Below are positions 1 to 64,000 of a DNA stretch of 64,000 nucleotides, in pieces. Source of the stretch: Pseudoflavonifractor sp. Marseille-P3106 (GTDB lineage: Bacteria > Bacillota > Clostridia > Oscillospirales > Oscillospiraceae); contig LT827125.1 in assembly GCA_900169975.1 (NCBI GenBank), positions 124,001 to 188,000 on the forward strand, given 5' to 3'. Made by a program: the position numbers and the translations under genes. Every line of letters begins with the position of its first letter. The stretch's first letter is position 1. Below the pieces are notes generated by a model. That model was not told where the DNA came from and did no database searches. It worked only from the letters and a program-made list of their open reading frames with translations.

Positions 1-1069
1 CCGCCGCCCGGCACATGGCGGGGGAGATGGAGACGAAGTGGTACTTCTCATAGTAGGGCGCGATGCCGGTGAGGATCTTCACGCTGTCCTCAATGGACGG
101 CTCATCCACCATCACCGGTTGGAAGCGGCGCTCCAAGGCGGAGTCCTTCTCAATGTGCTTGCGGTATTCGGTGAGCGTGGTGGCGCCGATGACCTGGATC
201 TCGCCCCGGGAAAGAGCGGGCTTGAGGATGTTGGCGGCATTCATGCTGCCCTCGGCGTCGCCGGCGCCCACAATGTTGTGGACCTCGTCGATCATGAGGA
301 TGATATTGCCCAGCTTCTTGACCTCGTCAATGAGGCCCTTCATCCGGCTTTCAAACTGGCCGCGGAACTGGGTCCCGGCCACCAGGGCGGTGAGATCCAG
401 CAGATAGACCTCCTTGTCCTGGAGCTTATAGGGCACCTCTCCGCTCTGGATGCGCAGGGCCAGCCCCTCGGCAATGGCGGTCTTGCCCACGCCGGGCTCA
501 CCAATGAGGCAGGGATTGTTTTTCTGCCGGCGGTTCAGGATCTGAATGGTCCGGGCGATCTCCTCATCCCGGCCCACGATCTTGTCCAGCTTGCCTTCGG
601 CAGCCTTTTGGGTCAGGGAGATGCAGTAGCTCTCCAAAAATTTCCGCTTGCCCTCTTTGGCCTTGCCGCCCTTCTCTTCCCGGGTGCCGCGGCCGGAGGA
701 TTCGCCGCCCCGCTCGGAGGCCGGATCCTGACCGGGGGCGGCGGAGCCGCCGAAGAGCTTGTTGAGGAAGGGGAAGGTGGCGGTTTTGCCCTCGTCTTCC
801 TCCCCGTCATCATCGTTGTTCTGCTCCTGTCCGGAGAGGCCTTCGATGCCCTCGGCACCGCCGAAGGCGGACATCATCTCATTGGTGAGGTTGGCCACGT
901 CGTCGTCGGAGAGGCCCATCTTCTGGATCATATCGTCCACAGGCTTGATGCCCAGTTCTCTGGCACAGTTGAGGCAGAGACCCTCGGTCTTGGTCTCGCT
1001 GTTCTCAATGCGCTGGATGAACACCACCGCCACGTTTTTATGACATCTGGAACAAAGGGTAGGCTGCAT
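1..1069 (-). CDS. clpE: ClpE-like Clp ATPase, N-terminal part (cut by window edge)
   Basis: The visible 356 residues are the N-terminal part of a Clp/Hsp100 AAA+ unfoldase; the C-terminus lies outside the window. It opens with a CxxC...CxxC zinc finger (CSRC near residue 6, CLNC near residue 32) instead of the double ClpN repeat, which is the hallmark of ClpE. A low-complexity Gly/Glu linker follows, then NBD1 with Walker A GEPGVGKT and Walker B-like ILMIDEVH. The ATG at 1069 is preceded by AAGGAG at a good distance. ClpE works with ClpP in protein quality control in the cytoplasm. No CtsR or CIRCE site is evident upstream. Family assignment is firm; ClpE versus ClpC rests on the zinc finger. 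Confidence 0.85.
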
Positions 1070-1186
1070 TTTGGTCAACTCCTTTTCGGCCCGGGCCGTC
1101 TGCCCGGCCGTCATCGGGGCATGCGGTACCCCTCTGAGGCATTTATTCTAATTCGAAATTATGAACTGCGTATGAAAAATATAAAA

Positions 1187-1735
1187 TTATTTTTTGGAAT
1201 CTGAGGGATTCTCAGACTTTATCGCTGTGCGGAAGACCGCGGCATAGCGGAAGAGAGCGGCGAAGGACAGGAGCAGGGCAAAGGTGATCAGACCCACCGC
1301 CCAGGGGTAGGGAATGGGGAAAAGGACCATCGCCGCCAGCACCACAAAAAAGACGCCGGTAGAGGCCTTGCCCAGCCAGTTGGAAGGGATGACGTCCCGG
1401 GTGCGCCGGAGCAGGAACAGCCCGCCCAGGCCCATCAACAGTTCTTTGCAGAAGAAAGCGGCCACTGCCCAGAGGGGCAGCATGCCGTCGACGGCGACGC
1501 ACAGGATGACGGTAAAAGTCATCAGCTTGTCCGCCAGCGGATCAAGGACCCGCCCCAGCCGGGTCACCATGTGGAACCGACGGGCAATGTAGCCGTCGGC
1601 GATGTCGGTGACGAAGGCCACGGCATAGAGGAAGCCGGCCCACTGGTGGGCGGAGGGGAGGGGCAGGAAAAAGACCCGGGCAAATACCGGCACCAGAAGG
1701 AGACGGATCAGAGAGAGAAAATTGGGAAGATTCAC
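1187..1735 (-). CDS. pgsA: CDP-diacylglycerol-glycerol-3-phosphate 3-phosphatidyltransferase
   Basis: This 182-residue integral membrane enzyme makes phosphatidylglycerophosphate from CDP-diacylglycerol and glycerol-3-phosphate, the committed step to phosphatidylglycerol. The CDP-alcohol phosphotransferase signature is complete: DIADGYIAR followed by GRVLDPLAD (about residues 44-70), with all the metal-binding aspartates. Several hydrophobic segments surround it and the length is normal. The start is a GTG at 1735 with a GGTGATCC-type ribosome site. It lies 26 bases after the cvpA-like gene in the same direction and is probably co-transcribed with it. Confidence 0.92.
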   Translation of the reverse strand: MNLPNFLSLIRLLLVPVFARVFFLPLPSAHQWAGFLYAVAFVTDIADGYIARRFHMVTRLGRVLDPLADKLMTFTVILCVAVDGMLPLWAVAAFFCKELLMGLGGLFLLRRTRDVIPSNWLGKASTGVFFVVLAAMVLFPIPYPWAVGLITFALLLSFAALFRYAAVFRTAIKSENPSDSKK

Positions 1736-1761
1736 AGGATCACCATTCTTTCGTCAGGCGC

Positions 1762-2451
1762 CTACACCAGCATCAGCAGTTCCATGGGGCTGTGCTCGGT
1801 GAGGAAGCGGAGCAGCTGGGTCTGGGATACCGTTTCGGAGGGAAGAAGACCGGTGAGATCGCACAGGACCCAGGCGGCCAGGTAGACCACCAAAAGGCCC
1901 TTGAGCAAGCCCAGCAATCCGCCGGCCATACGGTTGAGACCGCTGAGACCGGGGAGGCGGGCCACCAGATCCAGCGCATGGCTGAGCAGCGTCCAGACCA
2001 GCAGAACCACCAGAAAGCCGATCACAAACAACAGTCCGTGGGCGATCTGCTCCGCCACGGCCGAAGCCGCGGAAGCGGCCGCTTCCGCAGCGGTATGGGT
2101 GATCCCGGCCTCCAGTGTGTCCTCCAGCTTTTCGGCGGCCCATTCGTAGAGCCCCCCCTTGTCCCGGAGGGCGGCCAGCACCTCGTTGATTCCGGTCTTG
2201 GAACCGGCGTCGCCCCCGGCGGCCAGCGCACGTTTCTCCAGGTCGGACTGGATGGACTGGGCCAGGCGTGGCTCCAGCGCGTCCGCCAGCTTGGGGGCCA
2301 GGGCGTCGGCGGCCAGGTTGGCGCCCACCAGGGCCACCAGGACAGCCGCCAGGGAGCACAGCGTCAGGATAAAGCCCTGGCGGGCACCCAGAACAAGAAA
2401 AATCACCAGAACGGCCACAATCAGAAGGTCAATGAGGATGGGGATGGACAT
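1762..2451 (-). CDS. CvpA family membrane protein
   Basis: A 229-residue membrane protein of the CvpA (colicin V production) family. It starts IPILIDLLIVAVLVIF and has the typical order of short N-terminal helices, an Ala-rich hydrophilic middle part (about residues 50-115) and two more membrane helices ending in a PMELLMLV-like tail. I chose the ATG at 2451 because AGGAGG lies seven bases upstream; a longer reading to 2496 has no such support. Its molecular role in Gram-positives is not settled. It sits tightly behind the DUF5711 gene (14 bases), suggesting an operon. Confidence 0.75.
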   Translation of the reverse strand: MSIPILIDLLIVAVLVIFLVLGARQGFILTLCSLAAVLVALVGANLAADALAPKLADALEPRLAQSIQSDLEKRALAAGGDAGSKTGINEVLAALRDKGGLYEWAAEKLEDTLEAGITHTAAEAAASAASAVAEQIAHGLLFVIGFLVVLLVWTLLSHALDLVARLPGLSGLNRMAGGLLGLLKGLLVVYLAAWVLCDLTGLLPSETVSQTQLLRFLTEHSPMELLMLV

Positions 2452-2464
2452 GGTTTCCTCCTTA

Positions 2465-3622
2465 TCAGTCGGGAAGGTAGAGCCGGGCCGTCTCACTGTC
2501 GATCAGGAGCACAGAGCCGTCCGGTTTTTGAAGGACCCTCCGGGCTCCCTGTGGCTCGGAAAGGGTATGGTACACCTCCAGATCCTGGGTGTAGATCGTG
2601 AGGGAGTCGGCGGTGAGCACGGAAAAATAGTGGCCGGCAGCGGAGAGAGAGAAAAGCTGACGGTCCAGGGTCAGGGCCCTGTGCTCCTGGCCGGCAGCGT
2701 CCACCAAAACGAACTCGGCTGTGGATCCGGCCCGGTATTTGCCCAGCAGCAGGGCGGAGAAATCGTCTCCGTCCAGAGAATAGCCCTTGAGGTAGCGGCC
2801 GCCATAGCTGTATTCCCCGGCCAGAGAGCCGTCGGAATTCACCAGATAGAGGGCGGATTCGCCCAGCACCCGGAGAGGCTCGGTGTTCCAGTTCAGCTTC
2901 AGCGCCGTGACGCTCCCCAGGGGACACACGGCGTCCGGCTCGCTGCTGTCGCCGGAACGGTCGGTGGAGTAGAAGGCGATCTGGCTGTCATAGACACCTC
3001 CGGTCAGACCGGTGGTGGCCAGGGCCAGCGTGCGGCCGTTTGGGGAGAGGACTGCGTCGGTGACAAAGCGGGAGGACAGGTTGACACCCAGCACCGGCTG
3101 ATAGTCGGTGTCGTAAACGGTCACCGAACCCTTGAGGCCGCTGGCCTGGGTGACCACGGTGAGAAGGCCCTGGGCGTTCAGACTGGCGGAGAGGATGGTC
3201 TTGTCCCCGGTCAGTGAGAAGGCCAGGCTCCGGCCGGCACAGACAAAGAGGCTGGTCCCCCCGGCGTCATAGACCAGCCCCGCGTTCCCGCCGGCCTGGA
3301 CCACCGGGTGCTCCATGGGGCAGGTCTGCTCAAAGTAGACGGTCCCGCTGGGAGAATAGAGCCGAACTCCGGTGTTGGAGCAAACGAGAAGATCCTCTCC
3401 CAGACGGGCGAAGGCGCTGTTCACGCCGCCGTCATAAGAGAAGGATTCCGCCTGTCCGCTTTCATTTTTCGCCAAGGCGCGGTAGGCAAAATACCGCTTG
3501 ACGGCGTCAAAATTCAGCTTTTGCCAGTTGGCGACCAGAAAGACCGCTCCCAGGACCAGCGCCGCAGTGACCAGAAAGGCAAGCACCCGCAGTACCGGAT
3601 TTCGTTTCTTCTCCTCGCTCAT
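2465..3622 (-). CDS. DUF5711 family membrane-anchored beta-propeller-like protein
   Basis: A 385-residue protein with one N-terminal membrane anchor (about residues 10-30, VLAFLVTAALVLGAVFLVA) and a long extracytoplasmic part made of repeated short beta-strand motifs, several with Gly-Arg-Ser or Asp-Gly turns as in propeller blades. This matches the DUF5711 family of Clostridia; no function is known to me. The start codon lies two bases past the truA stop, so truA, this gene, cvpA-like and pgsA look like one transcription unit. Confidence 0.7.
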   Translation of the reverse strand: MSEEKKRNPVLRVLAFLVTAALVLGAVFLVANWQKLNFDAVKRYFAYRALAKNESGQAESFSYDGGVNSAFARLGEDLLVCSNTGVRLYSPSGTVYFEQTCPMEHPVVQAGGNAGLVYDAGGTSLFVCAGRSLAFSLTGDKTILSASLNAQGLLTVVTQASGLKGSVTVYDTDYQPVLGVNLSSRFVTDAVLSPNGRTLALATTGLTGGVYDSQIAFYSTDRSGDSSEPDAVCPLGSVTALKLNWNTEPLRVLGESALYLVNSDGSLAGEYSYGGRYLKGYSLDGDDFSALLLGKYRAGSTAEFVLVDAAGQEHRALTLDRQLFSLSAAGHYFSVLTADSLTIYTQDLEVYHTLSEPQGARRVLQKPDGSVLLIDSETARLYLPD

Positions 3623-3623
3623 C

Positions 3624-4391
3624 CTATGTCAGCGCCCCCTGATTCAGACCGGGCTCATCATACCACAGACGGGTCATGTATAATCCGCCCGGCGGTGCGG
3701 TGGGGCCCGCATCGGTGCGGCAGCGGCCCTCCAGAATGTCGGTGACAGCCTCCGGAGGGAACTTGCCCTCGGCGGCGTAGACCACGGTGCCCACCATGGC
3801 CCGGACCATATTGTAGAGGAAGCCGTTGGCGCACACCCGGCAGTCGATGATCCGGTCCGTGCGTTCGATCTCAAAGTGATAGACGGTGCGCACCGTGGAG
3901 CGCACGTCGGTGCCCACGCTCTTCACCGCAGCGAAGTCGTGGGTGCCCACAAAGCGATCTGCGGCGGCCTGCATGACGGTCTCGTCCAGATGCTTGGGAT
4001 AGAACCACACCCGATCCACATAGAAGGCGTTGCGGATGTGGGAGTTATAGATGCGGTAGGTGTATTCCTTTTTGACGCAGGCGCTGATGGCGTTGAAGCC
4101 CTCGGAGACCTCCACGGCCCCGGTGACCACGATGTCGCCGGGCAGACGGGTGTTCACCGCCAGCGGCAGCCGGTCGCAGGGAATGCGGGAGTCGGTGCGG
4201 AAGTTGGCCAGGTAGACCCGGGCGTGGACGCCCGCGTCCGTGCGGCCCGCGCCGGTACACTTTACCGGGTGGCCCACCACCTTTTCCAGGGACTTCTCCA
4301 GCACCTCCTCCACGGTGACGGCATTTTTTTGGATCTGCCAGCCGTGGTAGGCGCTGCCCACATACATCAATTTTAGCGCGATATTTCTCAT
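3624..4391 (-). CDS. truA: tRNA pseudouridine(38-40) synthase TruA
   Basis: A 255-residue enzyme that isomerises uridines 38-40 in the anticodon arm of many tRNAs. The catalytic-aspartate motif GRTDAGVHA is present near residue 50, and the family segments YVGSAYHGWQ at the N-terminus and FLYNMVRAMVG in the C-terminal half are intact. Length is typical. It follows ecfT in the same orientation after 47 A+T-rich bases. The order ecfA1-ecfA2-ecfT-truA is the one usually found at the end of the large ribosomal-protein operon in Firmicutes, here without the flanking rplQ or rplM-rpsI. Confidence 0.95.
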   Translation of the reverse strand: MRNIALKLMYVGSAYHGWQIQKNAVTVEEVLEKSLEKVVGHPVKCTGAGRTDAGVHARVYLANFRTDSRIPCDRLPLAVNTRLPGDIVVTGAVEVSEGFNAISACVKKEYTYRIYNSHIRNAFYVDRVWFYPKHLDETVMQAAADRFVGTHDFAAVKSVGTDVRSTVRTVYHFEIERTDRIIDCRVCANGFLYNMVRAMVGTVVYAAEGKFPPEAVTDILEGRCRTDAGPTAPPGGLYMTRLWYDEPGLNQGALT

Positions 4392-4438
4392 AAATAATAA
4401 ACCTTATTTTAAGTTTTCCTAAATATACAGGCAGACGG

Positions 4439-5254
4439 TCAGAATACGCCCAGCAGATTGAGGGCTGCCACGCCTCCGCACAAGGTGAAGCCGATCACCA
4501 AAGCGGTGTAGTCCGCCCCGGCGTACTTCAGCTGGCGCATCCGGGTCCGGCCCTCGCCGCCGTGGTAGCAGCGGCACTCCATCGCCACTGCCAGCTCGTC
4601 GGCCCGACGGAAGGCGGAGATGAAGAGGGGCACGAGCAGGGGCACCAGAGCCCTGGCCCGCTGGATGAGGTTGCCGGAGTCGAAGCTGGCTCCCCGGGCT
4701 TTCTGGGCGGACATGATCTTGTCGGTTTCCTCGATAAGGGTGGGGATGAACCGGAGAGCGATGGACATCATCATGGCCAGCTCGTGGACGGGGACCTTGA
4801 TCTTCTTGAGCGGCCCCATCAGATTCTCCAGTGCGTCGGTGAGAAGAATGGGGGAGGTGGTGTAGGTCAGCAGGAAGGTGCAGGAGATGAGGAGCATGAT
4901 GCGCAGCACCATAAAGATGGCCGAGCGCACGCCCTCCCAATAGATGCGGAAGATCCAGAAGGAGAGGAGCGGCTCCCCCGCGCCGGCGGTGTAGAGCAGA
5001 TTTAGGATGGCGGTGAAGATCACGATGAAAAAGACCGGCTTCATACCCCGAAAGACCGCCTTGAATCCTACTTTGGAGATGAGGATGGCGGCCACCAGCG
5101 CGGCGGCCAGCAGAGCGTAGCCCAGGGCGTTTTTCGCCAGGAAGAGGGCCACGATATACAGCACGGTCAGCAGCAGCTTGGCCCGGGGGTCCAGCCGGTG
5201 GAGAATGGTGGTACCGGGAAAATACTGACCCAGGGTGATGTCCTTGAGCGCCAT
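4439..5254 (-). CDS. ecfT: Energy-coupling factor transporter transmembrane protein EcfT
   Basis: A 271-residue membrane scaffold of a group II ECF vitamin/metal importer. It has about five or six hydrophobic segments and the two cytoplasmic coupling helices; the first contains the conserved ARG triad (KARGASF, about residue 187), the second reads AMECRCY where AMEARG-like sequence is usual. It binds the two ATPases and exchangeable S-components. The ATG follows the ecfA2 stop directly (TAAATG), so the two are translationally coupled. No S-component gene is nearby, as expected for a shared ECF module. Confidence 0.93.
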   Translation of the reverse strand: MALKDITLGQYFPGTTILHRLDPRAKLLLTVLYIVALFLAKNALGYALLAAALVAAILISKVGFKAVFRGMKPVFFIVIFTAILNLLYTAGAGEPLLSFWIFRIYWEGVRSAIFMVLRIMLLISCTFLLTYTTSPILLTDALENLMGPLKKIKVPVHELAMMMSIALRFIPTLIEETDKIMSAQKARGASFDSGNLIQRARALVPLLVPLFISAFRRADELAVAMECRCYHGGEGRTRMRQLKYAGADYTALVIGFTLCGGVAALNLLGVF

Positions 5255-6226
5255 TTACACCGCCCCCTTTTCATCAGAAGAAGTCTGCTCTATTCCATTT
5301 TCAGTCCATGGGGCTGAAAATTCCATATCCGCAGACTCCTTCTTCCGCTCCCCGCAAAGTCGCGGGCTGGCTTTGCGGGGGCCCCGGCCCAGGGCCGCCA
5401 GGAGGGCCTCCTTCGCTTGAGGGATGGTGTAGACAGTGGGGTCCACATCGGCTCCCATCGCCCGCAGACGCTGGAACACTCGGGTGACCTGAGGGACTCC
5501 AAGGCCCATAGCCTCCAACTCCTCCCCGTGGGCAAAGACCTCCCGGGGCGTGCCCTGGAAGGGGATGCGGCCGTCGTTGATCACCACCAGCCGGTCCACC
5601 GTCCGGGCCATCTCCTCCATGGAGTGGGAGACGATGAGGATGGTGGCGTTTTTGGCCTTGTGATAGTCCCGGATGTTGCCCAGGATCTGCTCCACACCCA
5701 CCGGGTCCAGGCCGGCGGTGGGCTCGTCCAGAATGAGGGCGGCGGGCTCCATGGCGATGACGCCCGCGATGGCTACCCGGCGCTTCTGGCCGCCGGAGAG
5801 CTCGAAGGGGGACTGGTCCAGCATGGCGTCGGACAGCCCTACAAAGGCGGCGGCCTCCCGTACCCGGTGGTCGATCTCCGTTTCATCCAGTCCCATGTTT
5901 TTGGGGCCGAACGCGATGTCCTTGTAGACGGTCTCCTCAAAGAGCTGGTATTCCGGGTACTGGAACACCAGCCCCACCCGGAACCGGGCCGCGCGGGTAG
6001 CCTCCTTGCTGGCCCAGATGTCCTGGCCCTCCACCAGCACCCGGCCGGAGGTGGGCTTTAAAAGGCCGTTGAGGTGCTGGATGAGGGTGGACTTGCCGGA
6101 GCCGGTATGGCCGATGATCCCCAGGTATTCCCCCCGGTAGGCGGTAAAGTCCACATCGATCAGCGCCCCGTGTTCAAAGGGGGTCCCGGCGGAGTAGATA
6201 TGAGAGAGTTTTTCCGTTTGAATCAT
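5255..6226 (-). CDS. ecfA2: Energy-coupling factor transporter ATPase EcfA2
   Basis: One of the two ATPases of the ECF core. Walker A GHTGSGKS (about residues 39-46), Q-loop QYPEYQLFEE, signature LSGGQKRR and Walker B LILDEPTAGLD are all present. The protein is about 323 residues, 30-40 longer than usual: after the normal end (about residue 285) comes a polar, low-complexity tail whose DNA contains a perfect 10-bp inverted repeat. The start is the ATG at 6226; a TTG at 6235 is possible and neither has a strong ribosome site. It lies 83 bases after ecfA1. Confidence 0.92.
   Translation of the reverse strand: MIQTEKLSHIYSAGTPFEHGALIDVDFTAYRGEYLGIIGHTGSGKSTLIQHLNGLLKPTSGRVLVEGQDIWASKEATRAARFRVGLVFQYPEYQLFEETVYKDIAFGPKNMGLDETEIDHRVREAAAFVGLSDAMLDQSPFELSGGQKRRVAIAGVIAMEPAALILDEPTAGLDPVGVEQILGNIRDYHKAKNATILIVSHSMEEMARTVDRLVVINDGRIPFQGTPREVFAHGEELEAMGLGVPQVTRVFQRLRAMGADVDPTVYTIPQAKEALLAALGRGPRKASPRLCGERKKESADMEFSAPWTENGIEQTSSDEKGAV
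5350..5380. repeat. 10-bp inverted repeat inside ecfA2 tail
   Basis: CCCCGCAAAG at 5350-5359 and CTTTGCGGGG at 5371-5380 form a perfect stem with an 11-base loop. It lies in the part of ecfA2 that codes for the extra C-terminal tail, so it may be a small inserted palindromic element that was absorbed into the reading frame. Confidence 0.7.
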
Positions 6227-6318
6227 GGATTCCAAATGGTATCAGTCCTAACATGAAGTGGTACACGCCCCGGCTGGGGTCGCGTCCGAAGTGGGATCGG
6301 CGCGGGGGAGGAACCGCC

Positions 6319-7161
6319 TTACGACAGGAGCCGGAAGAGCGCCTGGGCGCACTCTTCGTCGGAGAGGGCGTCCAGAGGGACGTCCAGCCCCTCCTGCCTG
6401 AGCTCCCACAGAAGGGAGACGGTCTCGGGGACGGTGAGGCCCACCGCCCGAAGCGCCTCCACCTGCTGAAAGACCTCCCGGGGCGCACCGTCGGCGATGA
6501 CTTTTCCGTGGGCCATCACCACCAGCCGCCCGGCCTGGGCGGCCTCGTCCATATGGTGGGTGATGAGGACGACGGTGACGCCGCCGGCCTCGTTGAGCTG
6601 CTTGATGGTCCCCAGCACCTCGCGGCGGCCGATGGGGTCGAGCATGGCGGTGGGCTCGTCCAGCACCACACACCGGGGCCGCATGGCCAGGATGCCGGCG
6701 ATGGCTACCCGCTGCTTCTGGCCGCCGGAGAGGAGGTGGGGGGCGTGTTCCCGGTAGTCGTACATGCCCACGGCCTTCAAGGCCTCGTCCACCCGCGCCC
6801 GGATCTCGGCGGGGGGCACGCCCAGGTTTTCCGGGCCGAAGGCGCAGTCTTCCTCCACCACGTTGGCCACGATCTGGTTGTCCGGGTTTTGAAAGACCAT
6901 CCCCACCGTGCGGCGGATGTCCAGGAGCTTGGACTCGTCGGCGGTGTCCATTCCGCTGACGTACACTTTGCCGCCGGAGGGGAGCAGGATGGCGTTCAGG
7001 TGCTTGGCCAGGGTAGATTTGCCTGAACCGTTGTGACCCAGGACCGCCACGAAGGAGCCCGCTTGGATCTCCAGATCCACCCCGTCCAAAACCACCTTGG
7101 GGGTGCCCTCGGCGGGGTAGGAGAAGTGGAGATTTTCCGTTTTGATGATGGCGTTAGTCAT
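6319..7161 (-). CDS. ecfA1: Energy-coupling factor transporter ATPase EcfA1
   Basis: A 280-residue ABC ATPase of the ECF core complex. Walker A GHNGSGKS (about residues 42-49), Q-loop QNPDNQIV, signature LSGGQKQR and Walker B VVLDEPTAMLD are intact. The ATG at 7161 is preferred over the one at 7167 because GAGAGG then lies eight bases upstream rather than two. The start overlaps the last codons of the small membrane gene (ATGACTAA), implying coupling. It forms the asymmetric ATPase pair with EcfA2 and drives uptake through EcfT. Confidence 0.94.
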   Translation of the reverse strand: MTNAIIKTENLHFSYPAEGTPKVVLDGVDLEIQAGSFVAVLGHNGSGKSTLAKHLNAILLPSGGKVYVSGMDTADESKLLDIRRTVGMVFQNPDNQIVANVVEEDCAFGPENLGVPPAEIRARVDEALKAVGMYDYREHAPHLLSGGQKQRVAIAGILAMRPRCVVLDEPTAMLDPIGRREVLGTIKQLNEAGGVTVVLITHHMDEAAQAGRLVVMAHGKVIADGAPREVFQQVEALRAVGLTVPETVSLLWELRQEGLDVPLDALSDEECAQALFRLLS

Positions 7162-7339
7162 GTTCATTGCCTCTCTTGCGCAGAATAGCCGCCGCGGATC
7201 CGGCGGCGAAGAGCAGATGGGGAAGAAGGACGGAGCACCATAGCCCGGGAACAGTGATGTCCCAGGCGTATTGGTAGTCCCCTAGGAGAAGGGCGGCGCC
7301 CGCAGCCATGAGAAACAGGAGGGATCCGATCACTTCCAT
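7154..7339 (-). CDS. Small two-helix membrane protein ahead of ecfA1
   Basis: A 61-residue hydrophobic protein with two predicted membrane helices (about residues 5-20 and 30-52) and a basic C-terminal end, RKRGNEHD. AGGGG lies nine bases before the ATG, and its stop overlaps the ecfA1 start, so it looks translated. I do not recognise a family. It may simply be an unannotated small protein co-expressed with the ECF core; a chance hydrophobic ORF is the alternative. Confidence 0.55.
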   Translation of the reverse strand: MEVIGSLLFLMAAGAALLLGDYQYAWDITVPGLWCSVLLPHLLFAAGSAAAILRKRGNEHD

Positions 7340-7366
7340 TGTGTGCGTCCCCTTTCTGTCAAAGGG

Positions 7367-8230
7367 TCAGTCGGCCATCCACCGCCCGGTGGCGCCGCAG
7401 GGAAGGGACAGGCCGTTGGAGGATACCGCCAGCCCCAGCTCCTGGCTCTCGGTATGGCCGCCGCAGCGCCTGGTGACCAGGGTCTCCAAAATATAGGTCA
7501 GCACCGACGGGGCCAGGCCTGTGGTGTAGGAGTTGATAAGAAAGAAAAGAGGCTCGTCGGAGAGGAGCCGGGAGACCATCTCCACGAAGGGCCAGAGGTT
7601 TTCCTCCAGCTTCCAGATCTCCCCGGAGGGGCCCCGGCCGTAGGAGGGGGGGTCCATGATGATGCCGTCGTACTTTTTTCCCCGGCGGATCTCCCGCTCG
7701 GCAAACTTGCCGCAGTCGTCCACGATCCAGCGGATGGGCTTGTCCTCCACGCCGGAGGATCTGGCGTTTTCCTTGGCCCAGGCCACCATCCCCCTGGCGG
7801 CGTCCACGTGGCAGACGCTGGCCCCGGCGGCGGCGCAGGCCACGGTGGCTCCGCCGGTATAGGCAAAGAGATTGAGCACGTTTACCGGCCGTCCGGCGGA
7901 GCGGATGGCCTCCCGGCAGAAGTCCCAGTTGGCTGCCTGCTCGGGGAAGAGACCGGTGTGTTTGAAGTTCATGGGCTTGATATTGAAGGTAAGGTCTCCG
8001 TAGCCGACACACCAGCGCTGGGGGACGTCCTTCTTGGCCCAATGTCCGCCGCCGGAGGCCGAGCGGGCATACCGCGCGTCCGGCCGCTTCCAGCGGGGAT
8101 CGGTCCGGGGCGTCTGCCAGATGGCTTGGGGATCGGGGCGGACCAGAATATAGTCTCCCCACCGCTCCAGCTTTTCCCCGCCGCCGCAGTCGATGAGCTC
8201 ATAGTCTTTCCAGCGCTTGGAAATCCACAT
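7367..8230 (-). CDS. Class I SAM-dependent methyltransferase, RlmI/RlmK-type
   Basis: A 287-residue cytoplasmic methyltransferase. Motif I reads NLFAYTGGATVACAAAGA (about residues 118-135), with the FAYTGG form typical of the RlmI/RlmK (PF10672) group that makes 5-methylcytosine or 7-methylguanine in 23S rRNA, and motif IV is MDPPSYGRG (about residue 191). No N-terminal PUA domain is present, so the substrate is uncertain. The ATG at 8230 has AGAGGTG upstream; a longer reading to 8278 does not. It is divergent from the MATE gene. Confidence 0.8.
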   Translation of the reverse strand: MWISKRWKDYELIDCGGGEKLERWGDYILVRPDPQAIWQTPRTDPRWKRPDARYARSASGGGHWAKKDVPQRWCVGYGDLTFNIKPMNFKHTGLFPEQAANWDFCREAIRSAGRPVNVLNLFAYTGGATVACAAAGASVCHVDAARGMVAWAKENARSSGVEDKPIRWIVDDCGKFAEREIRRGKKYDGIIMDPPSYGRGPSGEIWKLEENLWPFVEMVSRLLSDEPLFFLINSYTTGLAPSVLTYILETLVTRRCGGHTESQELGLAVSSNGLSLPCGATGRWMAD

Positions 8231-8435
8231 AGTGCACCTCTTCCAATGGAATCTGTCGAAATACGCCGCACTTCCCACATTTCAAGAGGGAAAAAGGGCG
8301 CAAAAACACAGCGAATATAATTCAAACTATTATATCACCGGCCCCCAACACAGTCAACGGAAAGAAGGGCAGATTGCAAAACGGGAAAACAGATGGTATA
8401 CTAACAATAACCGAAACAGAGAGAAGTGGGTCCCG

Positions 8436-9807
8436 ATGAGGAAGTTCAGCGATCCCGGCGAGAAATTTGAGTGGCTGACCACGGCCCCCATACCCGGCCT
8501 GGTGGGGCGGCTGGCAGTCCCCACCATCATCAGCATGCTCATCACCTCGATCTACAACATGGCCGATACCTATTTTGTCGGCGGGCTGGGCACCAGCGCC
8601 CAGGGGGCCGTGGGGGTGGTCTTTTCCCTGATGGCCATCATTCAGGCCATTGGCTTCACCTTTGGAAACGGCGCGGGCAACTATGTCTCCCGCCTGCTGG
8701 GGCAGCGGCGCGTGGAGGAGGCGGAAGAGGTGGCCGCCACCGGCTTTTTTGCCGGAGTATTTGCCGGACTGACTCTGACGGTACTGGGCCTTGTATTTCT
8801 GGATCCTCTGGTGGGAGCGCTGGGGGCCACAGACACCATCCTGCCCTACGCCAGGGACTACGCCCGGTTCATCCTTCTGGGGGCCCCATACATGGTGGGG
8901 GCGCTGGTGCTCAATAACCTTTTTCGCTTTCAGGGCAGTGCCGCCTACGCCATGCTGGGGATCACCACGGGCGGAATTCTGAATATGATTCTGGACCCCA
9001 TTTTCATTTTTGAACTGGGCCTGGGGACGGGCGGAGCCGCCCTGGCGACCATCCTGAGCCAGCTGGTGAGTTTTCTCATCCTGCTGATGAATTCCGGGCG
9101 GGGAGGGAATCTCCCCATCCGGTGGAAACGGTTCACCCTGCACGGTGGTTCCATGGGAACGATCATCCGGGGGGGGCCTGCCGTCCTTCTACCGCCAGGG
9201 GCTGGCCTCGGCGGCCTCCATTTTGCTCAACTGGACCGCCAAGCCCTTTGGAGACGCCGCCATTGCCGCCATGACCATCGTCAACCGTTTTTCCATGTTC
9301 TCCGGCTCTGCGCTCATCGGCTTCGGCCAGGGGTTCCAGCCGGTGTGTGGATTCAACTACGGCGCGGGACGCTACGACCGGGTGCGAAAAGCCTTTTGGT
9401 TCTGCGTCAAGGTGGGCGCGGCGGTCCTGGCGGGGATCGCCGCTCTGGGGATCCTTTTCGCACCCCGGATCGTGCTCCTCTTTCAGAAGAACGACCCCCA
9501 GGTGGTGGCGCTGGGGACCCTGGCCCTGCGGTGCCAGTTGGCCACCCTGCCCGCCATGGCCTATGTCATCATGAACAACATGATGCTCCAGACAGTGGGA
9601 GAGAATGGGCGGGCGTCGGTGCTGGCCATGGCGAGGCAGGGGCTGTTCTTCATTCCGGCCATCTTGATTTTGCCCCTGGCATTGAAATTCCCCGGTGTGG
9701 CGCTGGCCCAGCCGGCGGCTGACGTCTGCTCCTTCCTGCTGGCGATCCCTCTTTCCACGGGCTTTTTGGAAAAGATGCGGGGGAAGGAAGAGGCACAAAA
9801 AGCTTGA
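8436..9807 (+). pseudogene. MATE family efflux transporter, frameshifted in a G8 tract
   Basis: Joined, the two frames encode a normal MATE drug/sodium antiporter of about 457 residues with twelve hydrophobic segments. The first frame begins at the ATG at 8436 and carries NMADTYFVGGLG and the first six helices up to about 9170; the second carries GLPSFYRQGL, GFGQGFQPVCGFNYGAG and the last six. The break is at eight consecutive G residues, 9169-9176: removing one G restores the whole protein. It is therefore either a recent mutation, a phase-variable tract, or a base-calling error. Divergent from the methyltransferase gene. Confidence 0.85.
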
Positions 9808-9831
9808 AAAAACGTACATGACGTGGTATCC

Positions 9832-9862
9832 TTGAAAAAGTGGCGGAAAAACCGTCTACAAT
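9832..9862 (+). promoter_or_regulatory. Putative sigma-A promoter of the mgtE leader
   Basis: TTGAAA at 9832-9837 and TACAAT at 9857-9862, spacing 19. Transcription would begin near 9869 and give a leader of about 230 bases before mgtE. The spacing is long, so this is a moderate call. Confidence 0.5.
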
Positions 9863-9885
9863 AGAGTTTAAAGGAGGAACAGTCA

Positions 9886-9984
9886 GTGGACATCTGCGGC
9901 CGAAGTACCAAACTGGACAGCGATGTTCCCTTATGGGCTGAAATGAGCCCTCTGTGCCTCCTGAACGAAGAGGCGTGGAGGTAG
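9886..9984 (+). CDS. Putative leader peptide upstream of mgtE (32 residues)
   Basis: A GTG at 9886 sits eight bases after a perfect AAGGAGG and opens a 32-codon reading frame ending in TAG at 9984. The peptide runs VDICGRSTKLDSDVP, then LWAEMSPLCLLNEEAWR. The SD quality and the position between promoter and terminator argue that it is translated. It contains an acidic/proline stretch (DSDVP, EMSP), which recalls Mg2+-sensing leader peptides such as MgtL, where ribosomes falter on such residues when Mg2+ is low; that parallel is inference. Its coding DNA overlaps the left arm of a long stem (9920-9938). Confidence 0.6.
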   Translation: MDICGRSTKLDSDVPLWAEMSPLCLLNEEAWR

Positions 9985-10013
9985 TTCTGCCGCGCCCATG
10001 AAAGGAATGTCGC
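9920..10013 (+). promoter_or_regulatory. Structured mgtE leader RNA
   Basis: GCGATGTTCC at 9920-9929 pairs with GGAATGTCGC at 10004-10013 through ten pairs including a tandem U-G/G-U, extended by ATGGGC (9933-9938) with GCCCAT (9994-9999). Inside are hairpins GGGCT/AGCCC and GCCTC/GAGGC. I do not find the conserved M-box sequence, so this is not the classic Mg2+ riboswitch as I know it. Confidence 0.6.
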
Positions 10014-10050
10014 CGTGCCGGGGAAGCGCTGCTTTTCCGGCACGGTTTTT
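10013..10050 (+). terminator. Intrinsic terminator inside the mgtE leader
   Basis: CCGTGCCGG at 10013-10021 and CCGGCACGG at 10037-10045 form a perfect stem, further extended by GGGAAGC/GCTTTTCC, followed by five T. It lies 50 bases before the mgtE start, so it can only make sense as a conditional terminator (attenuator). Confidence 0.85.
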
Positions 10051-10099
10051 GTCCGTTCGTACTTCCTCGCTGTTACGACCAAAGACAGGAGGAAAGAAC

Positions 10100-11458
10100 A
10101 TGGAAGAACTGGAGCGCAAGGATCTGCTTTCCGGCTGGATGAAGCTGCTGGAGAGCAGGAACTACCGGGCCCTGAAGGCCCAACTGGCCGACGCCAACGA
10201 GGTGGATGTGGCCGAATTCATGGAGGATCTGAACGCGGAAAAGACCGTGCTGGTCTTTCGGATGCTGCCCAAAGGGGTGGCCTCCGACGTCTTTGCCAAC
10301 CTGGAGCCGGAGGATCAGCAGCTCATCATCTCCTCCGCCACCGATACCGAGCTGGCCGAGATCGTGGAGGATCTGAACGTGGACGACGCGGTGGACATGC
10401 TGGAAGAGCTGCCTGCCAACGTGGTCAAACGGGTGCTCAAGACCGCCAGGCCGGACACCCGCAAGCTGATCAATCAATTTTTGAACTACCCCGAAAATTC
10501 GGTGGGCAGCATTATGACCGCCGAATTCATCGACCTGCGAAAAACCATGAAGGTCAGCGAGGCCATCGCCCGTATCCGGGCCACCGGAGAGGAGAGCGAG
10601 TCTATCTACACCTGCTATGTCATCGACGCCAGGCGTGTGCTGGAGGGGGTCGTCACCCTCCGGGAGCTGCTGCTGGCCGAGGACGACACAGTGGTGGAGG
10701 AGCTGATGGAAACCGATCTCATCGCTGCCCGCACCACCGAGGATCAGGAGGAAGCCGTCCAGCGGATGATGAAGTACGACTTCATCTCTCTGCCGGTGGT
10801 GGATCAGGAGGACCGCCTGGTGGGGATCGTCACCGTGGACGACGTGATGGACGTCATGGAGGAAGAGGCCACCGAGGACTTTGAGAAGATGGCCGCCATG
10901 GCCCCCTCGGAAAAGCCTTACCTCAAGACCAGTGTGTTTACTCTGGCGAAGAACCGTATCGTGTGGCTGCTGGTTCTGATGGTCTCCAGTATGATCACCG
11001 GCGGGATTTTGGGAAAATATGAGGCGGCCTTTGCCGCTGTACCTCTGCTGGTGACCTTTATCCCCATGCTCACCGATACCGGCGGAAACGCCGGCAGCCA
11101 GAGCTCCACCATGATCATCCGCGGCATGGCGGTGGGAGAGATCGAGCTGGGGGACTTTTTGAAGGTGCTGTGGAAGGAACTGCGGGTGAGCCTGCTGGTG
11201 GGCCTGATCCTGAGCGCAGTGAACTTTGTCCGGCTCGAGATCCAGTACCCGGGCAACACCATGGTTTCCCTCACTGTGGCGGGGGCTATGCTGGTGACGG
11301 TGGTGCTGGCCAAATCCATCGGCTCCATGCTGCCCATCCTGGCCAAGCGCTGCCATGTGGACCCCACCATTATGGCCGCGCCCCTCATTACCACCATCGT
11401 GGATGCCGTGTCTCTTATCGTGTATTTCAATCTGGCGCAGCGGCTGCTTGGTCTTTGA
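10100..11458 (+). CDS. mgtE: Magnesium transporter MgtE
   Basis: A 452-residue Mg2+ channel/transporter. The order is an acidic helical MgtE-N domain (about residues 1-130), a CBS-domain pair (about 135-255; e.g. FISLPVVDQEDRLVGIVTVD) and a five-helix membrane domain with the pore segment TDTGGNAGSQSS (about residue 333). CBS domains sense cytoplasmic Mg2+ and close the pore. The ATG at 10100 has AGGAGG seven bases upstream. Expression is probably controlled by the leader peptide/terminator just upstream. No mgtE partner genes are needed. Confidence 0.95.
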   Translation: MEELERKDLLSGWMKLLESRNYRALKAQLADANEVDVAEFMEDLNAEKTVLVFRMLPKGVASDVFANLEPEDQQLIISSATDTELAEIVEDLNVDDAVDMLEELPANVVKRVLKTARPDTRKLINQFLNYPENSVGSIMTAEFIDLRKTMKVSEAIARIRATGEESESIYTCYVIDARRVLEGVVTLRELLLAEDDTVVEELMETDLIAARTTEDQEEAVQRMMKYDFISLPVVDQEDRLVGIVTVDDVMDVMEEEATEDFEKMAAMAPSEKPYLKTSVFTLAKNRIVWLLVLMVSSMITGGILGKYEAAFAAVPLLVTFIPMLTDTGGNAGSQSSTMIIRGMAVGEIELGDFLKVLWKELRVSLLVGLILSAVNFVRLEIQYPGNTMVSLTVAGAMLVTVVLAKSIGSMLPILAKRCHVDPTIMAAPLITTIVDAVSLIVYFNLAQRLLGL

Positions 11459-11544
11459 CAGAATCTGAACAGGGATCAGAGATTGCGCCGTGGAGAAAGA
11501 TATGGTATAATTTTTAACGAAGTTTGAAAAAGGGAGCGAAGGAC

Positions 11545-12168
11545 ATGGGCAAACGGCAGGCGTTGGCGGAATATCATCGAGGTTCCATCCTGGCGGCGGC
11601 GGAGCGGCTGTTTTCGGAGAAGGGGACAGAGCGCACCACCATGGACGATATTGCCCGGGAGGCCGAGTACAGCAAAGCCACTCTCTATGTCTACTTTCAG
11701 AGCAAAGAGGAAATTGTGGGGGCGATTCTGCTCAACGGTCTGGCCATGCTGAAAAAGCGGGTGCATCAGGCGATTCAGGACGGTGGGGACTGGTACGGTG
11801 CCTACGATGCCGTCTGCAGATCCATTGCCGGCTTCTATGAGGAGAATCCTACTGCTTACGAGGCGGTGATGGGCGGCGGCCACACCGGCGCGGAGGGGAG
11901 CAAGTGCGACCAGGATATCCGTCGGATGGCCAACGAATTCTGCACCGAACTGGCCAACTTTCTGGAGCAGGGCATGACGGCGGGGACCATTTGTACCACC
12001 ATGAGTCCCATGGAGACCGTAATGCTTTTCTGGGCCAGCGTCTCTGGAATGATCCACATGGCTGACCGCAATGCGGACACCCTTTCGGACCAGGTGGGGC
12101 GGAGCCGGGAGGAGTTTCTGGAGGACGGCTTCCATATGATCCTTCGGGCCATTACCCAGTGCGAATAA
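11545..12168 (+). CDS. TetR/AcrR family transcriptional regulator
   Basis: A 207-residue repressor. The N-terminal helix-turn-helix (about residues 15-60) is canonical: ILAAAERLFSEKGTERTTMD, IAREAEYSKATLYVYFQSKEE. The ligand domain is not diagnostic. I use the ATG at 11545 (AAGGAC upstream) rather than a TTG at 11524. It stands alone 86 bases after mgtE; the likely target could be its own promoter or the nearby MATE gene, but the sequence does not show this. Confidence 0.85.
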   Translation: MGKRQALAEYHRGSILAAAERLFSEKGTERTTMDDIAREAEYSKATLYVYFQSKEEIVGAILLNGLAMLKKRVHQAIQDGGDWYGAYDAVCRSIAGFYEENPTAYEAVMGGGHTGAEGSKCDQDIRRMANEFCTELANFLEQGMTAGTICTTMSPMETVMLFWASVSGMIHMADRNADTLSDQVGRSREEFLEDGFHMILRAITQCE

Positions 12169-12226
12169 ACAAAAAGAGACAGAGAAAGCACACTTTGCGG
12201 CCCCGGTTTCATAAGGATGGCTTCAG

Positions 12227-12264
12227 AAGCGGTAACCACGGTTGTTTTGTGGTTGCCGCTTTTC
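12227..12264 (+). terminator. Terminator after tetR
   Basis: AAGCGGTAACCAC at 12227-12239 pairs with GTGGTTGCCGCTT at 12249-12261 (one G-U pair), then TTTC. It marks the edge between core DNA and the mobile-element remnant. Confidence 0.6.
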
Positions 12265-12376
12265 GTTTCGGGAGGGCTAACGGCCAGATTGCCGCCTCAT
12301 GACATGCTGCGTTGGAAATAAGGGATAGCGGAATATCCCTTGCCGTTTTACAATGGTTTCATAGGGAAGAAGTCGG

Positions 12377-12820
12377 TCACTCATGGGACAGCATCTCCAT
12401 TTCCTCTTTCAGCCGCTTCAAGGCAAGCTGGATATGCCGTCCGATTGTGCTGCGTGCCCAGCCGCTTTGTGCTCCGATTTCTTTCTGCGTCCAGTGTTGG
12501 AAGCAATACAAAAAGATTTCCTCCTGCGTCTGTTCCGGCAGCCCGGCAAGAGCCGCCGCAAGGGAGCAGCTATCTAAAAGTATCGTCTGTCCCCGGACAG
12601 AGAACGGATCCGTTTCGCCATAGTCCGGCACTTGAAAATATTCGCCTGTGGTGCTTAGTGGGACAAACTTTTCTTCGGTCAGGTATTCAAGGGAGATTTC
12701 CCGTTTCCGCCTCGCCGCCAGCATACGGGCAGCGTCAAAGGACGCATGGCGAATAACAATCCGGCAATCAGTATCATGGGTATAGCGGATATGTTCTTGA
12801 TAGGCTTCCTGTTCCGTCAT
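12377..12820 (-). CDS. Sigma-70-like factor typical of conjugative elements
   Basis: A 147-residue protein with a C-terminal sigma region 4-type helix-turn-helix: LPEQTQEEIFLYCFQHWTQ, then KEIGAQSGWARSTIGRHIQLALKRL. Such short sigma-like proteins are common next to the excision and integration genes of Tn916/CTn-type elements in gut Clostridia. The ATG at 12820 has AAGGGGG upstream. No integrase, excisionase or conjugation gene is left here, so it is probably an orphan of a decayed element. Role: likely transcription of element genes (inference). Confidence 0.7.
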   Translation of the reverse strand: MTEQEAYQEHIRYTHDTDCRIVIRHASFDAARMLAARRKREISLEYLTEEKFVPLSTTGEYFQVPDYGETDPFSVRGQTILLDSCSLAAALAGLPEQTQEEIFLYCFQHWTQKEIGAQSGWARSTIGRHIQLALKRLKEEMEMLSHE

Positions 12821-12851
12821 GGAAAATCCCCCTTTCTTCGATTATGGGAAA

Positions 12852-12878
12852 GGGCGGCAGCACTTTTTGCTGTCGCCC
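12852..12878. repeat. Hairpin upstream of the sigma-like gene
   Basis: GGGCGGCAGCA at 12852-12862 pairs with TGCTGTCGCCC at 12868-12878 (one G-U). It lies in the 5' region of the sigma-like gene and may be an RNA hairpin of the mobile element; the surrounding bases to 12990 show no gene. Confidence 0.5.
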
Positions 12879-12991
12879 CTTGATTACCCATCAGCAAGGA
12901 CAGTCGGGGCTGTCAACGGTGGGCGAAGCCCATTTACTTGCCGTTGACTGGCTCGGCTGGGTTTGCTGTCTGCTCGACAAACTGGAAGTTG

Positions 12992-13201
12992 TTAATTTGG
13001 AACCAGTCCTATCAGGCCAACTGCGATTGCATCAAGAAAAAGTATAAATGCTATCACACAAACAATTAGAATAGTCGCAACGCCTTTAATAATAAGTTGT
13101 TGATTTTTTCTTAAACCACTCTTACTGACAATTCTCAGGGCAAAAATTAAAACAAAGATGAGAATAAGAGAAATAATATTATAAAGGATTACTGCGTCCA
13201 T
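12992..13201 (-). CDS. Small hydrophobic membrane protein in A+T-rich DNA
   Basis: A 69-residue protein with two long membrane helices (about residues 5-25 and 38-62) separated by a basic loop RIVSKSGLRKNQQ. The ATG at 13201 is preceded by GGAGGAGG, so it is probably translated. Codon use is far more A+T-rich than in the neighbours, fitting transferred DNA. I do not recognise the family. Confidence 0.6.
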   Translation of the reverse strand: MDAVILYNIISLILIFVLIFALRIVSKSGLRKNQQLIIKGVATILIVCVIAFILFLDAIAVGLIGLVPN

Positions 13202-13415
13202 CTATGTATCCTCCTCCTCAATTCGGATTTGTCGATTTGTTTATAATCATCATATTGTATCATACAGACTTTAAGAAATCTATTCATTTGACTCTTAATT
13301 TTAGGAATCGTGAGGGCTGCTGTCTGCTAAATTCATATGGGTTACTTTACCGCACATGAGCATTATATCGGGGTTTGAAACAGATGAAGTTCGATTGCCT
13401 GGAAGGGGATGGACG

Positions 13416-15011
13416 ATGCCTTATTTATTGATGTGTACTGTGGTCATTCTTCTCTGCGTACTGATTAGTGGGTTGACACATCGGCTGGGAGTGCCGGTGC
13501 TGCTCGCATTTATTGCGTTGGGGATGCTCTTTGGGGAAAACGGCGTTTTTCGGATCCCGTTTGATAATTATACCTTAGTTGAGCAGATTTGCACGGTTGC
13601 ACTGGTTTTTATTATGTTTTATGGCGGATTTGGAACAAATTGGGATCAGGCGAAGCCGGTGGCGGTCCAGGCTGCTGTTCTGGCTTCGGGCGGTGTTGTT
13701 TTGACGGCGGGACTGACGGGCGCGGTGTGTATCTTGTTTTTAAAGATGCCGGCGCTGGATGCGCTGCTTCTCGGCGCGATACTCAGTTCCACCGATGCGG
13801 CATCCGTGTTTTCAGTGCTTCGGTCCAAAAAACTGGGACTGCGGGAAAACACAGCGTCTTTGCTGGAGGTGGAGAGCGGCAGCAACGACCCCTTTGCCTA
13901 TATGCTGACCATCATCCTGCTCTCTGTAATGAGCGGGCAGGCAAGCGGCGGTGAGTTGGCCTGGATGGCGGTGAAGCAACTGCTGCTGGGTATCCTGGGC
14001 GGTGTTGGGATTGCACTGCTGGTCCGGGCGTTTTTAAGGCGTTATCGATTCCCTGTGTCAGGCTTTGATATGGCTTTTTTCATTGGAATCGCACTTCTTT
14101 CCTATGCGCTTCCGGCAGACCTCGGCGGAAATGGGTATCTGAGCGCTTATATTGTAGGCATTGTGCTGGGCAACAGCCGTATCCGAAAGAAGAAGTCGCT
14201 GGTGCATTTTTTTGACGGTTTTACCAGCCTGATGCAGATGCTGATATTCTTCCTCCTGGGACTCTTGGCGACCCCTGCCCGGATCCCTGCGATCTTTCTT
14301 CCTGCTGTTGTGATTGCGCTGCTGCTTACCTTTGTGGTGCGCCCGCTGGTGGTGGCTGTCTGCCTGACACCGCTGAAATGCAGCTTTCGGCAGCAGATGC
14401 TGGTTTCCTTTGCCGGACTGCGCGGCGCGGCATCGATCGTATTTGCCATAATGGCAACCGTTCACCAAGCGCAAACTTCTGGAGATCTCTTTCATATGAT
14501 CTTTTGCGTTGTCCTTTTATCCATTGCCTTTCAGGGCTCGCTTTTGGCGCCGGTTGCTCGCAGGCTTGGAATGTGCGACCAGAATATTGATGATGCAAAA
14601 AGCTTCAGCGACTATACCGATGAGGTGAAGCTTTACTTCATCAACCTGGAAATTTACGAGGGCCATCCCTGGCAGGGGAAGGCTCTGTGCGAGGTGAGCC
14701 TGCCTCCGGATATGCTGGTGGTGATGTTGCTGCGGGATGGAAAAAATGTTTTGCAGGGGGGCAGTACGGTGTTTTCTGCACATGATTCAGTCATTTTAAG
14801 TGCGCCGGCTTATCAAGATGAGGTCGGGCTCGCCCTTCATGAACAGCACATCGATGCGAACAGCCCGTGGGTTGGAAAGTCCATTGCCGCGTTTTCTCCA
14901 AGCAAGGAAGAGCTGATCGTTATGATTTTGCGCGGGGAAGAGATGGTTATCCCAAAGGGAGATACGCAGATTGAAGCGGATGACATATTGGTGATCAGCG
15001 AACAGAAGTAG
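13416..15011 (+). CDS. Potassium/proton antiporter, CPA1 family with RCK-C domains
   Basis: A 531-residue protein. Residues 1-385 form about twelve membrane helices of the Na+/H+ exchanger (NhaP2/CvrA) type, with the ion-site segment EVESGSNDPFAYMLT (about residue 155) and GLRGAASIVFAIMA (about residue 340). Residues about 405-531 carry two TrkA-C/RCK-C-like modules, the regulatory part of potassium/proton antiporters, known in Firmicutes to bind c-di-AMP in some relatives. The ATG at 13416 has GGAAGGGG seven bases upstream; a start at 13356 lacks this. It stands alone between the element remnant and the ribosomal genes. Confidence 0.88.
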   Translation: MPYLLMCTVVILLCVLISGLTHRLGVPVLLAFIALGMLFGENGVFRIPFDNYTLVEQICTVALVFIMFYGGFGTNWDQAKPVAVQAAVLASGGVVLTAGLTGAVCILFLKMPALDALLLGAILSSTDAASVFSVLRSKKLGLRENTASLLEVESGSNDPFAYMLTIILLSVMSGQASGGELAWMAVKQLLLGILGGVGIALLVRAFLRRYRFPVSGFDMAFFIGIALLSYALPADLGGNGYLSAYIVGIVLGNSRIRKKKSLVHFFDGFTSLMQMLIFFLLGLLATPARIPAIFLPAVVIALLLTFVVRPLVVAVCLTPLKCSFRQQMLVSFAGLRGAASIVFAIMATVHQAQTSGDLFHMIFCVVLLSIAFQGSLLAPVARRLGMCDQNIDDAKSFSDYTDEVKLYFINLEIYEGHPWQGKALCEVSLPPDMLVVMLLRDGKNVLQGGSTVFSAHDSVILSAPAYQDEVGLALHEQHIDANSPWVGKSIAAFSPSKEELIVMILRGEEMVIPKGDTQIEADDILVISEQK

Positions 15012-15135
15012 TCAGCCCGTCCTTCCCTTTCCAGAGTGCCGGATACACAGTTGACAAAGGAGGAGGCAATCTAAAAGAGCCCTGCCGAGACGGCGGCGGG
15101 AGGGCTCCCTGCACGGTCCCCAAAAGAATAAAAAA

Positions 15136-15166
15136 AGAGGACGCCCGCAGGCGTCCTCTTTTTTTA
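15136..15166. terminator. Bidirectional terminator between antiporter and rplL
   Basis: AGAGGACGCC (15136-15145) and GGCGTCCTCT (15150-15159), with an A-run before and T-run after, so it can end rplJL from the right and the antiporter from the left. A second hairpin without T-run, GAGCCCT/AGGGCTC, lies at 15077-15107. Confidence 0.88.
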
Positions 15167-15184
15167 TTTGCAGAAGGGGAGAGC

Positions 15185-15559
15185 TTACTTCAGCTCGACC
15201 TTGCCGCCGGCCTCTTCCAGAGTCTTCTTCAGAGCCTCGGCGTCGTCCTTGGAGACGGCCTCCTTGATGGTCTTGGGAGCGCCCTCGACGACGGCCTTGG
15301 CCTCGCCCAGGCCCAGGCCGGTAATCTCGCGGACAGCCTTGATGACCTTGATCTTGGCGGCGGCGTCAAAGCCGGCCAGGACCACGTCAAACTCGGTCTT
15401 CTCCTCCACGGGAGCGGCAGCGCCGCCAGCGGCAGGAGCAGCCATAGCGGCGGCAGAAACGCCGAATTCCTCTTCCAGAGCCTTCACGAGCTCGTTGAGC
15501 TCCAGAACGGTCAGGGCCTTCACTTCTTCGATCATAGCAGTGATCTTCTCGCTAGCCAT
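15185..15559 (-). CDS. rplL: 50S ribosomal protein L7/L12
   Basis: 124 residues, the stalk dimer protein that recruits GTPase factors. The N-terminal dimerisation helix ([20 protein letters not shown]), the Ala/Gly-rich hinge (about residues 36-50) and the C-terminal factor-binding domain ([20 protein letters not shown]) are complete. It follows rplJ by 44 bases in the usual rplJL unit. Confidence 0.98.
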
Positions 15560-15603
15560 AATAATATACCTCCTAAATTTGGTTTGAACCTTTGGTGTTT
15601 GTG

Positions 15604-16146
15604 TTATTCAGCAGCGGCTTCGACAGGGGCGGCCTCCTCGGCGGGGGCACCGTCCTTCTCGGCGATGGCCTTGACCACGATGGCCAGGCTGGTGAGCGGG
15701 GCAAGCATCATGCCGAGCAGCTGAGACAGCAGAACTTCCTTGGAAGGCAGCTCGGCCAGAGCGGCGATATCCTCCAGGGGGAGGACCTTGCCGTCCATGA
15801 AGCCGGCCTTGATGGCGAACCGGTCGCCGTTGAGACTCTTGGAGAACTTGTGGATGACGCGCATAGGAGCAATGGGATCCTCCTTGCTGACCGCCAGAGA
15901 AGTGGTGCCGTGCAGCACGCTGTCCAGCTCGCCCAGACCGGCGCCGTCCAGCGCACGGCGGACCAGAGTGTTCTTCACAACGGAATACTCCACTCCGGCT
16001 TTGCGCAGTTCGTTACGGAGCTCCGTGTCCTCAGACACTGTGATGCCCTCGTAATTCACCAGAACGCCGCTGGCGGAGTTCTTCAGGGTGTCGACCAGCC
16101 CGGCCACGATGGCCTGCTTCTCACTCAGAACCTTTGCGTTAGGCAT
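15604..16146 (-). CDS. rplJ: 50S ribosomal protein L10
   Basis: 180 residues, stalk base protein that anchors L7/L12 dimers on 23S rRNA. The start [20 protein letters not shown] and the central [14 protein letters not shown] are typical. An AGGTGAATTC-type ribosome site precedes the ATG at 16146. Expression is expected to be autoregulated through the long leader upstream. Confidence 0.97.
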
Positions 16147-16345
16147 ATTGGGAATTCACCTCCAGAGATTTTTATGGCCCGACGGCAAAACCGCGTGGGC
16201 CGCTTTGCCCTTCCGGGCAAACAAAAATGCCGCTTTCGTGTTCAAGTCACGAAAACAGCATAGGAAAGCGTACCTATTGGCTGCATTCTGGGCAGGGGAC
16301 AAAAGTCGTTAGAGCCGGATGGCTCCCTGCTGTCTTTGAACACAA
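16147..16345 (-). promoter_or_regulatory. Ribosomal L10 leader (autoregulatory 5' region of rplJL)
   Basis: Roughly 200 transcribed bases lie between the rplJ promoter and its start. They hold several pairing arms (for example GCCCGG/GGGC near 16208-16220 and GGGAGCC/GGCTC near 16315-16325) and the position and length fit the L10(L12)4-binding leader of Firmicutes. The assignment is by position and general structure; I did not fold it. Confidence 0.65.
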
Positions 16346-16350
16346 AAATT

Positions 16351-16379
16351 ATTATATCGTTCCCGCCGGGCTTTGTCAA
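16351..16379 (-). promoter_or_regulatory. Strong sigma-A promoter of rplJL
   Basis: On the minus strand TTGACA (16374-16379), 17 bases, TATAAT (16351-16356): a perfect consensus promoter. The spacer contains one arm of a hairpin (CCCGTCGGG/CCCGGCGGG) that may double as the rplA terminator stem. Confidence 0.88.
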
Positions 16380-16438
16380 GCAAAACCCGACGGGAAACGA
16401 TATCATTGGGAAAAGAATCGAAAGGCCTGAGCCTTCGA

Positions 16439-17131
16439 TTACACGAACTTGGCGGCGTTGAGCTTCACGCCGGGGCCCATGGTGGAGGCGGCGACGCAGC
16501 TCTTGACGTAGGTGCCCTTGGCGGCGGAAGGCTTGGCCTTGATGATGGCGCCCATGAGGGCATTCAGGTTTTCAGCCAGCTTCTCGGGGCCGAAGGAGAC
16601 CTTGCCGATGGGGCAGTGGATGATGTTGGTCTTGTCCAGACGGTACTCCACCTTACCGGCCTTGACCTCGGTGACGGCCTTGGCCACATCGGGGGTGACG
16701 GTTCCGGCCTTGGGGGAGGGCATCAGGCCCTTGGGGCCCAAGACTTTACCCAGACGGCCGACCACGCCCATCATGTCGGGGCTGGCCACGACAACGTCGA
16801 AGTCAAACCAGTTTTCCTTCTGGATCTTTTCCACCAGGTCCATCTCGCCCACGTAGTCGGCGCCGGCAGCCTTGGCGGCCTCGGCCTTGTCGCCCTTGGC
16901 AAAGACCAGCACCCGCAGGGTGCGGCCGGTGCCGTGGGGGAGGACGATGGCGCCGCGGACCTGCTGGTCGGCGTGGCGGGAGTCGACGCCCAGCTTCACA
17001 TGGAGCTCGACGGTCTCGTCAAACTTGGCGGGAGCGGCCTTGACCACCAGATCCATGGCTTCGTTGACGTCGTAAGCGGCTGCCTTGTCGATGAGCTTGG
17101 CGCCGTTCTGATATTTCTTTCCTCTAAACAT
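16439..17131 (-). CDS. rplA: 50S ribosomal protein L1
   Basis: 230 residues, the mobile L1 stalk protein that helps release deacylated tRNA and can repress its own mRNA. Typical segments are [20 protein letters not shown] and [18 protein letters not shown]. It follows rplK by 18 bases, in one operon. Confidence 0.98.
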
Positions 17132-17149
17132 ATCTGATTCCTCCTTGCC

Positions 17150-17575
17150 TTACTCGCCCACGACCACGCCCATGGAACGGGCGGTGCCGGCGATCATGCT
17201 CATGGCGGCCTCGATGCTGGAAGCGTTGAGGTCAGGCATCTTGGTCTCAGCGATCTTGCGGACATCTTCCTTGCTGATGGTGGCCACCTTGGTCTTGTTG
17301 GGCACACCGGAAGCGCTCTCGAGACCGCAGGCCTTCTTGATGAGGACGGCGGCGGGAGGAGTCTTGGTAATGAAGGTGAAGGAGCGGTCGGAGTAGACGG
17401 TGATGACCACGGGGATCAGCAGGCCGCCCTCGTTCTTGGTCCGCTCGTTGAACTCCTTGGTAAAAGCGGCAATGTTGACGCCGTGCTGGCCGAGGGCCGG
17501 GCCTACGGGGGGAGCCGGAGTCGCCTTGCCGGCGGGGATCTGCAGTTTCACGTAACCGGTAATTTTCTGTGCCAT
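17150..17575 (-). CDS. rplK: 50S ribosomal protein L11
   Basis: 141 residues, GTPase-centre protein with the proline-rich N-terminus [20 protein letters not shown] and the C-terminal rRNA-binding domain. The ATG at 17575 ([11 protein letters not shown]) is the conserved start; the frame stays open a few codons further. It is about 97 bases after nusG. Confidence 0.98.
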
Positions 17576-17672
17576 TTGAAACAGCACCTCCTACATAAAT
17601 GTGGTATGGACGGGACCGCAAGCCGGGTCCCTCCCACGTTGCGGGGATCGGCCGTCCGGAGACGGCCCAGTG

Positions 17673-18194
17673 TCAGTCGCTGATGGGTTCCACCTGATCC
17701 AGATCCAGTTCCACCGGGGTCTCCCGGCCGAACATGGAAACCACGACCCGGACCTTCCCGTGGTCCACGTCGATCTCATCCACCGTACCGATGAAGGATT
17801 CCAGCGCGCCGTCGGTGATCTTCACGCTGTCGCCCACGGCATAGCTGACCACGACCTCGTGCTTCTCCACGCCCAGCGCGGCGATCTCCGCGTCGCTGAG
17901 GGGGATGGCCTTGTTGCCGGAGCCCACGAAGCCGGTGGAGCCGCGGATATTGCGCACCAGATGCCAGGTGTCGTCGGTGAGCACCATCTTTACCAGCACA
18001 TAGCCGGGAAAGACCTTGCGCTCCACCGTCTTGGGACCGTTGTCCGTGATCTCGGTAACGGTCTCGAGGGGAATGTTCACTTCTTGAATGAGGTCACGCA
18101 TGCCCCGGTTTTCTACGGCCTTCTCAATACTGGCCGCCACAGTGTTCTCGTAGCCGGAGTAAGTGTGGACCACATACCATTTTGCGTCTTCCAT
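17673..18194 (-). CDS. nusG: Transcription termination/antitermination factor NusG
   Basis: 173 residues. The NGN domain begins KWYVVHTYSGYENTVAASIE and includes FPGYVLVKMVL and RNIRGSTGFVG; the C-terminal KOW domain contains GDSVKITDGALESFIGTV. The start at 18194 is the conserved one; the frame is open upstream. NusG binds RNA polymerase and S10 or Rho. It follows secE by ten bases. Confidence 0.97.
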   Translation of the reverse strand: MEDAKWYVVHTYSGYENTVAASIEKAVENRGMRDLIQEVNIPLETVTEITDNGPKTVERKVFPGYVLVKMVLTDDTWHLVRNIRGSTGFVGSGNKAIPLSDAEIAALGVEKHEVVVSYAVGDSVKITDGALESFIGTVDEIDVDHGKVRVVVSMFGRETPVELDLDQVEPISD

Positions 18195-18204
18195 GCCGCG
18201 CCCC

Positions 18205-18522
18205 TTAGAACTGCCGGAAGAAGCTGATGAGAGCGCCGAAGAGCTGAGTGGCGACCACATCGAACAGCCAGATGCACACACCCACCACCACGCAGAAGGC
18301 GAGGACGATGAGGGTGTTGTTCAAGGTCTGCTTCCAGGTGGGCCACTGAACCTTTTTCAGTTCGGACTTCGTCTCTTTCCACCACTGGCCAATCCGTGAG
18401 AAAAGGCCGGGCTTAGACTTCTTCGCGGGCTTCTTTTCGGCTTTTTCCTTTTTTGCGGGAGCCGCGGGCGTTTCGGCGGCGGAGCTTACCTCCGCCTTTT
18501 CCACGTTCTCGTTTTCAGCCAT
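18205..18522 (-). CDS. secE: Preprotein translocase subunit SecE
   Basis: 105 residues: a charged, Lys/Ala-rich N-terminal extension (about residues 1-40), the conserved amphipathic helix KETKSELKKVQWPTWKQT and one membrane helix (about residues 70-92). It clamps SecY in the Sec channel. It stands in the conserved rpmG-secE-nusG order, without the tRNA-Trp that often separates rpmG and secE. Confidence 0.95.
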   Translation of the reverse strand: MAENENVEKAEVSSAAETPAAPAKKEKAEKKPAKKSKPGLFSRIGQWWKETKSELKKVQWPTWKQTLNNTLIVLAFCVVVGVCIWLFDVVATQLFGALISFFRQF

Positions 18523-18570
18523 TCAGTGATACCCTTCTTTCTTGTGAGCCGTTATAGTAGGAGGGGCTCA

Positions 18571-18735
18571 TTACTTGGTCTCGGTGTGGACCGTGTGCTT
18601 TCTGCAGAAGGGGCAGTACTTGTTCATCTCCAGACGGTCGGGATCGTTCTTCTTGTTCTTCTTGGTGTTGTAGTTGCGCTGCTTGCACTCGTTGCACCGC
18701 AGGGTGATCTTCACCCGGTTGCCAGCCTTTGCCAT
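18571..18735 (-). CDS. rpmG: 50S ribosomal protein L33
   Basis: 54 residues beginning [20 protein letters not shown] and ending KHTVHTETK. Both zinc-knuckle pairs are present (CNEC near residue 14, CPFC near residue 41), so this is the zinc-binding C+ paralog. AGGAGG lies upstream of the ATG at 18735. It is the first gene of the rpmG-secE-nusG-rplKA unit. Confidence 0.96.
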
Positions 18736-18776
18736 AACGTCGGCACCTCCTTATTTCTTGGCCGTTCCCGGCAAAT

Positions 18777-18856
18777 AAAAAAGCCGGGTCCGGTCGTGTT
18801 GCCGGATCCAGCCAAAAAGGGCCTGAAAACCCTATGACTTGGCGGTGTGGATCCGG
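18777..18856 (-). promoter_or_regulatory. Candidate transcription attenuator ahead of rpmG
   Basis: On the minus strand the segment at 18802-18810 (TGGATCCGG) can pair perfectly with CCGGATCCA upstream (18848-18856) or, as GGATCCGG, with CCGGACCC downstream (18786-18793), the latter giving a hairpin followed by a run of six T (18777-18782). This is the layout of an antiterminator/terminator switch about 50 bases before rpmG. A TCATAGGG motif occurs twice in the leader. Confidence 0.5.
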
Positions 18857-18958
18857 CATGACCTGCCTCCCTATGACCTTGGATGAGGAGAAGGGTTTCA
18901 TGTCTCGTCACACCGTAAAAACGGACATGAAAAAAAAGCCCTTTTCATAGGTGATAGC

Positions 18959-18987
18959 ATTTTATCATGGAAAGAGGGGCAAGTCAA
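18959..18987 (-). promoter_or_regulatory. Sigma-A promoter of the rpmG-secE-nusG-rplKA operon
   Basis: Minus strand TTGACT (18982-18987), 17 bases, TAAAAT (18959-18964). The transcript would start near 18950, giving a leader of over 200 bases before rpmG. Bases 18988-19060 toward spoIIGA show no gene. Confidence 0.82.
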
Positions 18988-19099
18988 GAGATATTTTACA
19001 AATAAAAAGCGGGTTGGAATATTGTGGGCCGTTCCGCGCTTAGACCTTTTTTGAACCCCGCTCCTTTTATAATGGTTGGGTGCGGAAGGGGGGACGGGC

Positions 19100-19918
19100 G
19101 TGACGGTCGTCTATGTGGATAAAGTGTTTTTGCTCAACGGCATTGTGGACTATCTCCTGCTTCTCTCCGCGGCCCGGCTGGCGGGGGAGCCGCTGCACCG
19201 GCTGCGGATGGCACTGGCTGCGGCACTGGGCGGCATATATGCCGCAGCGGTCTTTTTTCCGGAGCTTGGGTTTCTGACCTCGCCCCTTTGCAAGCTGGCC
19301 GCCGCCGCCGCGATGACGCTGGTCGCCTTTGGTGGTTCCCGGCGGCTGCTGCGGGTGAGCCTGGTGTTTTTGGGGGTGAGCGCCGCCTTTGGCGGCGGGG
19401 TGCTGGCCCTTCAGCTCTTTTTCGGCGCGTCCGCGGTGTTGGATCTGAAAACAGTCCTGCTGTCGGCGGCTGGGTGTTACGCCTTCCTGTCACTGCTGTT
19501 CCGAGGGGCGGCCAGACACACGGGACGGGAGCTGGCACCGGCCGAACTGACACTGGGTGAGCACCGATGCCGCCTTACGGCCCTGATCGACACCGGGAAT
19601 ACTCTTTCCGATCCCGCCACGGGGCGCCCTGTGATGGTGGCGGAGGGGGAAAAGACGGCGTCTCTCTTTCCGGCGGGCCAGGCGCCGGATCCGGCGGAGC
19701 TGTCTGACCCGGTGGGGGCCATGGAACGGCGGCGGGAGGACGGAAGGCGCTGGCGGCTCATCCCTTATCAGGCTGTGGGCGTGCCCTGCGGCCTGCTGCT
19801 GGCGGTGCGGGTGGACCGGGCCAGGGTGGCAGGAGAGGATTACGGCCCCATTCTGGTGGCGCTGGCTCCCGGACGGCTGTCGGACGGAGGGGGATACAAT
19901 GCGCTGATCGGGGCCTGA
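19100..19918 (+). CDS. spoIIGA: Sigma-E processing aspartic peptidase SpoIIGA
   Basis: A 272-residue membrane protease that removes the pro-sequence of sigma-E in the mother cell after septation. It has five hydrophobic segments in its first half (starting YVDKVFLLNGIVDYLLLL) and the aspartic-protease motif ALIDTGNTLSDP (about residue 172) in the C-terminal half. The start is the GTG at 19100 with AAGGGGGG upstream. A TATAAT lies at 19068-19073 without a well-placed -35, as expected for a Spo0A-activated promoter. sigE follows after 58 bases. Confidence 0.93.
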   Translation: MTVVYVDKVFLLNGIVDYLLLLSAARLAGEPLHRLRMALAAALGGIYAAAVFFPELGFLTSPLCKLAAAAAMTLVAFGGSRRLLRVSLVFLGVSAAFGGGVLALQLFFGASAVLDLKTVLLSAAGCYAFLSLLFRGAARHTGRELAPAELTLGEHRCRLTALIDTGNTLSDPATGRPVMVAEGEKTASLFPAGQAPDPAELSDPVGAMERRREDGRRWRLIPYQAVGVPCGLLLAVRVDRARVAGEDYGPILVALAPGRLSDGGGYNALIGA

Positions 19919-19976
19919 AGCCGCGGTGAGAACGGACTGTTCCGGAAGGGAACAGTGAAAATGAGGAGGAGAAAAC

Positions 19977-20699
19977 ATGGGGGAGACGCTGCGGCGGGCG
20001 TGGTGGGCGTTTCGGGGCCTTTTGGCCCGATGGGGGCTGGCCCTGCCGGGAAAGATCATGTACATCGGAGGGAGCGACACGCTGCCGCCCCCCCTCAAGC
20101 GGGAGGAGGAGGCGGAACTCATCACCCGGCTGGATGGGGGAGACGAGTCCGCCAAAAGCACCCTCATCGAGCGGAATCTCCGGCTGGTGGTCTACATCGC
20201 CAAGCGCTTTGAAAACACCGGGGTGGGGATCGAAGATCTCATCTCCATCGGGACCATCGGACTCATCAAGGCCGTGAGCACCTATAAGCCGGAAAAGAAC
20301 ATCAAGCTGGCCACCTATGCCTCCCGGTGCATTGAAAATGAGATTTTGATGCACCTGCGAAAGACTGCCAACCAGCGGGGAGAGGTTTCCTTTGACGAGC
20401 CGCTGAATACCGACTGGGACGGGAACGAGCTGCTCCTTTCCGACATCCTGGGCACCGAGGGAGATACTGTGATGCAGCCGCTGGAGGATGACGTGGACCG
20501 GCAGCTCCTCTCCCAGGCCATGGACCGGCTGGAGGAGCGGGAGAAGTCCATCATCACCCTCCGGTTTGGGCTGGACGGAAAGCGGGAGCGGACGCAAAAA
20601 GAGGTGGCCGACATGATGGGAATTTCTCAGTCCTATATCTCAAGATTGGAAAAAAGGATCATCCAGAGGCTCAAGCGGGAGATCCTAAAAATGATGTGA
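19977..20699 (+). CDS. sigE: RNA polymerase sporulation sigma factor SigE (pro-sigma-E)
   Basis: 240 residues. The N-terminal pro-sequence (about 1-27, with the amphipathic [20 protein letters not shown]) is followed by region 2 ([39 protein letters not shown]) and region 4 ([20 protein letters not shown]). It is the mother-cell sigma factor, cleaved by SpoIIGA. The spoIIGA-sigE pair is conserved in spore formers; sigG, which often follows, is absent here. AGGAGGAG precedes the ATG. Confidence 0.97.
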
Positions 20700-20705
20700 C
20701 CGGCG

Positions 20706-20748
20706 GCGGGCCGGCAGAGCGATACGCCTCTGCCGGCCCGCTATCTTT
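20706..20748 (+). terminator. Terminator-like hairpin after sigE
   Basis: GCGGGCCGGCAGAG (20706-20719) pairs with CTCTGCCGGCCCGC (20728-20741), followed by TATCTTTC. Strong stem, weak T-tract. Confidence 0.65.
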
Positions 20749-20777
20749 CGCCGAAAGGAAACAAATAAAAGATTTCC

Positions 20778-20807
20778 TTACACAAAGAGGGAAAAGTGTG
20801 CTATAAT
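20778..20807 (+). promoter_or_regulatory. Promoter of carD
   Basis: TTACAC (20778-20783), 18 bases, TATAAT (20802-20807), about 20 bases before the carD start. Confidence 0.65.
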
Positions 20808-20827
20808 AAAATAAACGAGGTGATTTT

Positions 20828-21310
20828 ATGTATGAAGTTGGGGATTTGGTGGTCTACGGGCGGACAGGGGTCTGCCGGGTGGAGCGGATCGACCGCCAGG
20901 GCAAGCAGGATTTTTATGCGCTCAAGCCTCTCTATCAGAACTGCGACATCTATACTCCGGTGAATGGAAAGGTGTTTATTCGCCCTGTGATCTCCAAGGA
21001 GGAGGCGCACCGGCTCATTGATCTCATTCCCACGGTGGAGGTGGAAGTCTGTGAGAGCAAGGCCCTTCGGGAACTGGCGGAGCACTATCAAAGCGCCATC
21101 GACAGCCACGACTGTCAGGATCTGATCGAGATGACCATGTCGCTGTATGCTAAGAAAAAGGCGGTGGAAGGCCGGAAACGAAAATTCGGCGCGGTGGACG
21201 AGCGCTTCATGAAAGAGGGCGAGGAGTTGCTGTTCGGCGAACTGGCAGCCGCACTGGAGATCCCGGTGGAGGAAGTGCAGCAGTATATCGCGGAGCGGCT
21301 GCACCAATAA
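20828..21310 (+). CDS. CarD family transcriptional regulator
   Basis: A 160-residue protein beginning YEVGDLVVYGRTGVCRVERI, the CarD/TRCF RNA-polymerase-interaction fold, followed by a helical C-terminal DNA-binding half. CarD proteins stabilise the open promoter complex and often set rRNA output. Here it is a single-gene unit with its own promoter and a strong terminator. Confidence 0.88.
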   Translation: MYEVGDLVVYGRTGVCRVERIDRQGKQDFYALKPLYQNCDIYTPVNGKVFIRPVISKEEAHRLIDLIPTVEVEVCESKALRELAEHYQSAIDSHDCQDLIEMTMSLYAKKKAVEGRKRKFGAVDERFMKEGEELLFGELAAALEIPVEEVQQYIAERLHQ

Positions 21311-21327
21311 AAGAGCAAAGGATCCAA

Positions 21328-21364
21328 ACAGAGCGCCGGGGGAAAGCCCAGGCGCTCTGTTTTA
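21328..21364 (+). terminator. Terminator after carD
   Basis: ACAGAGCGCC (21328-21337) pairs with GGCGCTCTGT (21351-21360), then TTTAT. It also faces the end of gluQ on the other strand. Confidence 0.85.
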
Positions 21365-21385
21365 TATCGTATGATACGGGGAACA

Positions 21386-22312
21386 TCAGGCCAGGAGGTC
21401 CTGTGTGACCACGATGTCCTCCCGGGGTACGGCGGTCCATGTAAAGCGCCCTGCCAGTTCGGCGGCACTCACCGGGGCGGCGGTCTCCTGCTGGCCGGAC
21501 AACTTTGCCAGCAGGCCCAGGAGGGCTTCCGGCGTATACCGGCGGCGGAGAACGCCCATATCCAGGTCGGCGTCCCGCTTGGCCAGCCGGCGCCCGTCGG
21601 GCGCCAGCAGAAGGGGTACGTGGTAGAATTCCGGAGGCGTCAGTCCCAGTGCCTCATAGAGCCAGAGCTGCCGGGGGGTGGAGGAGAGCAGATCCCGTCC
21701 CCGGACGACTTGGGTGATCCCCATGGCCCCGTCGTCCACCACGACAGCCAGCTGATAGGCCCAGGCTCCATCCCAGCGCCGGATGGGGAAATCACCGCAG
21801 TCCCGGGCCAAGTCCTGGGTATAGGCGCCCTGACAGCCATCGAAAAAAGAGATGCTCCGGCTGGGGACCCGTACCCGCCAGCCAGGCGGGCGGCGGGCAG
21901 CGTGTTCGGCTACCTCCTGATCGGTCAGTGCGGCGCAGGGACAAGCGGAGGAGATCTCGTGGCCGTGGGGGGCCTCGTTCAGCCTCTGGAGCCGGGTGCA
22001 GAAGCAGGGATAGACCAGCCCTTTGGCCCGGAGCGTCTCAAAGGCGGCGGCGTACCGGGCCCCCCGGTTGCTCTGCCAGTAGGAGGGCACACCGCCCCCC
22101 TCGTCCCAAGTAAGACCCAGCCACTCCAGATCCTCCATGAGCTGCCAGGCATGGGCAGGCTGACAGCGCACCGGGTCCAGATCCTCCACCCGGAGCACCA
22201 GAGTGCCCCCGACGGCTCGGACGGAAAGCCAGGCCAGAAGGGCGGAGAAAAGATTGCCCAGGTGCATCCGCCCGCTGGGACTGGGGGCAAAACGGCCCCT
22301 TGTAAAATCCAT
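21386..22312 (-). CDS. gluQ: Glutamyl-Q tRNA(Asp) synthetase
   Basis: 308 residues, a glutamyl-tRNA synthetase without anticodon-binding domain, which attaches glutamate to queuosine 34 of tRNA-Asp. The HIGH-type motif reads RFAPSPSGRMHLGNLFSALL and the KMSKS counterpart is RRLAKRDAD (about residue 238). Zinc-binding residues CFC...CPC lie near residues 100-120. The ATG at 22312 gives the conserved N-terminus; AGGGG upstream. Length is normal for the truncated paralog. Confidence 0.9.
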   Translation of the reverse strand: MDFTRGRFAPSPSGRMHLGNLFSALLAWLSVRAVGGTLVLRVEDLDPVRCQPAHAWQLMEDLEWLGLTWDEGGGVPSYWQSNRGARYAAAFETLRAKGLVYPCFCTRLQRLNEAPHGHEISSACPCAALTDQEVAEHAARRPPGWRVRVPSRSISFFDGCQGAYTQDLARDCGDFPIRRWDGAWAYQLAVVVDDGAMGITQVVRGRDLLSSTPRQLWLYEALGLTPPEFYHVPLLLAPDGRRLAKRDADLDMGVLRRRYTPEALLGLLAKLSGQQETAAPVSAAELAGRFTWTAVPREDIVVTQDLLA

Positions 22313-22388
22313 ATCGCACTGACTGCCCCTTTCGACAAAATTCGGCATCCTTTTCAAAAAGAATTCCATATACTGGGAATGATGCGGG

Positions 22389-23189
22389 GTGAGAGAATTG
22401 GAAAATGGCGTTCCGGAAGAGAAGTGGCCTATGGACCTGGGAGAACTGCTCAACCTGTCAAAAGAATACCTCTTTTCCTGGGAACCGGGAAATGTCTGGA
22501 TGACCGGCCCCAAAGGAACTGTGCAGTCCGGGGAGCTCGGTCCGTTCCAGGAGGCGCTGGAGCGCATTCTCTCCACTGGGGGCAGGGATCCGGTGCCCAT
22601 GGAGCTGAAGTGTCCGCTCTGTGGGGGCAGTCATTTCCGCGGCTCGGCCCGCTGTCTGAGTCCCAGGCGCTGGGTGGGAGTTTTACGGGACGTGACGGCG
22701 GAGTGCGACGAGCGGGAACGGCTGATCCGGCAGGCGCATCAGGACTGGCTGACGGGGATCTGGAACCGGAGGGGGCTGGCGCTTCAGGTGGAGGAATTTT
22801 TGCGGCAGCAGGAAAGGCCCTGTGCGCTTTTGATGATCGATCTGGACAACTTCAAGGGAGTAAACGACCGCTGCGGCCACCCGGCCGGAGACCGGCTCCT
22901 CGTGCGGACGGCAGAGCTTCTGGAAGAGCTCTTCCCGCGTCCGGCCCAGGCAGGGCGGGCGGGGGGCGATGAGTTTCTGCTGTTCCTTCCGTGTGCGGAC
23001 AGGGCGGCGGCCTGCGGGGCGGGAGAGCGTTTCTGCAAAGCATTTCGGGAGCAGGCTGCGGAACTCTCATGCAGTGTGGGTATTGCCCTCTCGCCCGGTG
23101 ACGGGACCGATTTTGAGACGCTGTTTTGCGCTGCCGATCAGGCGATGTATCGGGCCAAGGCCCAGGGGAAAGATACCTGGAGCCGGTGA
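22389..23189 (+). CDS. Diguanylate cyclase with GGDEF domain
   Basis: About 266 residues. The C-terminal GGDEF domain (about residues 115-266) has DWLTGIWNRRGL, DLDNFKGVND, an intact active site RAGGDEFLLF and YRAKAQGKD, so it should make c-di-GMP from two GTP. No RxxD inhibitory site precedes it. The N-terminal 110 residues look like a degenerate PAS-type sensor and contain CPLCGG plus one more Cys. No membrane segment. The start (GTG 22389) is uncertain; the ATG at 22431 is an alternative. Divergent from gluQ. Confidence 0.85.
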   Translation: MRELENGVPEEKWPMDLGELLNLSKEYLFSWEPGNVWMTGPKGTVQSGELGPFQEALERILSTGGRDPVPMELKCPLCGGSHFRGSARCLSPRRWVGVLRDVTAECDERERLIRQAHQDWLTGIWNRRGLALQVEEFLRQQERPCALLMIDLDNFKGVNDRCGHPAGDRLLVRTAELLEELFPRPAQAGRAGGDEFLLFLPCADRAAACGAGERFCKAFREQAAELSCSVGIALSPGDGTDFETLFCAADQAMYRAKAQGKDTWSR

Positions 23190-23213
23190 GGCGGCCCATT
23201 TTGAGCAGTGCAC

Positions 23214-23256
23214 ACAAAAAACGGATCTTCCGCCGAGGGCGGGAGATCCGTTTTTC
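23214..23256. terminator. Bidirectional terminator between the GGDEF gene and lysA
   Basis: ACGGATCTTCCGCC (23221-23234) pairs with GGCGGGAGATCCGT (23238-23251), flanked by six A on the left and five T on the right, so it works from both sides. Confidence 0.88.
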
Positions 23257-23262
23257 TGCGCC

Positions 23263-24522
23263 TCAGTCGAAGAGCATGGTGGAGAAGTAATCCTCCGGGG
23301 TCTCGGCCCGGCGGATGAGCTTGGTGGAGCCGTCCTCCCGGAGCAGTACCTCTGCGGAGCGGAGTTTTCCATTATAATTGTACCCCATGGAGAAGCCGTG
23401 GGCCCCGGTGTCGTGGAGCACCAGCAGATCTCCCCGTTCGATCTCGGGGAGCATCCGGTCCACGGCAAATTTGTCGTTGTTTTCGCACAGGGAGCCCACC
23501 ACGTCGTACTTGTGGTCGCAGGGGGCGTTTTCCTTGCCCATGACGGTGATGTGGTGGTAGGCCCCGTACATGGCCGGACGCATCAGATTGGCCGCGCAGG
23601 CGTCCACGCCCACATATTCCTTGTAGGTGTGCTTGAAGTGGAGTACCCTGGTCACAAGGCAGCCGTTGGGACCCAGCATATACCGCCCCAGCTCGGTGTA
23701 GATGGCCACATCTCCCATTCCCGCGGGGACCAGGATCTCCTCAAACTGCCTGCGCACTCCCTCGCCGATGGCGGCGATGTCGTTGGCGGGCTGGTCGGGG
23801 CGGTAGGGGATCCCTACGCCGCCGGAGAGGTTGATAAAGCACACGTCGCAGCCGGTCTCACGCTCCAGATCCGCCGCCAGGCGGAAGAGAATGCCGGCCA
23901 GGGCCGGGTAGTAGTCATTGGAAATGGTGTTTGAGGCCAGAAAGGCGTGGATGCCGAAACGCTTGGCTCCCAGCGCCTTCAGCTTGCGAAAGCCCTCAAA
24001 GAGCTGCTCCCGGGTGAAGCCGTATTTGGAGTCCCCCGGGGTGTCCATCACCTGGAAGCCCTCCTCGCTCTCACCCAGCTGGAACACGCCGCCGGGGTTG
24101 AAGCGGCAGGAGATGGTCTCGGGGATACGGCCCAGAGTCTCCTGCAGGAAGTCGATGTGGGTGAAGTCGTCCAGGTTGATGATGGCCCCCAGCTGGTCGG
24201 CCAGCACGTATTCCTCCGCCGGAGTCTCGTTGGAGGAGAACATGATCTCCTCGCCGGAGAAGCCGCATTTATCAGAGAGCATCAGCTCAGTGAGGGAGGA
24301 GCAGTCTGCTCCGCAGCCCTCCTGACGCAGAATCTTCAAAATGGCGGGAGTGGGGGTGGCCTTGACGGCAAAATATTCCCGGAAGCCGGGGTTCCAGGAA
24401 AAGGCGTCCCGGAGCTGCCGGGCGGTCCGGCGGATGCCCGCTTCGTCATAGAGATGGAAGGGGGTAGGATAGGTCTGGGTCATCTCCTGAAGCTGGGGGA
24501 GGGTCACAAAGGTTTTTTTCAT
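23263..24522 (-). CDS. lysA: Diaminopimelate decarboxylase family protein
   Basis: A 419-residue PLP enzyme of the alanine-racemase-fold decarboxylases, the last step of lysine synthesis from meso-diaminopimelate. The PLP lysine lies in YFAVKATPTP (about residue 53), the glycine loop is NLSGGVGIPY, the ELGRYMLGPNG segment replaces the usual EPGR, and the active-site cysteine motif is VVGSLCENNDKFA. AGGTG lies before the ATG at 24522. The exact substrate could be another diamino acid because the EPGR arginine context is changed. Confidence 0.82.
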   Translation of the reverse strand: MKKTFVTLPQLQEMTQTYPTPFHLYDEAGIRRTARQLRDAFSWNPGFREYFAVKATPTPAILKILRQEGCGADCSSLTELMLSDKCGFSGEEIMFSSNETPAEEYVLADQLGAIINLDDFTHIDFLQETLGRIPETISCRFNPGGVFQLGESEEGFQVMDTPGDSKYGFTREQLFEGFRKLKALGAKRFGIHAFLASNTISNDYYPALAGILFRLAADLERETGCDVCFINLSGGVGIPYRPDQPANDIAAIGEGVRRQFEEILVPAGMGDVAIYTELGRYMLGPNGCLVTRVLHFKHTYKEYVGVDACAANLMRPAMYGAYHHITVMGKENAPCDHKYDVVGSLCENNDKFAVDRMLPEIERGDLLVLHDTGAHGFSMGYNYNGKLRSAEVLLREDGSTKLIRRAETPEDYFSTMLFD

Positions 24523-24581
24523 GGGAACACCTGATTTCTCTTTGGATGATCAAGAAAGGATTTGTCAAATTATAGCCTATT

Positions 24582-25955
24582 TCAAGGGAGATTGTCAACC
24601 TTTTGCACCCGCTCCAGCAGCAGGCGGGGGATGAGCCGCAGAAACAGCACGGAGGAAAGGCAGGCGGCGATTCCATCGCAGAGCGGCTCGGCCCAGAAGG
24701 CCGCCGCCGCGGTGAAAAGGGCCGGAAGGACCAGTGTGGCGGCCAGGAAGAGGCTTTTCCGGAACATGGAGCAGAAAAGAGCCAGACGGACTTGGCCCAG
24801 TGCGGTGGACTGATCCACAATGACATACTGTACGGCCAGGGGAATGACGGCGGCAGTGTAGATCTTGATATAGGAGACGCTCCGGTCTGTAAGGGAGGCA
24901 TTTTGGGTGAACAGCCGGACGAAGGCGGGGGAGAAAAGGTGAGTGACGGCCAGCATCACCGCCGCAAAGACCACACACACAGTGAGAATGGACTGCAGGG
25001 CCTTTTTGACCCGGAGGGCGTTCCCGGCACCGTAATTGAAGCTCACCACGCTCTGACAGCCCAGGGTGATGCCGCCCATGGGCATGGTAATGAGGAGCAT
25101 ATAGCTCTGCACGATGGCGGTGCAGGTGAGGAGGGTGTCTCCCTCGCCGGGGCCGCCGAAGCGCTGGAGGACCGTATTGAGGATGATGAGCAGAACGCTG
25201 TCTGAGGCAATGGTGAGGAAGGGGGCGGAGCCGAAGGCGAGCACCTTCCGGCAGATCTCCCAGTCCAACCGCCCCCAGCGCAGCGGCACCGGCATGGACC
25301 GCCGCCGCAGGCAGGCCAGGGCAAAGAAGCAGGAGGCCGCCTGGGAGAGCAGGGTGGCCCAGGCCGCTCCAGCCACCCCCAGATCCAGAGTGAAGATGAA
25401 TAGAGGGTCCAATCCGATGTTGAGCAGCGCGCCCAGCACCACTGTCCCCATGCCCAGCCCCGACCGGCCCTGGCAGATGAGGAAGCTGTTGAGCCCGGTG
25501 GCCATGAGGGCGAAAGCGGTGCCCGCGATATAGATGGTGAGGTAGGTCAGGGCGTAGGGGAAGGTATCCGTGCTGGCGCCGAACCACCAGAGAAGCTGGC
25601 GCCGCAGGAGAAAGAAGAGGACACTGAGGCCCAGCGCCAGGATCAGAAGCAGGCGCAGGCAGTTGGAGAGGATGCCGGAGGCCCCCTCCGGATCACCCTC
25701 GCCCATCTTCATGGACATGAGCGGAGCGCCCCCTTGGCAGACCAGAAAGGCAAAGGAAGACAGGAGGGTGACGATGGGGCCGCACACGCCCACGCCCGCC
25801 AGCGCCAGGTCCCCGATCCCCGCGATATGGCCGATGAACATCCGGTCCACGATGCTGTACAGAACGTTGATAAACTGGGCCAGCATGGTGGGGATGGCAA
25901 GCCGCAGGATGAGCGCGGGCACCGGGTCCCGGCCCAGGTCGTTTCTTCGCCGCAT
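24582..25955 (-). CDS. MATE family efflux transporter
   Basis: A 457-residue multidrug/toxin extrusion transporter with twelve membrane helices, beginning NDLGRDPVPALILRLAIPTM; the two six-helix bundles carry VDRMFIGHIAG and GCQSVVSFNYGAG. It exports cationic or other toxic compounds with Na+ or H+. GGGAGAGG precedes the ATG at 25955. Unlike the copy at 8436 it is intact. Confidence 0.92.
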   Translation of the reverse strand: MRRRNDLGRDPVPALILRLAIPTMLAQFINVLYSIVDRMFIGHIAGIGDLALAGVGVCGPIVTLLSSFAFLVCQGGAPLMSMKMGEGDPEGASGILSNCLRLLLILALGLSVLFFLLRRQLLWWFGASTDTFPYALTYLTIYIAGTAFALMATGLNSFLICQGRSGLGMGTVVLGALLNIGLDPLFIFTLDLGVAGAAWATLLSQAASCFFALACLRRRSMPVPLRWGRLDWEICRKVLAFGSAPFLTIASDSVLLIILNTVLQRFGGPGEGDTLLTCTAIVQSYMLLITMPMGGITLGCQSVVSFNYGAGNALRVKKALQSILTVCVVFAAVMLAVTHLFSPAFVRLFTQNASLTDRSVSYIKIYTAAVIPLAVQYVIVDQSTALGQVRLALFCSMFRKSLFLAATLVLPALFTAAAAFWAEPLCDGIAACLSSVLFLRLIPRLLLERVQKVDNLP

Positions 25956-26086
25956 GGGGTATCCTCTCCCTTGAAGTCAATGATGCGCACACAGTGCCAT
26001 ATTATACCCGATTTTGGGGAAACGGTAAAGAGGGGAAATCCCGCGGCGTTTTTCTCCGCAAAAGGCAGGTTTCATGCGGAATTGAA

Positions 26087-26113
26087 TTAGCACTCTTTTG
26101 AGCTGAGTGCTAA
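26087..26113. promoter_or_regulatory. CIRCE operator (perfect) upstream of hsp20
   Basis: TTAGCACTC (26087-26095), nine bases, GAGTGCTAA (26105-26113): the exact consensus of the HrcA-binding CIRCE element. Confidence 0.96.
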
Positions 26114-26254
26114 CGTTTACAATTTGGACATAAGTTGCGCTATATTTGTTCACAGCCCTTGATTATACTAAGAATCAGAAAACAGGAAAAGAGGCGGCAG
26201 CCCCAAAAGCCGTTCGCCCCAGAAAGAGGATGTGCCCATGAAAGACCGAAATAA

Positions 26255-26281
26255 TTAGCAATATAAAAACATGAGTGCTAA
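26255..26281. promoter_or_regulatory. Second, degenerate CIRCE operator upstream of hsp20
   Basis: TTAGCAATA (26255-26263), nine bases, GAGTGCTAA (26273-26281). The right half is perfect, the left has three changed bases, and the spacing is exact. It lies 41 bases before the start codon. The 140 bases between the two sites show no gene; the promoter must lie there or just before. Confidence 0.78.
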
Positions 26282-26322
26282 CAATTCCAACCAGAAACAA
26301 GTTTGCAAAGGAGAGATTCTCT

Positions 26323-26751
26323 ATGTTTGGTATGCTTCCTTTTGAGCGCAGCGACAACAATCTGTTTGACAGCTTCGACAACTTTGCCCGGGACTTTTTC
26401 CGGAAGAGCAACACCGATCTGCCCGCCTTCCGCACCGACATCCGGGACGACGGCGACCACTTCACCCTGGAGGCCGACCTGCCCGGCTTCAACAAGGAGG
26501 ACATCTCCCTGGATCTGAAGGACAGCATCCTCACCATCAGCGCCATCCATCAGGAGAGCGACGAGCAGAAGGACGACAAGGGCAACTACATCCGCCGGGA
26601 GCGCCGGTACGGCTCCTTCCAGCGCAGCTTCGACGTCACCGGCATCGACCAGTCCGGCATTTCCGCCGCCTATCAGAACGGCGTGCTGACCCTGAGCCTG
26701 CCCAAGGAGAGGCCCGTGGAGCCGGAGAGCTACAAGATCGCCATCCAGTAA
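26323..26751 (+). CDS. Hsp20/alpha-crystallin small heat-shock protein
   Basis: A 142-residue holdase chaperone. The alpha-crystallin domain (about residues 38-130) contains FTLEADLPGFNKEDISLDLK and ends with the GVLTLSLPK motif; an IAIQ tail stands in for the C-terminal IxI motif. The N-terminus FGMLPFERSDNN is typical of Clostridia. AAGGAGAG lies eight bases before the ATG at 26323. Two CIRCE sites upstream put it under HrcA control. Confidence 0.95.
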   Translation: MFGMLPFERSDNNLFDSFDNFARDFFRKSNTDLPAFRTDIRDDGDHFTLEADLPGFNKEDISLDLKDSILTISAIHQESDEQKDDKGNYIRRERRYGSFQRSFDVTGIDQSGISAAYQNGVLTLSLPKERPVEPESYKIAIQ

Positions 26752-26761
26752 GGGAACGGCG

Positions 26762-26791
26762 GGAGCCGGTCAGCCCAGGCTGACCGGCTCC
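26762..26791. terminator. Hairpin between hsp20 and the small Cys-rich gene
   Basis: GAGCCGGTCAGCC (26763-26775) pairs perfectly with GGCTGACCGGCTC (26778-26790) with a two-base gap. It lacks a clear T-run. It contains the stop codon of the opposite small gene. Confidence 0.55.
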
Positions 26792-26976
26792 TCCTGCTTT
26801 CCAGCCCAGTGGGGGCAGGTCTCGTTGGGCTCCCGGTTTTTTACGCCGGGAACGCCGCAGTGTCTGTACCAGAGGGGGAGGAATTTTCCCTCCCGCAGCA
26901 TCACATAATGCTGGTGGTAGTGGAGGCAGGTTCCGCAGAGTTCCTGTTCCACCACATATTTTTTGGACGTATGCAT
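26770..26976 (-). CDS. Small cysteine-containing hypothetical protein
   Basis: 68 residues with CGTCLHYHQHY near residue 14, a single Cys in RHCGVPG and one in ETCPHW, an arrangement that could bind a metal as a small zinc ribbon. CAGGGTGA precedes the ATG at 26976. Convergent with hsp20. I do not recognise a named family. Confidence 0.6.
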   Translation of the reverse strand: MHTSKKYVVEQELCGTCLHYHQHYVMLREGKFLPLWYRHCGVPGVKNREPNETCPHWAGKQEEPVSLG

Positions 26977-27065
26977 TGAATCACCCTGCGCCAGGATAAC
27001 ACGATCACCCGCGAAGTGTTGATTCTACCATCGATTGATTGTAAAATACCGGATAGATATCATTC

Positions 27066-27087
27066 GATTTGCGCTTTTTTGCAAATC
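27066..27087. promoter_or_regulatory. Inverted repeat upstream of clpB
   Basis: GATTTGC (27066-27072) and GCAAATC (27081-27087), 36 bases before the clpB start. No CIRCE and no CtsR heptad repeat is present, so this could be the operator or a leader hairpin. Confidence 0.35.
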
Positions 27088-27122
27088 AAAACAATAAACG
27101 CATTGAGAGGATGTGAACATCC

Positions 27123-29750
27123 ATGAACACCCAAAACTTCACTCAGAAAACGCTGGAGGCCGTCCAGGCCGCCCAGAGCCTCGCCACCCGGCATGGCAAC
27201 CAGCAGATCGAGCAGAGCCATCTCCTGCTGGCACTCCTCACCGCGGAAAACGGGCTGGTGCCCCAGCTGCTGGCCAACATGGGCCTCACCGTGCCCAGCT
27301 TCACCGCCGCCGTGCAGGCCGAGGTGGAAAAGCTCCCCAAGGTCTCCGGCCCGGGCCGGGAGATGGGGAAGATCTACGTCTCCCAGGGGGTGGACAGGGC
27401 CCTGAACGCCGCCGAGGAGACCGCCCGGCAGATGAAGGACGAGTACGTCTCGGTGGAGCACCTGCTCCTGGCCCTGGTCCAGACCGCCGACCGGGATCTG
27501 GCGGAGCTTTACAAAACCTATCAGATCACCCGGGAGGGCATTTTGCAGGCCCTCGCCGCCGTCCGGGGCAACCAGCGGGTGACCTCCGACAATCCGGAGG
27601 AGACCTACGACGCCTTGAAAAAGTACGGCACCGATCTGGTGGCCCAGGCCCGGCAGAACAAGCTCGACCCGGTGATCGGGCGGGACGAGGAGATCCGCAA
27701 CGTGGTGCGCATCCTCTCCCGGAAGAGCAAGAACAACCCCGTGCTCATCGGTGAGCCGGGCGTGGGCAAGACCGCCATCGCCGAGGGGCTGGCCCAGCGC
27801 ATCGTCAAGGGGGACGTTCCCGGCTCTTTAAAGGACAAGACCATCTTCAACCTGGATATGGGCGCCCTCATCGCCGGCGCCAAGTACCGGGGCGAGTTTG
27901 AAGAGCGGCTGAAGGCCGTACTCAACGAGGTCAAGAAGTCCGAGGGTCGGATCATCCTCTTTATCGATGAGCTCCACACCATCGTAGGCGCGGGCAAGAC
28001 CGAGGGGAGCATGGACGCGGGCAACCTGCTCAAGCCCATGCTGGCCCGGGGCGAGCTCCACTGCATCGGCGCCACCACCCTCAACGAGTACCGCCAGTAT
28101 ATCGAAAAAGACGCCGCGCTGGAGCGCCGCTTTCAGCCCGTGCTGGTGCGGGAGCCCTCTGTGGAGGACACTGTGGCCATCCTCCGGGGCCTCAAGGAGC
28201 GCTATCAGGTGTTCCACGGGGTGAAGATCACCGACGGGGCCATCATCGCCGCGGCCACCCTCTCCAACCGCTATATCACCGACCGCTTCCTCCCCGACAA
28301 GGCCATCGACCTGGTGGATGAGGCCTGCGCCACCGTGCGCACCGAGATCGACTCCATGCCCACCGAGCTGGACGTGCTCCAGGGCAAGATGACCCAGCTG
28401 GAGATCGAGGAGGCCGCCTTGGTCAAGGAGACCGACAAGCTCTCTCAGGAGCATCTGGCCGACATCCGCAAGGAGCTGAGCGACCTCCGGGAGGACTTCA
28501 ACGCCAAAAAGGCCCAGTGGGAGAACGAGAAAAACGCCATCGGCAAGGTCCAGAAGCTCCGTCAGGCACTGGAGGCCGCCAGCGGCGAGCTGGAGAAGGC
28601 CCAGCGGGAGTACGACCTCAACAAGGCCGCTGAGCTCCAATACGGGAAGATTCCCGAGCTCCAGAAGCAGTTGGAGATCGAAGAGGGGATCGCCCAGCAG
28701 GGCCGGGAGGGCAGTCTCCTCCGGGACAAGGTCACCGAGGAAGAGGTGGCTAAGATCGTGGAGCGCTGGACCGGCATTCCCGTGGCCCGGCTCATGGAGG
28801 GGGAGCGGGAGAAGCTCCTCCACCTGGAGGATATCCTCCACCAGCGGGTGGTGGGTCAGGACGAGGCCGTGCGGCTGGTGAGCGAGTCCATCCTGAGAAG
28901 CCGCGCCGGCATCGCCGATCCGGGCCGTCCCATCGGCTCCTTCCTCTTCCTCGGTCCCACCGGCGTGGGCAAGACCGAGCTCGCCAAGACCCTGGCCGCT
29001 ACCCTCTTCGACTCGGAGAAGAATCTCGTGCGCATCGACATGTCGGAGTACATGGAGAAATACTCCGTCTCCCGGCTCATCGGTGCGCCTCCCGGATACG
29101 TGGGCTATGAGGAGGGCGGCCAGCTCACCGAGGCGGTCCGCCGCCAGCCCTACTCGGTCATCCTCTTCGACGAGGTGGAGAAGGCTCATCCCGATGTGTT
29201 CAACGTCCTCCTCCAGGTGCTGGACGACGGGCGCATCACCGACGGCCAGGGCCGGACGGTGGACTTCAAGAACACCGTCATCATCCTCACCTCCAACCTG
29301 GGCAGCCAGTATCTGCTGGAAGGGATCGGCCCCGACGGCGACATCACCCCGGAGGCCCGGGAACAGGTGGAGACCCTGTTGAAGCGCTCCTTCCGCCCGG
29401 AATTCCTGAACCGGCTGGACGAGATCGTGTTCTACAAGCCCCTGACCCGGGACAACGTGGGCCACATCGTGGATCTAATGGTGGACGGCCTCAATGCCCG
29501 CCTGGCGGCCAAGGAGCTGACATGCGTCCTCACCCCGGCGGCCAAGGAGTTTGTCATCGACAACGCCTATGATCCCCTGTATGGCGCCCGGCCTCTGCGC
29601 CGGTACCTCCAGCACACAGTGGAGACCCTCATCAGCAAGGCCATCATCGCGGGAAATGTATCCTCCGGCCAGACCCTGACTCTGGATGTGCAGGGTGGAG
29701 AGCTGACCCTCTCCGGCAAAGAGGTGCTTCGCGGCGACGTGGTGAACTGA
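27123..29750 (+). CDS. clpB: ATP-dependent chaperone ClpB
   Basis: An 875-residue Hsp100 disaggregase. Domains in order: ClpN repeats (about 1-145), NBD1 with GEPGVGKT (about residue 203), the long coiled-coil middle domain (about 405-525, absent from ClpC/ClpE), NBD2 with GPTGVGKT (about residue 614), and the C-terminal D2-small domain. No ClpP-binding loop is seen. It rescues aggregates with DnaK. The start lies in an AGAGGATG context. Co-location with hsp20 makes a small heat-shock island. Confidence 0.97.
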
Positions 29751-29770
29751 GTTTAGAAACAAAAGCTGAG

Positions 29771-29812
29771 GCACGGCCCCGGCGGAATTCTCCGCCGGGG
29801 CCGTGCTTTTTT
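29771..29812 (+). terminator. Terminator after clpB
   Basis: GCACGGCCCCGGCGGA (29771-29786) pairs perfectly with TCCGCCGGGGCCGTGC (29791-29806), followed by six T. Confidence 0.95.
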
Positions 29813-29931
29813 GGACGGGCGAGAGGTGAAAAAAGGGAGTTCCAAATTCCTAGTAAATATGTTAGAATTCAAATGGTAAAAAGACGGTTTCCTTTGCTCC
29901 AGGGAAAACCGGGAAGGGAGAACCATAATAG

Positions 29932-30720
29932 ATGAATGATTTTTGGAAAGTGGCCGTGGGCCTCGCCATCCCCTTGCTGGGGACGACGCTGGGCTCTGCC
30001 ATGGTATTTTTCCTCCGGGGCGAGATGCGCCCGGGGCTTCAAAAGGCCATGCTGGGGTTTGCCTCCGGCGTGATGATCGCGGCCTCGGTCTGGTCCCTGC
30101 TGATCCCGGCCATCGAGATGGCGGAGGCGGCGGGCGGCGTGGCCTGGGTGCCGGCGGTGACGGGCTTCCTCCTGGGGATCGGGTTCCTGCTGCTGCTGGA
30201 CACCCTGATTCCCCACCTGCACATGGATTCCGCCCAGCCCGAGGGCAGGCCCTGCGGGCTGGGGAAGTCCCTGATGCTGGTGCTGGCGGTGACCCTCCAC
30301 AACATCCCTGAGGGGATGGCGGTGGGCGTGGTGCTGGCGGGGATGCTCTCCGGCGGCTCGGTCATCACCACGGCGGGGGCCTTCGCCTTAGCCGTGGGCA
30401 TCGCCATTCAGAACTTCCCCGAGGGGGCCATTATCTCCATGCCGCTGGTGAGTTCGGGCCTGAGCAAGGGCAGGGCGTTCCGCTACGGCTTCCTCTCCGG
30501 TGTGGTGGAGCCTGTGGGCGCGGCGATCACGATCCTGCTCACTTCACTGGTGACCCCCGTGCTGCCGTACATCCTGTCCTTTGCCGCCGGAGCCATGATC
30601 TATGTGGTGGTGGAGGAGCTGATTCCCGAGGCTCAGGCAGGGGAGCACTCCAACATCGGCACCGTGGGTGCGGCGCTGGGCTTCGCCCTCATGATGGTGC
30701 TGGACGTGGCACTGGGCTGA
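29932..30720 (+). CDS. ZIP family metal transporter
   Basis: 262 residues and about eight membrane helices. The two metal-site helices carry TLHNIPEGMAVG and IAIQNFPEGAIIS, and EELIPEA follows, as in ZupT-type importers of Zn2+, Fe2+ or Mn2+. A His-containing loop (HLHMD) links helices 3 and 4. The ATG at 29932 has AAGGGAG upstream. Single gene with its own terminator; the metal is not determinable from sequence. Confidence 0.9.
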   Translation: MNDFWKVAVGLAIPLLGTTLGSAMVFFLRGEMRPGLQKAMLGFASGVMIAASVWSLLIPAIEMAEAAGGVAWVPAVTGFLLGIGFLLLLDTLIPHLHMDSAQPEGRPCGLGKSLMLVLAVTLHNIPEGMAVGVVLAGMLSGGSVITTAGAFALAVGIAIQNFPEGAIISMPLVSSGLSKGRAFRYGFLSGVVEPVGAAITILLTSLVTPVLPYILSFAAGAMIYVVVEELIPEAQAGEHSNIGTVGAALGFALMMVLDVALG

Positions 30721-30734
30721 TGCCCACAGGGTAA

Positions 30735-30782
30735 AACACCGCACGATTCTTGGCGTGAGCCCTGAATCGTGCGGTGTTGTTT
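30735..30782. terminator. Bidirectional terminator between the ZIP and IclR genes
   Basis: AACACCGCACGATTC (30735-30749) pairs with GAATCGTGCGGTGTT (30764-30778), with A-rich left and T-rich right flanks. Confidence 0.88.
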
Positions 30783-31573
30783 TAAAAGGCGGAGACCGGA
30801 GTGCCGCCCGAGAGCTCCATAGCGATGAGCTTGCTCCGCTGAAGCCCCTCCCGCACCACGGAGTCGTAGACCTCTTTCATATGCCAGTAATCCGATGTGG
30901 CGCTGAGGATGGCCACCAGGTGCCGGTCCGGGGTGAGGATGGGGAAAGACAGACAGGTGGTGTCGTCCAGATACTCCCGTTCATCCTGGGCATAGCCCCG
31001 GCGGCAGACCTCGGCCACGTCCAGAGCCAGGGCCTTGCGGTCGGTGATGGTATAAAGCGTATAGCGCTCCATGCGGCACTGCTCCATCCGCCTGCGGGAT
31101 TCCTCGGGGGGCAGGTAGGCCAGCAGCACCTTGCCGGTACTGGTGGCGTGGACGGCCAGCTCGCCTCCCTGAGGGGCCACATTGGAGACATGGAAGGTGG
31201 GCTCTGAGGAGGCTACCGTCACCACATGTCCCGCCTCCGTGCAGATAGACAGCCGCACCGCCACCCGGTATCGGAGGGCCATCTCGGTGATGTGCCGGTT
31301 GCCCCGCTGAACAATGGGCAGGCGGGAGGGATACATGGAACTCATCTCATAAAGCTTGCTGGAGATGGACAGTTTTCCGTCCGCTCCGCGGAGGACATAG
31401 TTTCCCGCTACCAGGGTGTTGATCAGCGCGTAGAGGGTCGTGCGCTGAATGCCTGTGATCTCGCCGATCTCGATGACGCTGAGAGGGCGGGTGGCCCGGG
31501 CCAGGATCTCCAGGATCGCCAGTGCCCGCTCTACCGACTGAATGGTGAGTGGCCCGTTCTTTTCCTCTTTCAA
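30782..31573 (-). CDS. IclR family transcriptional regulator
   Basis: About 263 residues. The winged helix-turn-helix lies at residues 8-70 (SVERALAILEILARATRPLS, IGEITGIQRTTLYALINTL), the effector-binding IclR domain behind it contains HATSTGKVLLAYLP. The start is probably a TTG at 31573, six bases after a GGGGGG run; the frame is open to 31639. IclR proteins control catabolic genes; no target is adjacent, so the effector is unknown. Confidence 0.85.
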   Translation of the reverse strand: MKEEKNGPLTIQSVERALAILEILARATRPLSVIEIGEITGIQRTTLYALINTLVAGNYVLRGADGKLSISSKLYEMSSMYPSRLPIVQRGNRHITEMALRYRVAVRLSICTEAGHVVTVASSEPTFHVSNVAPQGGELAVHATSTGKVLLAYLPPEESRRRMEQCRMERYTLYTITDRKALALDVAEVCRRGYAQDEREYLDDTTCLSFPILTPDRHLVAILSATSDYWHMKEVYDSVVREGLQRSKLIAMELSGGTPVSAF

Positions 31574-31706
31574 TCTCAACCCCCCTCTCGAAGCAGTGAA
31601 TTCCCTCCCTATTATAGCCATTGAACAGGAAGGAAGCAAGCAAAATGTTGAAATCGTGGAAAGAATGTTGACATGGTAAACGCTTTTTGAGAAAGGAGAA
31701 AAGAAA

Positions 31707-31740
31707 ATGCCCTTCCGGTTTCCGGAAGGGCATTCCTTTT
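31707..31740 (-). terminator. Terminator of the first SleB-like gene
   Basis: ATGCCCTTCCGG (31707-31718) pairs with CCGGAAGGGCAT (31722-31733); T-run on the minus-strand exit (A-rich at 31696-31706). Confidence 0.8.
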
Positions 31741-31768
31741 ACAATTTTGAAACGGAAGATCGGGGGCG

Positions 31769-32587
31769 TTATGCGAAGAAGGCGTGGGCGCCGATGGTGG
31801 CCACATAGGGCCGGTTCCGGGAGGCCCAGCTGTTGGGCGAGGTATAGGGGTTGATGAAGTAGAGGGCGTTTCCGGCGGTGTTGGCGCCGTCCAGGCAAAG
31901 TTTGGCGGCCGCAACGCTCTCGGCGTTGGGCTCCCGGCGGATCGCCCCGTTGGAGACAGGCGTAAACTGGCCGGGCTGGAAAATGACCTCATAGACCGTG
32001 TTGGGGAAGCGGCCGCTGTTGACGCGGTTCAAAACCACATTGCCCACGGCGATCTTGCCCGCCAGAGGCTGGTTGCCGCTTTCGGCGTTGATGATGTGGG
32101 AGAGCCAGTAGACCACATCCTGCTGGTAGGCTGCATCCCCGGAGGTGATGGGGCCGCTGCCGGAGGTGATGACCACATCTCTGCCGGCGGGGTCCCAGGA
32201 CACGTTGGCGCCCAAGGCGGCGGACAGTGTGCGGGTGGGGACCAGGATCAGATTTCCGGACAGCTTGACACCCTGGGGCAGATAGAGATACCGGCCGTTG
32301 GCCACCAGGTAGTCCCGCCCGGGTTGGATGGTCATGGTCAGGCCGGGGGCGGTGACCACCGCCTGGCCGTCCTGCCAAACGGCCGACGCGTCGGGGTAGA
32401 GGGCCCGAACCACGGGCCAGTAGGAGACGTAGGTCACCTGGTCGTAGACCTGAACAGGGGTCTCCACATCGATGACGGTATCGTTGACAATGAGATCGAT
32501 ACGGTCGCTCTCGATGGCAGCGGCAGGCGTGCCCAGCCCGAAGACCAGGCTCAGCGCCATAGCCAGCGTGAGAAGATGTTTCTTCAT
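31769..32587 (-). CDS. Secreted SleB-like wall hydrolase with copper-amine-oxidase-like domain
   Basis: 272 residues. A signal peptide (about 1-24, cut near AAA-IE) is followed by a copper-amine-oxidase N-terminal-like (stalk) domain (about 28-140) and a Hydrolase_2/SleB domain (about 155-272) with LSHIINAESGNQPLAGKIAVG, where the Glu is the presumed catalytic residue, and RVNSGRFPNTVYEVIF. This combination acts on peptidoglycan, often cortex, outside the cell. AGGAGG precedes the ATG at 32587. It is a paralog of the next gene upstream. Confidence 0.88.
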   Translation of the reverse strand: MKKHLLTLAMALSLVFGLGTPAAAIESDRIDLIVNDTVIDVETPVQVYDQVTYVSYWPVVRALYPDASAVWQDGQAVVTAPGLTMTIQPGRDYLVANGRYLYLPQGVKLSGNLILVPTRTLSAALGANVSWDPAGRDVVITSGSGPITSGDAAYQQDVVYWLSHIINAESGNQPLAGKIAVGNVVLNRVNSGRFPNTVYEVIFQPGQFTPVSNGAIRREPNAESVAAAKLCLDGANTAGNALYFINPYTSPNSWASRNRPYVATIGAHAFFA

Positions 32588-32844
32588 AAAGCAAATCCTC
32601 CTGAGACAATTTGAGTGTTTCCGTTTCTTCACTAAATTGTAACCACATTGTAACCGATGCAACGGCGAAAATCAAGAAAAATTTTTGTCGAGGGAGATAA
32701 ACGCCTGTTTTTGACCTTTTCTGCCTTTAAAAATTCATCGAAAAGGTTACAAAGAAAAAACGGGGAATGCCTTGGGCCCCAAACGTCCCGGGGACTGCTA
32801 AAAAATGGAGCTCCATCAGTTTGCCCGATTTTGAAAAAAATAAA
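32588..32844. other. Intergenic region between the two SleB-like genes
   Basis: No gene is visible here. The sequence is A+T-rich with several A-runs, repeats the phrase GTAACCACATTGTAACC near 32640-32655 (similar to TGTAACCAAATTGTAACC near 33698 ahead of the paralog), and presumably holds the promoter of the first SleB-like gene. Confidence 0.6.
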
Positions 32845-32880
32845 AAAAGTTGCCCCACAGTGGACTGCGGAGCAACTTTT
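32845..32880 (-). terminator. Terminator of the second SleB-like gene
   Basis: AAAAGTTGC (32845-32853) pairs with GCAACTTTT (32872-32880), extended inward by CC/GG and CAG/CTG; on the minus strand it is followed by a T-rich tract. Confidence 0.75.
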
Positions 32881-32900
32881 CAGATAAAATTCGGGGGCGG

Positions 32901-33668
32901 TTACAGGTAAAACCAGTGGGCGCCGATGGTGGTCACGTAGGTGCGTGTCTCCATGGTCCAGTGATTGTTGGTGAGAGCCGGAGCCAGGAAATAAAGGCTT
33001 CCGCCGGCGGTGCTGACGCCGGCCAGACAGAGGCGGGCGGCCAGAACACTCTCGGCGGTGGGGGTATCGTAGATCGTCCCGTTGCGCACGGGCTCAAACT
33101 GCCCGCCCCAGCGGCTGTCGAAAATGACGTCGTAAATGCTGTTGGGGAAGAGGGGACTGTTGACCCGGTTGAGGACCACGTTGCCTACGGCAATCTTCCC
33201 CTCCAGAGGCTCTCCCCGGCTTTCGGCGGAAATGATGCGTGACAGCCAGTAGAGCGCGTCACCGCCGCTGGTGGAGAGAGAGATCCCGCCGGTGGCGGCG
33301 TTCCAGCTTACCTCTGCCCCCAGAAGAGCAGCCAGGGGCCGAATAGGGACCAGAGTGCTCCAGTTCTCCATGCGGATAGGGGTGGAGAGGGGGATCTGGA
33401 CGCCGTTGTAAGTCAAAATGCGTTCTCCCGGGCAGGCAGTCAGAGTAAATCCGCCGCCTTTCACCACGGCCCGCCCGCCGTTCCAGCTGACCTGGGCGCC
33501 GGGGAGCAGGGAGCCCACCGCCGTACGCAGGGGGACGTAGGTGGTGCAGTCATAGACAGCCGTGCTGCCCAGATCCACAGCCGCGCCGTTCAGGGAGATG
33601 GATGCGCCTCGCGTGGTTCCTGTGAGGAGAAGTGCTCCCAGAGCCAGGGCGGCGAGTTGTCGTTTCAT
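32901..33668 (-). CDS. Secreted SleB-like wall hydrolase, paralog of 31769-32587
   Basis: 255 residues with a short signal peptide (about 1-21), a copper-amine-oxidase-like domain (about 22-130) and a C-terminal Hydrolase_2/SleB domain with LSRIISAESRGEPLEGKIAVG and RVNSPLFPNSIYDVIF. Catalytic Glu retained. The ATG at 33668 has AAGGAGCG upstream. The two genes are clearly a tandem duplication that has diverged, each with its own leader and terminator. Confidence 0.88.
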   Translation of the reverse strand: MKRQLAALALGALLLTGTTRGASISLNGAAVDLGSTAVYDCTTYVPLRTAVGSLLPGAQVSWNGGRAVVKGGGFTLTACPGERILTYNGVQIPLSTPIRMENWSTLVPIRPLAALLGAEVSWNAATGGISLSTSGGDALYWLSRIISAESRGEPLEGKIAVGNVVLNRVNSPLFPNSIYDVIFDSRWGGQFEPVRNGTIYDTPTAESVLAARLCLAGVSTAGGSLYFLAPALTNNHWTMETRTYVTTIGAHWFYL

Positions 33669-33789
33669 GTTACATCGCTCCTTGCCTTTGTTACAGATTG
33701 TAACCAAATTGTAACCGATGGAAAGAGCTGTTTCAAGGAACAATGTTTTCCAGTGATGTACCGCCGCCGGAAGGCGGCGGGGGGAGCGG

Positions 33790-33975
33790 CTACATGATAT
33801 GCTCCTGGCAGCAGTCGTCCAGGACCCGGAAGCCCATCCGTTCCAAACTTGCCACGGGGAACAGTGCGATCCCCGCGGGGTCAAAGCGGGAACACAGGCG
33901 TTCTTCCGGCTCCAGACGCAGACAGTTGTCGGGATGCGCGGTTCGTTCTCTCTCTGTTACAAAACCGGTGGTCAT
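33790..33975 (-). CDS. Hypothetical 61-residue protein
   Basis: A polar protein, ending in VLDDCCQEHIM, with no signal, membrane helix or motif I recognise. GGGGGTGA lies seven bases before the ATG at 33975, which is the only argument that it is translated. It lies upstream of the second SleB-like gene in the same direction. Confidence 0.4.
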   Translation of the reverse strand: MTTGFVTERERTAHPDNCLRLEPEERLCSRFDPAGIALFPVASLERMGFRVLDDCCQEHIM

Positions 33976-34045
33976 GAGATCACCCCCGTAAAAAGTGTGT
34001 GCGGGGGGAGAAAAAACATCCGTGGAAGATGGAGGAAAAGAAAAA

Positions 34046-34074
34046 GAGCCGCTGTTGAAAACAGCGGCTCTTTT
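34046..34074 (-). terminator. Terminator of rpmB
   Basis: GAGCCGCTGTT (34046-34056) pairs perfectly with AACAGCGGCTC (34060-34070), with A- and T-runs on both sides. Confidence 0.88.
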
Positions 34075-34087
34075 CTAGGTTGTGTTA

Positions 34088-34276
34088 TTACACAGCGCGG
34101 GTGACCTTACCCGAACGGAGGCATCTGGTGCAGACATACACGTGCTTGGGCGTACCGTCCACGATCGCCTTGACGCGCTTCACATTGGGCTTCCAAGGGC
34201 GGTTGGAGCGGCGGTGAGAGTGGGAAACCTGATTGCCGAACACAACGCCCTTATCACAAAAATCACATTTGGCCAT
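34088..34276 (-). CDS. rpmB: 50S ribosomal protein L28
   Basis: 62 residues beginning MAKCDFCDKGVVFGNQVSHS, with KPNVKRVKAIVDG and CTRCLRSGKV. Both Cys pairs are kept, so it is the zinc-binding form. Single-gene unit with its own terminator. Confidence 0.97.
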   Translation of the reverse strand: MAKCDFCDKGVVFGNQVSHSHRRSNRPWKPNVKRVKAIVDGTPKHVYVCTRCLRSGKVTRAV

Positions 34277-34423
34277 TCGCTTTTACCTCCTCGCTCGTCA
34301 GGATACGCTTGAAAAAGCATCGGCTATTATAATAGCAGAGAAGCAAAAAAAAAGCAAGTATTTTTTAAAAATGTCTGAAAAGGAGGAAGAGGGCGGCCAA
34401 CAGAGACAGCGCCTTGTGCAAAG

Positions 34424-35065
34424 TCACGTTCCGAGAGGGATCGAAAACGTGGGGAATCCCTCCAGCGCAGGGGCGATGCTCTCCATGGGATAAAAGACGG
34501 CCGCCCCCTGCTCCGTCAAGTAAAATCGGTCGGGGGAGAACAGCCGGGACGCCAGCTGGGGCCATCCCTCATAAAAGACAGATTCTCCCGCGGACACCCG
34601 GCCGCCGATCTGCCGGCGGACTTCTTCCAGCACCGGTCCGCGCCACCAGCGCTGGGGCGGAAGCAGTTCCCGGAGCGTAACGGGAACCCCCGAGGGCACG
34701 CGCCAGACATCACCCATACGGACGCGGCGGGGGCGGCGTTCCCCTGTGTCCTCTGAAGCCTCCAGCCAGAGACTGAACAGGCCGTCCTGAAACAGGGTGA
34801 CCGTAAAATCCAGGGCGGCTTCCCAAGGGGGCGTGTCAGGCCCGGCAGCCGCCTTGGCCCGCTCCAGCAGGGGGCCTTCCCAGCGTTTGCGCCAGCGCTC
34901 GGCCAGAGCGTCGTAGTACCGGTCGATCCGCCGCAGGCCGGGACTGTCCCCGGCCAGTCGGGGCCAGCGCTGCGTGACAGTGAGCAGAACAGTCTCACCG
35001 TCCCGAAAGACTTTTCGATAGGTCCCCGGCTGGGCCAGTTGGGGCTCTACGTTTGCCTTTTTCAA
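34424..35065 (-). CDS. DUF3298/RsiV-like domain protein
   Basis: 213 residues. The C-terminal third has the DUF3298 signature, DRFYLTEQGAAVFYPMESIA followed by GFPTFSIPL, seen in anti-sigma factor RsiV and lysozyme-binding or secreted Clostridial proteins. No membrane helix or signal peptide is present, unlike RsiV, so a cytoplasmic role or an unusual export route is implied. Divergent from the TrpR-like gene. Confidence 0.7.
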   Translation of the reverse strand: MKKANVEPQLAQPGTYRKVFRDGETVLLTVTQRWPRLAGDSPGLRRIDRYYDALAERWRKRWEGPLLERAKAAAGPDTPPWEAALDFTVTLFQDGLFSLWLEASEDTGERRPRRVRMGDVWRVPSGVPVTLRELLPPQRWWRGPVLEEVRRQIGGRVSAGESVFYEGWPQLASRLFSPDRFYLTEQGAAVFYPMESIAPALEGFPTFSIPLGT

Positions 35066-35124
35066 AAAGACTCCCCCTTTCGCACTAAAACAGACTATGC
35101 GGAGAAAAAATTTTGGTTCGGGGG

Positions 35125-35153
35125 TTTACTTTCACACTTCACTTTGGTAAAAT
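35125..35153 (+). promoter_or_regulatory. Promoter of the yerC-methyltransferase-hslO unit
   Basis: TTTACT (35125-35130), 17 bases, TAAAAT (35148-35153), about 28 bases before the first start codon. Confidence 0.65.
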
Positions 35154-35180
35154 AGTAAAACCATCAATAATAGGAGGATT

Positions 35181-35498
35181 ATGTCCATGACAAAAAGCGG
35201 GAAGCAGGGGGATACTGGTCTGCTCTATGAGGCGATTCTTTCCCTGAAAGACCTGGACGAGTGCAAGAAATTTTTCCAGGACCTGTGCACTGTGGCGGAA
35301 CTGCGCGCCATGGAGCAGCGCTTTGAAGTTGCCCTTCTCCTCAGCGACGGCATGATCTACAATGATATTTTAGAGCGGACCGGGGCGTCCAGCGCCACCA
35401 TCAGCCGGGTCAACCGTTCCCTCCACTATGGGGCGGACGGCTATCAGGAGGTGCTTCCCCGCATCAAGGAGAAAATGAGAGCAGATGGCAAGCTATGA
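35181..35498 (+). CDS. YerC/YecD family TrpR-like repressor
   Basis: 105 residues of the TrpR superfamily: FFQDLCTVAELRAMEQRFEV, a helix-turn-helix around ILERTGASSATISRVNRSLH, and a basic C-terminus. The family occurs widely in Firmicutes next to diverse genes; the ligand is unknown. AGGAGG lies before ATG 35181 and ATG 35187. Its end overlaps the methyltransferase start by 14 bases. Confidence 0.88.
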   Translation: MSMTKSGKQGDTGLLYEAILSLKDLDECKKFFQDLCTVAELRAMEQRFEVALLLSDGMIYNDILERTGASSATISRVNRSLHYGADGYQEVLPRIKEKMRADGKL

Positions 35499-36237
35499 AT
35501 TTCTGGCGGGGAGCTACGACGATCTGACCGGCGACGTGGGCTACCCCCGTTGGGCAGACTATATCGAGCGCCATTTTGCCCGGCTGAGGAGGCCTGTCCG
35601 TTCGGTGCTGGATCTGGCCTGCGGGACCGGGAGCCTGACCCGGGAGCTGGCTGTCCGGGGCTATGAGATGACGGGGGTGGACAAGTCCCCCGAAATGCTG
35701 GCGCAGGCCGAGGAAAAATGCCGGGACCTGGAGCACAGGCCCCGGCTGTTCTGCCAGGGAATGGAGCACCTGTGCCTGCCGGAGCCGGTGGATGCCTGCG
35801 TCTGCTGTCTGGACAGCGTCAACTATGTGCTGCAGCCGAAAAAGCTGGCCCGCGCCTTCCGGCTCGTATGGGAGAATCTGGCCCCCGGGGGACTGTTTCT
35901 CTTCGATGCCGACACGCCGGAGAAACTGGCGGCCATGGACGGACAGATCTTTCTGGACGAGACCGAGGACGACTACTGCGTCTGGCGGGGGGAGTACAGC
36001 GCCCGCCGGCGGGTGTGTTCCTTCTGGATGGATATTTTCCGCCGGGACGGGGCAGTCTGGCGGCGGGGAGAGGAACTCCACGAGGAGTACGCCTACTCCA
36101 TGACCGAGCTGGAGGAGTATCTCCGGGCGGCCGGATTTGCCCGCATCAAACAATACGGAGAATTGAAGTTCCGCGCCCCGGTGGAAGGGGAGCAGCGGAC
36201 CTTTTTCGCCGCGCGAAAGGGAGAGACAGTCCAATGA
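35485..36237 (+). CDS. Class I SAM-dependent methyltransferase
   Basis: 250 residues. Motif I is VLDLACGTGSLTRELAVRGY (about residues 39-58), followed by GVDKSPEMLAQA and a post-I acidic residue, and LFDADTPEKL (about residue 140). This type methylates small molecules or tRNA; the substrate cannot be read. Overlaps yerC upstream and hslO downstream (ATGA). Confidence 0.82.
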   Translation: MASYEFLAGSYDDLTGDVGYPRWADYIERHFARLRRPVRSVLDLACGTGSLTRELAVRGYEMTGVDKSPEMLAQAEEKCRDLEHRPRLFCQGMEHLCLPEPVDACVCCLDSVNYVLQPKKLARAFRLVWENLAPGGLFLFDADTPEKLAAMDGQIFLDETEDDYCVWRGEYSARRRVCSFWMDIFRRDGAVWRRGEELHEEYAYSMTELEEYLRAAGFARIKQYGELKFRAPVEGEQRTFFAARKGETVQ

Positions 36238-37121
36238 CAGATGAAATCGTCCGAGTCCTGACAAAGGAAGCTCCGGTGAAGGCCATGGCCATCACCGGCC
36301 GGGACCTTACGGAGCGGGCCCGGCAGATCCACAAGACCCTGCCGGTGGCCACCGCGGCCCTGGGGCGCGCACTGATGGCCTGTTCCATGATGGGGGATCA
36401 GCTCAAGGGGGAGGGCAGTTCGGTGACGCTGCGCTTTCGGGGTGACGGCCCCCTGGGCTCCATCACCGCTGTATCCGACGTGGGGGGAGAAGTGCGAGGC
36501 TATGTCCAGGAGCCGGCAGTGATCCTGCCGGCCCGGGCCGACGGCAAGCTGGACGTGGGGGGCGCCGTGGGCAAGACGGGGACGCTCACCGTCATCAAGG
36601 ATCTGGACATGAAGGAGCCCTATGTGGGCACAGTACCGCTGGTGTCCGGAGAGATCGCGGAGGATGTGACCGATTATTTCGCGGTCAGTGAACAGATCCC
36701 AACTGCCTGCGCCCTGGGGGTGCTGGTGGATGCGGACCAGTCTGTGCTTCGGGCGGGGGGCTATCTCATTCAGCTTTTGCCGGACGCGGGAGAAGACGTG
36801 ATCGAGCGGGTGGAGGCGGGCGTGAAAAAACTGGGGCCTGTCACCGCTGCCCTCCTGGAGGATGGAGTTGACGCAGAGGAACTGCTGCGCCGGACACTGT
36901 CCGGCTTTGAATTGGAAGTGGTGGAGCGTCACCCGGTGTCTTACCGCTGCCCGTGCAGCCGGGAGCGGGTGTCCACCGCGCTGGTGAGCATGGGGCGGGA
37001 CGAGTTGACAGCGCTCATCCGGGAGCAGGGCAGGGCAGAACTGACCTGCCAGTTTTGCGACCGGGTCTATGCGTTCGACCGGAGAGAGCTGGAGGATCTG
37101 CTGCACCGCGCCACACACTGA
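36234..37121 (+). CDS. hslO: Redox-regulated chaperone Hsp33
   Basis: 295 residues. N-terminal substrate domain with VATAALGRALMACSMMGDQL and the C-terminal zinc switch CPCSRERV (about residue 239) and CQFC (about residue 271), i.e. the four cysteines that form disulfides on oxidative stress and turn the chaperone on. The ATGA overlap with the methyltransferase shows coupling. Length is typical. Confidence 0.95.
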   Translation: MTDEIVRVLTKEAPVKAMAITGRDLTERARQIHKTLPVATAALGRALMACSMMGDQLKGEGSSVTLRFRGDGPLGSITAVSDVGGEVRGYVQEPAVILPARADGKLDVGGAVGKTGTLTVIKDLDMKEPYVGTVPLVSGEIAEDVTDYFAVSEQIPTACALGVLVDADQSVLRAGGYLIQLLPDAGEDVIERVEAGVKKLGPVTAALLEDGVDAEELLRRTLSGFELEVVERHPVSYRCPCSRERVSTALVSMGRDELTALIREQGRAELTCQFCDRVYAFDRRELEDLLHRATH

Positions 37122-37156
37122 ATCGGAAAAAATTTTGGCGAATCTTGATTTTGTGG

Positions 37157-37185
37157 TTGACAGACAGGCCTGGGTTTAGTATAAT
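37157..37185 (+). promoter_or_regulatory. Consensus promoter of the five-tRNA cluster
   Basis: TTGACA (37157-37162), 17 bases, TATAAT (37180-37185): a perfect sigma-A promoter 33 bases before tRNA-Val. Confidence 0.93.
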
Positions 37186-37218
37186 AACATACGCCGCTTG
37201 GGTAAAAGGCGGCGGCAA

Positions 37219-37294
37219 GGGAGCATAGCTCAGCTGGTAGAGCGCACGCCTTACACGCGTGATGTCACAGGTTCGAGCCCTGTTGTTCCCACCA
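37219..37294 (+). tRNA. tRNA-Val (anticodon TAC)
   Basis: Full cloverleaf: acceptor GGGAGCA with TGTTCCC, anticodon stem CACGC/GCGTG with loop CTTACAC, T-arm GGTTCGAGCC and encoded CCA. Confidence 0.97.
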
Positions 37295-37319
37295 GACCTG
37301 TTTTATAGGCGACCAAGCT

Positions 37320-37396
<77 letters not shown>

Positions 37397-37402
37397 AAAT
37401 TT

Positions 37403-37478
37403 GCCTCTGTAGCTCAGTCGGTAGAGCAGGGGACTGAAAATCCCCGTGTCACTGGTTCGATTCCGGTCGGAGGCACCA
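37403..37478 (+). tRNA. tRNA-Phe (anticodon GAA)
   Basis: Acceptor GCCTCTG with CGGAGGC, anticodon stem GGGGA/TCCCC around CTGAAAA, encoded CCA. Confidence 0.97.
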
Positions 37479-37482
37479 CACC

Positions 37483-37515
37483 TGTTCTCCCGGGACAAAA
37501 CATCCCGGGAGAACA
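37483..37515 (+). repeat. 13-bp perfect hairpin between tRNA-Phe and tRNA-Gly
   Basis: TGTTCTCCCGGGA (37483-37495), seven-base loop, TCCCGGGAGAACA (37503-37515). No T-run follows, so it is not an ordinary terminator; it may be an RNA-processing or pause structure. Confidence 0.75.
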
Positions 37516-37555
37516 CCCCGTCGGGGTACTGTTTCACTGGAGCCCTGCATAAGAT

Positions 37556-37631
37556 GCAGGTGTAGCTCATCTGGTAGAGCGCCACCTTGCCAAGGTGGAG
37601 GTAGCGAGTTCGAGCCTCGTCACCTGCTCCA
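37556..37631 (+). tRNA. tRNA-Gly (anticodon GCC)
   Basis: Acceptor GCAGGTG with CACCTGC, anticodon stem CCACC/GGTGG around TTGCCAA, encoded CCA. Confidence 0.97.
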
Positions 37632-37645
37632 TAGATCCTTTGTCC

Positions 37646-37719
<74 letters not shown>

Positions 37720-37758
37720 AAAAAGAAGCACCTGCTTTGCAGGTGTTTCTTTTTTGGA
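37720..37758 (+). terminator. Terminator of the tRNA cluster
   Basis: AAGCACCTGC followed by TTT and GCAGGTGTTT, then CTTTTTT; strong stem with A-run before and T-run after. Confidence 0.88.
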
Positions 37759-37781
37759 TACCTGGGAATTTTAAAATGCTC

Positions 37782-37945
37782 GGCGGAAATGAATTCCGCC
37801 TGCGCCGAGGTTTTGGCCGCAGGCCAAAACGCTCGTACGGCGCAAAAGCGCCGCCCCACCGTGTGGGGTCCCGATCTTGTCCGGCATCTAAAGTGTTCGG
37901 ACAAGACAAAAAAAGAGAGTCATCTTTTGATGACTCTCTTTTTTT
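37782..37945. other. Array of six consecutive hairpins, last one a terminator
   Basis: GGCGGAA/TTCCGCC (37782-37800), GTTTTGGCC/GGCCAAAAC (37810-37830), CGGCGC/GCGCCG (37838-37853), CCCCAC/GTGGGG (37854-37868), CTTGTCCG/CGGACAAG (37876-37905) and an A-run/T-run terminator GAGAGTCATC/GATGACTCTC (37915-37938). No reading frame explains it. Confidence 0.7.
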
Positions 37946-37957
37946 GCGCCGTGGGAA

Positions 37958-38485
37958 TCATTCGGTGCCCAGATATTTCTCAAGACACACCAGCCGGACA
38001 CCGGGAATGACGTTGAAGGTGCAGGGCAGGACGGCGGCCTTCCGATGGCCCAGACGCCGATAGAGGCTCCGGGCGGGGGTGTTGCGCTCGTTGGTGTCCA
38101 TGCGGAGAAAAGGGCATCTGCTTTCCCGGGCGAACCGCTCGTAAAAATCCACAAAGCGGGCGCCTTATCCCGCTCCTGCGGTCCTGGGATCCACCACCAG
38201 CGTGTGGAGGACCATCACCTGTTCAGCCGGGGCCTCGTACTGCCAGGGACACTGGGCGTATACATCCACTTGCGCCCGGTTGATCCGGGCTGCGGCCGCC
38301 ACGGAACCTGATTCCTCCATGACATAGAGCTCATCCTGCTCCAGAGCCTCCCTGGCGGTGCGGGCGGTGGGGTAGACCCCGGGCTGCCAGCCGGTGAAGG
38401 CGCGTCCGGTTATCTCATTTTCCAGGATGCGGCCGTAGATCTCCGCCACCTGTGGGATGTCCTCTTCTCTTGCTTTTCGGATCAT
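37958..38485 (-). pseudogene. GNAT N-acetyltransferase broken by one in-frame stop
   Basis: The reading frame encodes a GNAT acetyltransferase: IRKAREEDIPQVAEIYGRIL at the start, VLHTLVVDPRTAGAG at the acetyl-CoA loop, then TAA (38165-38167), and continues in the same frame with GARFVDFYERFARE and LRMDTNERNTPARSLYRRLG to the normal end at 37958. The stop stands exactly where GAGYG or GKGIG is expected, so a single base change of a Tyr codon explains it. The start at 38485 has GCGAGGAT upstream. Either a young pseudogene or a base-calling error. Confidence 0.85.
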
Positions 38486-38694
38486 ATCCTCGCCCTCTTT
38501 CAAACAAACAGTTTAAGTGACAAGTACAGCGATTGAACCAATAGAATACACCAAACAGACGAAACAAGCAAGAAAAAGGCACATCCTCTTCTGTTTTCCC
38601 CGCAGGGCGCATACCCCTTAGTGAGTCCTGAAAAGCCGGCAGCCGGACGCAGGCCGGGGTGTAAAAGGAAAAGCAATCAGGGGAGGCGTTGTCC

Positions 38695-40243
38695 GTGCTG
38701 GAGCGGTGGGCGGATCGGTTGTGGAATCCGTGGATGCTGGGGCTATTTCTGCTGGTGGGGCTGTGGTGCTCCGCAGAGAGCGGTTTCTTTCAAATTTTCG
38801 GGATCAAGACCTGGCTCCGCGGGTCTCTGGGCACTCTCTTTCGAAAAAAGAAAAAAGCCGCCTCCGGCGGCTTGACCCAATTTCAGGCCCTTTCCACCGC
38901 ACTGGCCTCCACCATCGGCACGGGTTCCATTGCGGGCGTGGCGACGGCCATCTTTTTCGGCGGGCCGGGGGCGGTCTTTTGGATGTGGATCTCCGCCCTG
39001 CTGGGGCTGATGACCAGCTTTGCGGAAAAGACGCTGGCGGTCAAATACCGGCGAAAAGCCCCGGGGGGCGGCTGGGAGGGCGGTCCCATGGACTACATGG
39101 AGCGGGCGCTGGGCTGGAGAGGCGCCGCGAAGTGGTTTTCCTTCTGGTGTGTTCCGGCGGCGCTGGCGGGGGGCGGTATGGTCCAGTCCAATTCCATCGC
39201 TTCCGCCCTCCATGCTGCGCTGGGCTGGGAGCCGCTGGCGGTGGGGGTGGTGACGGCCCTGTGCACAGGCTGTCTCTTATCCACCTCTGACGCTGCCGCC
39301 GAAGGCTTAAGGCTAGCTCTCGGTGGACCGTGTGGCGTTCAGAAAACATGACGCTAGACTGATATCAGCTCATCTCCGTCACTCCTTCCGCGCGTCGATG
39401 TCCTGAGTACCCAGGTCTCCTCGCTGGGGAGGGGGGGCGGTCATCCTGGGGGGGATCGGCCGGGTGGGACGGGTGAGTGAGAAGCTGGTCCCCGCCATGG
39501 CGGTCCTGTTTCTCAGTACCGGGATGGCGGTGATCTGGGCCCATGCGGAGTCGGTACTGCCGGCTCTCCGGGAGATCGTGACCTGCGCACTGACGCCCCG
39601 GGCGGCGCTGGGCGGTGCGTCGGGCTATACGGTGTCCGCCGCTCTGCGCTACGGAGTGGCCCGGGGCGTGTTCACCAATGAGGCCGGGGTGGGCTCCTCC
39701 GCCATGGCCCATGCCGCCGCGGACGCTGACTTTCCCGCCCAGGAGGGGTTCTGGGGCATATTTGAGGTGTTTTTTGCGACGATGGTGGTCTGCACAGTCA
39801 CCGCGCTGACCATCCTCACCTCCGGGGTGTACGATCCCGCCGCGGCGCTGTCCGCTCTGGAGCAGGGGACAGTGACGGGGGAGATGACCGGCGCACCTCT
39901 CTCGGCCGCCGCCTTTTCCACTGTGTTTGGTCAGGCGGGAGGACTCATTGTGGCGGTGTGCCTGCTGCTGTTTGCCTTTACCTCTCTGCTGGGGTGGAGC
40001 TATTACGGAGAGCGGGGGCTGGCCCATCTCACCGGGGACAACCGCCTGCGCAGGCCCTTCCGGCTGGTGTTCCTGTTGGCGGTGGCAGCGGGCAGCGTGG
40101 GAGAGGTGGGCGCGGTTTGGGCTCTCTCCGATCTATGTGACGGCCTGATGGCCCTGCCCAACCTGCTGGCAGTGGCCATCCTCGCGCCCCAAGCCCGACG
40201 GGAGATGACCCCTTCCGGCTTGAAAAGGCGGAAGGCTCGATAG
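38695..40243 (+). pseudogene. AGCS family alanine/sodium symporter, interrupted by a foreign 166-base segment
   Basis: Residues from the GTG at 38695 (GGGGAGG eight bases upstream) to 39270 and again from about 39437 to 40243 together form one complete Na+/alanine (or glycine) symporter of about 460 residues with ten or eleven membrane helices: STALASTIGTGSIAGVATAI, GGPMDYMERALG, then EKLVPAMAVLFL, TNEAGVGSSAMAHAAA and the end. Joining VTALCTG directly to AVILGGIGRVGRV gives the family sequence without loss. The gene is therefore probably intact in the organism and broken only by the inserted adapter-like bases. Confidence 0.88.
39270..39436 (+). other. Sequencing adapter (Nextera-type) read-through, probable assembly artefact
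   Basis: From 39270 the bases read CTGTCTCTTATCCACCTCTG, then ACGCTGCCGCCGA; the Nextera transposase read-through adapter is the same with A in place of three C. Next come eight index-like bases AGGCTTAA (39303-39310) and GGCTAGCTCTCGGTGG, close to the i5-side continuation ending in GATCTCGGTGG. After 39340 the sequence is unrecognisable until the symporter frame resumes near 39437. Confidence 0.9.
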
Positions 40244-40258
40244 GGAAGTGCTTTTCCG

Positions 40259-40942
40259 TTATAAAGCTGAATCCTCCGGAGTGAAGCCGGGGAGAGGAAA
40301 AAAGGAGAGAAGCTCCTCGGGCCGATGGACGAGGACAGCGGCCCCGTGGGTGCGGAGAAAGGCTGCGTCCCGGAATCCCCAAGTCACGGAGAGGCAGGGG
40401 AGCCCCGCGTTGCGGGCAGTTTGGAGATCCACGTCGGAGTCCCCGATGTAGACTGCCCCGGCGGGACTTGTGCCCAGTGCCCGGAGCGCTTGAACCACCA
40501 TGGCCGGATCAGGTTTTTTGGACGCCTGGTCCGACGCCCCGACGGCGGCCTGAATGAGGCCGGGGAAGCAGCCGGCACACAGCTCCTTCACGGCGGAGTC
40601 AAACTTGTTGGAGACCACGGCCAGAGTGACGCCCCGCTGACGCAGTGCCCGGAGCAGAGGAAGAATGCCGGGGTACGGGGCGGTCTTGTCAGCCATGTGG
40701 GCAGCGTAATGCTCTTTAAAGACGCTCAGACAGCGGGAAATTTCCGCTTCCTGCACCCTGTGGGGCGCTGCCCGGCGGATGAGCAGTTCCACCCCATTGC
40801 CCACAAAGCTCCGGATCTCGTCCTGGCTTCGGGTGGGCCAGCCCATTTGAAGCAGAGCAAAATTGGCGGCATCCGCCAGATCCTCCAGCGTGTTGAGGAG
40901 CGTGCCGTCCAGATCGAAAACCGCGGTGTGATAACCTTGCAT
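40259..40942 (-). CDS. HAD family phosphatase, phosphoglycolate phosphatase-like
   Basis: 227 residues of HAD subfamily IA. Motif I AVFDLDGTLLNTLEDL with the nucleophile Asp at about residue 9, cap domain, motif II VVSNKFDSAV, motif III lysine in SKKPDPAM and motif IV YIGDSDVDLQTARNAG. It hydrolyses a phosphate monoester in the cytoplasm, 2-phosphoglycolate being the best guess (Gph-like). It lies downstream of the phosphate transporter on the same strand. Confidence 0.88.
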   Translation of the reverse strand: MQGYHTAVFDLDGTLLNTLEDLADAANFALLQMGWPTRSQDEIRSFVGNGVELLIRRAAPHRVQEAEISRCLSVFKEHYAAHMADKTAPYPGILPLLRALRQRGVTLAVVSNKFDSAVKELCAGCFPGLIQAAVGASDQASKKPDPAMVVQALRALGTSPAGAVYIGDSDVDLQTARNAGLPCLSVTWGFRDAAFLRTHGAAVLVHRPEELLSFFPLPGFTPEDSAL

Positions 40943-40950
40943 GAAAGAAC

Positions 40951-40978
40951 CTCCCGGCGGGATGTGTCCCGCCGGGAG
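40951..40978. repeat. Hairpin between phosphate transporter and HAD gene
   Basis: CTCCCGGCGGGA (40951-40962) pairs perfectly with TCCCGCCGGGAG (40967-40978). No T-run on the minus-strand exit; may pause or stabilise the transporter mRNA. Confidence 0.6.
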
Positions 40979-40986
40979 ATATTATA

Positions 40987-41919
40987 TCATGGAAGCAGGC
41001 ATTTTACGAGGAGAAAGGCGATGACGCCGCAGCCGGGGAAGGTGAGCAGCCAGGCCAGACCCAGAGAGCCGGCCACTTTGCCGTCCGGTGAGGACCCGGC
41101 GCCCAGGATGGCGGCGGTCTTGGCGTGGGTTGTGGAGACGGGAAGGCCCCAGAGCGTACACACGGCCAGCGCGGCGGCACAGCCCAGATCGGCGGCAAAC
41201 CCGGTGCGGGGGGTGAGCAGGACCATTTTTCGTCCCACGGTGTCAATGATCCTTCGACCGCCCAAAAGGGTCCCCAAGGCCATGAGAGAGGCGCATCCCC
41301 AAGCGGCCCAGGCGGGAGTGGAGAAGCCGGAGCCGTCCAGTGCCAGGGCGAGGGCCAGGACGCCCAGAAACTTCTGCCCGTCCTGTGCCCCGTGGAGAAA
41401 GGATGTGAGGGCGGCTCCCGCCACCTGCCCCCGCCGGTAGGACCGCTCACCTCCGGATGGAAGGAGTCGGGTGAAAAGCCGCCCCAGTGTGGCGCCCAGC
41501 GCGAGGGAGAGGATCAGGCCCCAGCCTACCCAGAGGAGCGGGGCGAGCCGCAGATGCTCTGCGCCCAGCGCCAGGGCGGCACCGGTGAGTCCTGCCGTGA
41601 GGGCGTGGCTTTCACTGGTGGGGATACCGAAACGCCAGGCGGCAACCGCCCAGATCACGGTGGCCGCCAGAGCAGCTGTGAGGGCGGTGAGGGCAAAGGG
41701 GCCGAAGTCGGCGATGGAAAAGAGCGTACGGGCTACGGCGTCGCTGACGGCGGCGGTACCCGCCACGCCCAGCAGATTGCAGCCCGCCGCCAGGAGTACC
41801 GCCGTATGGAAGGAGAGAGTCCCGGCCGCCACGGGCGTGGCAATGGCGTTGGGCGCGTCGGTCCAGCCATTTACCAGGATGACGGCGCCGAGAAGAAGGA
41901 GAACGGGCAGCAGCGGCAT
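40987..41919 (-). CDS. Inorganic phosphate transporter, PiT family
   Basis: 310 residues and about ten membrane helices. The two inverted PiT signatures are present: VNGWTDAPNAIATPVAAGTL (about residues 17-36) with PTSESHAL, and LHGAQDGQKFLG with PVSTTHAKTAAILGAG. It imports phosphate (or metal phosphate) with H+ or Na+. The ATG at 41919 has AGGGGGTG upstream. Followed by the HAD phosphatase, which may be co-transcribed. Confidence 0.9.
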   Translation of the reverse strand: MPLLPVLLLLGAVILVNGWTDAPNAIATPVAAGTLSFHTAVLLAAGCNLLGVAGTAAVSDAVARTLFSIADFGPFALTALTAALAATVIWAVAAWRFGIPTSESHALTAGLTGAALALGAEHLRLAPLLWVGWGLILSLALGATLGRLFTRLLPSGGERSYRRGQVAGAALTSFLHGAQDGQKFLGVLALALALDGSGFSTPAWAAWGCASLMALGTLLGGRRIIDTVGRKMVLLTPRTGFAADLGCAAALAVCTLWGLPVSTTHAKTAAILGAGSSPDGKVAGSLGLAWLLTFPGCGVIAFLLVKCLLP

Positions 41920-42006
41920 AAAAACACCCCCTGCCAACAGTGTACGGCAGGGGGTGGGAAGGTATGTGTTGCAGTGTGAGACAAAGGGGTGCAGCAGAAG
42001 TGGATT

Positions 42007-43092
42007 TTAAAACAGCCCAATGCTCTCCAGGATCCGATTCACTTCTCCGGCGCGCTGGCTCCAGGCGGCGGCTCTGCCGTAGGCCCGGCGGCGATCCCGC
42101 GCCCAACTGCCGGTCTCGTCCAAAGCCCGGGTGCACAGAAGGGAGAACTCCGCCGGACTCTGGGCGGAGTAGATCACGTCGGGAAAAACCTCCACCTGAT
42201 CGGGAGCGAGCATGGCGACAATGGGTTTTCCGGTGGACAGGTACTCAAAGATCCGGGCGGGGAGCACATCATCATCCTGGTGACTGCGGCGCAGCAGCGA
42301 GAGACACACGTCGAAGTTGCACAGATAGTCGGGCAGCTCCACCGGAGGGACAAAGTCCAGAAAGCGGACGTTGGGTTCGGCCAGCAGCGCGGGAAGGAGC
42401 GGATTTTTCTCCATCCGGCCCACCAAAACCACCGTGCAGTCCGGATGGGAGCGGGCCGCCTTCAGCAGGGGAGCGAGCTCCAAGTCGGCCCAGATGGTGC
42501 CTGCCCAGCCCAGGATGGGGCCGGTGAGGTCCGCGAGCGCCTTGGAGCGGGGCAAAGCGTCCCTGGCGAACATGGGGTAGTTGCAGCCGTTGGGAAGCAG
42601 AGTCACATTGCGGTTGCATGGGACCAGGTGATCGGCCAGATCAGGGGAGGCGGCAAAGACCACGTCGGCGGCGGCAGTCAGCTCGCTCTCCCACTGTTCG
42701 GGGACCTCGGGCCAGTATCGGTCGCAGTCATAGACCAGCCCCCGGTAGGCCAGAGCGTCCAGATAAGCCGCTGCCCCGGGACTGGAACACCAGAGAAGGG
42801 GATCGTGAAAGTGATGTCGTTCCAGCCGGGACTGGAGAAAACGGATATTCCGGGATTGAACCCAGCGGGCCAGAAAACCCGTGGGGGGGCCTGCGGGGGG
42901 CGCGGGAGGAAGCGTGTAGGCAATGAGCCCGGGGCGGAGCTTTCGGCCCGGGGCTTTCCAGCTCTTGTCGCCGTCGGCCGCAGGAGGCGCGAAATAGAGG
43001 ACTTCGGCGTCCTTCATCCGGCTCATCAGCTGCTGCGTACGGGTGGGGACATCGGCCCAAAATTGGCCGGAGAGGCAGACCACTTGCCTCAT
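42007..43092 (-). CDS. Family 1/4 glycosyltransferase
   Basis: 361 residues with a GT-B fold: N-terminal half with VYDCDRYWPEVPEQW, a substrate/nucleotide half with ILGWAGTIWADLELAPLLKA, VVLVGRMEKNPLLP and ARIFEYLSTGKPIVAM, the donor-binding EX7E-like region. No signal or membrane helix; it acts at the cytoplasmic face. Its ATG overlaps the stop of the upstream fusion gene (ATGA), so both are one unit for a surface polysaccharide. Confidence 0.85.
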   Translation of the reverse strand: MRQVVCLSGQFWADVPTRTQQLMSRMKDAEVLYFAPPAADGDKSWKAPGRKLRPGLIAYTLPPAPPAGPPTGFLARWVQSRNIRFLQSRLERHHFHDPLLWCSSPGAAAYLDALAYRGLVYDCDRYWPEVPEQWESELTAAADVVFAASPDLADHLVPCNRNVTLLPNGCNYPMFARDALPRSKALADLTGPILGWAGTIWADLELAPLLKAARSHPDCTVVLVGRMEKNPLLPALLAEPNVRFLDFVPPVELPDYLCNFDVCLSLLRRSHQDDDVLPARIFEYLSTGKPIVAMLAPDQVEVFPDVIYSAQSPAEFSLLCTRALDETGSWARDRRRAYGRAAAWSQRAGEVNRILESIGLF

Positions 43093-45329
43093 ATCGCGCC
43101 GCCTCCCTCCAAGCCCAGGAGCCGCCCGGCGGTGTCCCGGTTGCGCTGTTCCACGTTTCGAAGCCGTTCCACGCCGCCGGAGAGGAAGGCCTCGTCTCCG
43201 TTCCGGCCCACTGCGGCGTCCAGATGGGTCTTCAGCCCCTCCAGAGTCAGATGGTCCAGATCGGTGTACAGATCCTGTCCGATATAGGACAGGAAGGAGC
43301 TGATCTTGGGATCGTAGACCACGCCCACCAGGGGAACTCCCTGACCGGCCGAGAACACCAATGCGTGGAGCCGCATGGACACCACCACCTGCATCCGGGC
43401 AAACAGGCCGATGGTGTGGGACGAAGAGCCAGTCTCCTCTAAAATGTAGTGAGGGGCCTTCATGCCCCGGGCGGCCAGCTGGGCAGCCCCCACGTCCAGC
43501 CGCCGCTCGATGGGCAGAAAGACAGGGGTGAGCCCGTATTTTTCGTAGACGTAGTCGGCGGCCTGGCCGAAGAGCGCGGCCTTTTCCGCAAAGCCGGGCC
43601 AGGGGCGAAGGGTGAAGCCGATATAGCGTCCGGCCGGGTCCAGCCCGGCGCTTTCCAGAATGCCGTCCACCGTGGCGCTCTCCGCGGCGGGGAGAATGAC
43701 GGTGGGGTCGGCGGAGAGGATGATCTCCGGGGCGGTGACTCCCATCTGCTCCAGTTCATTTCTGGAGTGGGTGTCCCGCAGCGTGATGGCATCCACCCGC
43801 TTCTGAAGCACTCCTGCCGCCAAACGGCGGTTGCTGGGGTAGTGGATTGGGCCGATGCCGCAGCCGTACATCATGACCCGGTTGCCCAAGAGCTTGGCCG
43901 CGGAGATGGTGAAGAGGTAAAACCACAGGCTCCGGCGGCTGGTGGCGTCCTGCATGAGAGAGCCGCCGCCGTTGATGTAGAGCCGGGTTTTTCCCATCCG
44001 CCAGAGAAAACGGGGTATATGAAAGGTATAGATGGAGTTGACCCGGTAGGTCAGACGGGTGGAGTCCGGGTTTCGGGAGAGGACCCAGACGGGGAGGTCG
44101 GGGTCCAGCTGCCGCAGTTCCCGGACGATGGCCTCCAGGATGGCGTCATCTCCGGCATTGCCCCGGCCATAGGCTCCGCACACCAGCGCACCGTCCCGCC
44201 GCCCCGCCTTCCGCGCCTTGCGGCGGAGAATGGCGCGATAGATCTCCAACTGACGGTCCAGGGTGCTTTCCAGCGAGAACTGGCTGCGGCCCTTTTCGTA
44301 GAGCCGGCGTCCCATGTGCTCCCGAAGCGCCTTGTCCCGGGCCAGTGTGATGAGATGGCGGGAGAGGGCTTCGGCGTCTCCAGGCTGGAAAAGGAAGCCG
44401 TTGACTCCGTGGTCGATCAGGTAGGGGACTCCGCCCACCCGGCTGGCCACCGTGGGCAGCCCCGCCCGCGCACCCTCGGTGAGGGCATAGGGGAAAGTCT
44501 CGGAGAGAGAGGTGAGGGTGTTCACGTCCAGGGCGTTGTAAAAGCTGTCGGTATCGGTGACCCATCCGGCAAAACATACTGCGCCGGACACCCCCAGGTG
44601 ATCGGAGAGCTCTTTCAGCATAGGCATCTGCTCGCCGTCTCCGGCAATGAGGAGGCGGAGCTGGGGGCAGGCCGCATGGGCCAGGGCAAACCCTCGGACC
44701 AGAGTGGCGATGTCCTTCACGGGGTTGAGCCGGGCGGCGATGCCCACCACCACAGAGCTCTCATCGGCATTGAGTCCCACCGACTTCCAGTATTCCGCCC
44801 GGCTCAGCGCAGGGACCCGGGGGGTAAAGTCCAGGCCGTTGTAGATGGTGAAGAGCCTGTCCGGGTCAAAGCCCCGGGAGATGAGCAGGTCGGTCATGGC
44901 GTCGGAGACTCCGATACGGTAATCCAGCCGCCGCAGGGACAGGGTGTTCACCACCCCGTAGGTGATGCGGGAGAGAGGCCGTCCCAGGTAGTCCAGACGG
45001 TAGTCCGAGTGGACGGTGGACACCACGGGCAGGCCGGTGGCGCGGCGGAGCAGAGCGCCCATCATGTTGCCGCGGGCGCCGTGGCAGTGGATGAGGTCGT
45101 AGCCTCCCTCCAGGATCATGCGCTTGAGCTGGGAGTAGACCCGGAAGATATTCCGGCCGGGCAGCACCACGGTCGGAATGCCCAGATCCCGGGCCTCCTG
45201 GGAAAAGGGACCCTCCATAAAACACACCATGGTGACTTCGATGGTGCGGCTGAGATTTTGCAGCAGCATGTGGACGTGGGTCTTGGCCCCGCCGGAATCA
45301 CCGCCGCTGATCAGATGAATGACTTTCAT
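43089..45329 (-). CDS. Glycosyltransferase fused to CsaB-type polysaccharide pyruvyl transferase
   Basis: 746 residues in two parts. Residues about 1-380 are a GT4 glycosyltransferase (GGDSGGAKTHVHMLLQNL; GIAARLNPVKDIATLVRGFA; SETFPYALTEGARAGLPTVA). Residues about 385-740 are a CsaB/WcaK-like pyruvyl transferase (CGAYGRGNAGDDAILEAIVR; INGGGSLMQDATSRRS; a C-terminal SMRLHALVFSAGQGVPLVG). CsaB puts ketal-pyruvate on the wall polysaccharide that anchors SLH-domain proteins. The fusion implies that sugar addition and pyruvylation are coupled. The ATG at 45329 follows GGAGG. Confidence 0.88.
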   Translation of the reverse strand: MKVIHLISGGDSGGAKTHVHMLLQNLSRTIEVTMVCFMEGPFSQEARDLGIPTVVLPGRNIFRVYSQLKRMILEGGYDLIHCHGARGNMMGALLRRATGLPVVSTVHSDYRLDYLGRPLSRITYGVVNTLSLRRLDYRIGVSDAMTDLLISRGFDPDRLFTIYNGLDFTPRVPALSRAEYWKSVGLNADESSVVVGIAARLNPVKDIATLVRGFALAHAACPQLRLLIAGDGEQMPMLKELSDHLGVSGAVCFAGWVTDTDSFYNALDVNTLTSLSETFPYALTEGARAGLPTVASRVGGVPYLIDHGVNGFLFQPGDAEALSRHLITLARDKALREHMGRRLYEKGRSQFSLESTLDRQLEIYRAILRRKARKAGRRDGALVCGAYGRGNAGDDAILEAIVRELRQLDPDLPVWVLSRNPDSTRLTYRVNSIYTFHIPRFLWRMGKTRLYINGGGSLMQDATSRRSLWFYLFTISAAKLLGNRVMMYGCGIGPIHYPSNRRLAAGVLQKRVDAITLRDTHSRNELEQMGVTAPEIILSADPTVILPAAESATVDGILESAGLDPAGRYIGFTLRPWPGFAEKAALFGQAADYVYEKYGLTPVFLPIERRLDVGAAQLAARGMKAPHYILEETGSSSHTIGLFARMQVVVSMRLHALVFSAGQGVPLVGVVYDPKISSFLSYIGQDLYTDLDHLTLEGLKTHLDAAVGRNGDEAFLSGGVERLRNVEQRNRDTAGRLLGLEGGGAI

Positions 45330-45348
45330 GGCTCCTCCGAAAAAAGAC

Positions 45349-45378
45349 TTGAGAAGTGTGTGGAGAGTATGATACAAT
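45349..45378 (+). promoter_or_regulatory. Promoter of the DUF4330 gene
   Basis: TTGAGA (45349-45354), 18 bases, TACAAT (45373-45378), in the divergent region before DUF4330; leader about 150 bases. Confidence 0.5.
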
Positions 45379-45532
45379 AACATCGTTCCGTGCGCTGCCC
45401 CGGCGGGGCAAGCGCGACCGCACCTGTCACGGAATACGCAGGGTCTGTACGGTACCTCTGCTATTTTACCACAGGCGGGAAAATATACAACCAAAATCGA
45501 CGGGGACTTTCCCCGCTCAGAGGAGAACAGGC

Positions 45533-46078
45533 ATGGATAAAAATGGGAAGCTTTTTGGAAAAATCAACATCATTGATCTGTTGGTCCTTGTGATCGCGGT
45601 GGCGGTGGTGGCGGCAGTGGGACTGAAAATGACCGGCCACCTGGGAGCCAAGCGCGCGGAGACCGGGACCAATATCGCCTACACGGTCCGGGTGGAGGGT
45701 GTGGACAAGGAAGTCTATGACAACATCCAAAAATACATCGATCAGGCCGCCGCACAGCAGAAGCCCGGCGACCAGCTCATGTCCAACGGGGAGCTGCTCA
45801 GCGCCTACGTCACCGGAGTTACGGCCCAGCCTCATAAGGCCAATGCCGAGTTGACCACCACAGAAGGGGCTTTCATCATCCCGATGATGGAGGACACGGT
45901 GGATCTGACCTTTACCATTGAGGGTTCTGTGTCCAACAATTTGAAGAGCGAGATGGGAAGCCAGGAGGTCCGGGTGGGCAAGACGCACATTGTCAAGACC
46001 ACGCACTTTGAACTCAACAACGGCGTTGTTCTTTCCTGCGAGTGGGAGAACGGCACCGCCGCCGACAACGCGGCGTAA
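45533..46078 (+). CDS. DUF4330 family single-pass membrane protein
   Basis: 181 residues. A basic start NGKLFGKINIIDLLVLVIAV leads into one membrane helix (about 14-32); the rest is an extracytoplasmic beta-rich domain with VRVEGVDKEVYDNI and a C-terminal Ala-rich tail. This matches DUF4330, often next to wall-glycan genes; function unknown. AGAGGAG precedes the ATG at 45533. It is divergent from the glycosyltransferase-CsaB gene and may serve the same surface polymer. Confidence 0.78.
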   Translation: MDKNGKLFGKINIIDLLVLVIAVAVVAAVGLKMTGHLGAKRAETGTNIAYTVRVEGVDKEVYDNIQKYIDQAAAQQKPGDQLMSNGELLSAYVTGVTAQPHKANAELTTTEGAFIIPMMEDTVDLTFTIEGSVSNNLKSEMGSQEVRVGKTHIVKTTHFELNNGVVLSCEWENGTAADNAA

Positions 46079-46093
46079 GAGATAGACTGGAAA

Positions 46094-46124
46094 GCGGGGC
46101 GGGGAGCATCCCCGCCCCGCTTTT
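46094..46124 (+). terminator. Terminator after the DUF4330 gene
   Basis: GCGGGGCGGGG (46094-46104) pairs perfectly with CCCCGCCCCGC (46110-46120), then TTTT. Confidence 0.88.
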
Positions 46125-46188
46125 GATGATGGGAAAGGAAAATCAATATGAAGAAGGACCGGCTGATCCGTCAAAGGGGGGGGCTGCC

Positions 46189-46743
46189 ATGCTGAGCGCG
46201 CTGGCCCAGGCCGAGGGGCCGAGCCTTTTGTGGATCCAGGAGACGGTGCGGTGCGCCCTGCTGGATCCGCTCATGATGTTATATACCCAGCTCGGCAACG
46301 CCGGGCTGTTGTGGATCGCCCTGTGTGTGCTGATGCTCTTTTTTCCCAAAACCCGGAAAGCCGGGTTGGCGGGGGCGGCGGCACTGCTGTGCAGCCTGTT
46401 GTGCACCAATGTGGTTCTGAAGCATTTGGTGAGCCGGACCCGCCCCTGGCTGGTGGTGGAGGGGCTTATTCCGCTGGTGGCAGAGGGAGATCCCAACTCC
46501 TTTCCTTCGGGCCACACCAGCGCCGCCTTCGCCGCGGCGATGGCCTGGCGGCAGATGCTGCCGGAGAAGTGGATGGGCCGGACGGCCCTGGGAATGGCGG
46601 CCCTTATGGGAGTGTCCCGACTGTACGTTGGCGTCCACTTTCCCAGCGATGTGCTCTGCGGCATGCTGGTGGGGCTTTTCTGCGGCTGGGCGGGCTGCCG
46701 CCTGTACCGGCTGTGGGAAGAACGGAGACCGTGGGAGCGGTAG
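46189..46743 (+). CDS. PAP2 family lipid phosphatase
   Basis: 184 residues, five or six membrane helices. The three phosphatase signatures are complete: KHLVSRTRPW (KX6RP), PSGHTSA and SRLYVGVHFPSD. Such enzymes dephosphorylate undecaprenyl pyrophosphate, phosphatidylglycerophosphate or phosphatidate at the outer face. AAGGGGGG precedes the ATG at 46189. Downstream of DUF4330 but behind its terminator. Confidence 0.9.
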   Translation: MLSALAQAEGPSLLWIQETVRCALLDPLMMLYTQLGNAGLLWIALCVLMLFFPKTRKAGLAGAAALLCSLLCTNVVLKHLVSRTRPWLVVEGLIPLVAEGDPNSFPSGHTSAAFAAAMAWRQMLPEKWMGRTALGMAALMGVSRLYVGVHFPSDVLCGMLVGLFCGWAGCRLYRLWEERRPWER

Positions 46744-46834
46744 GCTTGCGCCACCTGTTGCGCCACCCGATAACCAATTTTGGCCTATTTCTGCCGGTGA
46801 TTTCTCGGTTTGTTTCGGCGAAAAAGAGAACGAA

Positions 46835-46878
46835 AAGCCTCGCAGCCCTTTGTGCATCAAGGGCTGCGGGGCTTTTTT
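46835..46878 (+). terminator. Terminator after the PAP2 gene
   Basis: AAGCCTCGCAGCCCTT (46835-46850) pairs with AAGGGCTGCGGGGCTT (46859-46874) with one G-U pair, then TTTT. The 115 bases from here to the catalase remnant show no gene. Confidence 0.85.
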
Positions 46879-46994
46879 GCTTGTTCTATGCTGGCAAAAA
46901 GATGCACCCATTCCGGCCCTGCGGCGCGGGGGCTTGTGGAAAAAGAAAATTGACAAAGCAGAAGAGATATTGGACGGACGGCGTTTGACCGTTT

Positions 46995-47258
46995 TTATTT
47001 TGTATGCTCAGATGCGGCCGCTTCGTTTCCAGCGAAAGCATTGGGGCCAGGATTGGACAGGGGAAAATACATCTTCGCCGCCTTGGCCGTACCGAAGTCC
47101 TGATTGAAACCGCTGTCCTGTACCTCATGAAAAGCATCCCGGAGCATCTGGTTGTGCGCCTCCTCACGGTTGAGCAGGAATTCGATGATCTTCCGTGTCC
47201 TTTTCTCCTCGATCTGGCGGCAGAGATAGGCCATAGACCACCATGTCCTTTGTTTCAT
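46995..47258 (-). pseudogene. Truncated manganese catalase (CotJC-like) remnant
   Basis: Eighty-seven residues matching only the C-terminal part of di-manganese catalases: KIIEFLLNREEAHNQMLRDA, then FNQDFGTAKAAKMYFPLSNPG. Full-length proteins are about 190-290 residues and begin with ferritin-like helices that carry the other Mn ligands; these are missing upstream and no matching frame continues past 47258. The remnant marks the left edge of the accessory region. Confidence 0.75.
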
Positions 47259-47298
47259 AACTCGAACATATAGCGATTCCTCTCAAAATTCACATTTT

Positions 47299-47328
47299 TT
47301 GTTCCGCAATGGCCGTTTATGGTATAAT
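47299..47328 (+). promoter_or_regulatory. Promoter of the M20 peptidase gene
   Basis: TTGTTC (47299-47304), 18 bases, TATAAT (47323-47328). The leader of about 130 bases shows no obvious ORF or terminator. Confidence 0.6.
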
Positions 47329-47464
47329 AAGTGCAGGGGAAACGGCGAAAGTCAAAGAAGATCCTTGTACTTGGAGGACAGCCATATATCGATACTGTTG
47401 ACGCCTCCAACATCTCTTGCTACACTTTTTCTAAACAACTCATTCTTTTTATGGAGGTACGGCT

Positions 47465-48664
47465 ATGGACTACTATAAGCGGGCGCTGGAACTGCGGGAG
47501 GAAACAATCTCTCACCGCCGCTGGCTGCACAGCCATGCGGAGGTGGGGCTGCAAATGCCCAAGGCACAGCAGTATGTGATGGAGCAGCTAAAAAACTGCG
47601 GCCTGTCCCCCCGTCCTTGCGGCCATGGTGTGACCGCCGAATTGGGGATGGAAGAGGGAAGGACGCTCCTGCTCCGGGCGGACATGGATGCGCTGCCCAT
47701 GCCGGAGGAGAGCGGCGAGAGTTTCGCCTGTCCCACCGGTACCGAAGCCCATGCCTGCGGCCACGACTTCCACGCGGCCATGCTGCTGACAGCGGCAAAG
47801 ATGCTCAAAGAGGATGAGGCCGCGCTGAGAGGCCGGGTCCGGCTGATGTTTCAGCCTGCGGAGGAGACTTTTGAAGGCGCCAGGGATATGGTATCCAACG
47901 GAATCTTGGATGGTGTGGATGCGGCTCTTGCCTGCCATGTGGCCCCAGGCAGAATGCCGGTTGGCCTGTTCATGTATAACAGCGGCGGGACAATGATGTT
48001 CTCCGTGGATGGTTTTCGCATCACGGTTCGCGGCAAGGGCGCCCATGGCGCCTATCCACAGGATTCAGTCGATCCCATCAATATTGGTGTTCACATCTAT
48101 CTGGCGCTGGAGTCCCTGATCGCACGGGAGGCGGACCCCGGCAAAGCCTGTGTCCTGACGATCGGAAACTTCTCTGCCGGGTCAGCGCCCAACATTATTC
48201 CCGATACTGCAATTCTCCAGGGAACGCTGCGCACCAATGACCGTGATAGCCGGGAGAAGCTGGTTCGCCGGATCAGAGAGGTATCCCAAAAGACCGCGGA
48301 GGTCTATGGCGGTGCGGCGGAAATCATGACGCTCTCCGAGGTGCCCCCTCTCATCTGTGACCCCGGAATGACGGAACAGGCTGTTCGCTATGTGAAAGAA
48401 CTGCCGATTTCCGGACTGACCCCGGTTCCCGATATGTCCGCCAGCGCTTCCGAGGACTTCGCTGTTATAGCGGAAAGAGTTCCCAGCACATTCCTGTATC
48501 TCTCTGCCGGATACCTGGATGAACGGGGTGACGCACCTGCGCACAATCCAAGAGTTCGTTTCAATGAGGAGGTGTGTCCAATCGGTTCCGCTTGCCTGGC
48601 GCACTGCGCCTCCCGCTGGCTGGAGGAAAATCAGTATGAAAGCGCTGTTTTACCACAACATTAA
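47465..48664 (+). CDS. M20 family metallo-amidohydrolase
   Basis: 399 residues of the M20D group (hippurate hydrolase, N-acyl-amino acid deacylase, IAA-amino acid hydrolase). Metal and catalytic residues: LLRADMDALPM, ACGHDFHAAMLL, FQPAEETFEGA and a C-terminal AHNPRVRF. A dimerisation lid domain (about 180-295) sits inside. It splits N-acyl or peptide bonds of small substrates in the cytoplasm. GGAGG lies before the ATG at 47465. Downstream is the TetR gene of the oleate-hydratase unit, 49 bases away. Confidence 0.9.
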   Translation: MDYYKRALELREETISHRRWLHSHAEVGLQMPKAQQYVMEQLKNCGLSPRPCGHGVTAELGMEEGRTLLLRADMDALPMPEESGESFACPTGTEAHACGHDFHAAMLLTAAKMLKEDEAALRGRVRLMFQPAEETFEGARDMVSNGILDGVDAALACHVAPGRMPVGLFMYNSGGTMMFSVDGFRITVRGKGAHGAYPQDSVDPINIGVHIYLALESLIAREADPGKACVLTIGNFSAGSAPNIIPDTAILQGTLRTNDRDSREKLVRRIREVSQKTAEVYGGAAEIMTLSEVPPLICDPGMTEQAVRYVKELPISGLTPVPDMSASASEDFAVIAERVPSTFLYLSAGYLDERGDAPAHNPRVRFNEEVCPIGSACLAHCASRWLEENQYESAVLPQH

Positions 48665-48713
48665 CGCAGACAGCTTTTCTGCGGAGAATATGCTAATAGG
48701 AGGTGGAGGGAAC

Positions 48714-49295
48714 ATGTCTCAAACTACGAAGTGGGCGCTGGCCATGTCGCTGCAACGTGTCATGGCGCAAAAACCTTTATCCAAAATTACCATTGCTGAC
48801 ATCACCCAAGACTGTGGCATTAACCGCATGACTTTCTATTATCACTTCCAAGACATCTTTGATCTCATTGACTGGATTTGTCAGGAGGAAGGTGCCAAAG
48901 CCATTCAAGGCCGGAAGGGTTATGAAACCTGGCAGGATGGCTTTATTGCCTTATGCCATGCAATGATAAAGAATAGGGCCTTCGTGGAAGGCGTTTATCA
49001 TTCGGTCCAACGGGAACAAATCGAAAATTACCTTTTCCGCGTGGTCTACGATCTGCTGCTCGATGTGGTGTGTGAATTATCCGAGGGTTACTCTATTTCT
49101 CATGAGAACCAGCGATACATTACGAATTTCTATAAATTTGGATTTGTAGGCGTTGTGTTGGAATGGGTCAAGAATGGAATGAATGAGGCTCCGGAAGCAA
49201 TGGTGGAACGCGTTAGTCAAATGATGCACGGCCAGTTGCTTTTGGCCATCCAGAACATGGACAGCAACCCGATCTTATCAAACAAGCCCCATTGA
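48714..49295 (+). CDS. TetR/AcrR family regulator (DhaS-like C-terminal domain)
   Basis: 193 residues. N-terminal HTH: SLQRVMAQKPLSKITIADIT, then CGINRMTFYYHFQDIFDLID; the C-terminal part resembles the TetR_C group found in DhaS-like regulators (YKFGFVGVVLEWVKNGMNE). AGGAGG lies ahead of the ATG at 48714. It directly precedes the oleate-hydratase operon in the same direction and is the obvious candidate for its fatty-acid-responsive repressor; this is inferred from position. Confidence 0.85.
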   Translation: MSQTTKWALAMSLQRVMAQKPLSKITIADITQDCGINRMTFYYHFQDIFDLIDWICQEEGAKAIQGRKGYETWQDGFIALCHAMIKNRAFVEGVYHSVQREQIENYLFRVVYDLLLDVVCELSEGYSISHENQRYITNFYKFGFVGVVLEWVKNGMNEAPEAMVERVSQMMHGQLLLAIQNMDSNPILSNKPH

Positions 49296-49307
49296 TAAAA
49301 TATTTTA
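49296..49307. promoter_or_regulatory. 12-bp palindrome upstream of oleate hydratase (candidate operator)
   Basis: TAAAATATTTTA is a perfect palindrome just after the tetR stop; it extends imperfectly to TGATAAAATATTTTACA. A related half-site TGTAAAATTT lies over the -10 region of the oleate hydratase promoter. Confidence 0.4.
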
Positions 49308-49308
49308 C

Positions 49309-49351
49309 AAAGCACTCCGGATGATGGAACTTCCATCATCCGGAGTGCTTT
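49309..49351 (+). terminator. Terminator-like hairpin after tetR
   Basis: GCACTCCGGATGATGGAA (49312-49329) pairs perfectly with TTCCATCATCCGGAGTGC (49331-49348); T-rich bases follow (TTTGTTTATT). Confidence 0.75.
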
Positions 49352-49356
49352 GTTTA

Positions 49357-49385
49357 TTGTGGGAATTTGTAAAATTTCATAGAAT
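49357..49385 (+). promoter_or_regulatory. Promoter of the oleate hydratase operon
   Basis: TTGTGG (49357-49362), 17 bases, TAGAAT (49380-49385), about 35 bases before the start codon. The tetR terminator lies immediately upstream, so the operon needs its own promoter. Confidence 0.55.
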
Positions 49386-49419
49386 GAAGTCAAAGAAACC
49401 GCAAAGGAGGCTGTTGAAC

Positions 49420-51195
49420 ATGTATTATTCCAGCGGAAACTATGAGGCTTTCGTTCGGCCTCTCAAGCCGGAGGGCGTGGAGCGGAAATCCGCCTACATT
49501 GTTGGAACCGGCCTGGCCGCCCTGACCGCCGCCTGTTATCTGGTGAGAGACGGGCAGATGCCGGGGAAGCGCATTCATATTTTTGAAAAGGACCCCATTC
49601 CAGGCGGAGCTTGTGATGGATGGGATTACTCCGGCCTGGGCTATGTAATGCGGGGCGGCCGTGAGATGGACAACCATTTTGAAGTGATGTGGGATCTATT
49701 CCACTCCATTCCCTCTATCGAAACCCCTGCCCTCAGCGTCTTGGATGAATACTACTATTTGAACAAGCGTGACCCAAACTACTCTCTCATGCGGGCAACT
49801 CAAAACCGGGGCGAGGATGGCCACACCGACGGCAAGTTTGGCCTCTCTGATGCAGGAGCCCTGGAAATCATGAAGCTCTTTTTTACGCCTGATGAGGAAC
49901 TCTATGACAAGCCCATCACCGACTATTTTAGCGGCGAGGTGCTGAATTCTAACTTCTGGCTTTATTGGCGCACGATGTTTGCCTTTGAAAACTGGCACAG
50001 CGCCCTGGAAATGAAACTCTATATCCGCCGCTACATCCACCATATCGGCGGTCTGCCCGACTTCAAGGCCCTGCGTTTCACCCGCTATAACCAGTATGAG
50101 TCCATGATCCTGCCCATGATCAAATATTTGGAGGCTGCCGGTGTACAGTTCCACTACAATACAAAAGTTCTTGATATAAAGTTTGATATCCAGCCCGATC
50201 GGAAACTGGCACGGCGCATTACTTTGCTGTTTGACAGCGGAGAAGAGCAAGTGGATCTCACAGAACAGGATTTGGTCTTTATCACACCGGGCGGCTGCGT
50301 AGAGAACTCCGCATTGGGCTCACAGAACACCCCGGCGGCCTACAGCCCGGAATTGAAGGAGGGCGGCGGCTGGGATATGTGGAAGCGGATCGCTGCCCAG
50401 GATCCTGCCTTCGGTCACCCTGAAAAATTCTGCGGCGACCCGGAAAAGAGCAACTGGATGAGTGCCACCGTTACTACCCTGGATGAAAAGATCCCGCCCT
50501 ACATCCAAAAAATCTGCCAACGGAACCCCTTCAGCGGGCGAGTAGTCACCGGGGGTATCGTTACGGCAAAGGATTCCAACTGGCTTCTGAGCTGGACCTT
50601 CAACCGTCAGCCTCAGTTCCGCAGTCAGCCCAAAGGGCAGCTGGTAGGCTGGATCTACGGCCTGTTCAGCGATCGGCCGGGGAACTATGTGAAGAAACCC
50701 ATGCGGGAGTGCACCGGCAAGGAGATCTGCATGGAGTGGCTTTACCACATGGGCGTCCCTGAGGAGGAAATTGAATCCCTGGCTGAGCACAGCGCCAATA
50801 CCGTTCCCTGCATGATGCCTTACATTACGGCCTTTTTTATGCCCCGTGCAGCGGGAGACCGACCGAATGTCGTGCCGGAGGGCGCCATTAATTTCGCCTT
50901 TATCGGCCAGTTTGCGGAAACGCCCCGGGATACCATCTTTACCACTGAGTATTCCATGCGCACCGGCATGGAGGCAGTCTATACCCTGCTGAAAATTGAC
51001 CGGGGCGTACCGGAAGTCTGGGGCAGCGTATATGATATTCGGGATCTGCTCAACGCCACGGTAAAGCTGAGAGACGGCAAGAAAATCACGGACATGCATC
51101 TGGGCTTGAAGGAGAGAATGGCCCTGAAGGAAGTCCTTAAGAAAATCTCCGGTACGGATGTGGAAAAGCTGCTGAAAGAATACCATGTCATCTGA
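49420..51195 (+). CDS. ohyA: Oleate hydratase (myosin-cross-reactive antigen family)
   Basis: 591 residues. FAD-binding Rossmann segment AYIVGTGLAALTAACYLVRD (about residues 24-43) and EKDPIPGGACDGWD; further family hallmarks are RGGREMDNHFEVMWDLF, FRFTRYNQYESM-type sequence, NSNFWLYWRTMFAFENWHSA and RPNVVPEGAINFAFIGQFAE. The enzyme adds water to the cis-9 double bond of unsaturated fatty acids giving 10-hydroxy acids, a detoxification and host-signalling reaction known in gut bacteria. AAAGGAGG precedes the ATG at 49420. First gene of an operon of lipid-related genes. Confidence 0.95.
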   Translation: MYYSSGNYEAFVRPLKPEGVERKSAYIVGTGLAALTAACYLVRDGQMPGKRIHIFEKDPIPGGACDGWDYSGLGYVMRGGREMDNHFEVMWDLFHSIPSIETPALSVLDEYYYLNKRDPNYSLMRATQNRGEDGHTDGKFGLSDAGALEIMKLFFTPDEELYDKPITDYFSGEVLNSNFWLYWRTMFAFENWHSALEMKLYIRRYIHHIGGLPDFKALRFTRYNQYESMILPMIKYLEAAGVQFHYNTKVLDIKFDIQPDRKLARRITLLFDSGEEQVDLTEQDLVFITPGGCVENSALGSQNTPAAYSPELKEGGGWDMWKRIAAQDPAFGHPEKFCGDPEKSNWMSATVTTLDEKIPPYIQKICQRNPFSGRVVTGGIVTAKDSNWLLSWTFNRQPQFRSQPKGQLVGWIYGLFSDRPGNYVKKPMRECTGKEICMEWLYHMGVPEEEIESLAEHSANTVPCMMPYITAFFMPRAAGDRPNVVPEGAINFAFIGQFAETPRDTIFTTEYSMRTGMEAVYTLLKIDRGVPEVWGSVYDIRDLLNATVKLRDGKKITDMHLGLKERMALKEVLKKISGTDVEKLLKEYHVI

Positions 51196-51339
51196 TCCGT
51201 AGCATATATCGTTCAATCTGGTTGTATGTAACAGCAGTCCTTGCCTGTCATATAACGAGATGCGTGAAATGCGTCGTTGCGAAACATAAAGATGACATCA
51301 ATCGAAACATGCAATTTGAAACTTCGAAAGGAGAAAAAG

Positions 51340-52689
51340 ATGGACTTTTCTATGCAGATGAAAAAAACAGCTCTGCGCACTGCGCTGGGCTACATAGAGA
51401 AAAACCCGGAAGAAAATGTGCTCAAGCTTATGGACTGGGTGGATAAACTGGCTGGAGACGGCCCCAGCAGCTTTCCTGCTCAGCGGGCGGCGTTTCGGAA
51501 TATTCTGAATGATCCGGAATGCAGCATGTACCAGCTCATCATAAGCGTGTTCCGGGATATCGACAACGATGTTCTGAAAGCCGTCTTTGAGAACTTCTTC
51601 CTCAATGCGAGTCTCATCGGCTGGCCGAAACAGGAGCAGTATCGGAAGGAACTGGGGTGTAATATTCCCTGGGCAATTCTCATGGATCCCACTTCCGCCT
51701 GCAATCTCCACTGCACCGGCTGCTGGGCCGCCGAATACGGCAACAAGCTGAATCTCACCTATGAGGAACTCAGTGATATCATCCGGCAGGGGAAAGAATT
51801 TGGAACCTATATGTATATCTTCTCCGGCGGCGAACCGCTGGTGCGCAAGAAGGATATTCTGCGGTTGTGTACCGAGCACAGCGACTGTCAGTTCCTTGCC
51901 TTCACAAACGCCACCCTGATCGACGAGGATTTTGCAAAGGAAATGCTGCGGGTAAAAAACTTTATTCCCGCCATCAGTGTGGAAGGCTTTGAGGAGGCCA
52001 CCGACTTCCGCCGCGGCAAAGGCACCTATCAGGCCATTATGGAGGCAATGACCATTCTCAAGAAGCACAAGTTGCCCTTTGGCGCGTCCTGCTGCTACAC
52101 ATCCAAAAATGTGGATTCCATCAGTTCGGAGGCATTTATTGACCACTTGGTAGACTGCGGCGCCAAGTTCGCTTGGTTCTTCCACTACATGCCGGTCGGG
52201 AATGAGGCAGTTACCGACCTGCTGCCAGACCCGGAGCAGCGCAAGCTCATGTACCGTAAAGTGCGGGAGTACCGCTCCACCAAACCGATCTTCACCATCG
52301 ACTTTCAGAATGATGGAGAGTATGTGCGTGGCTGCATTGCCGGAGGCCGCAACTACCTGCACATCAACGCCAACGGCGATGTGGAACCCTGCGCCTTCAT
52401 TCACTACTCCGACTCAAACATCCGGGAAAAGTCTCTGCTGGAGGCATTCCAGTCCCCTCTGTTCATGGCCTACCACAATCATCAGCCCTTCAACTGTAAC
52501 CATCTGCGGCCCTGTCCTATGCTGGAAAACCCGGAGATGTTGAAGATGATGGTACGTCAGTCCGGCGCCCATTCCACAGACCTCCAGTCCCCGGAGAGCG
52601 CTGACCATTTGTGTGATAAGTGCCGGGATTATGCCGCTTGCTGGGCCCCGGAAGCAGAACGGCTGTGGCAGAACAAAAAAAGTAAGTAG
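51340..52689 (+). CDS. Radical SAM enzyme with SPASM-like C-terminus
   Basis: 449 residues. An about 100-residue helical N-terminal extension precedes the radical SAM core, whose cluster motif is CNLHCTGC (Cys121, 125, 128), with IFSGGEPLVRKK after it. A C-terminal cysteine-rich part, CIAGGRNYLHINANGDVEPC plus C...C and CDKCRDYAAC, should hold extra Fe-S clusters. The TSACNLHCTGCW style resembles enzymes of the HpnH and lipid/peptide-modifying groups; the substrate is unknown. SD AAAGGAG. It follows ohyA by 144 bases. Confidence 0.85.
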   Translation: MDFSMQMKKTALRTALGYIEKNPEENVLKLMDWVDKLAGDGPSSFPAQRAAFRNILNDPECSMYQLIISVFRDIDNDVLKAVFENFFLNASLIGWPKQEQYRKELGCNIPWAILMDPTSACNLHCTGCWAAEYGNKLNLTYEELSDIIRQGKEFGTYMYIFSGGEPLVRKKDILRLCTEHSDCQFLAFTNATLIDEDFAKEMLRVKNFIPAISVEGFEEATDFRRGKGTYQAIMEAMTILKKHKLPFGASCCYTSKNVDSISSEAFIDHLVDCGAKFAWFFHYMPVGNEAVTDLLPDPEQRKLMYRKVREYRSTKPIFTIDFQNDGEYVRGCIAGGRNYLHINANGDVEPCAFIHYSDSNIREKSLLEAFQSPLFMAYHNHQPFNCNHLRPCPMLENPEMLKMMVRQSGAHSTDLQSPESADHLCDKCRDYAACWAPEAERLWQNKKSK

Positions 52690-52870
52690 CGATCCAAAAG
52701 GTTGCCCCTGACAGAGCAAGCCGTCGGAATTTCTGTTTGAGGCAGAGATCCGGCGGCTTTTCCATGAGCGATGGGCTTTATGACAACGGCCATCCGCACT
52801 CTGTTTGCTCTCAACTGAAAGGTTTTTGAAGCGCACCAGATAACAACGATTTATATTTTGAGGTGCCCCC

Positions 52871-53941
52871 ATGGGAAAAAGACTGTCCCAAAAGAAAAAA
52901 ATTGCTTTTTCTGCAGCTCTCAGTCTATTGACATTGCTGGTCTTGTTTTGGTTGGTTTTCCGAAATCACTACAAGGAGATTTTGCATAATATCTACGCGG
53001 CCAGCACAGGAGGATTGGTATGGATCCTTATCATGGGGCTTGCCTATCCGTTATTGGAAAGTATGATTTGCCGTGTATTAGTAAAAAGGAAAATCAAGAG
53101 TTTTTCTTTTCGGCAGGCTCTAGAAGTCACATTGTTAGGCGTATTCGGAAATGTAGCGACCTTATCCGTGGGCTCCCTCCCCATGCAAAGCGCATATCTG
53201 CATCGCCGGGGCATGGCTCTGGGAGAAGCGGCTGGGATCATGAGTATGGAATATGTTCTTCATAAATCCTCCGTTTTGCTTTGCGGCGGGATTTTGCTTC
53301 TCCTGGGGGGACAAGATATTTTTCAGAGACACCAAAATCTACTTCCATATATTTTATTTGGCTATCTCGTGTGCATTGCTATTATTGTATTGCTGATTTT
53401 GGTATGCACATGGAAACGCTTCTACCAGTTGACCTGCAAAGGGATTCTGCAATTAGGAAAAGTCCCGGAGTGGACTGTGCGTGCCGATCGTTTAAAACTG
53501 CAAGCAGACGCACTGTATGTCGGAGCCAGAGATTTACTGCACGCTCCAAAAGCAATTTGGGCCAGCGTGGGTATCAATGCCCTGAAGCTGCTGTCTCTTT
53601 ATTCCGTTCCTTACCTATGTGCAGAAGCGATTGGACTGAATGACCTATCGTTCATTCAAGTACAGGTATTGTCTGCATTGACCCATGTTATTTCAAATGC
53701 TCTGCCCAATATAGCGGGAATGGGCTCGGTAGAAGCAGCCTTCCTACTGCTTTTTTCCCAGTATATGAACCCGGCAGATGCATCTTCTGTACTGATTCTT
53801 TATCGCCTTTCCACCTACTTTGTACCATTTCTGATCAGTGCATTTGTGACAGAAAAAATTGGGCTGCGCTTGTGTGCAGCGGATGGTTCCGGAGTGTTCC
53901 AAAGCACATCAGATCAGGAGGAAAAGCATGGAATATCCTAA
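52871..53941 (+). CDS. LPG-synthase-TM (UPF0104)-like membrane protein, flippase type
   Basis: 356 residues with about eight membrane helices. It matches the N-terminal flippase domain of MprF (lysylphosphatidylglycerol synthase TM, PF03706; YbhN family) without any synthase domain: LGVFGNVATLSVGSLPMQSA, ALTHVISNALPNIAGMGSVE and SVLILYRLSTYFVPFLISAF. Likely role: moves a lipid across the membrane. GAGGTG precedes the ATG. Its last codons overlap the first DegV gene, indicating coupling. Confidence 0.8.
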   Translation: MGKRLSQKKKIAFSAALSLLTLLVLFWLVFRNHYKEILHNIYAASTGGLVWILIMGLAYPLLESMICRVLVKRKIKSFSFRQALEVTLLGVFGNVATLSVGSLPMQSAYLHRRGMALGEAAGIMSMEYVLHKSSVLLCGGILLLLGGQDIFQRHQNLLPYILFGYLVCIAIIVLLILVCTWKRFYQLTCKGILQLGKVPEWTVRADRLKLQADALYVGARDLLHAPKAIWASVGINALKLLSLYSVPYLCAEAIGLNDLSFIQVQVLSALTHVISNALPNIAGMGSVEAAFLLLFSQYMNPADASSVLILYRLSTYFVPFLISAFVTEKIGLRLCAADGSGVFQSTSDQEEKHGIS

Positions 53942-54682
53942 TTTAACAGAGCGGGAATCCAGAGAACTACAAGAATATCTCTCTACGCATCAGGATGACT
54001 TGCTTACACATATCGTTCAATTTAATGAATTGATGCGGCAATATCAAATCGTTGCCGATGCGGCACCTGATTTGACGGATTCTCGTCCGGTTTGTCCGGT
54101 ATGTATCAAAACGCTTGTATGGCTGCCGAAATGCTTTCCGAACAATACCCTCAGCGCAAGATCCGATGTGTGGACACTCTTTGTGCAGCTCCCGGAGAAG
54201 GCTTCCTGGTTTTGGAAGCAGCCAAAAGGCAACGTGATGGGGTCTCTCTGGATGACTTGGCTGATTGGGTAGAACAGCATCGCCTTCAGGTTTGCCATTG
54301 GTTTACAGTGGATGGCCTATCCTATCTGCATGGAGGAGGCCGCGTATCCACCGCCGCGGCAGTTACCTGCACTGCATTGCAGATCAAGCCATTGCTGCGA
54401 GTGGATAACACTGGAAAACTGGAGTTTACAGGAAAATCACGAGGCAATAAACACGCACTGCTGGAACTGCTTGACAAAATGGAACAGCAGTGGACTCCCC
54501 GAATTTCTGATTCCGTAGCTATAGCCTACAGTGGGGATTATGATCGGATCAAGCCGCTTTGGGATGCAGTGACCTCACGGTTTCCCAAAGCCCAATGCTA
54601 TACAGCTTCCGTTGGTCCTGTGATTGGTGCCCACACCGGGCCGGGACTGCTGGCGCTGGTATATTGGGGGAGGCAGCGGTAA
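53928..54682 (+). pseudogene. DegV/FakB-like fatty-acid-binding protein with internal deletion and frameshift
   Basis: The first frame (ATG 53928, AGGAGG upstream) gives about 50 residues up to QIVADAAPDLTD; a second frame resumes with SSGLSGMYQNACMAAEMLSE near 54083 and runs to 54682 with LHGGGRVSTAAA and GPVIGAHTGPGLLALVYWG, the DegV lipid-pocket and C-terminal motifs. About 60-70 residues that normally lie between these parts are absent and the frames do not match, so it is not functional as read. DegV proteins bind single fatty acids and hand them to FakA. Confidence 0.75.
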
Positions 54683-54703
54683 GTCGAGATTTGGAGGAAA
54701 AAG

Positions 54704-55591
54704 ATGAGCGAATACATACTCAGCTGCGAATCAACAGTAGATTTAACGAAAGCGCATCTTGAAAAAAGAAAAATTTTCTATATCGGCTACCCCTATGAGC
54801 TGAACGGCCAATTTTATCAAGACGATTTAGGAGAGACAATTCCTCTGAAGGATTTTTACCATGCAATGGAGCAAGGCGCTGATATCAAAACTGCCCAGAT
54901 CAATGCCTATGAGTTTACCCGGTACTTTGAAGGGTTCCTTGCGGATGGCAAAGATGTGCTGCACCTTTGCTTGTCGTCAGGCATTACAGGGGTGCTAAAT
55001 GCCGCGCGGATGGCAAAAGCTGAGTTGGAGGAAAAATATCCTGACCGGCATATCTATCTTGTGGATTCTTTAGCTGCCTCCGCAGGCAGCGGACTTCTGA
55101 TGGAACGACTGGCCGATTTACGGGATGAAGGAATGAGCATTGAGCGGTTATGGCAGTGGGTACAAGGAAATAAACTTCGCGTCAACCACTGGTTTTTCTC
55201 CAGTGACCTAAAATATTATATCCGGGGCGGAAGAATCTCGAAAACTGCCGGAACGGCAGGGACCATGCTGGGGATCTGCCCTTTGCTGGACATAAACGCC
55301 GATGGACGGCTGATCCCTCGGGAAAAGATCAGAGGAACAAAACGGGCCATTTTGGCTTTGAACGATAAAATGCGTCTACTGGCAGACAAAGGTCAAAATT
55401 ATGATCAAGCCTGCTTTGTTGCGCATGCTGGTTGCCCGGAACTCGCAATGCGGACGGCTGAACTGCTGAATCAGAATTTTCCTTGCATACCTGGCGGTGT
55501 TCGGGTTTATCAGATCGGCACAATTATTGGCGCACATACCGGTCCTGGCACAGTGGCGTTGTTCTTTTGGGGCAAGGACCGCAAGTACTGA
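54704..55591 (+). CDS. DegV family fatty-acid-binding protein
   Basis: 295 residues of the DegV/FakB fold. N-terminal lobe with ILSCESTVDLTKAHLEKRKI, the serine-containing loop LCLSSGITGVLNAARMAKAE, YYIRGGRISKTAGTAGTMLG and the end IGTIIGAHTGPGTVALFFWG. FakB-type proteins bind exogenous fatty acids for phosphorylation by FakA (not encoded here). GGAGG precedes the ATG at 54704. Together with the broken copy upstream it is a tandem duplication. Confidence 0.9.
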   Translation: MSEYILSCESTVDLTKAHLEKRKIFYIGYPYELNGQFYQDDLGETIPLKDFYHAMEQGADIKTAQINAYEFTRYFEGFLADGKDVLHLCLSSGITGVLNAARMAKAELEEKYPDRHIYLVDSLAASAGSGLLMERLADLRDEGMSIERLWQWVQGNKLRVNHWFFSSDLKYYIRGGRISKTAGTAGTMLGICPLLDINADGRLIPREKIRGTKRAILALNDKMRLLADKGQNYDQACFVAHAGCPELAMRTAELLNQNFPCIPGGVRVYQIGTIIGAHTGPGTVALFFWGKDRKY

Positions 55592-55605
55592 ATGGGGTAA
55601 TTGTT

Positions 55606-55725
55606 ATGGGGGAAAATAATGCTTTGGTGAAATTTGAAAAGCGGTGCCCCAACTGCCCGATCTATATGTTCAGTCATAGTATGGGAATGCTCGCAGCAAG
55701 AAATATCTCAAACGATATGATTTGA
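55606..55725 (+). pseudogene. Fragment of an alpha/beta hydrolase (nucleophile elbow)
   Basis: Thirty-nine residues from an ATG at 55606, including PIYMFSHSMGMLAARNI, which matches the nucleophile elbow (SHSMG) of lysophospholipase/monoacylglycerol-lipase-type hydrolases. Nothing before or after it completes the enzyme, so it is a gene scrap at the right end of the lipid operon. The 230 bases after it (55726-55956) hold no gene that I can see. Confidence 0.5.
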
Positions 55726-55956
55726 ATTATCCAAGCGGATTCTTTGTGTTCCACCAACTGAAAATCCATCGGTTTACCTTGCAATCATAATAGCCCAAAT
55801 ATCAAAAAAGAGGAATGGCGAGCTGCACAGAAACCACTTTTTGAATCAACTGGCAAACAGTTCTCAATGAAAAGGGCAGAAGAGAAGTATATCAGGGGGA
55901 TTAAACTTCTTTTCATAGCTTTATTCGCTTTCTTTCGTCATTTCTTGAAAAATGTA

Positions 55957-55986
55957 AAAACGCCGCACAAAAGTGCGGCGTTTTCG
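55957..55986 (-). terminator. Terminator of the second tRNA cluster
   Basis: AAAACGCCGCAC (55957-55968), AAAA, GTGCGGCGTTTT (55973-55984): perfect stem with T-rich exit on both strands. Confidence 0.88.
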
Positions 55987-56013
55987 CTGTGCATCTTTTT
56001 TGTCTGCACATTT

Positions 56014-56089
56014 TGGTGACCCGGCGGGGGCTCGAACCCCGGACAACCGGCTTAAAAGGCAGGTGCTCTACCAACTGAGCTACCGGGTC
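56014..56089 (-). tRNA. tRNA-Lys (anticodon TTT)
   Basis: Acceptor GACCCGG with CCGGGTC, loop CTTTTAA, encoded CCA. The anticodon stem CCTGC/GCCGG has one U-C mismatch at positions 29-41. Confidence 0.92.
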
Positions 56090-56118
56090 ATATAAAAAGA
56101 CGGAGGTCTCGCATTTTA

Positions 56119-56193
56119 TGGCTGGGATGGCTGGAATCGAACCAGCGATGCGGGAGTCAAAGTCCCGTGCCTTAACCGCTTGGCTACACCCCA
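56119..56193 (-). tRNA. tRNA-Gln (anticodon TTG)
   Basis: Acceptor TGGGGTG with CATCCCA, anticodon stem CGGGA/TCCCG around CTTTGAC, encoded CCA. Confidence 0.95.
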
Positions 56194-56248
56194 CTATGGA
56201 GGAAAGCGCAGGGCCGGAGCCGCCGCTCCGGCCCTGCCGCCTTGTTTC

Positions 56249-56325
56249 TGGGGTGGGCGATGGGACTCGAACCCACGACACTCGGAACCACAATCCGATG
56301 CTCTACCAACTGAACTACGCCCACC
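56249..56325 (-). tRNA. tRNA-His (anticodon GTG)
   Basis: Acceptor GTGGGCG with CGCCCAC, loop TTGTGGT, discriminator C and an encoded G at -1, which are the identity marks of tRNA-His; CCA encoded. Confidence 0.95.
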
Positions 56326-56419
56326 ATATTCAAAAAGGAGACAAGCGAAACAGGGACAAGGGAGTCACAGGCCAAGAAAAAGTGCAATCTGAAGAAACAC
56401 GCTTGCAGATCGGGGTGAG

Positions 56420-56496
<77 letters not shown>

Positions 56497-56546
56497 GTAT
56501 CGAAACACCACCTTGGCAGGGACGCCCGCGGAAAAGGCTTTCGCCT

Positions 56547-56620
56547 TGGAGCGGGTGATGGGAATCGAACCCACGCGACCAGCTTGGAAGGCTGGGATTC
56601 TACCATTGAACTACACCCGC
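56547..56620 (-). tRNA. tRNA-Gly (anticodon TCC)
   Basis: Acceptor GCGGGTG with CACCCGC, anticodon TCC in loop CTTCCAA, T-arm GGGTTCGATTCCC, encoded CCA. Confidence 0.96.
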
Positions 56621-56650
56621 ACAGGGCCGACACTCAATGTCAGCCTGGAT

Positions 56651-56680
56651 ATAATAGCATAGAAAGGCGACCTTTGTCAA
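56651..56680 (-). promoter_or_regulatory. Promoter of the second tRNA cluster
   Basis: Minus strand TTGACA (56675-56680), 18 bases, TATTAT (56651-56656), about 31 bases before tRNA-Gly. Confidence 0.85.
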
Positions 56681-56751
56681 TCCTTTTTTTCCAAATCCCG
56701 CACAGCGGGATGAACTTTTGCCCCATTCCGCCGGCCGCCGGGCTGGAATGC

Positions 56752-57810
56752 CTATCGCAGGGGGGCGTCGCAGAAGGCGCAGCAATCCACTCCTCCGTTT
56801 TGCTTGACCAACGGCGGCAGATAGAGCTCAGTCTGGGTGATGCAGTTCGGGTTGGAGCACACCGGGCCATGCCCGATCTCTACTGCCTCAGGCTTCTGCC
56901 GGGGCTGGTTGGCCAGATCGGTGAGCAGCGCCATGCGGGCGAACATACCGTAGCGGGCCTGCTCGAAATAGACTGCCCGGGGATCGTCGTCCACATCAAT
57001 GGAGATCTCATCCACCCGGGGCAGGGGGTGCATGACCAGCAGATCCTTTCTCGCCCGCTCCAGCTTCCGACGGGTGAGGACGTACACGCCCTTGTTGCGC
57101 TCGTATTCCAGAGGATCCACAAATCGTTCCCGCTGAATGCGGGTCATGTAGAGCACGTCCAGCTGGGGAATGACCGATTCCAGGCCGGTCACCTCGGTGA
57201 ACCACATACCGTTTTCCCGCATGAAGGCCCGCATGTACTCAGGGACCGCCAGCTCCCGGGGAGCGATAAGGAAAAATTTGACACCCTTGAATTTTGCCAT
57301 GGCCTTGATGAGAGAGTGGACGGTCCGGCCGTTTTTCAAGTCTCCGCATAAGCCGACGCTCAGGCCGTCTACCCCGCCTCTCAGCCGGGTGATGGTGGTG
57401 AGGTCGGCGGTGGTCTGGGTGGGGTGCATGTGCCCGCCGTCGCCGGCGTTGACAACGGGGACCCAGGAGTAGAGGGAGGCCGCTTTGGCGGCCCCTTCCC
57501 GGGGATTACGCATCACCACTACATCGGCATAGCCGGACACCATGGTGATGGTATCCTTGAGCGTCTCGCCTTTGGCCACCGAGGAGGACTTGGGGTCGGC
57601 AAAGCCGAATACAGTGCCGCCCACCCGGAGCATGGCGGCCTGGAAAGAGAAGTTGGTGCGGGTAGACGGCTCATAAAAGAGGCTGGACATGACCTTTCCC
57701 CGGCAGGCGTCCATAAAATCTCCGGGGCGGTCCATGATCTCCACTGCCCGGTGGTACAGCCTGTCCCACTCTGCCCGGCTTACGTCTCCAAAGTCGATCA
57801 GATGCCGCAT
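56752..57810 (-). CDS. pyrB: Aspartate carbamoyltransferase with C-terminal PyrI-like zinc module
   Basis: 352 residues, about 40 longer than ordinary PyrB. The catalytic chain shows the carbamoyl-phosphate loop SLFYEPSTRTNFSFQAA (about 43-59), KGETLKDT, DGGHMHPTQTTADL and the aspartate-site segment VMHPLPRVDEI. The extra tail has CSNPNCITQTELYLPP and CCAFC (Cys-x4-Cys ... Cys-x2-Cys), the same layout as the zinc domain of the regulatory subunit PyrI. Carbamoylates aspartate in pyrimidine synthesis. It stands alone, without other pyr genes. Confidence 0.9.
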   Translation of the reverse strand: MRHLIDFGDVSRAEWDRLYHRAVEIMDRPGDFMDACRGKVMSSLFYEPSTRTNFSFQAAMLRVGGTVFGFADPKSSSVAKGETLKDTITMVSGYADVVVMRNPREGAAKAASLYSWVPVVNAGDGGHMHPTQTTADLTTITRLRGGVDGLSVGLCGDLKNGRTVHSLIKAMAKFKGVKFFLIAPRELAVPEYMRAFMRENGMWFTEVTGLESVIPQLDVLYMTRIQRERFVDPLEYERNKGVYVLTRRKLERARKDLLVMHPLPRVDEISIDVDDDPRAVYFEQARYGMFARMALLTDLANQPRQKPEAVEIGHGPVCSNPNCITQTELYLPPLVKQNGGVDCCAFCDAPLR

Positions 57811-57965
57811 GATCCATCGCCCCGCTCTTTCTGCATTTTAGTCATGATACCATATTTCCGCTGGTCGTACAAGAGGTGCGGGGCCCTGCGGCCTGACAAA
57901 ATCTTCTCGGTATGCTTCCCAAAACGATGGTAAAGCTAAACAAAAACCGGAGGAGGATATGCCGC

Positions 57966-58511
57966 ATGGGGACGCTTTTCTGGACCTTCCTTTTTTACAG
58001 CTTTTGCGGCTTTTTGCTGGAGGTTGGGTTTGCCAAAGTTACCCACAGTCCTAAACAGGACCGCAGGTGCCATGTGCTGCTGCCGGTCTGCCCGGTCTAC
58101 GGGGTAGGGGCCCTGTCCATTCTGCTTCTGCCTGCCGCGGTCACAGCCTACCCGTTTCTCCTGTTTTTTGCGGGGGCGGCGGTGTGTACAGCGGCGGAGT
58201 GGGGCTTGTCCTGGTTTTATGAGAAGGCCGCCGGAGCGGCCTTCTGGGATTACCACACGCTTCCATGGAACCTGAACGGAAGGGTGTGCCTCTTTTTCAG
58301 TCTTTTCTGGGGGCTGCTTGCCCTTCCCCTGGTCTATGGGGTTCAGCCCTGGCTTCTCCGGTGGGTGTCCCGCATCCCACCGGCGGTCACGATCCCGGCA
58401 GCTCTTTTCTATCTGGGGGATGCGGCCACGTCTCTTTTCCTGCTCCGCCGGGGCGGGACCCGGGCGCTCCGATGGCGTCAGGGCTTTCGGGCGGGCCGCC
58501 CGTCGTCCTGA
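57966..58511 (+). CDS. CmpB-like (PF06541) putative ABC-transporter membrane protein
   Basis: 181 residues and about five membrane helices. Typical segments: FYSFCGFLLEVGFA, CPVYGVGALSILLLPA, WDYHTLPWNLNGRVCLFFSL. Proteins of this family are common in gut Clostridia, with no proven function. AGGAGG lies eight bases before the ATG at 57966. Convergent with the DUF1858 gene. Confidence 0.8.
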   Translation: MGTLFWTFLFYSFCGFLLEVGFAKVTHSPKQDRRCHVLLPVCPVYGVGALSILLLPAAVTAYPFLLFFAGAAVCTAAEWGLSWFYEKAAGAAFWDYHTLPWNLNGRVCLFFSLFWGLLALPLVYGVQPWLLRWVSRIPPAVTIPAALFYLGDAATSLFLLRRGGTRALRWRQGFRAGRPSS

Positions 58512-58514
58512 GCG

Positions 58515-58727
58515 CTATATCTGCCTGAGTTCGGTCAGAGTCTCCACAATGGTCTTTCTGGGTACGTAGGGCCCGGCAAAGGCGACGAGCTGTTCCAGCG
58601 TCACCGTTCGGGCGGCGCCCAGCAGGGGATGGCGCAGCACCGTGGGGAACCGACGCTGAAACACCGCCCGGGCGGGGGCGTAGTCCAGCAGTTCCCCCAC
58701 CGTGATTTTATTGTTTTTCAGATCCAT
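58515..58727 (-). CDS. DUF1858 domain protein
   Basis: 70 residues, beginning MDLKNNKITVGELLDYAPAR and continuing with VFQRRFPTVLRHPLLGAART, VTLEQLVAFAGP. This is the ScdA-N/DUF1858 helical fold, a small domain that occurs alone in Clostridia and fused to hybrid or redox proteins elsewhere. GGAGGTGA lies before the ATG at 58727. No cysteine is present. Confidence 0.75.
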   Translation of the reverse strand: MDLKNNKITVGELLDYAPARAVFQRRFPTVLRHPLLGAARTVTLEQLVAFAGPYVPRKTIVETLTELRQI

Positions 58728-58828
58728 GGGTCTCACCTCCACTCCATCCTATGACGGAAGCCCGGGATTTTGACTTGCGAGTTTTTCTCCACCGAGATAT
58801 AATGGGGAAAAAGGAGTGGTTCTTGTCG

Positions 58829-59353
58829 ATGCAGTATTCATTTCATAATCAATTTCCTCGGCTTGCCCCGGGAGTCCGCCTGGCGGACAGTGCCGATCTG
58901 ATAGGAGATCTGACCCTTGCGGAGAATGCCAGTGTGTGGTATGGGGCGGTCATTCGGGCGGATCACGCCCCCATTTTTGTGGGGGAAAATTCCAATGTTC
59001 AAGATAACGCCGTGATCCATGTGGAGGCGTCTCATCCCACCCATATCGGGAAAAACGTGACGGTGGGTCACGGGGCAATTGTCCACGGCTGCACGGTAGA
59101 GGACGGGTGCCTCATCGGCATGGGGGCCATTCTGCTCAACGGCTGTGTGATCGGCGCGGGATCGCTGGTCGCCGCGGGTGCGCTGGTGACGCAGGACAAG
59201 GTGATCCCGCCCGGGTCTTTGGTGGTGGGTTCGCCGGCCAAGGTGCTGCGGGCGCTGACAGAGGCGGAGCTGGCGGACAACCGTGGTTCCGCAAGCCACT
59301 ATGCGGAGCTGGCGCGGGAGGAGCTTCCGCTGGCAGAGGAGGGGATTCGGTGA
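58829..59353 (+). CDS. Gamma-type carbonic anhydrase family protein
   Basis: 174 residues of left-handed beta-helix hexapeptide repeats: SVWYGAVIRADHAPIFVGEN, NVQDNAVIHVE, HPTHIGKNVTVGHGAIVHGC. Three histidines (RADHA... IHVE... TVGHGAIVHG) fit the zinc site of gamma carbonic anhydrases; YrdA/CaiE-like proteins share this and may be acyl transferases. ATG 58829 is used; a TTG at 58823 lies closer to the AAGGAG. Its stop overlaps the next start (GTGA). Confidence 0.85.
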   Translation: MQYSFHNQFPRLAPGVRLADSADLIGDLTLAENASVWYGAVIRADHAPIFVGENSNVQDNAVIHVEASHPTHIGKNVTVGHGAIVHGCTVEDGCLIGMGAILLNGCVIGAGSLVAAGALVTQDKVIPPGSLVVGSPAKVLRALTEAELADNRGSASHYAELAREELPLAEEGIR

Positions 59354-60171
59354 GACGAGGAAAGGGGGACTCCCCCGTTTCGGGTACCCGGAACAAGGCG
59401 CTCGCCGTGGTTTACTTCTGTCTGCGGTTTTCCGTGGTGGGCATTCTCATTGCGCAGGCATTCAACCGCGATTTTGAAAGCGTGTTCCTGTGTGTGCTCA
59501 CGCTGGTGCTGTTTCTCATCCCCAATTTTCTGGAGCGCCGGCTCCGGATCGATGTGCCGGACACGCTGGAGATCATCATTCTGCTGTTTATCTATGCCGC
59601 GGAGATCCTGGGAGAGATCAGAGCTTATTATATCACCTTTCCATACTGGGATACCATGCTCCACACGCTCAACGGATTTCTCTGTGCCGCCATCGGCTTT
59701 TCTCTGGTGGACATCCTCAACCGCAACGCCAAGCTCACCCGCTTTTCCCTCACTCCGGCCTACATGGCCGTGGTGGCGTTCTGCTTTTCCATGACAGTAG
59801 GGGTGCTCTGGGAATTTTTTGAGTGTACCATTGACCACTTTTTCCTTCTGGATATGCAGAAGGACACCGTGGTCAATCTCATCAGCTCGGTGAAGCTGGA
59901 CCCCAACGGCGGCAATGTGCCCACCGCCATCCGGGACATTGCCGACGTGATCATCGTCCACTCCGATGGGACCCAGGAAGCTCTTGGGCTGGGCGGATAC
60001 CTGGATATTGGGCTTCTGGACACCATGAAGGATCTTTTTGTCAATTTTATCGGCGCCGTAGTCTTTTCCGTGATCGGTTATTTCTATGTCAAGCGTCGGG
60101 GCAGGGGCCGTTTTGCCAGACGGTTTATCCCACAGGTCATGCCGTCTGACACGGACGGGGATCCCACATAA
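59350..60171 (+). CDS. YjdF/DUF2238-like membrane protein
   Basis: 273 residues with about six membrane helices and the family motif PYWDTMLHTLNGFLCAAIGF, then VGVLWEFFECTID. The C-terminal half also holds a soluble loop (about 185-215) and a last helix before a basic tail. Function is unknown to me. The start is a GTG at 59350 overlapping the carbonic-anhydrase stop, after AGGAGGGG, so the two are coupled. Confidence 0.75.
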   Translation: MRRGKGDSPVSGTRNKALAVVYFCLRFSVVGILIAQAFNRDFESVFLCVLTLVLFLIPNFLERRLRIDVPDTLEIIILLFIYAAEILGEIRAYYITFPYWDTMLHTLNGFLCAAIGFSLVDILNRNAKLTRFSLTPAYMAVVAFCFSMTVGVLWEFFECTIDHFFLLDMQKDTVVNLISSVKLDPNGGNVPTAIRDIADVIIVHSDGTQEALGLGGYLDIGLLDTMKDLFVNFIGAVVFSVIGYFYVKRRGRGRFARRFIPQVMPSDTDGDPT

Positions 60172-60178
60172 TTTCCGT

Positions 60179-60208
60179 ACATATTCTGCCTCTCTGCGTC
60201 CATACTAA
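60179..60208 (+). promoter_or_regulatory. Possible sporulation (sigma-E-type) promoter of the DUF1540 gene
   Basis: ACATATT (60179-60185), 15 bases, CATACTAA (60201-60208). This resembles the sigma-E -35 (ATATT) and -10 (CATACA-like) boxes better than sigma-A. Confidence 0.4.
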
Positions 60209-60250
60209 AACTGTTCCCGGACGGAACGTAAATTAAGGGAGGAATCATGT

Positions 60251-60448
60251 ATGCAGCGCAATATCAATGGAAACCCCAGCATTAAGTGCTCTGTCAATTC
60301 CTGTGCCTACCATGCCAGCGGCACCGGCCTGTGCACGCTCAATGAAATCAAGGTTGGCTGCACCAGGCAGAACGTCTGCGATTGCGAGTCCACCGAGTGC
60401 GCCTCCTTCCAGCTGGGCGACCACGGATCCAACTGCGGCTGCCGCTGA
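60251..60448 (+). CDS. DUF1540 cysteine-rich small protein
   Basis: 65 residues with eight or more cysteines: SIKCSVNSCAYHASGTGLC, then NVCDCESTECASF and NCGCR, the DUF1540 pattern. Such proteins are small metal-binding or spore-associated proteins in Clostridia; no activity is known. GGGAGGA lies before the ATG at 60251. A sporulation-type promoter is possible upstream. Confidence 0.85.
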   Translation: MQRNINGNPSIKCSVNSCAYHASGTGLCTLNEIKVGCTRQNVCDCESTECASFQLGDHGSNCGCR

Positions 60449-60493
60449 GTGCAGTCCGGCCCCGTTTGGGGCCTACATAAGAAGGGAAGATTC

Positions 60494-60739
60494 ATGTCCT
60501 ATTGGCTGTATATTCTTCAATGTGGAGACAACACGCTGTACACCGGCACTACGGATGATGTGGAGCGCCGTCTGGCGGTCCATCAGAGCGGGAAAGGGGC
60601 CAAATATACCCGGGGTAGGGGGCCGCTGACCGTGGTGTACCGGGAGGCCTGTACCGATCGTTCCGCGGCGCTGAGGCGGGAAGCGGCCGTCAAACGCATG
60701 ACCCGGGCAGAGAAGCTGTCCCTCATCGCGGGAGGCTGA
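60494..60739 (+). CDS. GIY-YIG nuclease family protein
   Basis: 81 residues, single GIY-YIG domain of the YhbQ/UPF0213 type: YWLYILQCGDNTLYTGTTDD, with Arg-Glu rich EACTDRSAALRREAAVKRM, and the catalytic Tyr, Arg and Glu in place. The role may be DNA repair or recombination. AGAAGGGA precedes the ATG at 60494. It abuts the thpR gene (one base between). Confidence 0.88.
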   Translation: MSYWLYILQCGDNTLYTGTTDDVERRLAVHQSGKGAKYTRGRGPLTVVYREACTDRSAALRREAAVKRMTRAEKLSLIAGG

Positions 60740-60740
60740 A

Positions 60741-61274
60741 ATGAGGCTTTTTTTCGGCCTGCCCTTTGACGCGGAAACCTGCGCCGCCGTCCGGCGGGTC
60801 CAGAGCCGGCTGGAGGAATGCGCCCAGCGGGGGAGATTCACAGATCCGGGCAATTTTCACCTTACGCTGGCGTTTCTGGGAGAGGTGGAGGAGGAGCGCC
60901 TGAAGACGCTGGGGACCATCCTGCGTGAAAATCCGATCCCGCCGATCGATCTGCTCTTTGACCGGCTGGGGCAGTTTGGAGGCGGGATCTGTTACTTGGC
61001 GCCCAGGACCTGCCCGACGCTTTTGAAGGGGCAGGCGGCGTTGGAGTCCGCACTTCGCAGGGCTGGATTCGAGCTGGAGGAGCGGCTTTATACGCCTCAT
61101 TTGACTTTGGGGCGAAAAGTCGTTTTTTCGGCAGGCAAGGACTTGTCGGGGTCACTGGAGCCGCCTGTCCCGGCGCACTCCTCCGGCGCGGCGCTGTTTC
61201 ACTCCCATCGGGTGGGAGGTTGCCTGCGCTACACCAGGCTGGAGCCGGACTTCCGCTCTGAACCGGACGCATGA
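60741..61274 (+). CDS. thpR: RNA 2',3'-cyclic phosphodiesterase ThpR
   Basis: 177 residues of the 2H phosphoesterase (LigT) family, beginning MRLFFGLPFDAETC. Both HxTx motifs are present: NFHLTLAFLG (about residue 38) and YTPHLTLGRK (about residue 119). It opens 2',3'-cyclic phosphates at RNA ends. It starts one base after the GIY-YIG stop and is coupled with it. Confidence 0.92.
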   Translation: MRLFFGLPFDAETCAAVRRVQSRLEECAQRGRFTDPGNFHLTLAFLGEVEEERLKTLGTILRENPIPPIDLLFDRLGQFGGGICYLAPRTCPTLLKGQAALESALRRAGFELEERLYTPHLTLGRKVVFSAGKDLSGSLEPPVPAHSSGAALFHSHRVGGCLRYTRLEPDFRSEPDA

Positions 61275-61276
61275 GA

Positions 61277-61312
61277 AAAATGGCGGGTCCCTGGGGGGAC
61301 CCGCCATTTTAT
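61277..61312 (+). terminator. Terminator after thpR
   Basis: AAAATGGCGGGTCC (61277-61290) pairs with GGACCCGCCATTTT (61297-61310), followed by AT-rich bases; also usable from the opposite strand. Confidence 0.88.
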
Positions 61313-61400
61313 TTGGGCGGAAAAGGCGGGATGATCATAATAATCCGCTGTGAAAAGCAAGGGCCTTCCAAGTCCGGGCGGCTCTGCGCGCCTTTGACGC

Positions 61401-62729
61401 TCAGGATCGTGCCTGCCCCAGGATCCCGTACTCCTGACCCATAAAAATGTGGTCGTAGGTCTCATCGCGCCCGGACGGAGCGGTGATCTGGAAGTTTGCT
61501 TCCTTTTGAAAAATGATGACAAAGTCACTGCCGCCAAAAAGGAAATATCCAAGCGCGTCGCCCTTTTTCACTGTGGCCCCCACCTTTACCGTGTCCTCGA
61601 AGTTCACAGAGGATACCTGAGACATGCCGATGGGGAGCAGTGCAACAAGCCCGTAATCTTCCGTCTGCATGATGACACAGTCCCGCGTCTCTATCATCTG
61701 CCAGCCGGGAGTCTCGGCGTTGAGAATATAACTGCCGCTTTCCTCATCCCATGTCACATAACCGCCTACGGCATCGTCCTGAGGAATATGGGTGACTTCG
61801 AGGATCGTTCCGCTGACCGGGAAGTGGTATCGATGGTAGTCGTGGACGTCGAGGAAGGTGTGTGTGAGAACTCCGCCCCCAAAGGCGTCCTTATATTTGC
61901 TGTTTGGTCCTATGAGTGCTGCGATGGAATCAAACTCGCGGGATTTGATCAGCGCTTTGTCATTGGCTTTTTGTACGATCATGGAATTTTCATCTATCTG
62001 CCATACCCCCTGCGGAGTGGAGTCGGCAGGCGAAACCACCACGCTGTTATCTCCCACGGCGGCTATGGGGCGCTGATCGGTCGAGGAGAGACGCCGTGAG
62101 AAAAACTCATTGAAGGTGGTCCAGTTATCCGGCGACTCATACCAGTCGGTTTGCAGGCCGAAGCGCTCATCGGCGTAGGCCAGCTGATAGTATTCCTCGT
62201 TCCATGATTCTGGGGTGCTCAGATACTCGCCCCACGCCCGAGTGAACTCTATGAGCCACGAACGGTAAGGTTCCGCATATTGTAAGGAGTTGTTGTAAAG
62301 ACCCTGCCCCTCCAGTTCATCAAGAGGCTGGTCGTTGATAAAGTAGAAATAATTCAGCGATTGGTCGATCTTTTCATACAGGCCCTCTGCCTTCACATTT
62401 TTTGAGATGTTCCACGGCATTGCGGTGCAGGCCCAGTCGATATAATCGTAATATTCCTCCAGAGACTGCGCTGGATTTGTCAATGGATCTGGATTGATCT
62501 TCTTGGCTGCGTCTATGCTTTTTTGAAGCAGGTTTTTTACGTTCGGGTTTTCCTCCAGAATTTTAATAAGCCTTTGAGTCATTTCCGCTCTGGCGGGCGC
62601 TGCGGTTGGCATGGAAGAAACTGCTGCCGTGGGAGTCGGCGTTACCTGGGAGCTGCCGCAGGCAGACAGGCAGAGTATCAGTGAGAGAGATAAAATCAAA
62701 GCGGTCGGACGTCTATGGAAAGCTGACAT
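61401..62729 (-). CDS. Lipoprotein with phosphatidylserine-decarboxylase-like domain
   Basis: 442 residues. Signal peptide with lipobox LSAC and Cys24, a Thr/Pro/Ala linker (about 28-50), a helical domain (about 50-205) and then a PS-decarboxylase-type fold: FNEFFSRRL, VVVSPADSTPQGVW, FLDVHDYHRYHFPVSG and the C-terminal GYFLFGGSDFVIIFQ, where the self-cleaving LGST/GSST serine is kept as GGSD. Ordinary PSDs are membrane-bound inner-face enzymes; this one should be a lipid-anchored outer-face protein. AGGAGG is nine bases before the ATG at 62729. Confidence 0.8.
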   Translation of the reverse strand: MSAFHRRPTALILSLSLILCLSACGSSQVTPTPTAAVSSMPTAAPARAEMTQRLIKILEENPNVKNLLQKSIDAAKKINPDPLTNPAQSLEEYYDYIDWACTAMPWNISKNVKAEGLYEKIDQSLNYFYFINDQPLDELEGQGLYNNSLQYAEPYRSWLIEFTRAWGEYLSTPESWNEEYYQLAYADERFGLQTDWYESPDNWTTFNEFFSRRLSSTDQRPIAAVGDNSVVVSPADSTPQGVWQIDENSMIVQKANDKALIKSREFDSIAALIGPNSKYKDAFGGGVLTHTFLDVHDYHRYHFPVSGTILEVTHIPQDDAVGGYVTWDEESGSYILNAETPGWQMIETRDCVIMQTEDYGLVALLPIGMSQVSSVNFEDTVKVGATVKKGDALGYFLFGGSDFVIIFQKEANFQITAPSGRDETYDHIFMGQEYGILGQARS

Positions 62730-62903
62730 TATGGTTCCTCCTCGGTGCGTCATAGTATCGGCTAGTTTTCCCGGTCCGGTGAAGGATATACGTAATAACA
62801 GATGGGTTTCAGTTGGAATGTGACGGGGAGGCTGGTTGCTCTGCGAAGATCAGGGTCAGCGCAAAAAAATCCCGAAACGCTGATTGATCAACGTTTCGGG
62901 AAA

Positions 62904-62994
62904 TGGCGGAGAAGGAGGGATTTGAACCCTCGCGACGGTTTCCCGCCCTACTCCCTTAGCAGGGGAGCCCCTTCGGCCACTTGGGTACTTCTCC
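62904..62994 (-). tRNA. tRNA-Ser (anticodon GCT)
   Basis: 91 bases with a long variable arm; acceptor GGAGAAG with CTTCTCC, anticodon GCT between CCCCT and AGGG, encoded CCA. Confidence 0.95.
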
Positions 62995-63030
62995 AAGCCG
63001 AATCTGTCTGTGCACCTGAGCGAAAAATCG

Positions 63031-63117
63031 TGGCGGAGAGAGTGGGATTCGAACCCACGGCTCTTGCGAGTCACCAGTTTTCAAGACTGGCTCCTTAAAC
63101 CACTCGGACATCTCTCC
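63031..63117 (-). tRNA. tRNA-Ser (anticodon TGA)
   Basis: 87 bases with a long variable arm; acceptor GGAGAGA with TCTCTCC, anticodon stem CCAGT/ACTGG around CTTGAAA, encoded CCA. Confidence 0.95.
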
Positions 63118-63157
63118 ATGCCTGTCCTCAATGAAAGATCGATCAGATGCGAAAGTT

Positions 63158-63186
63158 ATAATAACATATTTTGAGACCGCTGTCAA
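63158..63186 (-). promoter_or_regulatory. Promoter of the tRNA-Ser pair
   Basis: Minus strand TTGACA (63181-63186), 17 bases, TATTAT (63158-63163). Confidence 0.85.
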
Positions 63187-63239
63187 CTGCAAACCGGGGG
63201 AGAATTCCCCATATTTTTTGCCTTATGGTCTAAAAACCC

Positions 63240-63268
63240 TTGCAAATTATGTGCATATGGGGTAAAAT
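63240..63268 (+). promoter_or_regulatory. Promoter of efp
   Basis: TTGCAA (63240-63245), 17 bases, TAAAAT (63263-63268), about 45 bases before the efp start. Confidence 0.75.
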
Positions 63269-63314
63269 ATCTTCGCATGATTTTATGAAATCAAATTTTG
63301 GAGGATGAATACCA

Positions 63315-63884
63315 ATGCCTACGATTACTGCCAGTGAATTCCGCAACGGCGTGACTTTTGAGATGGACGGTCAGGTCATGCAGGTGGTCGAGTTCCAGCA
63401 CGTCAAGCCCGGCAAGGGCGCTGCCTTTGTGCGGACCAAGATGAAGAATGTCCTCAGCGGCGGCGTGACTGAGACCTCGTTCAACCCCACTGCCAAGTTT
63501 GAGAGCGCCTATATTGAGCGCAAGGACGCCCAATACAGCTACAACGACGGCGACCTGTATTATTTTATGGACCAGGAGACTTTCGACATGGTTCCCGTGT
63601 CCAAAAAGGATCTGCCCGACGGTTTTGCGTTCGTTAAGGAAGAGACCGTCTGCAAGCTGATGATTTACAAGGAGAAGGTCGTGGGCGTTGAAGCCCCTAA
63701 CTTTGTGGAGTTGGAGATCACCGAGACCGATCCCGGCTTCCGGGGCGATACGGCCACCAACGTCACCAAGCCTGCCACCGTGGAGACCGGCGCCGAGATC
63801 AAGGTGCCTTTGTTCATCAACCCCGGCGACCGCATCAAGATTGACACTCGCACCGGAGAGTATCTGGAGCGCTGCAAGGGCTGA
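63315..63884 (+). CDS. efp: Translation elongation factor P
   Basis: 189 residues in three beta-barrel domains; it begins [20 protein letters not shown] and the loop [11 protein letters not shown] holds the conserved tip residue Lys (about residue 32), with the C-terminal signature [20 protein letters not shown]. It relieves ribosome stalling at polyproline. GGAGGA precedes the ATG at 63315. No modification genes (epmA, ymfI) are in the window. Confidence 0.97.
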
Positions 63885-64000
63885 GAATCAGCCGGCCGGA
63901 ATCCCGTTTGGGCGGCGGGGAGACCCGCCCTACCGCGAGGCCACGGCGAATGTGGCTGAAAGTCGGGCCCTGAAAGGCCCGCCGCTGAAAGGAGTTTACT
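63885..64000 (+). other. Right end, beginning of a gene outside the window
   Basis: About 115 bases without a gene, including GGCCC hairpin arms at 63967-63980 and ending in GAAAGGAGTTTACT, a ribosome-binding site for a gene that starts just beyond the edge. Confidence 0.5.

Follow-up and report, generated by a model that had tools for sequence, protein, structure and literature searches.

A left-over Nextera adapter as the very probable cause of an apparently broken agcS gene in a Pseudoflavonifractor assembly

Is the agcS gene of this Pseudoflavonifractor genome a genuine pseudogene, or did it come to be broken only when the genome was assembled? The question is raised by the window, a 64-kb stretch of DNA (G000:C19:124001-188000) from an assembly of 3.12 Mb in 20 contigs, where a member of the alanine/glycine:cation symporter family is encoded on the plus strand in two pieces that lie in different frames. 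The 5' part (38689-39270, frame 1) corresponds to positions 1-174 of TIGR00835 and 3-143 of PF01235, and the 3' part (39437-40243, frame 2) takes up the same profiles at positions 179-420 and 147-376 (full profile lengths being 424 and 392 positions, respectively). Each half scores above the PF01235 cut-off and, taken alone, below the whole-protein cut-off of TIGR00835. As assembled, the first frame stops at 39349-39351, i.e. within the 166-base segment that separates the two halves. Comparison of sequences leads us to regard this segment, with close to full confidence, as an assembly artefact made up of left-over Nextera adapter and an unreadable read end. Since 166 equals 1 modulo 3, the segment is sufficient on its own to change the agcS frame.

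The first 33 bases of the segment (39270-39302) match CTGTCTCTTATACACATCTGACGCTGCCGACGA, the Nextera read-2 trimming sequence (the read-2-side read-through adapter), at 30 positions. When up to three mismatches are allowed, this is the single match in the window, and 100 dinucleotide shuffles yielded none. Base 39270, a C, fits both the adapter and agcS, and the left boundary is therefore ambiguous by one base. Within this match, 39270-39288 on the plus strand constitute the 19-bp Nextera transposon mosaic end (17/19 bases) and 39289-39302 the rest of the read-1 transposase adapter in reverse complement (13/14 bases to GACGCTGCCGACGA, as the sequence is printed in an excerpt of PMC3906532). 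They are followed on the same strand by eight bases, AGGCTTAA (39303-39310), that agree at seven positions with the reverse complement of the i5 index S508, and thereafter by a degraded P5 flow-cell end (39311-39339) with 19/29 bases in register. The S508 index, like the N706 index considered below, is as given in the primer list excerpted from PMC7757419. The identity of the adapter and the order of its parts are directly observed. A 70-base adapter incorporating S508 aligns with 56/70 bases without gaps, and the next best place on either strand of the window reaches 37/70. Taken alone, the P5 part is not significant: its 19/29 is the chance level, being equalled at 41648, and it counts solely because it lies in register with the adapter and the index.

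These results bear unevenly on an earlier note made from the sequence, which had recognized an adapter from 39270 with errors only of the A-to-C type, an index-like octamer one mismatch from an i5 reverse complement, and a degraded flow-cell end. The adapter and the octamer stand as claimed; the flow-cell end has 19/29 bases in register with them and by itself is no better than the chance place just mentioned. The error type holds for the first 33 bases (3/3 mismatches) but not over the 70-base adapter, where A-to-C changes make up 4 of the 14 mismatches. The errors instead rise along the segment, from 3/33 in the first part through 1/8 in the index to 10/29 in the P5 end.

Beyond the adapter, 39340-39359 (plus strand; 9/20 A in register) is probably run-off, read beyond the molecule's end, and 39360-39436 on the same strand is an unreadable tail. 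The flank and phage comparisons described below gave no clear source for the bases from 39340 onwards, which might speak for an insertion or pseudogene of natural origin whose likeness to an adapter is due to chance. However, under a simple base-composition model the first 33 bases alone have a chance expectation of about 7e-9 on both strands of 3.1 Mb, the genome holds further adapter sites, and extra bases at the junction occur in none of 38 homologous loci (see below); we accordingly give this explanation practically no weight.

The mosaic end, which is the end sequence of the Tn5 transposase, raises the further issue of whether a real Tn5-type transposon inserted into agcS, in vivo or in the laboratory, or left a scar there. 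The 17 of 19 mosaic-end bases would be in keeping with this. Transposition of this kind should leave a pair of inverted ends and duplicate 9 bp of the target, but the window of 64 kb holds one mosaic end alone at up to three mismatches, and there is no 9-bp target duplication (1/9 bases equal). Moreover, the mosaic end leads into the read-1 adapter, an index and P5, all of them synthetic, and elsewhere in the assembly there are sites with this index again or with the adapter of the other side. With a single end and the target duplication absent, we reject a real Tn5 insertion as exceedingly improbable.

The relatives of agcS provide a further view of the junction. The three closest named relatives, recovered with the symporter protein at 72-80% identity, are metagenome bins labelled Oscillospiraceae or Pseudoflavonifractor. 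The second half of the gene was matched in all 16 genus genomes, the present one included: in 14 of the others the homologue shows 73-83% identity and an open frame of 456-738 aa with no internal stop, and the genome G014 has a 42% homologue alone. When the two halves were searched apart, they were directly observed to adjoin each other, with not one extra base between them, in 38/38 relative loci. The genus search supplied 19 of these loci (L003-L021) and a wider contig search the other 19, out of 80 (L030-L048); three records occur in both sets, leaving 35 distinct, one is the second agcS homologue of the present genome, and 14 of the 38 are congeneric orthologues. A stop was encountered in one of the 76 half-alignments, that of the 42% homologue (L017). 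The earlier note's claim that excision of the 166 bases restores the symporter frame holds, and the result is the arrangement found in every one of these loci. Its claim that the gene is broken by the assembly and not by biology is likewise supported by the absence of the segment from the relatives and by further adapter relics that lie inside contigs and share the i5 index; on this sequence evidence, agcS appears broken solely through assembly.

Indeed, the case for an artefact is stronger than that note could have known, because the same assembly holds other adapter relics in the interior of its contigs. At up to three mismatches the mosaic end occurs eight times in the genome, as against two for a reversed control. 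A BLAST search of the genome with the i5-side 70-mer recovered the agcS site (E 3e-14), C18:84358 (5e-12) and C16:139665 (2e-10), after which came two matches at E 1.2. The corresponding i7-side 66-mer recovered C13:111228 (E 6e-14), with weak matches at C17:22445 (E 0.1, unclear) and at the mosaic end of the agcS site (E 2). The relic at C18:84358 (L027, locus position 1501) carries the index AGGCTTAG, an exact (8/8) reverse complement of S508, so that the index read with one mismatch in agcS is present there without error. In the relic at C16:139665 (L022, with 139716 at locus position 1501) the index aligns as AGGCGTAG, 7/8 to S508, and is followed by P5 and a run of A. The relic at C13:111227 (L025, locus position 1501) is of the i7-side adapter, with TAGGCATT matching the N706 primer index in reverse complement at 7/8 bases, after which come a degraded P7 end and AAAA. 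The presence of adapter at several sites and the index common to the i5-side sites are direct observations, and all four sites (agcS, C18, C16 and C13) are interior to contigs. With their consistent i5/i7 indices, these at least three further relics point to one library, approximately N706/S508, that was assembled without full trimming; a single library with one index pair would explain all four sites. The gene that follows the adapter at C13 matches spoIIP; we make no claim of a gene interruption there, because the 160 aa before the adapter match no NCBIfam family.

Further relics may be present at four weaker mosaic-end matches, C16:20945, C17:22450, C18:325561 and C19:201605, which are left uncounted; for the first of them the i7-side alignment scores 37, whereas 300 shuffles reached at most 25. 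At C19:201605 (L029, about positions 1469-1545 of the locus) a degraded mosaic end is flanked left and right by one and the same genomic stretch, at least 14 bases long, which looks as though the assembler had duplicated the sequence around the adapter. The C16 copy was missed by the 33-base i5-side pattern at three mismatches and the C13 copy by the 34-base i7-side pattern at the same limit, both being found by the shorter mosaic end and by BLAST. Strict adapter screens would therefore miss such copies.

We propose the following course of events for the agcS site. A short Nextera fragment of agcS would have terminated at 39270, and the sequencer would have continued beyond it, reading first the transposase adapter, next the i5 index (S508) and the P5 end, and finally running off the molecule as errors accumulated. 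Trimming having been incomplete, the assembler or a gap-closer would have retained this read end and joined it at 39437 to the right-hand half of agcS; positions 39340-39436 would then be noise from past the end of the molecule. Certain features count against reading the segment as an artefact: the right-hand junction at 39437 loses zero bases relative to the relatives, a tidy outcome for a blind join; the four flank comparisons gave no explanation for the final 77 bases (39360-39436), the best of them being equalled by 26 of 500 shuffles; and the P5 part alone is at the level of chance. The same neat join, which costs no agcS base, and the direct passage of the noise tail into good sequence would favour a chimeric library molecule, formed by PCR or by a join during clustering, in which the adapter truly lies between the agcS halves in the reads. 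This too would be an artefact; nonetheless, errors that rise along the segment resemble the end of a read and not its middle, and we consider such a chimera very improbable, attributing the join to the assembler. The adapter part is certain under either course. There is also a very small chance that 39340-39436 is real DNA which a chimeric library molecule picked up from the strain or from some other template, in which event agcS would be altered in life too.

A source for the tail was sought in several places. A degraded copy of the flanks was dropped as a candidate for 39360-39436, which bears no clear similarity to either of them: in four comparisons an equally good score was reached by 69, 404, 446 and 26 of 500 shuffles. 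Against phage records, 39340-39436 gave two matches at E 0.3, neither convincing. The whole segment matched eight PLSDB plasmid records (H3-H10; five from Klebsiella and three from Enterococcus), where the best places, among the matches listed, all start at the adapter end of the segment. These plasmid records possibly contain contamination of a like kind.

The earlier note had also cast doubt on single-base breaks elsewhere in the window. This is reasonable, although neither of the two further breaks seen is demonstrably an error. The screen for breaks was made against five 20-kb stretches (100 kb) of the congener G008, to which about 32.6 kb of the window aligned, some paralogue, antisense and tRNA matches included; the regions 640-21380, 46730-51340, 52670-56000 and 61260-64000 gave no or weak matches and thus lie outside the screen. 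One other clear break emerged from it, an in-frame TAA at 38165-38167 on the minus strand, in a gene beside agcS and about 1.1 kb from the adapter segment, where G008 has a Tyr. This gene looks acetyltransferase-like by eye, neither piece matching Pfam. Of 14 congener loci searched, two yielded both parts of the gene, and both are open at this site; the TAA may be an error or real. On inspection alone, apparent frame changes relative to G008 near 33685, 60480 and 26760, together with a stop at 58752, were dismissed as probably due to open frames that overlap or are antisense.

The second break, recognized from a family search and congener comparison, is a change of frame at a run of eight G (9169-9176, plus strand) in a MATE transporter, with matE positions 1-202 before the run and 222-391 after it in another frame. 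In 10/10 congener loci the gene crosses this point in a single frame, and the aligned parts are free of stops. An earlier count had found stops in six of the ten congener matches; these probably lie upstream of the true start, because there are none in the aligned parts and the query was longer there. The frame break itself may be a sequencing or assembly error or a real slippage. Elsewhere in the window, five tRNA genes at 37219-37716 (Rfam) are overlapped by a long minus-strand open frame (37355-37909), which is probably spurious.

Recognition of the segment for what it very probably is keeps an amino-acid symporter from being miscalled as a pseudogene, and it flags an assembly that scores 99% complete as holding untrimmed adapter inside contigs at no fewer than four places. 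The case is an ordinary artefact, and its value is a practical one for curation and genome quality control.

In a sample of 400 family genomes, taken from a larger group and comprising the present one, the i5-side adapter was found at up to three mismatches in three (this genome, G134 and G306) and the i7-side adapter also in three (G060, G306 and G322), the C13 copy of the present genome being too degraded for this limit. The genome G306 stands out with 71 i5-side (34 + 37) and 75 i7-side (37 + 38) matches; the 20 matches listed are all exact, and several of them begin no more than about 50 bases from the start of a contig. It resembles the present genome in that the same adapter sequences remain in the genome record, whereas the copies described here are interior and degraded, unlike those listed for G306. 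The closest known counterpart is the read-through adapter of Nextera and Nextera XT libraries, as described in the excerpt of PMC3906532: the trimming sequence for read 2 is the same, as is the orientation of a read leaving a short fragment, and that description likewise has a run of As after the adapter. In contrast to the read ends of that description, the agcS copy lies inside an assembled contig, carries errors and is followed by about 77 unreadable bases.
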